Shown here one piece after another: positions 1 through 33,348 of a stretch of DNA of 33,348 nt. The notes beneath the pieces are model-generated. The model was not told the origin of the DNA. It did not search any database and saw only the letters and a program-made list of their open reading frames with translations. Made by a program: the position numbers and the translations under genes. The stretch is from positions 1-33,348 of the forward strand of contig JAGHCW010000007.1 of assembly GCA_021160245.1 (NCBI GenBank). Direction: 5' to 3'. Source of the DNA: a bacterium. GTDB taxonomy: Bacteria; B130-G9. The first letter of the stretch is position 1. Each line of letters starts with the position of its first letter.

Positions 1-201
1 AATTTCCGGCGAGAATGGTGGGCATTCCGACAAGCCAAGGCGCCGCTGTCGCGGGCACACACGCATCGGTGCAAATACTCCTAATTTCGCTGCTGTCGCG
101 GCAATTACCGTGGGATTCGCGAACGAGCTACACGCCCCCAATGGCAATATATTGACCAGAGGCTCACTATCCATATACCGTATAGCCGGTCCGATGGGAC
201 C
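1..201 (-). pseudogene. PAAR-like DUF4280 protein fragment, frameshifted and cut by the window edge
   Basis: Read on the minus strand from about 201 down to 63, the frame gives a stretch with the features of the DUF4280 PAAR-like family, including YMDSEPLVNI, LPLGACSSFANP and AATAAKLGVFAPM. At about 61-66 the match moves to another frame and continues as CVPATAAPWLVGMPTILAGN, as the family does, so one base seems to be missing. The C-terminal part would lie left of the window. Members of this family cap spikes of type VI secretion or related contractile injection systems and are often linked to toxin modules; that is family knowledge. The usual Cys-rich start of the family is not seen upstream. 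The break means it is either a pseudogene or a sequencing error. No other secretion gene lies in the window. Confidence 0.65.
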
Positions 202-664
202 TATTCCCGCTCTCTCATCATCCGGTCCGTCGCTCTCGTCGGCAACGTACTTCACGGGTAATTTCTGCTGCAGAATACTCACGTACTCGTTGATCTTGAC
301 CCTGTCACCTTCGTACCTGGATAGGCACACCTGGCTCGCTTTTCGAGCCCGGAGCCTTTGGCGCAGACCAGATTCCCTCCATCACCTCAAACAGCCTGCC
401 TCAGCCACTAGCCTCCGGCCCCGCGAAACCGGAGCCCGCGCACGGATACTCGCCGTGCAGCTGATGTTGGAATATCCAAATCGGGCCTGATGTCAAGATG
501 ATTAGTGCGACCGAATAATCATGTTGATTTGGGTACCTGAGGCATTCAATTGGACCCAGTTGGCGCTTCTTTATTATCGGCAAGACATTTTCATCTCTGC
601 CGAATGCAGTTCCATCGGGGTAGGACAATTACACGAACTTCCCAATCGCACCCATTATTGGGAT
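202..664. other. Intergenic stretch without a convincing gene
   Basis: No reading frame here resembles a known protein. Short open frames exist on both strands but lack a ribosome binding site or recognisable motif. The minus-strand frame of the DUF4280 fragment stays open up to about position 330, so the lower part may be its decayed upstream region. Confidence 0.5.
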
Positions 665-693
665 TTGACAGAGATTGCGACATAGAGTCTAAT
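665..693 (+). promoter_or_regulatory. Sigma-70-type promoter candidate for the outer-membrane protein gene
   Basis: A perfect -35 box TTGACA (665-670) is followed, after 17 bases, by TCTAAT (688-693), which matches five of the six bases of the -10 consensus. A transcript from here would start near 700 and have a leader of about 90 bases before the ATG at 789. Assigned by pattern only. Confidence 0.5.
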
Positions 694-788
694 CTGCATA
701 GCCATGATACGGGTTGTCATGGGGTATCGTTAGAAGAAAACAGAGCGAGAATCGCACCGATTCTTCCACGCTCAGAAAGGTGACGAAT

Positions 789-2006
789 ATGCGAATGAGA
801 GTCTCACTATCATTATTCAGTGTTTTGCTAATTCTGCTCGCTATCGGGAGCCCATGTCGGGGGCTGCAGTTCAATATCGTGGGACCGAGAGCAATGGGGC
901 TTGGGGGGGCTTATGTGGCCGTTTGCAGAGATTCAAGCGCCATATATTGGAATCCAGCGGCGCTTGCATTGGCTCCGAGCTTTGAGGCGCGTGTGCCGGC
1001 GGGAGTGCGGATTGGTCTTCCGGATGGTCTGCTTACGGCGATCAAGGATGCTTACGATCTCGGCGTCGCACGAGACGAAATCATCAACTCCCCGGAAAAG
1101 GTTGGTGAGCTTCGCGATCTCTTGGGCAGAATAGGCGATATGGAACTGGGCGTTTCCGCGGATGCAATGGGCGGTCTATTTGCGAACGTGAAGTATCTTG
1201 GAGTATCGCTCACAGAATCAGCTCAGATGAGCGTTTTTGCCAATATCGACAGGGAGAACGTTGATGTCGGCGTGGGCAGTCCAAATTCAATGCGGAACAA
1301 CGAGAGCATGATTAACGCTATGGCCTTGGAATCGAGAGAATTCGCGCTGACTTATGCGAGCTCCGTGATTCCTGGAGGTGAGTTTGGCATCGGCCCTCTC
1401 AAGGCGAATCTCGTTCTTGGCATGGCCGCAAGGGTGATAAATGGCCGGACTTACTATCTTCACGAGGAGCTCTGGGACTATGATCTCGAAGGCCATAAGA
1501 TACAAGATGCGATTGAGGAGTTCACCAGCGAGAACGAGTTTGATGAGACGGAGTTCTCTGCGGATCTTGGCGCCTTGCTGACGCTTGGGGATCGTGCAAG
1601 TGTTGGTCTGACGGCCAAGAACATCACTGAGCCCAAATTCGGCTATGGCATTGACGGCGAGAAGAAGGGAGACGTGCGGCTCGATGCTCAGTATCGCCTT
1701 GGGGCTGCTTTCCGGCCGTTGAAGAACTGGCTCATCGCGGCTGACGTTGACCTTGCAGAGAACGACTCGGGCATTGAGGGCTATTCATATCGGACGATCT
1801 CCATCGGGACTGAGGTGAATCTTGTAAACAACCTCGTTGCCTTCAGGCTTGGCGCTTATGACAACATGGCAGAGAAGAGCAGACCGTTTGTAACCGGTGG
1901 CTTCGGTCTCTCCGCGAAGTTCGTTACATTCGACATTGCGGGCGGCTTTGGAACGTCCAGCGACGATGATTACTCACTCTCCGCGTCGCTTGGGGCAAAG
2001 CTCTAA
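789..2006 (+). CDS. TraF/PorV-like outer-membrane beta-barrel protein
   Basis: A 405-residue exported protein. The start at 789 is chosen because it follows an AGAAAGG ribosome binding site and begins a clear signal peptide: MRMR, then a hydrophobic stretch of about 17 residues, then a likely cleavage site near residues 20-25. The mature protein starts with GPRAMGLGGAYVAV and SSAIYWNPAALA, the signature of the PF13729 (TraF-like)/PorV/UPF0164 group of outer-membrane proteins, which resemble FadL. The rest alternates hydrophobic and polar residues and ends in repeated strands near GGFGLSAKFVTFDIAGGFG, as expected for a beta barrel. The same frame is open back to 714 but that part is not signal-like. 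The role is probably an outer-membrane channel or assembly factor; the substrate is unknown. It stands alone, with its own promoter candidate and a hairpin behind it. Confidence 0.75.
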   Translation: MRMRVSLSLFSVLLILLAIGSPCRGLQFNIVGPRAMGLGGAYVAVCRDSSAIYWNPAALALAPSFEARVPAGVRIGLPDGLLTAIKDAYDLGVARDEIINSPEKVGELRDLLGRIGDMELGVSADAMGGLFANVKYLGVSLTESAQMSVFANIDRENVDVGVGSPNSMRNNESMINAMALESREFALTYASSVIPGGEFGIGPLKANLVLGMAARVINGRTYYLHEELWDYDLEGHKIQDAIEEFTSENEFDETEFSADLGALLTLGDRASVGLTAKNITEPKFGYGIDGEKKGDVRLDAQYRLGAAFRPLKNWLIAADVDLAENDSGIEGYSYRTISIGTEVNLVNNLVAFRLGAYDNMAEKSRPFVTGGFGLSAKFVTFDIAGGFGTSSDDDYSLSASLGAKL

Positions 2007-2043
2007 GCGAATTGACGCAAGCGGCTCTGGCTTTTTTGGGAGT

Positions 2044-2065
2044 GCGGAGGCCCAGACTCCGCTTT
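2044..2065 (+). terminator. Possible weak terminator hairpin
   Basis: GCGGAG (2044-2049) can pair with CTCCGC (2057-2062) and is followed by TTTCATT. It lies 38 bases after the stop of the outer-membrane protein gene. The T-run is short, so it may be weak or a chance hairpin. Confidence 0.35.
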
Positions 2066-2215
2066 CATTGGTGGTAGCTTGATGCCACTCTCTCATAAAT
2101 TGCCTTCTTAACCTTCTTCTTAGAACTCGACATTGACAGTCAGAATATACGGTCGCATTCTTGGCCCTCATTGCAGTATGAGAATCTCTGCATATTGACT
2201 TTGGGGTGTGTGATT

Positions 2216-4483
2216 TTGGCTCAGGAAAAGGCAGCGGAATTGGCTGCAACGGATCGGCGCGAACTGCGGTTCAGAGAAGATAGTTCGAATTGGCTATTGT
2301 CAGAGACCGGACAGCCTCCCTGCAATGCGGCGTGCCCAGCGGGCGTCAATGCAAAGGCCTATGTCTCTCTAATCGCCGAGGGGAGATTCGACGAGGCGCT
2401 AGCGGTTGTTCGGGAACGGTTGCCGATGCCGGGGGTCATTGGTCGCATCTGCAGCCGGCCGTGCGAATCCGAATGCGTTCGAGGGCAATTCGACGATCCG
2501 ATAGCCATCTGTGCGCTCAAGCGCTTTGTTGGGGACTACGACCTTCGCGTAGGAACGCATCGAGCCACTCATAATTCTCCGAAAAGAAAGGAGAAAGTGG
2601 CCGTTATTGGGGCCGGGCCATGCGGTTTGACTGCCGCTCTGAATCTTGCGCGACAGGGCTTCTGCACCACGATATTTGACTTGTTTGGGAGACCCGGAGG
2701 CATGCTTCTAGCTGGCATCCCGTCATTCAGACTCCCTCGCGACATTCTTGCATACGAAATAGACGACATCCTGCGCTCAGGTATTGAGCTAAAACGCAGC
2801 ATTTGTGTTGGGCAAGACGTGGGGATTACGGAGCTCTTTGATCAGGGCTATAAAGCCGTGCTCATAGCATCAGGCGCTCACAAAGGCATGCGACTTCGCG
2901 TTCCCGGCGACGATCTCGACGGTGTGATAGATGCCATCTCGTTCCTAAATGGCGTCAACCTACATGGCAAAAAGGAGGTTGGCAAAAGAGTTGTGATCAT
3001 CGGTGGCGGCGATTCCGCTATTGATTCTGCAAGAACCGCCTTGCGGCTTGGCGCGGAGGAGGTGCGGATACTCTATCGAAGATCACGAACTGAGATGCCG
3101 GCCAGGGATTATGAGATTGACGAGGCGCTTCAAGAGGGCATTAAGATCGACTTGCTTGTTGCGCCGGTTCGGGTTCACGGCCTGGACGGCCAAGTCTCTG
3201 CGATTGAGCTGACAAGAATGCAGCTTGGAGAGCCTGATGAGAGCGGGCGAAGACGTCCGATTCCGATAAAGGGCAGCGAGTTCAACCTCGCATGTGACAC
3301 CGTCATCGGAGCGCTCGGGCAAAAGCCGGACTTGACAGTGACTGAAGGCCTATCAGGGCTTGAAACGACGAGTTGGGGCACAATCCAAGCCGATGACCCA
3401 ACCTGCGCCACGTCAATTCCCGGCCTTTTTGCGGCCGGCGACGTCGTCACGGGCGCAGCCACGGCTGTCGAGGCGATTGGTGCGGCACATCGCGCGTCAA
3501 TGGGGATGGCCACATTTATTGAGAGCGGCACGCCATCCATTTTGGGCAAATTGCGACGTTCGGTTCCTGTGAAGTTCGAGATAATTAGCGAGCCGCAAGT
3601 ACGAGCCAGCAGAGTGAAGGTCCCCGTGGTCAATGCTGCGAATAGGGCAAGCAATTTCGATGAGGTCGAGAAGGCATACAGCACGAAGGCGGCAAAAGAG
3701 GAGGCATCAAGATGCCTTCTGTGCGGCGATTGCCTGGCCTGCAAGCTCTGCGCGAGCGAGTGCGAGGGTCGGTATGTCGCAATGCTCCCTGATCTTCAGG
3801 ATCGAGGCGCCGCTTGGGTTAAGGCGGAGCTATTGAAGGTCCCGATGGCTCTCCGGGATGAGCTAGTCGCCGATGGGCCAAAGAGCGCAGCCTTAATGGA
3901 CCGTGATGGCAAAGAACATAGGAAGACGATTGTCCAGATAACGGCCGCCCAAGACGAGCTGGTCTGCATAGGCTGCGGCCTATGTGAGGAGATGTGCGGA
4001 TATTGCGCCATACGAATAACCTACAGCCGCGAGAGGGGAGCATTCGTCCCGACGATTGAGACCGCCTACTGCAGGGGCTGCGGCAGTTGCATCGCCAATT
4101 GCCCGACCGGGGCGCTTGACCAGTCGCATTTTTCTAACGGCCATCTTCAGGAAAGGATACTCTCGGCAAAAGAGACGATCGTCATATCTTGCATTTGGGA
4201 AAAGTCGCGACGTCCCGATGAATACGCGGCATTACAGGATAGACTTGGGGAGAACGCCTGCTTCGTGGACTTGATGTGCGCGGGAAGGTTGCCGATGTGG
4301 CTTCTGCTCGAGGCGCTTGAGAGAGGCGCGAAGCGGCTGATCATCTTGGGCTGTGATGATGACGAATGTCGTTACGGATCGAGCGATCGTGTTCGTGAAG
4401 CGATATCCAGGATTAAAACTGTGCTTCAGATGCTCGGATCGGACCCTGACAGAATTGTGATGATGAACTTTTCGGAGCGATAA
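2216..4483 (+). CDS. GltD-like NAD(P)/FAD oxidoreductase fused to ferredoxin and MvhD-like domains
   Basis: A large Fe-S flavoprotein of about 755 residues. The N-terminus has the GltD-type cysteines (CNAACP, then CSRPCESEC). Next come an FAD fold (VIGAGPCGLTAA) and an NAD(P) fold (VVIIGGGDSAIDSA followed by YRRSRTEMPA), as in the glutamate synthase small subunit and NfnB. After about residue 470 it adds three cysteine clusters (CLLCGDCLACKLC, CIGCGLCEEMC, CRGCGSCIANCP). The last ~100 residues resemble MvhD/FlpD, the electron-transfer subunit between hydrogenase and heterodisulfide reductase, with conserved cysteines in ISCIW, LMCAGR and GCDDDEC. The frame is open from a TTG at 2171; I prefer the TTG at 2216, placed 9 bases after GGGG. 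A TTGACA at 2133 may be part of its promoter. It is followed after 3 bases by the HdrB-like gene. Inferred role: takes or gives NAD(P)H electrons for the complex encoded by the next three genes. Confidence 0.8.
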   Translation: MAQEKAAELAATDRRELRFREDSSNWLLSETGQPPCNAACPAGVNAKAYVSLIAEGRFDEALAVVRERLPMPGVIGRICSRPCESECVRGQFDDPIAICALKRFVGDYDLRVGTHRATHNSPKRKEKVAVIGAGPCGLTAALNLARQGFCTTIFDLFGRPGGMLLAGIPSFRLPRDILAYEIDDILRSGIELKRSICVGQDVGITELFDQGYKAVLIASGAHKGMRLRVPGDDLDGVIDAISFLNGVNLHGKKEVGKRVVIIGGGDSAIDSARTALRLGAEEVRILYRRSRTEMPARDYEIDEALQEGIKIDLLVAPVRVHGLDGQVSAIELTRMQLGEPDESGRRRPIPIKGSEFNLACDTVIGALGQKPDLTVTEGLSGLETTSWGTIQADDPTCATSIPGLFAAGDVVTGAATAVEAIGAAHRASMGMATFIESGTPSILGKLRRSVPVKFEIISEPQVRASRVKVPVVNAANRASNFDEVEKAYSTKAAKEEASRCLLCGDCLACKLCASECEGRYVAMLPDLQDRGAAWVKAELLKVPMALRDELVADGPKSAALMDRDGKEHRKTIVQITAAQDELVCIGCGLCEEMCGYCAIRITYSRERGAFVPTIETAYCRGCGSCIANCPTGALDQSHFSNGHLQERILSAKETIVISCIWEKSRRPDEYAALQDRLGENACFVDLMCAGRLPMWLLLEALERGAKRLIILGCDDDECRYGSSDRVREAISRIKTVLQMLGSDPDRIVMMNFSER

Positions 4484-4486
4484 TCG

Positions 4487-5353
4487 ATGACGGATACTAA
4501 GACCGGCAGTAATCGAGAGATGATGATGTCCATTGGCCGAATGCAGGCTCGGGATGGCAACTCTCAGAGCCGGCTCTCATGGCATGACAGAAACCTCAAG
4601 GTGGCTGAATGCGGCCCAATAGTCTATTTCGTCGGCTGCTTGCCTTATGCGGACGTTCTCTTTGGGGGCCATGTCGAGACTGGTTTGCTCGAAATCCCAA
4701 GAGCTGCCGTCCGATTGCTCAATCTCCTCGGGATTGAGCCCGTTGTGATGCCCTCGGAGGTCTGCTGCGGCCTCGACTTTCATCTGACGGGTGATAACGA
4801 GACATTTGAGTCGCTGGCTAGACAGAATGTGGAGCATATCAGGAAAACAGGCGCCAAGACGATTCTCACGACCTGCGGCGACGGCGCTTTCATGCTCAGA
4901 AAGTATCCATCTCTCGGCTTCGACCACGGCTGCGAGGTGATGCACGTCGCGGAGTTCGCGGCGAACAGGTTGGACGAAATCAAGATTCCCGAAGGGACCG
5001 GCATCTTGCCATCCTGCACAACGGGTCCTTGCGGCGACTCGGGGCCCATAAATACATCGGCCTTATCCAAATTACTCGGTAAGGGTGTAGTCGATCTTTC
5101 CCAAGCCATTGGCGGGCCGTTTGAGTGCGCAGCCGGCGGATGGCTACCAGCGAACTCAGACGAGAGCCGGAAGCTCGAAGGCTTTATCGCGGCTGCAGTT
5201 GAGATGAACTGCGATAGGATTTACACCGCGTGCCCGAGGATGCTCTTGAGCTTGAGATATACTATGCGCCCCGGCGCATGGCACAGATCATCCGTCGAAT
5301 TGCAGGACCTAACGGTCGCGCTGGCGCGTCTATGGGAGGCGAGGCAGCGATGA
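4487..5353 (+). CDS. HdrB/CCG-domain-like Fe-S protein
   Basis: A 288-residue protein with two repeats of the cysteine-rich CCG domain found in HdrB, GlpC, LutA and SdhE. The first repeat shows VYFVGCLPYAD, EVCCGLDFH and TTCGDG; the second shows LPSCTTGPCG, ECAAGG and TACPRML. In HdrB the repeats carry CCG and CxxC elements that bind unusual [4Fe-4S] clusters. Here the first CxxC is reduced to CGDG, and the second repeat has CAAGG in place of CCG, so the cluster set is probably smaller. The start at 4487 lies 3 bases after the previous stop, and the stop overlaps the next start (ATGA at 5350), which shows translational coupling. It is probably an electron-transfer subunit between the GltD-MvhD fusion and the SoxAB-like flavoproteins. 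Its exact acceptor is unknown. Confidence 0.75.
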   Translation: MTDTKTGSNREMMMSIGRMQARDGNSQSRLSWHDRNLKVAECGPIVYFVGCLPYADVLFGGHVETGLLEIPRAAVRLLNLLGIEPVVMPSEVCCGLDFHLTGDNETFESLARQNVEHIRKTGAKTILTTCGDGAFMLRKYPSLGFDHGCEVMHVAEFAANRLDEIKIPEGTGILPSCTTGPCGDSGPINTSALSKLLGKGVVDLSQAIGGPFECAAGGWLPANSDESRKLEGFIAAAVEMNCDRIYTACPRMLLSLRYTMRPGAWHRSSVELQDLTVALARLWEARQR

Positions 5354-7422
5354 CTGATTGCAGGCTCAAGTCTCATCCAATACTCGACATTCCGGCGGCT
5401 TCAGAGTTCGATTTTACGTTCGACGGCCAGACGATTCGGGCGAAAAGAGGCGAGGTCATCTCGTCCGCTCTGTTTGCCGCTGGCATAAAGATTTTCGGCC
5501 ATCACCAAAGAGACGGCGCGCCTCAGGGGATATTCTGCGCAAATGGTCAGTGCTCGCAGTGCATGGTCATAGCCGACGGCAAGCCGGTGAAAGCCTGCAT
5601 GACGCTAGCTGCGCCCGGCATGATGGTCTCAAGCTGCGAGGGCATGCCTGAGCTTCCCCACAAGGACGCCCCAGTTGCCTTCCGGACCGTTGAGACAATT
5701 GAAACCGATATCCTGATAATAGGCGGAGGCCCGTCCGGCCTGAGGGCGGCGATTGAGCTCGGCCAGCATAATATCAAGACCTTACTCATTGACGATAAGA
5801 TGACGCTTGGAGGAAAGCTGACGCTTCAAACACACGCTTTCTTCGGCTCCATAGACGACTGCTTTGCCGGCACTAGAGGCCACGAGATAGGGCAAATTCT
5901 CGCTGGCATGGTGGCCAAGCAAGAGAGTGTCGAGGTCTTTACGGGCGCAACGGCCGTTGGAGTTTTCGCCGACAAGAGAGTCGGCATCCAACACGGCTCA
6001 CGATACGTCCTGGTCAGCCCCAAGGCCATCTTGGTTGCCACCGGCGCGAGGGAGAAGAGCCTGGCTTTCCCCGGATGCGACCTCCCCGGCGTTTACGGCG
6101 CTGGCGCCTTTCAGACACTCGTGAACCGCGACCTCGTCCGCCCAACCGACCGGCTCTTCATCGTTGGTGGAGGCAACGTCGGCCTAATTGCGGCATATCA
6201 TGCGATACAGGCGGGCATACAAGTCGTCGGTCTGGTTGAGGCGCTGCCCAAGTGTGGTGGTTATAAGGTTCATCTGGACAAGATACTCAGGCTCGGAGTG
6301 CCAGTCTGGACCTCCCACACAGTCCTGCGCGCGTTCGGCAAGACCGAGGTTAATGCAGTTGAGATGGCTGCCATCGATGAGCGTTTTAGGACGATTGACG
6401 GGACATCCCGCAAGATCGACGTTGACACCGTCCTAATAGCCGTTGGCCTCGCTGGCCTCGATGAGCTCTACAAGATGGCCAAACGGGCTGGTATCCCTGT
6501 CCTTGCATCAGGCGACGCGAAGGAGATTGCCGAGGCGAGCGCCGCGATGTTCTCCGGGCGGCTCGCGGGACGGAAGTTGCTGGAGATGCTCGGAAAACCG
6601 ACGTTTGTGCCGGAGACTTGGGAGCCGCTGATGGCGACGCTCCAGAGCAAGCCTGGGATGACGAACATCGAGAAGCCGAAGCCACAAAACGCTCTGGTTT
6701 ATCCCGTTATTCGCTGCTATGAAGAGATACCATGTAATCCCTGCACTCAGGTCTGTCCTCACAATTCGATAAGGCTTAAGGGCGACGAGATCACATCCTT
6801 ACCCGAGCTCGCCGGCGAATGCACCGGCTGCGGGCGGTGCGTCTCCATCTGCCCAGGACTTGCGATCACGCTCGTGATGGAGGACTATGACGACGCCAAG
6901 CAGTCTGCTCTTGTGATTATGCCTTGCGAGCTCGACTCTGCTCCGTTTTTGCGAAATCGCATCGTCACCACGACTGATCTTGAGGGCCGGGCAGTCGGCG
7001 AGGGTCGGGTGATTGCGGTTAGAAAATCGCCGGTGCTGGATAGACGAGACCTGCTGATGGTCGAGGTCCCGTTCGAGCAGCGACTTGAGGTGGCGGGCTT
7101 CATGGTTCAGCAGCCCTCGCAGGATTTTGAGAGAGCGCCCGAGGAAGCCGATGGGGATATCATTGTTTGCCGCTGTGAACGCATAACCAAGCGTGAGATC
7201 GCCAGAGAAATACGCAATGGCGCGAGGGATATGAACCAGTTGAAGGCAAGGCTCAGAACAGGAATGGGCGCTTGCGGAGGCAAGACCTGCACGGAGCTAA
7301 TAGAGCGCATCTTCAAAGAGGAGGGCGTGCCTCTTGACGATGTGACTGCGCCCACGGAGAGGCCGCTTTTGGCCGAGGTTCCGCTCTCTGTGCTCGCCTG
7401 CATGGATGAGGACGACGAATGA
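5350..7422 (+). CDS. SoxA-like alpha subunit of an amino-acid/opine oxidase (2Fe-2S, FAD, 4Fe-4S, BFD domains)
   Basis: A 690-residue protein. Order of domains: an N-terminal [2Fe-2S] ferredoxin of the Fer2_4 type (IFCANGQCSQCMV and a fourth Cys in KACMTLA, about residues 60-100); an FAD-dependent disulfide-reductase fold (ILIIGGGPSGLRAA near 118, a second dinucleotide site LFIVGGGNVGLIAA); a ferredoxin pair (CNPCTQVCP and CTGCGRCVSICP); and a C-terminal BFD-like [2Fe-2S] domain (CRCERITKREI and GACGGKTC). This matches alpha subunits of heterotetrameric sarcosine oxidase, hydroxyproline dehydrogenase and opine oxidases (OoxA/NoxA). The folate-binding GcvT part of true sarcosine oxidase is absent, which favours a dehydrogenase. 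The open frame begins earlier at 5230, but the ATG at 5350 overlaps the previous stop and fits the family length. It overlaps the SoxB-like gene by ATGA at 7419. Confidence 0.82.
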   Translation: MTDCRLKSHPILDIPAASEFDFTFDGQTIRAKRGEVISSALFAAGIKIFGHHQRDGAPQGIFCANGQCSQCMVIADGKPVKACMTLAAPGMMVSSCEGMPELPHKDAPVAFRTVETIETDILIIGGGPSGLRAAIELGQHNIKTLLIDDKMTLGGKLTLQTHAFFGSIDDCFAGTRGHEIGQILAGMVAKQESVEVFTGATAVGVFADKRVGIQHGSRYVLVSPKAILVATGAREKSLAFPGCDLPGVYGAGAFQTLVNRDLVRPTDRLFIVGGGNVGLIAAYHAIQAGIQVVGLVEALPKCGGYKVHLDKILRLGVPVWTSHTVLRAFGKTEVNAVEMAAIDERFRTIDGTSRKIDVDTVLIAVGLAGLDELYKMAKRAGIPVLASGDAKEIAEASAAMFSGRLAGRKLLEMLGKPTFVPETWEPLMATLQSKPGMTNIEKPKPQNALVYPVIRCYEEIPCNPCTQVCPHNSIRLKGDEITSLPELAGECTGCGRCVSICPGLAITLVMEDYDDAKQSALVIMPCELDSAPFLRNRIVTTTDLEGRAVGEGRVIAVRKSPVLDRRDLLMVEVPFEQRLEVAGFMVQQPSQDFERAPEEADGDIIVCRCERITKREIAREIRNGARDMNQLKARLRTGMGACGGKTCTELIERIFKEEGVPLDDVTAPTERPLLAEVPLSVLACMDEDDE

Positions 7423-8582
7423 ACGCTTACGACGCGATAGTTATCGGTGGTGGCAGCGTAGGCCTCCCGACCGCGGTCTTCCTCGCCCAAGAGAAACTCA
7501 AGGTCCTCGTCATCGACAAACACCCATCCTGCGGACAGGGCCAGAACAAGGCCGCGATTGGCGGTGTCCGAGCCACTCATTCCGACCCGGCCAAAATAAA
7601 ACTCTGCCTCGAGAGCCTCGACATTTACTCAAATTGGGCCGACACGTTCGGCGACGACATCGGCTGGAAGATGGGCGGCTACTGCTTCCCCGTTTTTCGT
7701 GAGGCCGAGGAGAGCATGCTAAAGGGGATATTGCCCATCCAAAAGGAGTTCGGCCTCAACATCGATTGGGTTGACGCCGACACTATTCGGGAGGTCATCC
7801 CGGGTATCAACGAGAACGGCCTGATCGGTGGAACTTATTCACCGGAGGATGGCCAGGTCTGCTCCCTTCAGGTCACTTACGCGATGGTGAGGATAGGCAA
7901 ATCGCTCGGTTGTGACTTCAAGTTCAACGAGAAAGTCACCAGCATAACTCACGACAAAGGAAAGGTCTGTGGCGTCCAGACAGACAAGGGGCACTACGCC
8001 GCGCCTATCGTGGTCAACGCCGCCGGGGCATTCGCTAGGCAGCTAGGCGAAGCGCTTGGCCTCGACATACCCGTTAATCCCGATAGCCACGAGGCAGGCA
8101 TATCAGCGCCGGTCAAGGACTTTCTCGCACCGCTTGTCGTTGACCTCAGGCCCGGCCCGGACGGAAGGAGCTCCAACTTCTACTTCGGCCAGAACCACGA
8201 GGGCGCATTTATCTTCTGCTACACGCCGTCAACTCTCTTCGCCGGGACCGACCGCCGCTGCACGTCCGAATTCGCGCCCAGCATCGCCCAGCGGCTCATC
8301 GACCTGATACCGCGACTCAAGAACCTCTTGGTGCGGCGTCTCTGGCGCGGTCTCTATCCCATGACGCCCGATGGTTCACCGATTGTCAGTGCCGTCCGCG
8401 AGTTCCCAGGCCTCTATCTGGCGGTCGGAATGTGCGGTCAGGGCTTCATGCTCGGACCCGGCGTGGGCCGCAACCTCGCCAGCCTCATCGTCCACGGCAA
8501 ACCCATAATCGATGCCGACATCCTCGCCCAGCTCTCCTTCTACCGCGACTTCCACGCCGCCGCGGAGGAGGCGCTGAAGTAG
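7419..8582 (+). CDS. SoxB/DadA-like FAD-dependent amino-acid or opine dehydrogenase beta subunit
   Basis: A 387-residue flavoprotein of the DAO/SoxB family. It starts with the FAD-binding motif VIGGGSVGLPTAVFLA, and has KAAIGGVRATHS, where SoxB-type enzymes hold the flavin, and a C-terminal GLYLAVGMCGQGFMLGPGVG that closes over the flavin. The family oxidises secondary or N-alkyl amino acids such as sarcosine, proline, hydroxyproline or opines; the sequence does not say which. Its start overlaps the SoxA-like stop (ATGA), so the two are very likely made together as a complex. It is the last gene of the four-gene redox operon: it probably oxidises the substrate and passes electrons through SoxA, the CCG protein and the GltD-MvhD fusion. 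Two hairpins follow the stop. Confidence 0.82.
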   Translation: MNAYDAIVIGGGSVGLPTAVFLAQEKLKVLVIDKHPSCGQGQNKAAIGGVRATHSDPAKIKLCLESLDIYSNWADTFGDDIGWKMGGYCFPVFREAEESMLKGILPIQKEFGLNIDWVDADTIREVIPGINENGLIGGTYSPEDGQVCSLQVTYAMVRIGKSLGCDFKFNEKVTSITHDKGKVCGVQTDKGHYAAPIVVNAAGAFARQLGEALGLDIPVNPDSHEAGISAPVKDFLAPLVVDLRPGPDGRSSNFYFGQNHEGAFIFCYTPSTLFAGTDRRCTSEFAPSIAQRLIDLIPRLKNLLVRRLWRGLYPMTPDGSPIVSAVREFPGLYLAVGMCGQGFMLGPGVGRNLASLIVHGKPIIDADILAQLSFYRDFHAAAEEALK

Positions 8583-8630
8583 CGGCGAGGACAGCCGCAG
8601 CTTGCCTTTCGCCGACAATCGGCGCTTTGT
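8582..8630 (+). terminator. Two hairpins after the redox operon, possible terminator
   Basis: GCGGC (8582-8586) can pair with GCCGC (8594-8598). Next, CGCCGA (8610-8615) pairs perfectly with TCGGCG (8619-8624) around CAA and is followed by CTTTGT. The second hairpin is strong but its T-run is short, so termination may be partial. Confidence 0.4.
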
Positions 8631-8710
8631 GGTGGTCGAATTCCTTGACGCGAAGAGTACTCTTGGCTAATAATTATGCCAGATAGAACCACTTGGCTAG
8701 AAGGAAAACT

Positions 8711-9032
8711 ATGGATCAGATCACTCTGCAGAAAGATGCGGGCCTGGCCGATTTCCAGGCGGCGATCCGCGTGCGGCTGGGCAACCGTCTGAAGAAGATG
8801 ATTCTCTTTGGCTCTCGGGCGAGGGGTGATAACGATCCGGATTCGGACTACGACATTCCGGTCGTTCTCGATGAGGTTACTACGGAAGGTCAACCACATC
8901 GTTGAGAACGTTGCCGGTGATTGCGTCTTTGAATATAGCAGGCTCTTCCCGGCGGTTGCCAACTCGGAGGAGCGATTCAAGAATGATTTGTATGAGTCTT
9001 TATTGATCAATGTAAAAAAGGAGCAGAAATAA
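8711..9032 (+). pseudogene. MNT-type nucleotidyltransferase gene broken by a frameshift
   Basis: The ATG at 8711 follows a GAAGGA ribosome binding site. The first frame (to 8905) encodes the nucleotidyltransferase motif ILFGSRARGDNDPDSDYD and VVLDEVT. The family sequence then continues in the next frame, from about 8886, as KVNHIVENVAGDC, FEYSRLFPAV and LLINVKKEQ, ending at 9032. One base too many between about 8875 and 8890 explains the break. Minimal nucleotidyltransferases of this kind are antitoxins in HEPN-MNT toxin-antitoxin pairs, where they AMPylate the HEPN toxin. No HEPN gene follows; the next gene starts 2 bases later and is a dehydrogenase. It is either a real pseudogene or a sequencing error. 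Confidence 0.75.
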
Positions 9033-9034
9033 CC

Positions 9035-10174
9035 ATGCTGAACTTGGGAGTCATCGGCACATCACGCAAGGAAAACGAACGTCGGATACCTATCCACCTT
9101 GACCACGTACCTCGCATCCCCAATGAGTTCCGCCGCCAGCTGCTGTTTGAGAAAGGCTACGGCGAGCGCATGGGCGTGTCAGACGCCCACCTTGCAGCAC
9201 AGAGCGGAGGACTGGCGGAGCGACGAGTTCTGCTTGAAGAGAGCGACGTGGTGCTTCTCAACAAGCCGGTTAACGAGGATTTTGCCCAGATTCGCGAAGG
9301 CGGGATTTTTTGGGGATGGCCCCATTGCGTGCAGAAGAGGGCTATCACACAGATCGCCATCGACAGAAAACTGACGGTAATCGCCTTTGAGGCCATGTTC
9401 AACTGGACTGAGCTGGGGGCGCGCGGAACGCACACTTTCTACAGGAATAACGAGATGGCAGGCTACTGTAGTGTTTTACATGCCCTTGCCTTAATGGGCA
9501 TTGACGGTTATTACGACCGACATCGTCGCGTCGTGGTGCTGAGTTTTGGGAGTGTGAGCCGTGGAGCTCTCCATGCGCTGAAAGGCAGGGGATTCAACGA
9601 TATCATTGTTTACACACAACGGCCCATCCACCTGTTACACGATCAGATACTTGGCTGCCACTACGCGCAGCTGCGCCGTAGCGGCCCTGGAGAGTCGCAG
9701 CCAATTGCCCAAGAGAGGGATGGATCCCAACGGCCGCTTATCGAGGCCTTGGCCGAGGCGGATATTATCGTCAACGGCATCCTACAGGACACCGACAACC
9801 CGCTGATGTACTTTGAACCGGACGAGTTGGCCCGGCTGAAGGCCGGCTCTCTGATAATCGATGTGAGTTGCGATGAGGGGATCGGCTTCCCATTCGCTAA
9901 GCCAACCACGTTTGAGAAGCCAATGTTCGAGGTTGGACACTGCCACTACTATGCGGTCGATCACACGCCGACTTACTTATGGGAGAGCGCATCCAGGGAG
10001 ATCTCGGCCGCTCTATTGCCATATCTGCATGTGGTGTTAGGTGGACCAGAGCATTGGGCGAAAAGCGAAACCATCCGGCGCGCCATTGAGGTCCGGGAAG
10101 GCGTGGTCCAGAATCCGAAAATACTCAGCTTCCAGCACCGTTCTGCTGAATACCCTCATCCGGTTATGGACTGA
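9035..10174 (+). CDS. N5-(carboxyethyl)ornithine synthase-like NAD(P)-dependent dehydrogenase
   Basis: A 379-residue protein of the alanine dehydrogenase/transhydrogenase fold. The N-terminus (LGVIGTSRKENERRIPIH, then LLFEKGYGERMGVSD) closely fits N5-(1-carboxyethyl)-ornithine synthase, which reductively joins pyruvate to the side-chain amine of ornithine with NADPH. A nucleotide-binding turn is seen at VVVLSFGSVSRGALHAL, and IIDVSCDEGIGFPFA and FEVGHCHYYAVDHTPTYLW form the C-terminal catalytic part. It seems longer than the enzyme I recall from lactococci (about 313 residues). The ATG at 9035 follows a good AAGGAG, which lies inside the end of the broken nucleotidyltransferase. It could instead act on another amino acid; a lysine-type or alanine dehydrogenase-like role is not excluded. 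Its closeness to a SoxAB-like opine oxidase operon is notable. Confidence 0.7.
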   Translation: MLNLGVIGTSRKENERRIPIHLDHVPRIPNEFRRQLLFEKGYGERMGVSDAHLAAQSGGLAERRVLLEESDVVLLNKPVNEDFAQIREGGIFWGWPHCVQKRAITQIAIDRKLTVIAFEAMFNWTELGARGTHTFYRNNEMAGYCSVLHALALMGIDGYYDRHRRVVVLSFGSVSRGALHALKGRGFNDIIVYTQRPIHLLHDQILGCHYAQLRRSGPGESQPIAQERDGSQRPLIEALAEADIIVNGILQDTDNPLMYFEPDELARLKAGSLIIDVSCDEGIGFPFAKPTTFEKPMFEVGHCHYYAVDHTPTYLWESASREISAALLPYLHVVLGGPEHWAKSETIRRAIEVREGVVQNPKILSFQHRSAEYPHPVMD

Positions 10175-10177
10175 CTT

Positions 10178-10689
10178 GTGGATTTCGTCATCCCCTTTTG
10201 GATACTACTCGGACTAGTTCTCTACATTTACTTCTGTTACCCCGTCGGCATCTAGATTATCTCGAAAGCGAGACCGTTCGCGGTCCGCAGGCAAATCATC
10301 ACGGCCGCAATTTCAGTAGTCATTTACTTACATCGGAGAGACATCGATCGAGTAGCAGCTCGAGAACGCGTTAGCGCTTGACTATCTCAAGGAAAACTTG
10401 AGGTTATCGTCGTGTTCGACGGCTCAACAGACCGGACAGAAAAGATCGCACGCATTTTGAGGCCCCTGGCGTTAAGGTGATCGCCCTTCCATCGAATATG
10501 GGCAAGAGCGAGTCGCAGAATGCGGGCGCCGCTGAAGCCCAAGCCGATCTGGCGGCGCCAGAGGAAATCGCCCGGGCAATCACGAACTATCTCGTCAACG
10601 AGGAACCAGTTGACTCTCCGGAGAGTGACAGTGATACCTCGGAGCTATCGTCCAGAGAGGAAGACAACCGGAAAGGCCAGCCTCGATAA
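10178..10689 (+). pseudogene. Decayed family 2 glycosyltransferase
   Basis: From a GTG at 10178 the frame encodes an N-terminal membrane helix and the YP element typical of membrane glycosyltransferases (FWILLGLVLYIYFCYPVG), then a stop (TAG at 10253). The same frame then carries AAISVVIY, another stop, and LEVIVVFDGSTDRTEKIAR, the nucleotide-sugar binding core. At about 10460-10470 the match moves to a different frame (PGVKVIALPSNMGKSESQNAG), and SSREEDNRKG may be the remains of the next conserved block. At least two stops and one frameshift within 350 bases rule out a working product. The catalytic second half is not found. It is probably a dead gene left by deletion. Confidence 0.7.
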
Positions 10690-10832
10690 CAGGTCATTTG
10701 TGTCCCTCCACAAGCTGCCTACTCGCCGCTCTTAATTTTCCCGAGCGTTATTTTATCAACGGCGAAGCTGAGCTCTCTGGTGTCTGGGGAATGGCCGACG
10801 GGGCACGATGTGTATAGTAGGCCGGTGTGCCA

Positions 10833-11054
10833 ATGAGATGTGTTGTTTGTGGTTCTGAGATGGTGGAGACACGGACGGACCTTCCTTTCAAGGTGGGGCC
10901 GTCGTCAATCGTGATCATCAAGGGGCTCCCGGTTCATTCCTGCACGAGATGCCAGGAGTTTGCGCTCGACGACCCGGTCATGGAGAAGGTTGATAAGATA
11001 CTTGGTTCGGTTGACGAGTCGATGGAGCTTGAGGTCGTCCACTTCGCCGCGTGA
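10833..11054 (+). CDS. YgiT-type zinc-finger protein (MqsA-like antitoxin N-domain)
   Basis: A 73-residue protein starting with MRCVVCGSEM and continuing to HSCTRCQEFAL, so two CxxC pairs that bind one zinc ion. The spacing and the middle segment (VGPSSIVIIKGLPV) fit the YgiT-type zinc finger, the N-terminal domain of the MqsA antitoxin. The C-terminal part is only a short helix (PVMEKVDKILG) with no helix-turn-helix, as in the small stand-alone members. Such proteins often sit next to a DUF4258 or MqsR-type toxin; no toxin gene is recognisable here. A GTG two codons upstream (10827) is an alternative start. The gene lies between the decayed glycosyltransferase and a convergent operon. Confidence 0.7.
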   Translation: MRCVVCGSEMVETRTDLPFKVGPSSIVIIKGLPVHSCTRCQEFALDDPVMEKVDKILGSVDESMELEVVHFAA

Positions 11055-11186
11055 CTTGGGACTCCTAATAGGCATTCTCGATGGAGACGGGTCAAACCTC
11101 AACCTCGATCTGCTGAACGCCGAGATGCGAGGCAGGCCTCTGAACGGTTCTTCGTCCGCCCCTTTGGGGCATTAGAACATCCAAGC

Positions 11187-11233
11187 CAAAAAAAACGCCC
11201 CGCACCCAAGGCGGGCACGAGGCGTTTTGATTT
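11187..11233 (-). terminator. Intrinsic terminator of the Hnd/GltB-like operon
   Basis: On the minus strand, AAAACGCC and GGCGTTTT form the outer stem and GCCCGC with GCGGGG extends it inside; a run of eight T residues follows (complement of the A-run at 11188-11195). It lies about 20 bases after the stop of the GltB-like gene. The A-run on one side and T-run on the other could also let it end transcripts coming from the plus strand. Confidence 0.85.
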
Positions 11234-11253
11234 GCTTTCCTATGGGCGCTAGT

Positions 11254-12834
11254 CTATGCGTCCAGGATACTGTCAACTTCCTCTTTGTCGAGGTCCATAA
11301 CGCATGGGATGCCAGTAATGGCCTCACATTCCTTGGTTAGGCTTGCGAGGTCGTTGCGGTTCACGTGCTCTAGGGTGAACTTCCTTGCTCCGCACATTAG
11401 CTGACGGATTCCCTGGGCAAGTCTCTCATAGTAGGTATAGACGCCGATGGCTCCGGTCGGGATATCGTCGAACTTATCGCCCCATTTTTCCCGCAGATCG
11501 GGAGCGGTAACGAATATCTCGTCTTTCGATAGTCCAAAGCGCTCGATGAAGACCGGCATATCGCCCTGATCGAGTCGCTTGCCGATGGTTTTTCCGACCA
11601 TTGCCGCCGCAAGTGGCGAACGGGCCATACCGACTAGCTTCGTATAAGGCGCGCCGAGCGCGAGTGCCTTGAATATCTGATCCTCAAATGTGAAGCCGCC
11701 TGCAAACGCAATATCCGGGACATGTTCGCCCTTGCTAGCTAGTCTCTCGCAGTACTGGTGTGTGAGAGAGTGAATCTCAAGCGATGGGATGCCCCACTCG
11801 TTCATCATCCGCCATGGGCTCATGCCCGTGCCGCCGCCTGCGCCATCAACTGTGAGGAGGTCGATCTCCGCCATTGACGCGAACTTGACCGCCCTGGCCA
11901 GATCGGCCGGCCGATAGGCGCCCGTCTTCAGGAAGACGCGCTTCGCGCCTGCGTTTCTGAGCTCCTCAACTCTACTCAGGAAGCCGTCCTTCTCAACCAT
12001 GCCGAGGCGCGAATGGCGCTCGAACTCACGGAACGACCCGCGCTTGAATGCCTCGATTACTACTGGGTTGGTCGGATTCGGCATAACAACGTAGCCCCGC
12101 TTGTAAAGCAGCTGAGCCTTCTCGAGGCTCTTCAGTTTAACCTCACCGCCGATGTCCTTTGCGCCTTGTCCCCACTTGAGCTCAACAGTCTGGACGCCAC
12201 ATTTTCTGAGGCCATATTCTTGTATTCCAAGCCTAGTGTCTTCTACGTTAGCCTGAAGGACGATGTCCCCGTAGCCTCCGCGTTGCCAGTCGAAGAATGT
12301 CTTGATTCTCCACTCCAGGTCCGGAGCCTTGACAACTTTGCCGTTCTCAATAACCGACTCAACGTCCATACCGACGACATTCTCGCCAATTGTGATGATC
12401 GTGCCGGCGAGCGCGGAGCCGATGGCGATACCTTCCCAGTTGATCTTTGCGATGTTAGTGGAACCGAGGCCCGGTATCACAAATGGAAGCTTGAGCTTGA
12501 GGGGATTCTTCTTCCCGACCTGGGTCTCTAGGTTGACGTTGGGGAAGAGAGCCTTGTCGCTATCGGGCTCGATGCCTACGGCGCCGACGGCAGTACCCAT
12601 GATGTTGAGGTAGGAATAATCAACGGGATAGTCCTTCTCGGCCGCAGTAGTGATGATACCGAATGGCTGAGGGTAGATCACCTCGTGCCCTCGATAGGCG
12701 GATTTGCCGATCTCACACATCCCTACGCAACCGTCAATACACGTTGCACACATTCCGCTGATAGGACTGACAGAACCCTCCGTTCTGTTCTTGGTGAGGG
12801 TAGCGGCAGTGGCATTCAGTTTGGTTAAGGTCAT
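11254..12834 (-). CDS. FMN-binding glutamate synthase-family protein (GltB-like central domain only)
   Basis: A 526-residue protein with the FMN/TIM-barrel domain of glutamate synthase large subunits: IGSALAGTIITIGENVVG, a VELKWGQGAKDIGGE stretch, LLTVDGAGGGTGMSP and the phosphate-binding AFAGGFTFEDQIFKALALGA. The glutamine amidotransferase domain and the C-terminal GXGXG domain of normal GltB are absent. The loop that holds the [3Fe-4S] cluster in GltB also lacks its cysteines. Instead, an N-terminal cysteine cluster (CATCIDGCVGMC, about residues 28-39) is present. It is therefore not a standard glutamate synthase; its substrate is unknown. It has a strong AGGAGGAG site before the ATG and is the last gene of an operon with three NADH-dehydrogenase-like subunits, which probably feed it electrons or take them from it. 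Confidence 0.78.
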   Translation of the reverse strand: MTLTKLNATAATLTKNRTEGSVSPISGMCATCIDGCVGMCEIGKSAYRGHEVIYPQPFGIITTAAEKDYPVDYSYLNIMGTAVGAVGIEPDSDKALFPNVNLETQVGKKNPLKLKLPFVIPGLGSTNIAKINWEGIAIGSALAGTIITIGENVVGMDVESVIENGKVVKAPDLEWRIKTFFDWQRGGYGDIVLQANVEDTRLGIQEYGLRKCGVQTVELKWGQGAKDIGGEVKLKSLEKAQLLYKRGYVVMPNPTNPVVIEAFKRGSFREFERHSRLGMVEKDGFLSRVEELRNAGAKRVFLKTGAYRPADLARAVKFASMAEIDLLTVDGAGGGTGMSPWRMMNEWGIPSLEIHSLTHQYCERLASKGEHVPDIAFAGGFTFEDQIFKALALGAPYTKLVGMARSPLAAAMVGKTIGKRLDQGDMPVFIERFGLSKDEIFVTAPDLREKWGDKFDDIPTGAIGVYTYYERLAQGIRQLMCGARKFTLEHVNRNDLASLTKECEAITGIPCVMDLDKEEVDSILDA

Positions 12835-12900
12835 TTGCTCCTCCTAAGGATTTCCAGCAAAGAGAAACTTGCTCTCAGATTAGTCAATTCTTCCAAATGT

Positions 12901-13605
12901 CTAGGCTTGTACTTTCTTCTTCTTCTCTGCTCTAAAAGGCCCTGTCAACTCACAAGCCGCGCAGGGATCAAGGAAACACATCTTCTCGTCATATGTATCC
13001 AGACACGGCGCCTCAAGATTCAAACAGCCGCTGCAGACGGTGGTCTCAGCATTCGGTCCTTGGCATCGCAGTTCGCAGCACGGACAGATATACATGCACG
13101 CTCCACAGAGTCGGCAGACATCTGATGTCTTGTCGAACGGCGTCGTGATGACCATATCTTTGCCTCTCTCGGCAAATCCTATTGCTCCCGCCATCATCTG
13201 CTCGTTGCACATTCTCACGCAGAGCCCGCAGTGGATACATTCCCCATGCTCAGGCACGAATCTGCACTTGGTTACACCGAACTTCGATGCGAGGTCTTGA
13301 ATAGTCTTGGAGCTGGGTACCGTTGCGATCATCAGCTCAATGATCAGCTTCCTTTGATTGATTACCCTTTGGGTGTTGGAATGGACGATAAGGCCGTCTT
13401 CCGCCGGATACGTACATGAGGTTACGATCTTCGACCGCGGCGGCTTACCAATCTCCACAATGCAGAGCCTGCAAGCGCCCAACGGAGTCAACCCGTCGTT
13501 GTGACAGAGCGTCGGAACCTCGATGCCGAGGAACCTAATCGCCTCAAGTAGGGTGGTGCCCTTTTCCACCTCTACATCAAGTCCGTCAATTGTCAATTTG
13601 GGCAT
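12901..13605 (-). CDS. HndD/HoxU/NuoG-N-terminal-like ferredoxin subunit
   Basis: A 234-residue electron-transfer protein. Residues 1-80 are a plant-type [2Fe-2S] ferredoxin with cysteines in PTLCHND, GACRLC and SCTYP. Further on are ferredoxin motifs (CIHCGLCVRMC and CRLCGACMYICPCCELRC), then another cysteine-rich tail (CSGCL, APC, MCFLDPCAAC). This is the arrangement of NuoG/HoxU and of the N-terminal half of [FeFe]-hydrogenase HndD, but without the hydrogenase H-cluster domain. It starts with a good AAGGAGGAG site 15 bases after the stop of the NuoF-like gene. In known complexes this subunit wires NADH-reduced flavin to the catalytic subunit. The extra C-terminal cysteines are unusual and may be the contact to the GltB-like partner. 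Confidence 0.78.
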   Translation of the reverse strand: MPKLTIDGLDVEVEKGTTLLEAIRFLGIEVPTLCHNDGLTPLGACRLCIVEIGKPPRSKIVTSCTYPAEDGLIVHSNTQRVINQRKLIIELMIATVPSSKTIQDLASKFGVTKCRFVPEHGECIHCGLCVRMCNEQMMAGAIGFAERGKDMVITTPFDKTSDVCRLCGACMYICPCCELRCQGPNAETTVCSGCLNLEAPCLDTYDEKMCFLDPCAACELTGPFRAEKKKKVQA

Positions 13606-13620
13606 TATGTTTTCTCCTCC

Positions 13621-15414
13621 TTAAACAACGTTGATTGCGTCGAACTTGCAGGCCTCAACGCAGGCGCCGCATTTGATGCACGTCTTGGTGTCGATTACGT
13701 GAGTCTGCTTCTTCTCACCGGAAATCGAGTCGGTGGGGCATACTCGCTTGCACGCGCCGCACCCGATGCACTTATCTTCAAGGATGCTATATGTAATTAG
13801 CTCCTTGCAGAAGCCTGCCGGACACCGCTTCTCCTTTATGTGAGCATCGTATTCATCCCTGAAGTAACGGATGGTGGACAACGTCGGGTTCGCGGCTGTT
13901 TGTCCAAGCCCGCACATCGAGGTATCCTTGACCATTATCGCCAATTCCTCTAGGAGCTCAACGTCCCCTTCTTTGCCTTTGCCGTTACAGATGTTCGTCA
14001 GTATTTCGAGCATTCGCTCCAGGCCCTTCCTGCATGTGAAGCACTTTCCACAAGACTCACCTGCAAGGAAGTTGGTGAAATAACGAGCTACGTCAACCAT
14101 GCACGTATCCTCGTCCATCACAATGAGGCCACCCGAGCCCATCATGGAGCCAACGCTGGCGAGACTATCGTAGTCAATCGGCAGGTCTAGCATCGATTCG
14201 GGCAGACATCCACCAGAAGGTCCTCCCGTCTGAACGGCCTTGAATTTCTTGCCCCCGAGAATGCCTTCCCCAATCCCAAAGACAATTTCCCGGACGGTGA
14301 TCCCCATCGGGACCTCAACGAGGCCAGTGTTGTTGATCTTGCCCACGAGCGAGAATATCTTGGTCCCTTTACTACCCTCGGTCCCAACCGAGGCGAACCA
14401 CGCGCCGCCCTTACGAATGATCTGCGGCACATTCACCCATGTCTCGACGTTATTGATGTTTGTCGGCTTGCCCCAAAGTCCTTTCTGGGCAGGGAAAGGT
14501 GGACGCTGCCTGGGCCGTCCGACTTGCCCCTCAATGGACCGAATAAGCGCTGATTCCTCGCCACAAACAAAAGCCCCGGCGCCTATAGCCACTGACAGCT
14601 TGAAGTTGAATCCGCTTCCCAGAATGTCATCACCCAGAAGCCCCATATCTTCAGCCTGCTTGATCGCCTTCTTCATGCGCTCAACCGCCAGAGGATATTC
14701 CATTCTGACGTAGACGAAGCCCTTTTCGGCGCCAATGGCCTTGGCGCCAATCGCCATGCCCTCGATCACAGCATGGGGGTCCGCCTCAAGCACACTTCTG
14801 TCCATGAACGCTCCCGGATCGCCCTCATCAGCGTTGCAGATGAGATACTTTGGCGAATTGGGCTGCTCTTTGCAGACCTGCCACTTACGGGCAGTCGGGA
14901 AGCCGGCGCCACCGCGCCCCCGAAGCCCAGATATCCTAATCTGCTCGATTATCTGCTCAGGCGACATCTCCGTAAGCGACTTGGCAAGACCTAGATAGCC
15001 GTCAAACGCTATATAATCCTCGATCTTCTCTGGATTGATCCTGCCTCTATTGCGCAGAGCCACAAGCTTCTGGTACTTGAAGAACTCAATGTCCTTCATG
15101 GCCGGTATCGGCGTTTTCTTCCGATGTGGTGTGTACATCAGAGTTGGAACAGGCCGACCCTTTAGGCAATGCTCCTCCACGAGAAATGGAACGTCCTGAA
15201 CCTTAAGACGCTGATAGAATATCCCCTCGGGCTCAAAAAGCACCAAAGGCCCATTCTCACAGAATCCATTACAGCCTGTTGGGACAACGTCGATCTCTTC
15301 CTGAAGGCCGTGCTTCTCGATCTCCTTCTGGAACGTCTCCATGATGTCGAAGGCGCCGGCCGAGACGCAGCCTGTCCCCGTGCATACAAGGATATGTGTT
15401 CTTTGAGCTTTCAA
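13621..15414 (-). CDS. NuoF/HndC-like NAD(P)H- and FMN-binding subunit
   Basis: A 597-residue protein with three parts. Residues 1-110 are a thioredoxin-like [2Fe-2S] domain (CTGTGCVSAGA and PTGCNGFCENGP). The middle is the NuoF core, with the glycine-rich NADH/FMN site GLRGRGGAGFPTARKW, NADEGDPGAFMDR and the [4Fe-4S] motif ESCGKCFTCRKG plus the later MCGLGQ. The C-terminus holds two ferredoxin clusters (CIGCGACKRVCP and CIKCGACVEAC). This is the layout of HydB of bifurcating hydrogenases and HndC of the NADP-reducing hydrogenase, both longer than respiratory NuoF. The frame starts with TTG at 15414, placed after AAGGAAAG. It is the second gene of the operon. Inferred role: NAD(P)H oxidation or reduction, possibly with electron bifurcation. 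Confidence 0.85.
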   Translation of the reverse strand: MKAQRTHILVCTGTGCVSAGAFDIMETFQKEIEKHGLQEEIDVVPTGCNGFCENGPLVLFEPEGIFYQRLKVQDVPFLVEEHCLKGRPVPTLMYTPHRKKTPIPAMKDIEFFKYQKLVALRNRGRINPEKIEDYIAFDGYLGLAKSLTEMSPEQIIEQIRISGLRGRGGAGFPTARKWQVCKEQPNSPKYLICNADEGDPGAFMDRSVLEADPHAVIEGMAIGAKAIGAEKGFVYVRMEYPLAVERMKKAIKQAEDMGLLGDDILGSGFNFKLSVAIGAGAFVCGEESALIRSIEGQVGRPRQRPPFPAQKGLWGKPTNINNVETWVNVPQIIRKGGAWFASVGTEGSKGTKIFSLVGKINNTGLVEVPMGITVREIVFGIGEGILGGKKFKAVQTGGPSGGCLPESMLDLPIDYDSLASVGSMMGSGGLIVMDEDTCMVDVARYFTNFLAGESCGKCFTCRKGLERMLEILTNICNGKGKEGDVELLEELAIMVKDTSMCGLGQTAANPTLSTIRYFRDEYDAHIKEKRCPAGFCKELITYSILEDKCIGCGACKRVCPTDSISGEKKQTHVIDTKTCIKCGACVEACKFDAINVV

Positions 15415-15468
15415 TGTTACTTTCCTTTTCCTATATGTTTAAGTCACATTGCATGCATAATCCGATCA

Positions 15469-15852
15469 TCAGCCCATTGTCTCCGAACCAACACCCAGTG
15501 CGTATTCCGGCACGGGCTCGCCCTTTAGAACGTGGCTCTCGAATATCTCTCTCACTTTTTCCCGGGTTAGGTCAATGTATTTAACGGGAGGGCTAAATCG
15601 GTACTCGACTGCCATCATCGGCTCCTTGCTGCAAAGACCAGCGCAGCCGGAAGACGTGGCAATCACGTCATCTAAATGATGCTGCATAATGAGTTGCAAG
15701 ACCTCGTCCATAATCTCCCGAGCTCCTGCGGTAATCCCACAGGTACCCATGAACACGGTCACTTTGGCCCTTGCCGTCCCCTCCCTCAAGAGGACCGTCC
15801 GTTGGGCCTCGCCCTTTATCCTCTTGAGGTCCTCAACTGTCAGCTTAGTCAT
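15469..15852 (-). CDS. HndB/NuoE-like thioredoxin-fold [2Fe-2S] ferredoxin
   Basis: A 127-residue small ferredoxin. The cysteines fall in VFMGTCGITAGA and SGCAGLCSKEPM, the spacing of thioredoxin-like [2Fe-2S] proteins such as HndB. It lacks the N-terminal helical part of full NuoE. It is the first gene of the minus-strand redox operon, with an AAGGAG site and a promoter candidate about 55 bases upstream. The NuoF-like gene follows after about 55 bases. Hnd-type complexes have this subunit as an electron carrier next to the flavin subunit. Confidence 0.8.
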   Translation of the reverse strand: MTKLTVEDLKRIKGEAQRTVLLREGTARAKVTVFMGTCGITAGAREIMDEVLQLIMQHHLDDVIATSSGCAGLCSKEPMMAVEYRFSPPVKYIDLTREKVREIFESHVLKGEPVPEYALGVGSETMG

Positions 15853-15905
15853 CTTCAGCTCCTTGATCAGTCACTCTTACTCAATTCAATTTGAACAAGA
15901 CCTTT

Positions 15906-15934
15906 GGTATATACATTTCCTCTCTTCTGTTCAA
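15906..15934 (-). promoter_or_regulatory. Promoter candidate for the Hnd/GltB-like operon
   Basis: On the minus strand TTGAAC (15929-15934) is followed after 17 bases by TATACC (15906-15911). Both boxes match four of six consensus positions. The place, just ahead of the first gene of the operon, is right. Pattern only. Confidence 0.4.
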
Positions 15935-16416
15935 GTGTTATCATGCGCAAAATATCTAGGCGAATCACTGGACTCATTTCCCAGCATTTGCCAGTCTTTT
16001 TCGTGGGATGTTTGTTCAATGGTGTGTGATGCTTGTGATGATCAACCAATGATTGGTGTTTGGATAATGAAGTGGTAGGCAATATCCCTGTTCTCTTGAG
16101 GGCTTGGTGTTCGAAAGTTAGCTGTTCAACCGCGCGCCACTCCATTTTACAGGGAAGTTAGGACAGACCTCTGGCCCGGGAATATCCACAGAGTTGTCTT
16201 GTACAGACAATTATGGTAGTTGTAACCATTAGATTGAGGTTCATTGATAGGGCGCAATCTAATTGGAGGCCGGATACTCATATCGATTTGCGGGAGCTAG
16301 CCCTTTGGCTTGTAGCATTTGCGCGCTATGCTCAGACATGTAGTATTGTAGATGGGCCTTTTAGAATCGTGAACCAGAATTCAAGAGCATCAAGCGAAGG
16401 GAACTAGAACCACGCA
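15935..16416. other. Divergent intergenic region with several inverted repeats ahead of thiC
   Basis: No protein-like frame is convincing. Visible dyads: ACCAAT-G-ATTGGT (16045-16057), which has the size of an operator; TTGTCT-TGTAC-AGACAA (16194-16210); ATGGT with ACCAT (16213-16229); and AGATTG with CAATCT (16231-16260). The last three follow each other and could fold in a transcript. The conserved CTGAGA and CCTGAT elements of the TPP riboswitch are not seen. A weak TTGAGG-18-TCTAAT (16234-16263) might be the thiC promoter. Confidence 0.4.
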
Positions 16417-17718
16417 ATGACACAGATATCAGAGGCAAGAAAGGGGATAATAACGCCCCAGATGGCACAAGTCGCGAAGGACGAGGCGCGCGATCCTGAG
16501 TTGATCCGCGATCGTGTTGCGTCCGGCCGCATTGTAATCCCCTGCAATAAGAGACGAGCTCATAACCGGCTTTGCGGCATTGGCAAGGGGCTCTCGACGA
16601 AGGTGAATGCCAATCTTGGGACTTCCCCGGATTGTGTGGACATCGGGCTAGAGGTCGAAAAGGTCAAAGTAGCGGTCGATGCAGGCGCCGACACAGTGAT
16701 GGATTTGAGCACCGGGGGCGACCTTTCTGCGACGCTCAGGGCGGTGCTAGACGCATCAGAGGTCATTGTCGGGACGGTACCAATCTACGAGGCCGCGGTC
16801 CGCTCCTCGCGCACTGGCGCCGGCGTTGTGCGGCTAAAACCGGATGATATGTTCGAGGCCATAGAGAACCACTGTGAAGCCGGAGTTGACTTCATAACCG
16901 TGCATTCGGGGGTCACATGGAATGTAGTCCAGACGATGATGCACCAGGGCCGGGTGACGGATATCGTCAGCCGAGGCGGCTCATTCCTTGCCAGTTGGAT
17001 GCTCTTCAATGATCAAGAGAATCCTCTTTTTACGCAGTTCGATCGTCTTCTATCGATTGCGAAGAAGTATGATGTAACGCTCAGTCTTGGAGATGGTCTT
17101 CGGCCAGGCTCGCTTGCGGACTCAACGGACCGCGCGCAGATATCGGAGCTTTTGACAATCGGGGAGCTCCAAAAGAGGGCCCTTGATGCCGAAGTGCAGT
17201 GTATGATCGAGGGGCCAGGACACATACCAATTGCCGACATCGAGGCGAACGTACGGATTCAGAAGAAGGCCTGCAACGAGGCGCCTTTTTATGTGCTAGG
17301 TCCTCTAGTTACGGACATAGCGCCCGGCTGGGACCACGTTGTATGCGCAATCGGCGGCGCGCTTGCAGCATCCTATGGCGCCGACTACCTCTGCTACGTA
17401 ACTCCCTCCGAACACCTTGCATTGCCGGATGTCGAGGGCGTCAGGGCTGGCGTCATAGTAACCAAGATAGCAGCCCACGCAGCCGACATCGCAAAGGGCG
17501 TGCCTGGCGCCTTGAAGAGAGATGCTGAGATGGCCGCCGCGAGGCGCGATCTTGACTGGATGAGGCAGCGAGAATGTGCGCTCGATAAAAGAACCTTTGA
17601 TACTATTCGAGAGGGATCCCCTCCCTCAACCGAGGACGTCTGCACGATGTGCGGTGAGTACTGTGCGATTAAGGGTCTGAGAGATGTTATGGAGAAAAAG
17701 AAAGAGGAGAGCAAGTGA
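16417..17718 (+). CDS. thiC: Phosphomethylpyrimidine synthase
   Basis: A 433-residue radical SAM enzyme that turns 5-aminoimidazole ribotide into hydroxymethylpyrimidine phosphate for thiamine synthesis. Clear family signatures are KVNANLGTSPDC, DTVMDLSTGGDL, VGTVPIYEA, DFITVHSGVTW, ISRGGS-like SRGGSFLASWML, LSLGDGLRPGS, CMIEGPGHIP and YVLGPLVTDIAPGWDH. The C-terminal cluster motif is CTMCGEYC, a CxxCx3C spacing that differs from the CxxCx4C of the E. coli enzyme but is common in the shorter archaeal and anaerobe type; the whole length also fits the short type. A GAAGGGAA site lies ahead of the ATG. thiD is found 1 kb downstream, with a channel gene between. No TPP riboswitch is visible. Confidence 0.95.
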   Translation: MTQISEARKGIITPQMAQVAKDEARDPELIRDRVASGRIVIPCNKRRAHNRLCGIGKGLSTKVNANLGTSPDCVDIGLEVEKVKVAVDAGADTVMDLSTGGDLSATLRAVLDASEVIVGTVPIYEAAVRSSRTGAGVVRLKPDDMFEAIENHCEAGVDFITVHSGVTWNVVQTMMHQGRVTDIVSRGGSFLASWMLFNDQENPLFTQFDRLLSIAKKYDVTLSLGDGLRPGSLADSTDRAQISELLTIGELQKRALDAEVQCMIEGPGHIPIADIEANVRIQKKACNEAPFYVLGPLVTDIAPGWDHVVCAIGGALAASYGADYLCYVTPSEHLALPDVEGVRAGVIVTKIAAHAADIAKGVPGALKRDAEMAAARRDLDWMRQRECALDKRTFDTIREGSPPSTEDVCTMCGEYCAIKGLRDVMEKKKEESK

Positions 17719-17776
17719 TGATCTTTGATGGTCTCGATTTGGGACCTTCAAGTAGTCTTTGTAGCATCCTCATTAT

Positions 17777-17794
17777 AGGAGGGCTGCCTCCAGC
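17777..17794 (+). promoter_or_regulatory. Ribosome binding site of mscS inside a small hairpin
   Basis: AGGAGGG at 17777-17783 is a strong ribosome binding site and decides the TTG start at 17795, 11 bases on. GGAGG (17778-17782) is complementary to CCTCC (17787-17791) with a four-base loop, so the site can be hidden in a hairpin. GCTG (17783-17786) can also pair with CAGC (17791-17794), giving a competing fold. Confidence 0.5.
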
Positions 17795-18757
17795 TTGTCG
17801 GGGTCCATTCTGATGACGTTCGGACAGCTAATAGTTGGTATCCAGAGCTGGTGGACCGCTAACGCTCCACTGCAGGGCAAGATGATCGCGACGATTCTCC
17901 TGCTCGTGGTCATATTCCTCCTGCGTTCTTTCGGATTGCTCGCGATTAGAAGGAACGTAGATGATACTACCCAAGGCTATATCTGGCGCCGACGGGTGAC
18001 GCATGTCACTTCTGCCCTTGCAATAGTCTGTGTTGGATTCATGTGGATTGATACGCTCCGGTCGATGGCGGCGTTTCTCGGGATACTCGGCGCCGGCCTC
18101 GCGGTCGCGATGCGAGACCTCATTATGAATGTGGTTGGATGGATATTCATCCACTGGCGGCGTCCTTTCTCCATTGGCGACAGAATAGAGATAGCGGGCC
18201 ACGCCGGTGACGTCATTGACTTGAACCTCTTCCAATTCACGCTGCTTGAGGTGGGAAATTGGGTTGAGGCCGATCACAGCACGGGACGCATAATTCACGT
18301 GCCCACAGCCAAGGTCCTCTCGGAGCCGCTGGCGAACTATACGAAGGGCTTTGCCTATATCTGGAACGAGCTCCGCATCCAGATTACATTCGAAAGCGAC
18401 TGGCGACTGGCCAAGACCATTCTCCTGATGATCGCATCGAAGACATTAACGGACATCACGGCGGATGCCAGGGAGCAGATCAAGCTCGCCTCAAAGCGCT
18501 ATATGATATTTTTCAGAAAACTTGCGCCTATTGTATATACAAGAGTTCGAGATAGCGGAGTTGAGCTGACGATTCGCTACTTAACGCACCCGAGGCAACG
18601 CAGGACGACGGAGCACAGGCTCTGGGAGGCCATTCTCATTGAATTCGCGAAGTACGACAACATCGACTTCGCGTATCCCACGACAAGATTTTATCGACAG
18701 TCTGAGAGTCAGGATCGGGCAACTAAAGAGAACACACAGATAACTGATAAGGAGTGA
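17795..18757 (+). CDS. MscS-family small-conductance mechanosensitive channel
   Basis: A 320-residue inner-membrane protein. Hydrophobic helices lie at about residues 29-50, 68-86 and 90-120; the last (FLGILGAGLAVAMRDLIMNVVG) is the pore-lining TM3, followed by the conserved GWIFIHWRRPFSIGDRIEIAGHAGDV of the MscS beta domain (here split as GWIFIHWRRPFSIGD and RIEIAGHAGDV). The C-terminal part fits the cytoplasmic cage. MscS channels open under membrane tension and release solutes; some relatives move specific small molecules. The TTG start is chosen for its ribosome binding site; an ATG lies six codons later at 17813. The gene sits between thiC and thiD in one direction, and its stop overlaps the region of the thiD ribosome binding site, so the three are probably co-transcribed. 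Confidence 0.88.
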   Translation: MSGSILMTFGQLIVGIQSWWTANAPLQGKMIATILLLVVIFLLRSFGLLAIRRNVDDTTQGYIWRRRVTHVTSALAIVCVGFMWIDTLRSMAAFLGILGAGLAVAMRDLIMNVVGWIFIHWRRPFSIGDRIEIAGHAGDVIDLNLFQFTLLEVGNWVEADHSTGRIIHVPTAKVLSEPLANYTKGFAYIWNELRIQITFESDWRLAKTILLMIASKTLTDITADAREQIKLASKRYMIFFRKLAPIVYTRVRDSGVELTIRYLTHPRQRRTTEHRLWEAILIEFAKYDNIDFAYPTTRFYRQSESQDRATKENTQITDKE

Positions 18758-18770
18758 TTGGGATAGCAAT

Positions 18771-19682
18771 ATGACGCCAGAAACTGCGACGAATAAGCCC
18801 GGTAAAGACGAATGCGCCGATTCCGCTGAACTGGCCGGCGAAGAACATCGCTCTCGGCCGACGGCTCTTGCACTAGGAGGGCTTGATAACACGGCAGGGG
18901 CCGGTCTTCTTCCTGACGTTAGAACAATCGAGATGCTCGGTCTTTTTGCCCTCGGAATCCCGACGGCCACGACTATTCAGACGCCGGACAGCGTGCTTGA
19001 GGTCTCTCGAGCGAATCCCAGACAGCTACGACGAGCGCTGAGGGTAACGCTTAACTCGTTTGACTTGGCTGGTATAAAGACCGGGCTTTTGAGCAGCGAG
19101 GTCATTGTCGATGCCATTGCCGGCGATCTGACATCCCTCTTCAAAGGCATTCTCGTTGTGGACCCCGTGCTTGTGTCCTCCGATGGCAAGCAATTGCTGA
19201 ACTTTCAGGGACGCTCAACTCTAATCAAGAAGCTGTTCCCGATTACGAGCGTTGTAACACCGAATGTCGATGAGGCGGGATTGTTCTGCGATACAAAGAT
19301 CGATTCCCCAAGAGACGTCGAGCACGTTGCCGCATCGCTTCTGAAACTGGGGCCGAAAACTGTCGTCGTCAAATGTAGCGGGCGGTTTGGAGGCGCGGAT
19401 TATTTTATGACAGAAGATTCCGCTGGGGAGTGGATACCCGCTCAGACCGAGCTTGCGATGCAGGAATCCGAGATTCACACCCACGGGACCGGCTGCTTTC
19501 ACTCAGCCGCGCTTCTCTCGCTATTGCTTTTGGGCAAGAATATAAAGGAAGCGGCGCAGAAGGCCAAGCTCCTCACCGAGTGCGCGATATTAACCTCCCG
19601 AAAGATCAAGGGCTTTGAATCGCGCCTCATCGACCACTTCGCGCTTGAGCCCAGCGTGCGAGAGTGCCTCCGCGGGGATTGA
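18771..19682 (+). CDS. thiD: Hydroxymethylpyrimidine/phosphomethylpyrimidine kinase
   Basis: A 303-residue ribokinase-fold kinase that phosphorylates HMP and HMP-phosphate to HMP-diphosphate for thiamine assembly. Family motifs: GGLDNTAGAGLLPDVRT (substrate loop, usually GxDxSGGAGIxAD), ALGIPTATTIQTP, IKTGLL, ILVVDPVL, ITSVVTPNVDEAG and the anion-hole motif HGTGCFHSAALLS. In the first motif the usual S-G-G is T-A-G, a mild departure. About 35 residues at the N-terminus precede the kinase fold and are polar, so a later start is possible, but the ATG at 18771 follows AAGGAGTGA. It lies 13 bases after the channel gene and converges on the RDD gene. Confidence 0.9.
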   Translation: MTPETATNKPGKDECADSAELAGEEHRSRPTALALGGLDNTAGAGLLPDVRTIEMLGLFALGIPTATTIQTPDSVLEVSRANPRQLRRALRVTLNSFDLAGIKTGLLSSEVIVDAIAGDLTSLFKGILVVDPVLVSSDGKQLLNFQGRSTLIKKLFPITSVVTPNVDEAGLFCDTKIDSPRDVEHVAASLLKLGPKTVVVKCSGRFGGADYFMTEDSAGEWIPAQTELAMQESEIHTHGTGCFHSAALLSLLLLGKNIKEAAQKAKLLTECAILTSRKIKGFESRLIDHFALEPSVRECLRGD

Positions 19683-19696
19683 GCCCCCAAATCCCC

Positions 19697-20272
19697 TTAC
19701 TTACGAACGACCAGACAGCCAGATATCATGTCATGGAGGGCTTGCTTGCGAGCTGTGAATCCAGCCATCAAGAAGCCAATTGAGAAAAGCATATATGATA
19801 GGACCTTGCCGAAGTGCCGTCCAGTCGCACGGAGAAAGGAAATTCGGCCACCCTCGAGGTCCGTAACGACGAGACCCAATGCCATCTTCCCGAGCGTGGC
19901 TTGAGCCGACGAGCTCTCCATCAAAGCGAAGTAGAGCCAGTAAATGAGAAGACCAAGCAGACGAAAACTGCTGCCATCCTCGCCAAATTCCAAGACTGTT
20001 GAACCGGAGATTGAGTCCAGCGCATAGAATACTATCATCAAAACGAACACGTCGATAGAGAATGCTATAAAACGCCGCCAGAAGCCCGCGTAGGCAACAT
20101 AATCCCCAGAATGATCCCAGAGCACCTCTCCGGGCGCTTCGTGCATTGGCATCTGCGGCGATTGAATCGGGCGCCTCCCCTGTTCATCTTTTGCTTCGGC
20201 CCGTATCCTCTCCAGCTCGCGCTTGGCCTTCTCGTGAGCTTCGCGGATTTCACGGCGTTTCTCTTCGTCCAT
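19697..20272 (-). CDS. RDD-family membrane protein
   Basis: A 191-residue inner-membrane protein. The first ~45 residues are highly charged and helical (MDEEKRREIREAHEKAKREL), probably a short cytoplasmic coiled coil. The RDD domain follows: GFWRRFIAFSIDVFVLMIVF with the conserved Arg and Asp, a second helix at about residues 100-118 (LLGLLIYWLYFALMES), then ATLGKMALGLVVTD and a C-terminal helix ending in QALHDMISGCLVV. RDD proteins are of unknown or varied function; some act in Na+/H+ exchange. It ends 15 bases from thiD, in the opposite direction. Confidence 0.85.
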   Translation of the reverse strand: MDEEKRREIREAHEKAKRELERIRAEAKDEQGRRPIQSPQMPMHEAPGEVLWDHSGDYVAYAGFWRRFIAFSIDVFVLMIVFYALDSISGSTVLEFGEDGSSFRLLGLLIYWLYFALMESSSAQATLGKMALGLVVTDLEGGRISFLRATGRHFGKVLSYMLFSIGFLMAGFTARKQALHDMISGCLVVRK

Positions 20273-20405
20273 CTTTCATGCTCCTGAATACCGGACCAGC
20301 CCCACAAGACCACGGAAAGCGCATTTGGCCACTCTCTCGAAATGCACAAGGCCCGCTCCGGGCCAATTGTGATCTGCTCTCCGACCAGAACCTACGTTTT
20401 CTATT

Positions 20406-20744
20406 CTAGCATGTCAAATGGAAGCCGGCGGCGACGTTCCGCTCTCCATGCAGCTGATTATAGAGCGCAACGGCTTTTTCTGTAGGTTCGGCGAGGAGCT
20501 CAATGCCGAGGGATTCGAGCTGTCTCTTGAAGCGCTCGGGGACCTTCATGAGGCCATAGACGCCGGTGCCGAGGATGAGAATATCGGGCTTGGCTGCGGC
20601 GATGTCTGCGATGTCCTCGACGCAGATTGAGTGGCCTTCTCTTCGCCACCATTCGGGGACCACGACGCCGTCGATGATCTTCAAGTCCGCCGTGTATTGA
20701 CGGCCGCCGATGATCATCAAGCCGAATCTTTGTGAATCGATCAT
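20406..20744 (-). CDS. DUF498/Mth938-like protein
   Basis: A 112-residue soluble protein of the Mth938/NDUFAF3 family. Typical stretches are MIDSQRFGLMIIGG, VVPEWWRREGH and ADIAAAKPDILILGTG. The start at 20744 is chosen because the family begins with this MIDS motif; the frame is open to a TTG at 20771. The family fold is known, but the bacterial function is not; the human relative is a complex I assembly factor. A 14-base perfect palindrome CGCCTCGCGAGGCG lies at 20748-20761, over the place of the ribosome binding site, and may affect translation. Confidence 0.85.
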   Translation of the reverse strand: MIDSQRFGLMIIGGRQYTADLKIIDGVVVPEWWRREGHSICVEDIADIAAAKPDILILGTGVYGLMKVPERFKRQLESLGIELLAEPTEKAVALYNQLHGERNVAAGFHLTC

Positions 20745-20816
20745 CTGCGCCTCGCGAGGCGGCGAAAGCAACTTAGCGCGAAGTGGGTTTACTGCCCAGT
20801 GCGCCCGGGGCCGGCT

Positions 20817-21377
20817 CTAGTTCCTAATGTTACTGATCTTACCGTCCCTGAAATCGAGGTTGATGCTCTTCCGGTCGAGCCAATAGCCCCAGCTGTCGCT
20901 CTTGATACTCGGAGTTCTGTGCGTCGGCGGGTATCCGTAAGCCATTAGCACAGCATCCTTACTCATGCCAACGGCAATCGTCCCTTTCTTTATGTTCTCC
21001 TGCTCCATCTTGGTGAACTTGTGGAAGGGGCCGTCCTTCGCCATGGGGTCAGTTTCCGAGAAGTATCGATCGAAAAGAGCCCGAATGCTCACGTTAGTGT
21101 ACTTCGGCACATGATAGATCGTAAAAAGAGTCTGCGTTTTCTCCTCATTGAATCTGATCTTGCCATCACCGAGGCTGATTATCATCACCTTTGACCCCAC
21201 GGGCAGTATCGCGCCTCGATGGTAGTTAGTTGAGAGGATTTTGATGGGTCTCTCGTACCAGATATTGACCTTTGTGAAGAAGGTCTTGCTCTCCGGGCTC
21301 TCCGCGCACAAAGCCGAGAACGCGAACAGGCTGACCAATACGACCACAAGAGCACACAGCATATTCTTGTTCATCAT
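20817..21377 (-). CDS. Exported BamE/SmpA-like protein
   Basis: A 186-residue protein with a signal peptide (MMNKNMLCALVVVLVSLFAF, then ALCAES as likely cleavage site). No lipobox Cys is placed correctly for a lipoprotein, although SALCAES has a Cys near the cleavage region. The C-terminal 60 residues have the pattern of the BamE/SmpA-OmlA fold: KGTIAVGMSKDAVLMAYGYP, then SWGYWLDRKSINLDFRDGKIS. That domain occurs in envelope assembly factors and in many small exported proteins. GAGGTAG serves as the ribosome binding site. It lies downstream of the ketosynthase operon in the same direction with a 157-base gap, so it could belong to that operon or be separate. Confidence 0.65.
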   Translation of the reverse strand: MMNKNMLCALVVVLVSLFAFSALCAESPESKTFFTKVNIWYERPIKILSTNYHRGAILPVGSKVMIISLGDGKIRFNEEKTQTLFTIYHVPKYTNVSIRALFDRYFSETDPMAKDGPFHKFTKMEQENIKKGTIAVGMSKDAVLMAYGYPPTHRTPSIKSDSWGYWLDRKSINLDFRDGKISNIRN

Positions 21378-21534
21378 CTACCTCGCTATCCTCAAATGAT
21401 CTGAGTTGGCACTGCCCCTTATTTGAGCAGCGTCTTCTATTATTTAACCAATTCTATGACGACTTCGTGTCGTGGGCTCGATCATAGCACGGCTTTATCT
21501 CTAGGGTCAAAGACAGATCGGGCGCCGGGCTGGT

Positions 21535-22629
21535 TTAACGAGTCAGGACGACCGACGCCTTTTTGCCGAGGCAATTGAACCGGACGCACTCGATTCTCTC
21601 GATGCTCGCCGGCTCGGTTCTCTCGCAAAGTCTTAGACCATGCGGATTGTCCTTTATTGGGCACGCGTAGCGGAGCTGGCCCTTGAGCATCAGGGCGGCT
21701 GCCGCGCAATGAAAGCCCGTGCCGATCATCGTGCTGCCAAAAATAGGAGAGTATCCAGCGGCATAAACATCACGCCAGTCAAGGCCCCGGTAGGGACTCT
21801 CGCTTCCCGCCATGCCGTCGGCGTCAACCATGCGAATATCCGGCCTCTTCGCTATCTCCTTTGTGTCGAACGTGGATGCCGATGCGAATCTGCAATGTGG
21901 CTTGTCTGTCGGCTGCCTCGTAACGAGGAAGAAGACCGCTCCCTCTCCTGGCGCCGCAATCGGCGTCTCTGAGAAGTCAAATTGCCTGATTCGTCCGTCA
22001 TTTGCGATTCTCAGCTTTTGAGCGCTGATGTGCTCCATAACGGTGTGGGTCTCATCAACGCCGCCTACGAGGACGTAATCGCACCGACCCTCAGCAAGCC
22101 ACGCCTCGGCCGCGATGAGCGCCTCGTGAAAGGAAAAAGCGAACTGCGTTAGCGTTGTGCAGGGGCCGCGACTATCCAAGACCTTTGCGATATAGAAGGT
22201 CGCCGTATTGTGGACTGAGTGAGAGAATAGTTTTGGAGATACGTTGTTGTCCCCATAATCTATGACGTTATCTAAGAACCCGAAGGTGGTCGAGTGGGGC
22301 CCGAGAGCTGACGCCATAATGATCCCGAGTGAAGAGGAGCCGGCCTCGAAGATAACGCCGCTATCCTGTACTGCGTCCCACGCCGCTAAAACAGCCATCC
22401 TGCAGAATCTATCGGCCCGGCGGAAGCCCTTCAGAACTGACTTGTCCTTGAGTATATGCTCGGGTACGCGATAGGCCGGGATGCTCCCTTTCAGAGCGGT
22501 AGATTTACTCATCTGAGGAGGCGCAAAGCCTTGACGTAGTGAAGTGTCGAGGGAGGCGAGACCGCGCCCGCCGGTGAAAACCACGCCCATCCCAGCGATA
22601 TTCATGCCCTTCAATTGAGAACTCATCAT
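21535..22629 (-). CDS. Ketosynthase-like protein without catalytic residues (chain-length-factor-like)
   Basis: A 364-residue member of the beta-ketoacyl synthase fold, recognisable from MNIAGMGVVF, LGIIMASALG, DYVLVGGVDETH and the C-terminal FNCLGKKASVVL. All three catalytic residues are lost. The nucleophile region that reads NACTSG in active enzymes is LTQFAFSFHEA here, the first histidine region is replaced by RDVYAAGYSP, and the second by FGSTMIGTGFHCAAA. This is the state of chain-length factors and of the KS-beta partner in type II systems. Its start codons overlap the stop of the active ketosynthase (ATGATGAG, 22629-22622), which strongly supports a stable heterodimer with it. The frame runs further upstream but that part lies inside the neighbouring gene. 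Last gene of the operon. Confidence 0.8.
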   Translation of the reverse strand: MMSSQLKGMNIAGMGVVFTGGRGLASLDTSLRQGFAPPQMSKSTALKGSIPAYRVPEHILKDKSVLKGFRRADRFCRMAVLAAWDAVQDSGVIFEAGSSSLGIIMASALGPHSTTFGFLDNVIDYGDNNVSPKLFSHSVHNTATFYIAKVLDSRGPCTTLTQFAFSFHEALIAAEAWLAEGRCDYVLVGGVDETHTVMEHISAQKLRIANDGRIRQFDFSETPIAAPGEGAVFFLVTRQPTDKPHCRFASASTFDTKEIAKRPDIRMVDADGMAGSESPYRGLDWRDVYAAGYSPIFGSTMIGTGFHCAAAALMLKGQLRYACPIKDNPHGLRLCERTEPASIERIECVRFNCLGKKASVVLTR

Positions 22630-23810
22630 TCGGCCGAGGCGATAACTAGCGCCGAGTTGTTGCCCCCGAACGCAAGTGACGTCGAGACAGCATAACGGCC
22701 AGCTATTGGAGTTCTCTCGGAGACGGGGCTTATGCCTATCTCTTCGTCCTGGCAATTGAATCCAGCGCTTGCGGGTATCCAACCCACGTCAAGGGCAGCA
22801 GTGGTAAAAACGGCTTCCAGGCCGCCTGCCGCGCCGAGTGTATGGCCCGTGAAACCCTTCGTCGAGAGGAATTTTGTGCCCTTCCCAAATACTTTGGTGA
22901 AGACCGCGCCCTCGATTTTATCATTATCTAGCGTCGCCGTGCCGTGAGCGTTGACAAATGACACATCATCGGGTTTGATGTTCGCCTCATTAAGGGCGGT
23001 TCGCAAGGCCGATTCGAGACCAGTGCCGTCTGGCCGAGGCGCGGTGAGATGATATGCGTCGCTCGATGAGCCGTATCCCATAAGATAACGCTTGGGTTTG
23101 GCTCCCCGCGCGGAATAGACAGCCTCGCTTTCAAGAACCAAGACGCCGGCGCCCTCCCCGAGATTCAGGCCCTTCCGGTTGCGATCATACGGGGCGCAGA
23201 GTGACTCGCTTAAGATTCCAAGCGAGGCGAAGCCGGAGAGCGCGATGAGGTTTAGCTCGTCCGAACCGCCGGCCACAGCAACGTCGCAAACGTCATTTCT
23301 CAGCCATGACAGCGCCATGCCGATGGCGTCTGCGCCGGAAGTGCAGGCGTTGACAACGACGGCAGCTGGGCCATGAAGGTCAAACGTATGCGCGACGACC
23401 TCGGCGAGATTGCCCTTTAAGAAACGGTCAACGGAGTCCATTCTGAGCGTTCCGGTCTCTCGATACGCCCTATAAAAGTCCACATCATTTAGCTGACTTG
23501 CGGCCGTTGTTCCGAAACAGACCCCCACTCTGAGACTCGAGACATCGCCCTTGATGCCAGCATCCTCAAGCGCCTCGTTTGTGGCGCATAGCGCGAGCTG
23601 CAATGTGCGGCTGCCTCCTCTGTTCCATTCTTCGGGTATTTTCTGGACCTCGAATGAGGGATGCTTGAGCGATGTGGGGAAAAGTGAGACTGGGGCAGCA
23701 TTCCTCTTGCCCAGCCCAAAAGTCTCCAGGGTCTCTGAGAGATTCCCGCCGGCGGCCGAAATCGCGCCGAGCCCCGTTATAGCCACATTCATCAGATTGA
23801 GGTCAAGCAT
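22626..23810 (-). CDS. Beta-ketoacyl-ACP synthase (FabF/KS-alpha-like)
   Basis: A 394-residue ketosynthase with all catalytic residues: Cys156 in NACTSGADAIG, His289 in NAHGTATLDND and His323 in TKGFTGHTLGAAGG. It also has LAVAGG-type VAVAGGSDE and GLNLGEGAGVLVLE. The enzyme joins an acyl chain and malonyl-ACP. The split with a degenerate partner gene and the small dedicated acyl carrier protein upstream suggest a special chain rather than normal fatty acid synthesis. The first ATG (23810) has no clear ribosome binding site; a second one six codons later (23792) is possible. The space between it and the carrier protein gene is filled by an IS110 remnant, so the start region may have been altered by that insertion. 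Confidence 0.9.
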   Translation of the reverse strand: MLDLNLMNVAITGLGAISAAGGNLSETLETFGLGKRNAAPVSLFPTSLKHPSFEVQKIPEEWNRGGSRTLQLALCATNEALEDAGIKGDVSSLRVGVCFGTTAASQLNDVDFYRAYRETGTLRMDSVDRFLKGNLAEVVAHTFDLHGPAAVVVNACTSGADAIGMALSWLRNDVCDVAVAGGSDELNLIALSGFASLGILSESLCAPYDRNRKGLNLGEGAGVLVLESEAVYSARGAKPKRYLMGYGSSSDAYHLTAPRPDGTGLESALRTALNEANIKPDDVSFVNAHGTATLDNDKIEGAVFTKVFGKGTKFLSTKGFTGHTLGAAGGLEAVFTTAALDVGWIPASAGFNCQDEEIGISPVSERTPIAGRYAVSTSLAFGGNNSALVIASAE

Positions 23811-23814
23811 TTGT

Positions 23815-24286
<472 letters not shown>

Positions 24287-24318
24287 ATCGTTCTCTCCCG
24301 GTTAATCTGTAGCGGCGC

Positions 24319-25242
24319 TCACTCAATCCGCTCATCATCACCCCATATATCAAAGAACAAGAAGCATTGATACGGGTAATCATCTATGTAATCTTGCAGG
24401 ATCGCGGCGTAATTCCGGACCCAACTGGCGATCTGCCCGCGCTTGCCCCTTGCGCTCTTATATTTAGGATACAATATATGCGATACATCAATCAAATATC
24501 CATATTCCGACACCTTTGCGGACAATAATACAGCAACCGGGCACTTCGCCGCGGCGGCAATCACGAAAGCGCTGAACGGGAATCGTGCAGTGTCGCCGAG
24601 AAACGGAACCTCAACTGTATCAAAGCCGTAGCTGCGATCACCCATGATGGACACAATATGACCCTCGGCCAAAACGTTCATAACCTGCAGGGCGCCTCCG
24701 ATGTTATCCTCGGCCGAGATGATCTTTATCCCCTTCTCTTCTCGCCTCACGCGCAGCGATGTATTCACTGCCACATTATGCTCTGGGCGCATCAAGAGAT
24801 AAACGTCTCTCTTCATCTCACCAAGCGAGCTTAGAGCCAGCTGCCAATTGCCAACGTGGGCAGTCAGAAGTATGAGGCCACTCTCCCGATTCTCAAGCAG
24901 CTCGACAAATTCCTCATGCCCTTTCAGTTTGAGATCGAAGAGATCATTCTGATGAAGAATGGCTGAACGATCAATCAACTGCTTTCCCTGGCTTATGAAG
25001 AGCCGGTAAATGTGCAAATGCCGTTTCAACCGGCCAGATTCTGGAAACCTACGGGCAACATAAGGCACGGCGGCCGAGACTGCCGAGGGGTCAAAAAGAA
25101 GATAGTAAGCACACACGATATATAGAAAGCTATACGCTACGCGCAATCCTAATACTCGAATAAGCAACCGAAAAAACCAGAAGCCAAACCTATTCCCTCG
25201 CATTCGGGCGGGATGGCCCTCAGACCGATCAGCTGTCCGCAC
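24319..25242 (-). CDS. LpxL/HtrB-like acyltransferase
   Basis: A 307-residue inner-membrane acyltransferase of the lipid A lauroyl/myristoyl transferase family. After a basic start and an N-terminal membrane helix (FWFFRLLIRVLGLRVAYSF), the family pattern follows: GLILLTAHVGNWQLAL, VYLLMRPEHN, and IVSIMGDRSYGFDTVEVPFLG, TARFPFSAFVIAAA. The catalytic HX4D/E motif is here His129 and Gln134 (HVGNWQ), so the usual acid is an amide. GTG at 25242 overlaps the glycosyltransferase gene by 14 bases; an ATG at 25203 is the other candidate. In APE- and flexirubin-type clusters such an enzyme moves the finished chain from the carrier protein to a membrane anchor. A normal lipid A role is less likely because of the neighbours. 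Confidence 0.87.
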   Translation of the reverse strand: MRTADRSEGHPARMRGNRFGFWFFRLLIRVLGLRVAYSFLYIVCAYYLLFDPSAVSAAVPYVARRFPESGRLKRHLHIYRLFISQGKQLIDRSAILHQNDLFDLKLKGHEEFVELLENRESGLILLTAHVGNWQLALSSLGEMKRDVYLLMRPEHNVAVNTSLRVRREEKGIKIISAEDNIGGALQVMNVLAEGHIVSIMGDRSYGFDTVEVPFLGDTARFPFSAFVIAAAAKCPVAVLLSAKVSEYGYLIDVSHILYPKYKSARGKRGQIASWVRNYAAILQDYIDDYPYQCFLFFDIWGDDERIE

Positions 25243-26425
25243 TAGTGTGAGCCCTCCTTATTCGCGGTATTTGCGCGATAAAGAACACGATGAGCCCCAT
25301 CACACACGCCGCGATCGGGGCGAAGATGAGCGAGCCAAGTAACCACTCGAAAAGGCGCTCCATCAATTGTCCAACAATGGCGTCGTACGAGACTTCCGTT
25401 AGCCAACGGCCATGACGCATATAATGCCCCAACTCAATGCAAATGAAGGGCGACAATGGGGGCATGAAGAAGTGCTGAATGTTGACGGCCATTACCTTGT
25501 TCAAATGCAGTCGCGTTGCGGCATAGAGTATCACGATTGTGTGGACCGAGATGAGGGGCAGAACAGCCAGAAACGTTCCAACAGCAGCGGCTGCGGCAAG
25601 CCCCCCCGGAGTCGCATTCTCCTTCACCAGCGCCTTCAGCAACTTTATGGGGTGTAGTATCAGGCCTTTGTCAATACTGCCCTCAGCCGTCGCCGGGACG
25701 AGGCGCCGATGAGGCCATGGAAGAAGACGCCTCGCCACGAGGCGCGTGTGCATCCAGGAGATGCGCAGGTTGTCCCAAAACACCCTGAAACTAGTAATGC
25801 GCAATCCGGGAGGGGCATAGAAAACATCAACCGGAATCTCCCTCAGACGCAGTCCGGCCCAGGCTGCCTTGGTAAGTATCTCTGTGTTGAACTCGAATCG
25901 GCTGCCCGAGAATCTGATACTCTTGATGTATTCGACCGGATACGCTCGAAAACCGCTTTGGCAATCATCAATTGAGACGCCTGTCTCAAGGAGCAACCAG
26001 AGGTTCCCAAACTTACGGCCAAATCGGCTCGCGAATGGAATGTTCTCCGAGTCAAATCGCCTACATCCGATAATCACGGACGTTTCATCTTCCTTCAGGA
26101 TTTCAATGAACTTTTCCAAGTCGCGAGGATAGTGCTGGCCATCCGCGTCGATCGTTATCACAAATCGCCCACCACGGTCAGCGACGTATTCGAGCGCAGT
26201 GAGTACAGCCTGACCCTGGCCCTGATTACTCTCATGCTGCAGAACTGCGATGTCCAAGCCAGCAAAGAGCGCCGGGATGTCGGCGTCCGTGCTTCCATCG
26301 TCAACAACGACGACGTTATCTAGTCTCTTTCGGCAGGCGACTGCAACATCCCGCACGGTGTCCTTATTGTTATAGACGGGGATGACGCAGAATATGCTCT
26401 CTTCGGTGAAAGGACTACTCGCCAT
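25229..26425 (-). CDS. Family 2 glycosyltransferase fused to a DUF2062 membrane domain
   Basis: A 398-residue protein. The first ~230 residues are a GT-A fold family 2 enzyme like dolichyl-phosphate mannosyltransferase: FCVIPVYNNKDTVRDV, VVVVDDGSTDADI, ESNQGQGQAVLTAL, ITIDADGQHYPRDL (metal-binding DAD) and CQSGFRAYP. The C-terminal ~130 residues form the DUF2062 domain with several membrane helices (GGLAAAAAVGTFLAVLPLI and LLGSLIFAPIAACVMGLIVF). The fusion suggests glycosyl transfer to a lipid at the inner membrane. Start 26425 overlaps the stop of the radical SAM gene by 11 bases; an ATG at 26461 is possible. GT2-DUF2062 proteins occur in polyene and other lipid clusters beside LpxL-like acyltransferases, as here. 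Confidence 0.88.
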   Translation of the reverse strand: MASSPFTEESIFCVIPVYNNKDTVRDVAVACRKRLDNVVVVDDGSTDADIPALFAGLDIAVLQHESNQGQGQAVLTALEYVADRGGRFVITIDADGQHYPRDLEKFIEILKEDETSVIIGCRRFDSENIPFASRFGRKFGNLWLLLETGVSIDDCQSGFRAYPVEYIKSIRFSGSRFEFNTEILTKAAWAGLRLREIPVDVFYAPPGLRITSFRVFWDNLRISWMHTRLVARRLLPWPHRRLVPATAEGSIDKGLILHPIKLLKALVKENATPGGLAAAAAVGTFLAVLPLISVHTIVILYAATRLHLNKVMAVNIQHFFMPPLSPFICIELGHYMRHGRWLTEVSYDAIVGQLMERLFEWLLGSLIFAPIAACVMGLIVFFIAQIPRIRRAHTSADS

Positions 26426-27788
26426 CACGTCTGCCTCGTCCTCTGCGTCTTTTCTCTCCACTAAGCAGCATGTCCCAGAGAGTTCCCGTAAAGCCCATTT
26501 CGTGAAGAGAATGAAGACGATCGTCGAGGGCGTCAGCGGGGAAGATGCCGTGTTTCATGCCGGAGAAAGCATTGGTTAGGGTCGTCCGAAGCCAATCACT
26601 GTCGAGGTCTGGCGCAAGATAGTAGGTCGGAGTTAGAAGGTCCGTTTCTGGGGAGATGATACCATCCCGGCTGGCAATTTTCGCGAGCGGCGTGTTCGGA
26701 AGAATGCGAATTCCCATAAACGCAAACAGAACGGCCGGTTGAAGGCTCTGGAGATCTTCTATACCTCGCAGAACTGTGTCTTTGGTCTCACCTGGACCGC
26801 CGAAGAGGAAGAAATGCGCTGTGGCGATGTCGTGCCTATTGAAAAGGTCGTTGCATTCTGCGATGTCTTTGAATGAAAAGCCCTTACCAAGGCCTCGCAG
26901 CGTCGTGTCGGTCGTGCCATCTGAACCGATTTCGGCCGCCTTCAATCCGGTCTGTTTCATCAGCAAAACCGCCTCGTCATTCAAACCGGTCGGCTTGAAG
27001 AAGGCCGTCCAGGGCACGGAGAGCTCCCTTGACCTCATCTCGCGCATGAGCTCCAAGTAGTGGTTGCCGTCGTCATTGAAGACCGAATCTGTGAAGAAGA
27101 TATATTCCGCTCCGTGCCTTTCCTTGAGCATCTCAATGTCATCCACGACGGAGACCGTGTTGCGACTCCGAATGGCGGCGCCCTCAAGAAGCGGATAAGA
27201 GCAATAGACGCATTTGTGGGGACATCCGCGCTTGGTTTGAACGGGCGCCATCCTTCCACTCTTGAGATAGTAGGACATTATCTTATCTTCGTAGCGCGCC
27301 GACGGCATCTCATCGCCGAGAAGCGATGGAGGAGCCGTAATACAGGAGTTCGGGGGAAGCTCGTGCGTCTTGAGCCGATCCACGAATTCAACCATCGCTG
27401 TCTCGCCCTCGCCGACGATACCGTAGTCGGCGCCGACCGTTTTCATAATAGCCTGGGGCATCAAAGAGAAACCCGAGCCTCCGAGGACTATTGGCGCATT
27501 CGTCTTCTGCTTGACGCTCTGCATAATGACCTTGACCGCATCAATATAGCGCTCCTCATGCAAAGCATTCACATTGTCGATGTTGCGAACCGATACGCCG
27601 ATAACTTCTGGGGAGAATTGCTCAATCTCCCCTCTCAGCGCCTCATGCGACCGTCCGCTCGCAAGGAAGTCGAAGAGGCGGACCTCGTGTCCAGCATCGG
27701 CAAGCGCGGCGGCAACTATACCCAGCCCAAGGGGATAAACTGGATAAGGTGTCTTCGCGATATTCGTCGAGATAAGTAAAACCCTCAT
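26415..27788 (-). CDS. B12-binding radical SAM enzyme (lipid-cluster type)
   Basis: A 457-residue enzyme. Residues 1-140 have the Rossmann-like fold of B12-binding domains (MRVLLISTNIAKTPYPVYPL, EVIGVSVRNID, IVLGGSGFSLMP, YGIVGEGETAMVEF). The radical SAM cluster motif is Cys189-x3-Cys193-x2-Cys196 in RGCPHKCVYC, followed by EYIFFTDSVFND and FFLFGGPGETKDT. Such enzymes methylate unreactive carbons or rearrange carbon chains. The N-terminal PYPVYPLGL resembles, as I recall, a group labelled lipid-biosynthesis B12-binding/radical SAM proteins. The frame extends far upstream, but the ATG at 27788 overlaps the stop of the previous gene (ATGA) and starts the domain correctly. Confidence 0.87.
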   Translation of the reverse strand: MRVLLISTNIAKTPYPVYPLGLGIVAAALADAGHEVRLFDFLASGRSHEALRGEIEQFSPEVIGVSVRNIDNVNALHEERYIDAVKVIMQSVKQKTNAPIVLGGSGFSLMPQAIMKTVGADYGIVGEGETAMVEFVDRLKTHELPPNSCITAPPSLLGDEMPSARYEDKIMSYYLKSGRMAPVQTKRGCPHKCVYCSYPLLEGAAIRSRNTVSVVDDIEMLKERHGAEYIFFTDSVFNDDGNHYLELMREMRSRELSVPWTAFFKPTGLNDEAVLLMKQTGLKAAEIGSDGTTDTTLRGLGKGFSFKDIAECNDLFNRHDIATAHFFLFGGPGETKDTVLRGIEDLQSLQPAVLFAFMGIRILPNTPLAKIASRDGIISPETDLLTPTYYLAPDLDSDWLRTTLTNAFSGMKHGIFPADALDDRLHSLHEMGFTGTLWDMLLSGEKRRRGRGRRDGE

Positions 27789-29062
27789 GGGGCCACTTCC
27801 CCGACCGCGGCCTTCGTCCACTTTCGCGCGCCGGATAGCCTCACTCGCTTGTAGGTTCCGTCCTTCTTCTTTTTCTCGATGAGCTTGAGGAACATTCTGG
27901 CCATCCTCATTTCCTTGCTCTCGTCGTGGTAGAAAGTCTCCCAAGCATATTCGTACATGCTCTGAAGCGCGCTTGGGGACATCTTTGCCGGCTCAAAGAC
28001 GACTTTGCCCGTCGTATATCGCCTCCAGTCGCTGTGAAGAATCCGGCCCTGCCTCATCAATTGATCCCTGATCGGCGTGTGGGGGAATGGGGTGAGAATA
28101 GTAAATTCAGCAAGATCGAGGTCTATCTCGAGAAGAAAATCGACCAATCGCTTGATATAATCCTCGTCGTGATCGTCCAGACCTAAAAGTACAGTGCCCT
28201 CGACGCCAATGCCTCGCTCTTTGAGCCGCTTGATTTTGCGCCGAATGTGGTCTGACGTATCCACGATGGCTTGATAGACGTACCAACAGCCCGCCTCTGC
28301 AGCAAGGTCGAGTATCTCATCGCTATCTTTTATAGGATGCGATATCCACTTCTTCTTAAGCGGAGCGATCGTTCGGAAAAGCTCCTTCTCCCACTCGTCG
28401 TCTTGGGCAAGCGAGTTGTCAACGAAGAAAACCTGGTCGTTATCGATGCTCTTAAGCTCCTCGACAACTGCATCAACTGGACGTGGCCTGAATTTCCGAC
28501 CCCCAAGATAGGGTGTGCAACACGGGAAGCAATTGAAGCGACAGCCCCTCGACGCATGAACCAGGTCAACCATCTGAAAGCCGCGGAATCTATAAAGCTC
28601 CTTCTTGAGAATGCCTCGACGGGCGGTCCCGATGAGGCTTGTGTCCGGGAAATCGGTCAAGAAATCATAGACTTTCTTCAGCTGATTGTTCCGAACATCC
28701 TCGATCAACCGGTCAAAGCGCCCCTCCGCCTCGCCCAGGAAGACCGCGTCGGCGTGCTGCATAGTCTCCTGGGGGTGGAGCATTGTGGCGATGCCGCCGA
28801 ACACAACCTTCACGCCTCGCGCACGATACCAGTCCGCAATTTCCCATGCCCGAGGCATCTGGCACGTTAGCATGACCGATAGGAGTATAAGGTCGGCATC
28901 ATCCTCGCCCAACCGAAGCTCCTCGACATTCTCATCGCAGAATGACAAGTCGATATCCTCGCTGAGAGCGGCGGCGAAGCACACAGGCCCATGAGGTGGC
29001 AGATTGAACTGGGTCTGCTCCTTCAACTTGGGCCATTCGGGATATATCAGTCTGATCTTCAT
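27785..29062 (-). CDS. B12-binding radical SAM enzyme (BchE-like)
   Basis: A 425-residue enzyme, first gene of the lipid-type operon. The B12-binding-like domain covers about residues 1-140 (MKIRLIYPEWP, DLILLSVMLTCQM, VKVVFGGIATMLHP, ADAVFLGEAEG). The radical SAM motif is Cys174-x3-Cys178-x2-Cys181 in RGCRFNCFPC, followed by VFFVDNSLAQD and VEGTVLLGLDDHDED. An internal extra Cys follows directly (PCC). The substrate is unknown; relatives add methyl groups, close rings or form C-C bonds. The start at 29062 is chosen over 29107 because it follows GAAGAGAGTGAG and begins the domain. It is coupled to the second radical SAM gene by an ATGA overlap, which suggests two successive steps on one substrate. 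Confidence 0.87.
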   Translation of the reverse strand: MKIRLIYPEWPKLKEQTQFNLPPHGPVCFAAALSEDIDLSFCDENVEELRLGEDDADLILLSVMLTCQMPRAWEIADWYRARGVKVVFGGIATMLHPQETMQHADAVFLGEAEGRFDRLIEDVRNNQLKKVYDFLTDFPDTSLIGTARRGILKKELYRFRGFQMVDLVHASRGCRFNCFPCCTPYLGGRKFRPRPVDAVVEELKSIDNDQVFFVDNSLAQDDEWEKELFRTIAPLKKKWISHPIKDSDEILDLAAEAGCWYVYQAIVDTSDHIRRKIKRLKERGIGVEGTVLLGLDDHDEDYIKRLVDFLLEIDLDLAEFTILTPFPHTPIRDQLMRQGRILHSDWRRYTTGKVVFEPAKMSPSALQSMYEYAWETFYHDESKEMRMARMFLKLIEKKKKDGTYKRVRLSGARKWTKAAVGEVAP

Positions 29063-29224
29063 CTCACTCTCTTCAACGTAACTTGCTCTGCCCCAGATTG
29101 CAGGCAACTTCTATGCGACATTTGCAGAGGATGAGTATAGGGCGGAGAAAACATGGGTCAACTAGTGTGATTGTATCTCGATCCTGCTTTCCATGCCGGG
29201 TCGAAGGCTCGTTTGGATTCGCTG

Positions 29225-29252
29225 TTGATCGAGTTCCATATTTGGTTAGACT
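29225..29252 (+). promoter_or_regulatory. Promoter candidate for the MotA/TolQ-like gene
   Basis: TTGATC (29225-29230) and TAGACT (29247-29252) are 16 bases apart and match four of six consensus positions each. The gene start at 29305 is about 45 bases from the expected transcript start. The 240-base divergent region must also hold the promoter of the minus-strand operon, which I could not place. Confidence 0.35.
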
Positions 29253-29304
29253 TTCTATTTCATTATGAGAGTCTTTGAACCTTATCAAATAAGTGAGAGC
29301 GAAG

Positions 29305-30771
29305 ATGTCGGAACAATCAGATAGGCGCGGTCTTCTGTGGTTTTTTTACATGGGAAGGATGGACGTCCACATCGGTATGTGCGGGCTTTTGGGCGTTGTC
29401 CTCTCGGCGATTTTCTACTTCGTGTTCCCCTTGCCCTTTCTCAAGCCGGGCTACATATTCAACCTCTTCGCGAGTCGAGGCTGGGTACCTTACGGGATCA
29501 CGATTCTGTTTTTCTGGGGCCTGATTGTGCTGATCGTCAAGTCCCTGGGCATGAGACGAGAACGGGCTTGCCTGGTTGGCGATCCGATGGCCAAACTTGG
29601 CCTTGACAAGATAACACCGGGTATAGCTTGCAAGGTGCTGCCGAAGTTCGAGGCGCTCGCGGATGTTCGAGGCGCGACGGTTCTGCCGAATAGGATACAC
29701 AGAATGCTCGGGCAGTTTGGGACTACATCGAATAAGGACGCGATGGAGAATGCGCTCAGGCAAGAGGTGGAGATCGATGAGGCGCGTCTTGCATCGTCCT
29801 ATGTGATGTTGAAAGTATTCATCTGGGCGATCCCCATTCTGGGTTTCATCGGGACCGTAATCGGCATCGTTCAGGCGGTCTCGGGCTTCGCCAGTTTCGT
29901 CGATTCCTCGGTCGCGGATATTGCGGAGATCAAGGGCGGGCTGGGGCTTGTTACAAGCGGTCTTTCTGTGGCTTTTGAGACGACGCTACTAGCTCTCGTC
30001 ATAAGTTTGATCATGATGATTCCGATGTCTGCGCTTCAGAAACAGGAAGAGAATCTGCTCCTTTCATTCGACAGGTATTGCATCGACAACGTCCTATCGA
30101 AGGCTCGGATAAAGAAGATTGAGACGCCGACACCCGAATCCGCAATTCTTTCCAAGGTGCTTGAGATGTCGATGAGAAACCAGATGGAGATTCTCGAGCA
30201 GTTCAAAAGCTCCTTCATTTCTGCGCTCCGCGACGAGGGCGAGGCATTCTCAAAGACGGTCTCGGCCTACACAGATTCTCAGAAAAGCGGTTTGCTGGAA
30301 TACGCTCGGATAGCCGAGTCCGCCGCCGGGCAGTTCACTCATTTGCGGGTAACCGCCGGCGAGATGAATAAGTCCGTTGCTGCGGCAACCGCTGAGGCGA
30401 GCAGGCAGATTTCTGAGGCGTTCGAGAAGAACATCGAGGCGCTTGCGGGTGAACGCGAGGCTGCTCATAAGGAGGCGTCAAAGCTGATTGGCGCCATTCA
30501 AGAGGCCGCATCCGCGTGCTTGTCATCCACGAAGTCTCTGCAATCGGGATTCGAGACCAAAGTAGATGCCTTCACGGCGGCCGTAGCGAGACAACAGGAG
30601 GCTGCGGAGCTGTTGAACGCCGCAAATCGGAACCTCGAGCTTCTGACTAGCACGAAAGAGGTCATTGGCGTTCTCGAGTCCCTTAAGACACAGCTCGCGG
30701 CGCTCACGCCGGCCGTTGAGAGATTCGCCCGCCCGCGGACGATCCGCGTTGTGGAGGAGCAGAAGTCCTAA
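29305..30771 (+). CDS. MotA/TolQ/ExbB-family proton channel protein with long helical tail
   Basis: A 488-residue membrane protein. Helices are at about residues 22-42, 55-78 and then the conserved pair in the channel domain: KVFIWAIPILGFIGTVIGIV with VQAVSGF, and GLGLVTSGLSVAFETTLLAL with VISLIMMIP. These match the MotA/TolQ/ExbB family, which uses the proton gradient to drive motion or energy transfer through the periplasm. After about residue 250 comes a ~240-residue tail rich in Ala, Glu, Ser and Lys, with the look of a long cytoplasmic coiled coil. Normal TolQ/ExbB proteins have about 230 residues. No ExbD/TolR/MotB partner follows; the next gene is on the other strand. ATG 29305 is preferred to GTG 29293. 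Confidence 0.82.
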   Translation: MSEQSDRRGLLWFFYMGRMDVHIGMCGLLGVVLSAIFYFVFPLPFLKPGYIFNLFASRGWVPYGITILFFWGLIVLIVKSLGMRRERACLVGDPMAKLGLDKITPGIACKVLPKFEALADVRGATVLPNRIHRMLGQFGTTSNKDAMENALRQEVEIDEARLASSYVMLKVFIWAIPILGFIGTVIGIVQAVSGFASFVDSSVADIAEIKGGLGLVTSGLSVAFETTLLALVISLIMMIPMSALQKQEENLLLSFDRYCIDNVLSKARIKKIETPTPESAILSKVLEMSMRNQMEILEQFKSSFISALRDEGEAFSKTVSAYTDSQKSGLLEYARIAESAAGQFTHLRVTAGEMNKSVAAATAEASRQISEAFEKNIEALAGEREAAHKEASKLIGAIQEAASACLSSTKSLQSGFETKVDAFTAAVARQQEAAELLNAANRNLELLTSTKEVIGVLESLKTQLAALTPAVERFARPRTIRVVEEQKS

Positions 30772-30880
30772 AGCGCTACCGTGGCAACTTGCAGGAAGTC
30801 TGGAGCAGAAGTCGGCAAACAATGCGATATGTTGATTTGGCCTGATTAAGCGTCGGCCTAGGCTGCGATTGTGGTTCGCG

Positions 30881-32413
30881 CTACAGTTGCCCGGCCTTTA
30901 GCTTCCCCTTCTCGCGATGCCTCATGTCGTCTAGTTTCTCAAAGAGCGTATAGGCAGTGTAGTACTTGTTGATATTGCTCACATATCGGACGGTTTCCTG
31001 TCCAATCAGCTTGAGCGCTCCTAATTCAGTGTTCCGGAACCACTTATTCGAGTCGTAACCCATTTTCAAGGCGAGCTCGCGGGCCTTCTTGATCCTTGCA
31101 GGCCCGGCGTTATATGCGGCGAGTGTGAAGTAGGTTCGCTCGGCCGGTGTGATATTCTCATCGTTAAAATATGTGTCACGTATCAGGGCCAGGTATTTAA
31201 TTCCAGCGTGGATGTTATTCTCAAGATCCTCGATGTCGCCTATGCCAACTCGCTCCTCTTTGGAGAGCTGAGGCATTAGTTGCATCAGGCCGATGGCGCC
31301 GGCCTCCGAGCGGCGAGAATGGTTGAGCCCTGACTCTTGATATGCTTGGGCGGCGATGAGCTTCCAGTCAAAACCGTATTTGGCCGCGTATTTCTTGAAT
31401 AGCTTCTCGTATGTCAGCAGCCTCTGGACATCACTTGGCTTGAGGGGGTTTTTTATCCACTTAGTGCTCCTAAAATAGCGATTGAAGTAAATATTTCCAA
31501 GCAGAGTCCCCTTCTTATGGCTCTCGATGAACTGGCTCAAACTGTTCTTAAGCTGCGGGTTGTCCTTGCGCACCATCCAAGCGATGCTGCCGCCCTTACG
31601 AATGCAAATACTACTATGAGCCTTGATGTTCGGAAAGACCTTAGACCACAGGGCGGCGATATGGCCATCCGCGGCAGTAATTTCGATTATACCCGCGTTT
31701 ACCATCTCTATTATATCCTCCGTTGAGAGATACTCGCTGGCGGTCAGAATCTCGACCGGCGCAAGGTCGCGGCTTTTCAGCTTCTCATTCAAAAGCTCCA
31801 AGCTCTCGTAATAGCTACTGGCGCGTCGGACAAAGATCCTCCGTCCGGAGAGGTCCCAGATGCTGTCGAGGCCCTCAACGGCCTTGTGGCTAATGATAAT
31901 CTCGTTGATGCCGGTCAAATATGGCTTCGTGAAATCGACCATCTCCTGCCTCGTGGCAATAACCGTCAACCCGGCCGCCGCGATATCTCCCCATCCATTC
32001 AGGAGGCCCGAGATAAGCAGGTGGTTCGGAGTGGGGATAAACTTTATCGCGACCTGCAGCTCGCGCCTCGTTCTCTTTTCATTGATTGACTTGCCGTACT
32101 CCTTGAGCAGGCTGTATTCAAAACCGTGTTCCTTGCCACCTGATAGAAAGTAATTCGTTTTGGAGAAAGGGATCAGAACCCGAATAGTATTGCGTTTCAG
32201 CATCTCAGGCAGGTCACCTGTGATGATCTTCTTGTCCGGGGCCTGCCACGGAGACTCCTCCCGAGCTGCCGGTGGCTGTTCATTGCGACGTGGTAATATC
32301 CGGTGCGCTCTGTGATCATCAGGACGCCACAGATAGAGAAGCGCCGCGATGACCGCAACGAATACAGACAGCACGATCAATATGATTCGGCGCTTGGATT
32401 TTTTATGGTCCAT
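30881..32413 (-). CDS. mltF: MltF-like membrane-bound lytic transglycosylase
   Basis: A 510-residue envelope protein. A membrane anchor covers about residues 9-28 (IILIVLSVFVAVIAALLYLW). Residues 65-305 are a family 3 periplasmic solute-binding domain (NTIRVLIPFS, GLLNGWGDIAAAGLTV, VDFTKPYL). Residues 335-500 are the SLT lysozyme-like domain with the catalytic Glu360 in AAQAYQESGLN, then SEAGAIGLMQLMP, IHAGIKYLA and TLAAYNAGPARIKKA. The enzyme cuts peptidoglycan between MurNAc and GlcNAc, forming 1,6-anhydro ends; the binding domain regulates it in MltF. The E. coli enzyme is a lipoprotein-like anchored protein of similar length. It is a single gene, convergent with the MotA/TolQ-like gene. 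Confidence 0.9.
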   Translation of the reverse strand: MDHKKSKRRIILIVLSVFVAVIAALLYLWRPDDHRAHRILPRRNEQPPAAREESPWQAPDKKIITGDLPEMLKRNTIRVLIPFSKTNYFLSGGKEHGFEYSLLKEYGKSINEKRTRRELQVAIKFIPTPNHLLISGLLNGWGDIAAAGLTVIATRQEMVDFTKPYLTGINEIIISHKAVEGLDSIWDLSGRRIFVRRASSYYESLELLNEKLKSRDLAPVEILTASEYLSTEDIIEMVNAGIIEITAADGHIAALWSKVFPNIKAHSSICIRKGGSIAWMVRKDNPQLKNSLSQFIESHKKGTLLGNIYFNRYFRSTKWIKNPLKPSDVQRLLTYEKLFKKYAAKYGFDWKLIAAQAYQESGLNHSRRSEAGAIGLMQLMPQLSKEERVGIGDIEDLENNIHAGIKYLALIRDTYFNDENITPAERTYFTLAAYNAGPARIKKARELALKMGYDSNKWFRNTELGALKLIGQETVRYVSNINKYYTAYTLFEKLDDMRHREKGKLKAGQL

Positions 32414-33348
32414 AATTGCAGCTATACCTAATTAACCAGATTTTGGCAATACCAGCAAAATGTCCGGGAGAACCGGAATTGATACCGAGTGATTATTAGG
32501 ATTGCCCGGATGGGTTCTCATAGGGCTTTGTCGCCGGTCGCGTCAAGGACGCCTGTCACACAGGGGATGTGCTTCGAATTTGGGATGCGTTTGGTGTGAC
32601 AACGTTTTCCGGTCGCATCGCTCAGGCGAGGCATCGACCTTATTCAAGCCAACTGCCAAGTCTATACGAAGCCGCGCAAGCAAACGGCCTCGCTCATTAG
32701 CAGCCACACCTGCGCGCCCACCGAGGTGGACGCTCGAGTTTAACCGACTTTCTTTGCGTCTGGGCGCTTTGCGCCGTTGGGTCTGTGCGCTCCACCCCAG
32801 AATATGCCAAAATCCGGGGGAAAAGTCAATAGAGATAATCACTATTTGACACGAATAACGCACCGCGTGCCCGATTCAAATGGTCTGAGGTTCGCCTCGG
32901 GAATTGGAGCTAATGACTGAGTTCAATAGCTGCAGTCATTCTCCAAGGGCAGCTGAGCTGATGCAGATCTCGGAGTCCAGGGGCACGGAGGAGGTGATCA
33001 TGCAGACTATCACATCTGTCCTCACAGCCAAGGATCCACCACAAGCGCAAGAAATAGCATGGCGATCTTGGCATCGAATCTCCAGAAACCCCTCCGAATC
33101 TCCACATAATTAATTACACCTGGAGACAAGGCCTCAAATCCCATCCCAACCTCGATCAAAACGCCAGCAGCAGACGTTTGTAAATAATGTGGGCTAGGCT
33201 GTCTATGGCCATCCAGATCAATATGACTATTCTGACAGGATGATTTTTTTATGAGCTGCGATGCTAGAAAAATGGCACTAATGAGATCAGGAGTTTGTTT
33301 CGATATATATAATTATATGATTTGAGGACAGAACCGCAAAATATTCAG
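32414..33348. other. Stretch without a confident gene at the right edge
   Basis: No frame of either strand resembles a known protein. A minus-strand frame between about 33236 and 33030 reads in membrane-protein-like fashion (VEIRRGFWRFDAKIAMLFLA), with a hydrophobic piece in the neighbouring frame just before it; it could be a decayed gene, but nothing confirms this. The right end (33240-33340) is AT-rich and contains TATAAT at 33308-33313, which may belong to the promoter of a gene outside the window. Confidence 0.5.
32752..32773. repeat. Paired CTTTGCG motif
   Basis: CTTTGCG occurs twice, at 32752-32758 and 32767-32773, 15 bases apart; read in reverse it is CGCAAAG. The pattern resembles a short repeat seen between genes in many environmental genomes (CGCAAAGACGC-type). 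Only two copies are present. Confidence 0.3.

Follow-up and report, generated by a model that had tools for sequence, protein, structure and literature searches.

Gene content of the operon

The window, that is, the whole stretch of 33,348 nucleotides that was analysed, carries on its minus strand seven open reading frames (positions 21535 to 29062) free of internal stop codons. They encode, in this order, two radical SAM enzymes (rSAM1 and rSAM2), a glycosyltransferase (GT2), an acyltransferase (AT), an acyl carrier protein (ACP), a ketosynthase (KS) and a degenerate ketosynthase (KSdeg), and are followed by an eighth conserved gene, g8 (Table 1). Start and stop codons overlap at two junctions, rSAM1/rSAM2 and KS/KSdeg, and the GT2 and AT genes each overlap the upstream neighbour by approximately 10–14 nt. 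The AT gene starts with GTG preceded by AAGGAGG, and the start codon of the ACP gene is uncertain. Assignment of the seven genes with Pfam and NCBIfam profiles, together with inspection of catalytic residues, agrees with the preliminary description of this DNA, which had listed the same families encoded by mostly overlapping or closely spaced genes of one direction. Two features are additions to that list, namely g8, which has no Pfam or NCBIfam match but whose family is retained downstream of KSdeg in a number of related loci, and an IS110 transposase remnant located between the ACP and KS genes.

Table 1. Features of the operon and its immediate surroundings
Feature	Position	Strand	Evidence
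g1, rSAM1, B12-binding-like and radical SAM domains	27785..29062	-	Pfam B12-binding 37.6 bits, Radical_SAM 36.1 bits
g2, rSAM2, B12-binding radical SAM enzyme	26415..27788	-	NCBIfam TIGR04072 rSAM_ladder_B12 616.6 bits
g3, GT2 with DUF2062 membrane domain, homologue of the GT part of ApeJ	25229..26425	-	Pfam; family profile to ApeJ 148.7 bits
g4, LpxL-type AT, homologue of the AT part of ApeJ	24319..25242	-	Pfam Lip_A_acyltrans; family profile to ApeJ 136.8 bits
g5, ACP, ApeE type	23996..24286	-	PRK09184 68.6 bits (just under the cut-off of 70); family profile to ApeE 71.8 bits
IS110 transposase C-terminal remnant, not a functional part	23815..24048	-	NCBIfam transpos_IS110 28.1 bits, under cut-off
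g6, KS, ApeO-like	22626..23810	-	PRK09185 298.9 bits; family profile to ApeO 322 bits; Cys/His/Lys/His intact
g7, KSdeg	21535..22629	-	active-site Cys replaced by Ala; ketosynthase fold in AF2 model
g8, small protein of family F22, probably exported	20817..21377	-	family clustering; signal-like N-terminal stretch in the sequence

Ketosynthases, carrier protein and membrane enzymes

The profiles of the cluster families were scored against the Ape proteins of Escherichia coli CFT073, in which the aryl polyene (APE) cluster comprises apeA-R (PMC8253772), and against 88 decoys. The g6 profile favours ApeO over FabF (295 bits), and the best PDB match of the protein is 9s5h. In a phylogenetic tree of ketosynthases, g6 falls outside the ApeO clade and groups with ketosynthases from other clusters of the same type, and the housekeeping FabF of the genome (L128, 7573-8820) belongs to another clade. 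Placement within housekeeping FabF, the outcome that the preliminary description had singled out for checking, is thereby not observed, and an origin of g6 from housekeeping fatty acid synthesis is rejected.

In g7, all four active-site residues are gone, and its relatives carry E, Y, L, F, S or R at the Cys site. The AF2 model (pLDDT 87) has the ishigamide KS/CLF (6kxd_A) as its top structural match, and g7 is predicted to be a chain-length-factor-like partner of g6. The match of the KSdeg profile to ApeC is weak (12.8 bits); the pair of an active and a degenerate ketosynthase that belongs to an APE cluster is nevertheless present, given the intact residues of g6 and the Cys to Ala replacement in g7. 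An identification of the Geobacter FabF of Rattray et al. (NP_951518) with the Geobacter-type KSdeg is not supported, as the former has Phe at the Cys site and the latter Arg.

The ACP contains a PP-binding domain with a DSL serine, and its family profile scores only 36.3 bits against AcpP, well below ApeE. The homology of both GT2 and AT to ApeJ is compatible with glycosylation in the membrane, as the preliminary description had proposed for the product.

The other half of the cluster

The same description had noted that a ketoreductase, a dehydratase, a starter ligase and an exporter were missing, which is true of the window only, since all of them are encoded on another contig of the assembly, C16. 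This contig carries genes for a ketoreductase, a KS, an ACP, an acyltransferase, a FlxY-type ligase (family F20), a radical SAM-dehydratase fusion, LolA, an MMPL exporter, a DUF3261 protein, an ApeI-type dehydratase, a thioesterase and a further ketosynthase, KS2. The fusion protein (F16) consists of a radical SAM-SPASM part and an ApeP-like dehydratase, so that a ketoreductase and dehydratases of both the ApeI and ApeP types are found on C16. The ketoreductase scores higher with ApeQ than with FabG (190 versus 171 bits) and the KS with ApeR than with FabB (336 versus 230 bits), and the dehydratase profile gives 43 bits with ApeI. The export genes LolA (7791-8513), MMPL (5390-7840) and DUF3261 (4716-5573), all in L126, follow the same order as apeL-M-N; the LolA profile matches ApeL with 48 bits and the MMPL profile ApeM with 234 bits, a second, generic MMPL protein of the genome scoring even better than ApeM, and the link of DUF3261 to ApeN is weak (15.5 bits). 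The APE set of GT2, LpxL-type AT, ApeD-like PlsC-type acyltransferase and ApeK-like thioesterase is likewise complete (149, 137, 48 and 100 bits). The likeness to APE and flexirubin clusters that had been suggested from the window thus holds component by component.

Contig C16 and the contig of the window have nearly the same GC content (0.545 and 0.543) and correlated tetranucleotide composition (r 0.95), and both halves have their best matches in the same relatives, which makes a binning artefact unlikely. In many other genomes, the other half directly precedes rSAM1. Because the ketoreductase, dehydratase, ligase and exporter are located on C16 here and upstream of rSAM1 elsewhere, the seven-gene operon is not a minimal, self-contained pathway, and the window probably contains the downstream half of a cluster of the aryl-polyene/flexirubin type.

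Conservation across genomes

The cluster is widely conserved in anaerobic bacteria. When conserved synteny was searched for, as the preliminary description had proposed, 37 of 79 related loci, which by record title represent at least seven phyla, showed all seven genes in this order. This is far above chance, and the grouping is therefore not fortuitous; many of the remaining loci stop early at the end of a contig, and some have a different arrangement or no AT. The full cluster is found, for example, in Pontiellaceae bacterium B12227 (L073). The composition of the operon correlates with that of the rest of its contig (r 0.94), which does not support recent transfer, although three genomes of the same family as that of the window have no ortholog. 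The assembly contains no 16S rRNA gene. Searches for viral relatives of rSAM1 found none, and a search of plasmids with KS and rSAM2 returned generic relatives only. For F11, one of the tail genes F11-F17-F19, a search of the window's genome gave no match. In two loci from Elusimicrobia, L080 and L087, the radical SAM pair lies within a near-canonical APE cluster with matches to ApeR, ApeC and ApeM, to which L080 adds ApeK and the AT part of ApeJ, and L087 an aromatic ammonia-lyase.

The radical SAM enzymes

The CxxxCxxC motif reads CRFNCFPC in rSAM1 (425 aa) and CPHKCVYC in rSAM2 (457 aa). rSAM1, predicted to be a B12-type enzyme, has no close named family among the Pfam and NCBIfam profiles, retains 57–77% identity across phyla, and its nearest solved fold is AprD4, a diol dehydratase, followed by MgmA and TsrM; it may catalyse a radical step other than methylation. 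rSAM2 exceeds the curated TIGR04072 cut-off of 360 bits by a wide margin. Its next NCBIfam families are BzaD (219.6 bits) and TrpMT (155.7 bits), its best solved relative is TsrM, and BzaD and TsrM, its nearest characterised families, are aromatic-carbon methyltransferases. Of the two modifications that the preliminary description had considered probable, methylation or cyclisation, this distant homology weakly suggests C-methylation by rSAM2, and what could point to cyclisation is the "ladderane" name of the TIGR04072 family.

That name raises the question of a ladderane-like system, in which fatty acid synthase-type machinery would make a polyene and B12-type radical SAM enzymes would cyclise it to fused rings, as proposed for anammox bacteria. 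Beyond the strong membership of rSAM2 (617 bits), this reading draws on the ladderane candidates of Rattray et al. (2009), which combine FASII and radical SAM genes with a degenerate FabF, a glycosyltransferase, and phenylacetyl-CoA-ligase- and polysaccharide-deacetylase-like genes, and for which "similar clusters" were noted in Desulfotalea, Geobacter and Pelobacter (PMC2649909); several of these families (F20, F21) recur in clusters of the present type. "Ladderane" biosynthetic gene clusters (BGCs) have also been reported from Desulfobacterota, Omnitrophota and other groups (PMC9902471). Against it, ladderanes were undetected in Desulfotalea (PMC2649909), heterologous expression of anammox candidate genes yielded none (PMC4790861), the annotated genes of both halves include no phytoene-desaturase-like gene, and the other genes of the cluster correspond to those that attach and export APEs. 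A ladderane-like system is thus quite unlikely here, and a more far-reaching version, in which APE and ladderane chemistry would form one system and the radical SAM pair would close the rings of ladderane-like lipids in many non-anammox anaerobic phyla, is less likely still.

Proposed pathway and alternative products

From the genes observed, their homologies, the conserved order and the half found on C16, we infer a pathway whose probable product is an (aryl)polyene glycolipid of the outer membrane, similar to APEs and tailored by B12-type radical SAM enzymes, probably through C-methylation. The FlxY-type ligase would activate an aryl acid, similar to cinnamate or coumarate, for an ACP, and the chain would be extended with malonyl units by g6 with the inactive, chain-length-factor-like g7 and by the ApeR-like and F6 ketosynthases. 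The ApeQ/FlxB-like ketoreductase and the ApeI- and ApeP-like dehydratases would convert each unit to a conjugated double bond, and the thioesterase would release or edit the chain. GT2, the LpxL-type AT and the PlsC-type acyltransferase would join the polyene to a glycolipid, which the MMPL exporter, LolA and the DUF3261/LolB-like protein would carry to the outer membrane. Tailoring of the aryl head or the polyene would be the task of rSAM2 and possibly rSAM1, most likely through C-methylation of an sp2 position, a step that would stand in for the absent methyltransferase ApeB, rSAM1 alternatively performing another radical step.

The nature of the starter leaves room for other products. No aromatic ammonia-lyase is encoded beside either half, and the one ammonia-lyase found in the genome, located away from both, scores best as HutH-like (473 bits versus 259 for FlxA); an aryl starter is therefore unproven, and a plain polyene is possible. 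An unsaturated or branched fatty-acyl glycolipid without an aryl group, made by the same machinery from an aliphatic starter and methyl-branched by the radical SAM enzymes, would fit with the lack of an adjoining lyase in most loci and with a second AMP-ligase of other genomes (F19) that resembles fatty-acyl ligases. It is nonetheless unlikely, as the nearest match of the F20 ligase is FlxY, a coumarate ligase, and the Desulfuromonadales versions of the cluster, like those of Elusimicrobia, include aromatic lyases. A flexirubin pathway proper, with an aryl polyene esterified to a dialkylresorcinol, would account for the C16 ligase and ketoreductase matches and for a polysaccharide deacetylase, acyltransferase, LolA, glycosyltransferase and exporter, which also occur in flexirubin clusters (PMC3992019), but both scores lie below the curated equivalog cut-offs (FlxY 455.1 of 520, FlxB 277.4 of 340 bits), neither DarA nor DarB was seen among the cluster genes, and flexirubin clusters as described have no radical SAM pair (PMC3992019); it is the least probable of the products considered.

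If the APE-like glycolipid is confirmed, an APE-type envelope lipid with built-in B12-type radical SAM tailoring would extend to Nitrospirota, Omnitrophota, desulfobacteria, Kiritimatiellota and others, offering a concrete alternative reading of "ladderane" calls outside anammox bacteria, and the role of the TIGR04072 enzymes becomes testable in a defined pathway context.

Comparison with known systems

No described pathway with the same combination of genes was found in the searchable literature, which bears out the earlier statement that no described system matches gene for gene; what appears to be new is the addition of a radical SAM pair to otherwise APE/flexirubin-like machinery. Compared by published descriptions, the Kuenenia ladderane candidates (PMC2649909, PMC4790861) share FASII genes with a radical SAM/B12 enzyme, a degenerate FabF, a glycosyltransferase, a phenylacetyl-CoA-type ligase and the TIGR04072 family name, whereas no phytoene-desaturase-like genes were found here and APE-type export and attachment genes are present. 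With the non-anammox "ladderane" BGC calls (PMC9902471, PMC8692599), the overlap is one of phyla (Desulfobacterota, Omnitrophota, Verrucomicrobiota) rather than of compared gene content, and we would guess that clusters of the present type may be among those calls.

The flexirubin cluster of Chitinophaga pinensis (flxA-Y, PMC3992019) has in common the FlxY-type ligase, the FlxB-type ketoreductase, several ketosynthases, LolA, a glycosyltransferase, an acyltransferase and an exporter, as well as, in some relatives, a polysaccharide deacetylase; it differs in that the radical SAM pair is added here and no FlxA is encoded beside the cluster in the window's genome. With the APE cluster of E. coli CFT073, the present cluster shares the KS/KSdeg pair, ACP, ketoreductase, ApeI- and ApeP-type dehydratases, the ApeJ GT2 and AT, the thioesterase ApeK and the acyltransferase ApeD. 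It also shares the export genes for LolA, MMPL and DUF3261, whose relative order is the same in both. ApeB methyltransferase and ApeG are absent (phmmer, E<=1e-3, in 80 related loci and the searched stretches of the window's genome), and the ligase is of the FlxY type rather than ApeH, with which the F20 profile gives no match. GT2 and AT are separate genes corresponding to the two halves of ApeJ, and the cluster adds to the APE set an extra ketosynthase (F6), a KS-like protein (F5), two B12-type radical SAM enzymes and the radical SAM-SPASM/dehydratase fusion.

Gene content and conservation of the operon

The open reading frames and domain searches bore out the preliminary description of seven genes in one direction, encoding two B12-binding radical SAM proteins (rSAM1 and rSAM2), a GT2 protein with a DUF2062 tail, an LpxL-type acyltransferase (AT), an ACP, a ketosynthase (KS) and a degenerate ketosynthase (KSdeg). 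rSAM2 matches TIGR04072 (rSAM_ladder_B12) with 616.6 bits (cut-off 360), and rSAM1 matches no named family above cut-off in domain and family profile searches. The KS retains Cys, two His and Lys; KSdeg has Ala in place of Cys and has lost the HGT motif. The IS110 remnant points to insertion activity within the operon in the past. Elsewhere, the window contains an FeS/flavin gene set resembling a complex for NAD(H)-linked electron transfer or bifurcation.

Features of the window and of contig C16 of the same assembly (L126, locus on C16)
Sequence	Feature	Coordinates	Strand	Remark
Window	Seven-gene operon	21535-29062	minus	all ORFs intact
Window	Small, probably exported protein	20817-21377	minus	member of conserved set (family clustering)
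Window	IS110 transposase C-terminal remnant	23815-24075	minus	ACP-KS gap; NCBIfam 28.1 bits, below cut-off
Window	FeS/flavin genes	2171-15852		FlpD-domain + Pyr_redox protein, CCG-domain protein, Fer2, DAO, NuoE/F/G-like, partial glutamate synthase
C16	Upstream block	1255-12160		family profile search
L126	Putative lipoprotein	1963-2682		239 aa; between KS2 and F5; no family match
L126	Radical SAM-SPASM protein with C-terminal ApeP-like hot-dog dehydratase domain	8485-9987		fusion in >20 loci
L126	PagL-type lipid A 3-O-deacylase gene	14483-15103		directly upstream of ketoreductase

One genome from each of 84,980 species was scanned with rSAM2, giving 114 relatives; 80 of these were retained. 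In this sample, skewed to near relatives of rSAM2, the order rSAM1-rSAM2-GT2-AT-ACP-KS-KSdeg is complete in 37 of 79 distinct loci; of the remainder, many are truncated where the contig stops, and some have no AT or a rearranged gene order. Judged by their record titles, which can be wrong for bins, the loci belong to Nitrospirota, Desulfobacterota, Omnitrophota, Hydrogenedentota, Planctomycetota, Kiritimatiellota, Verrucomicrobiota and others. The window adjoins one unclassified, one pseudomonadotal and several desulfobacterial sequences in the rSAM1 tree, and no ortholog was found in three genomes of the same family (83-95% complete). A third B12 radical SAM gene directly follows rSAM2 in the Desulfuromonadales loci L101 (6380-10552) and L105 (8673-12851), and in others, e.g. 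L034 (18990-20423), the downstream genes include an HpnR-like B12 radical SAM gene (233 bits, below cut-off). Searching the 3.4-Mb genome with a B12/radical SAM profile gives about 40 matches, an unusually large set, with similar counts in the three family members.

Phylogeny and structural models

In the KS tree, the KS groups with those of other clusters of this type, outside FabF, FabB, ApeR, ApeO and KS2; with the gene order kept, it is therefore not a housekeeping FabF in an unconserved neighborhood. The degenerate ketosynthases cluster as a single clade with full support on a long branch; the position of this clade among the other sequences may be unreliable. Modeled KSdeg (pLDDT 87) has a ketosynthase fold, and among solved structures the ishigamide KS/chain length factor ranks first, with many FabF structures at about the same score. 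The rSAM1 model (pLDDT 87) best matches AprD4, followed by MgmA and TsrM; the closeness to AprD4 suggests that rSAM1 may be no methyltransferase and need not bind B12.

The upstream half of the cluster

Many of the longer loci carry, ahead of the seven genes and in this order, AMP-ligase, radical SAM-SPASM, LolA, MMPL, DUF3261, ApeI-like dehydratase, thioesterase, KS2 and KS-like F5 genes, in some loci headed by a PlsC-type acyltransferase. This block was found on C16, with ACP, KS and SDR ketoreductase genes in front of it, reaching 14565. It ends after F5, where rSAM1 comes next in other genomes; here C16 runs into a DNA methylase gene instead, and 4 kb of unrelated sequence lies upstream of rSAM1 in the window; the cluster is thus split into two loci in this genome. 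Both halves match the rest of the genome in composition, and F11, part of the usual tail, had no match there in the profile search. The earlier inference of a reduced pathway does not hold: the ketoreductase, dehydratase, ligase and exporter, taken to be absent, are all present on C16.

Comparison with known systems

Within the literature accessible to search, no described pathway matches gene for gene, as first proposed. FASII clusters with radical SAM genes are described in Kuenenia and Desulfotalea in passages of Rattray 2009 (PMC2649909), which mention similar clusters in Geobacter and Pelobacter and report ladderanes as not detected in Desulfotalea; survey passages list “ladderane” clusters, without product, in many non-anammox phyla (PMC9902471). 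In the open literature, as covered by titles, abstracts and selected excerpts, no link between aryl polyene (APE) clusters and B12 radical SAM enzymes was found.

An APE-type assignment at the family level is well supported by homology and synteny. The cluster most likely specifies an outer-membrane polyene glycolipid of APE type, tailored by radical SAM chemistry; we infer its starter, chain, radical SAM reactions and product. No ApeB methyltransferase homologue occurs at any related locus. When the E. coli CFT073 APE cluster proteins and 88 decoys were searched with family profiles, GT2 and AT both matched ApeJ, the KS best matched ApeO, and the ACP, thioesterase, LolA, dehydratase, PlsC and MMPL profiles matched ApeE, ApeK, ApeL, ApeI, ApeD and ApeM, respectively. 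On C16, the ketoreductase is closer to ApeQ than to FabG and the KS to ApeR than to FabB; the reductase is FlxB-like and the ligase FlxY-like (455 bits, cut-off 520), as in flexirubin clusters, the FlxY of Chitinophaga being described as a 4-coumarate ligase in a passage of PMC3992019. In Desulfuromonadales versions, the radical SAM-SPASM/ApeP-like fusion is replaced by a separate dehydratase together with an aromatic ammonia-lyase. In two Elusimicrobia loci, one with an aromatic ammonia-lyase, the rSAM pair lies inside a near-canonical APE cluster.
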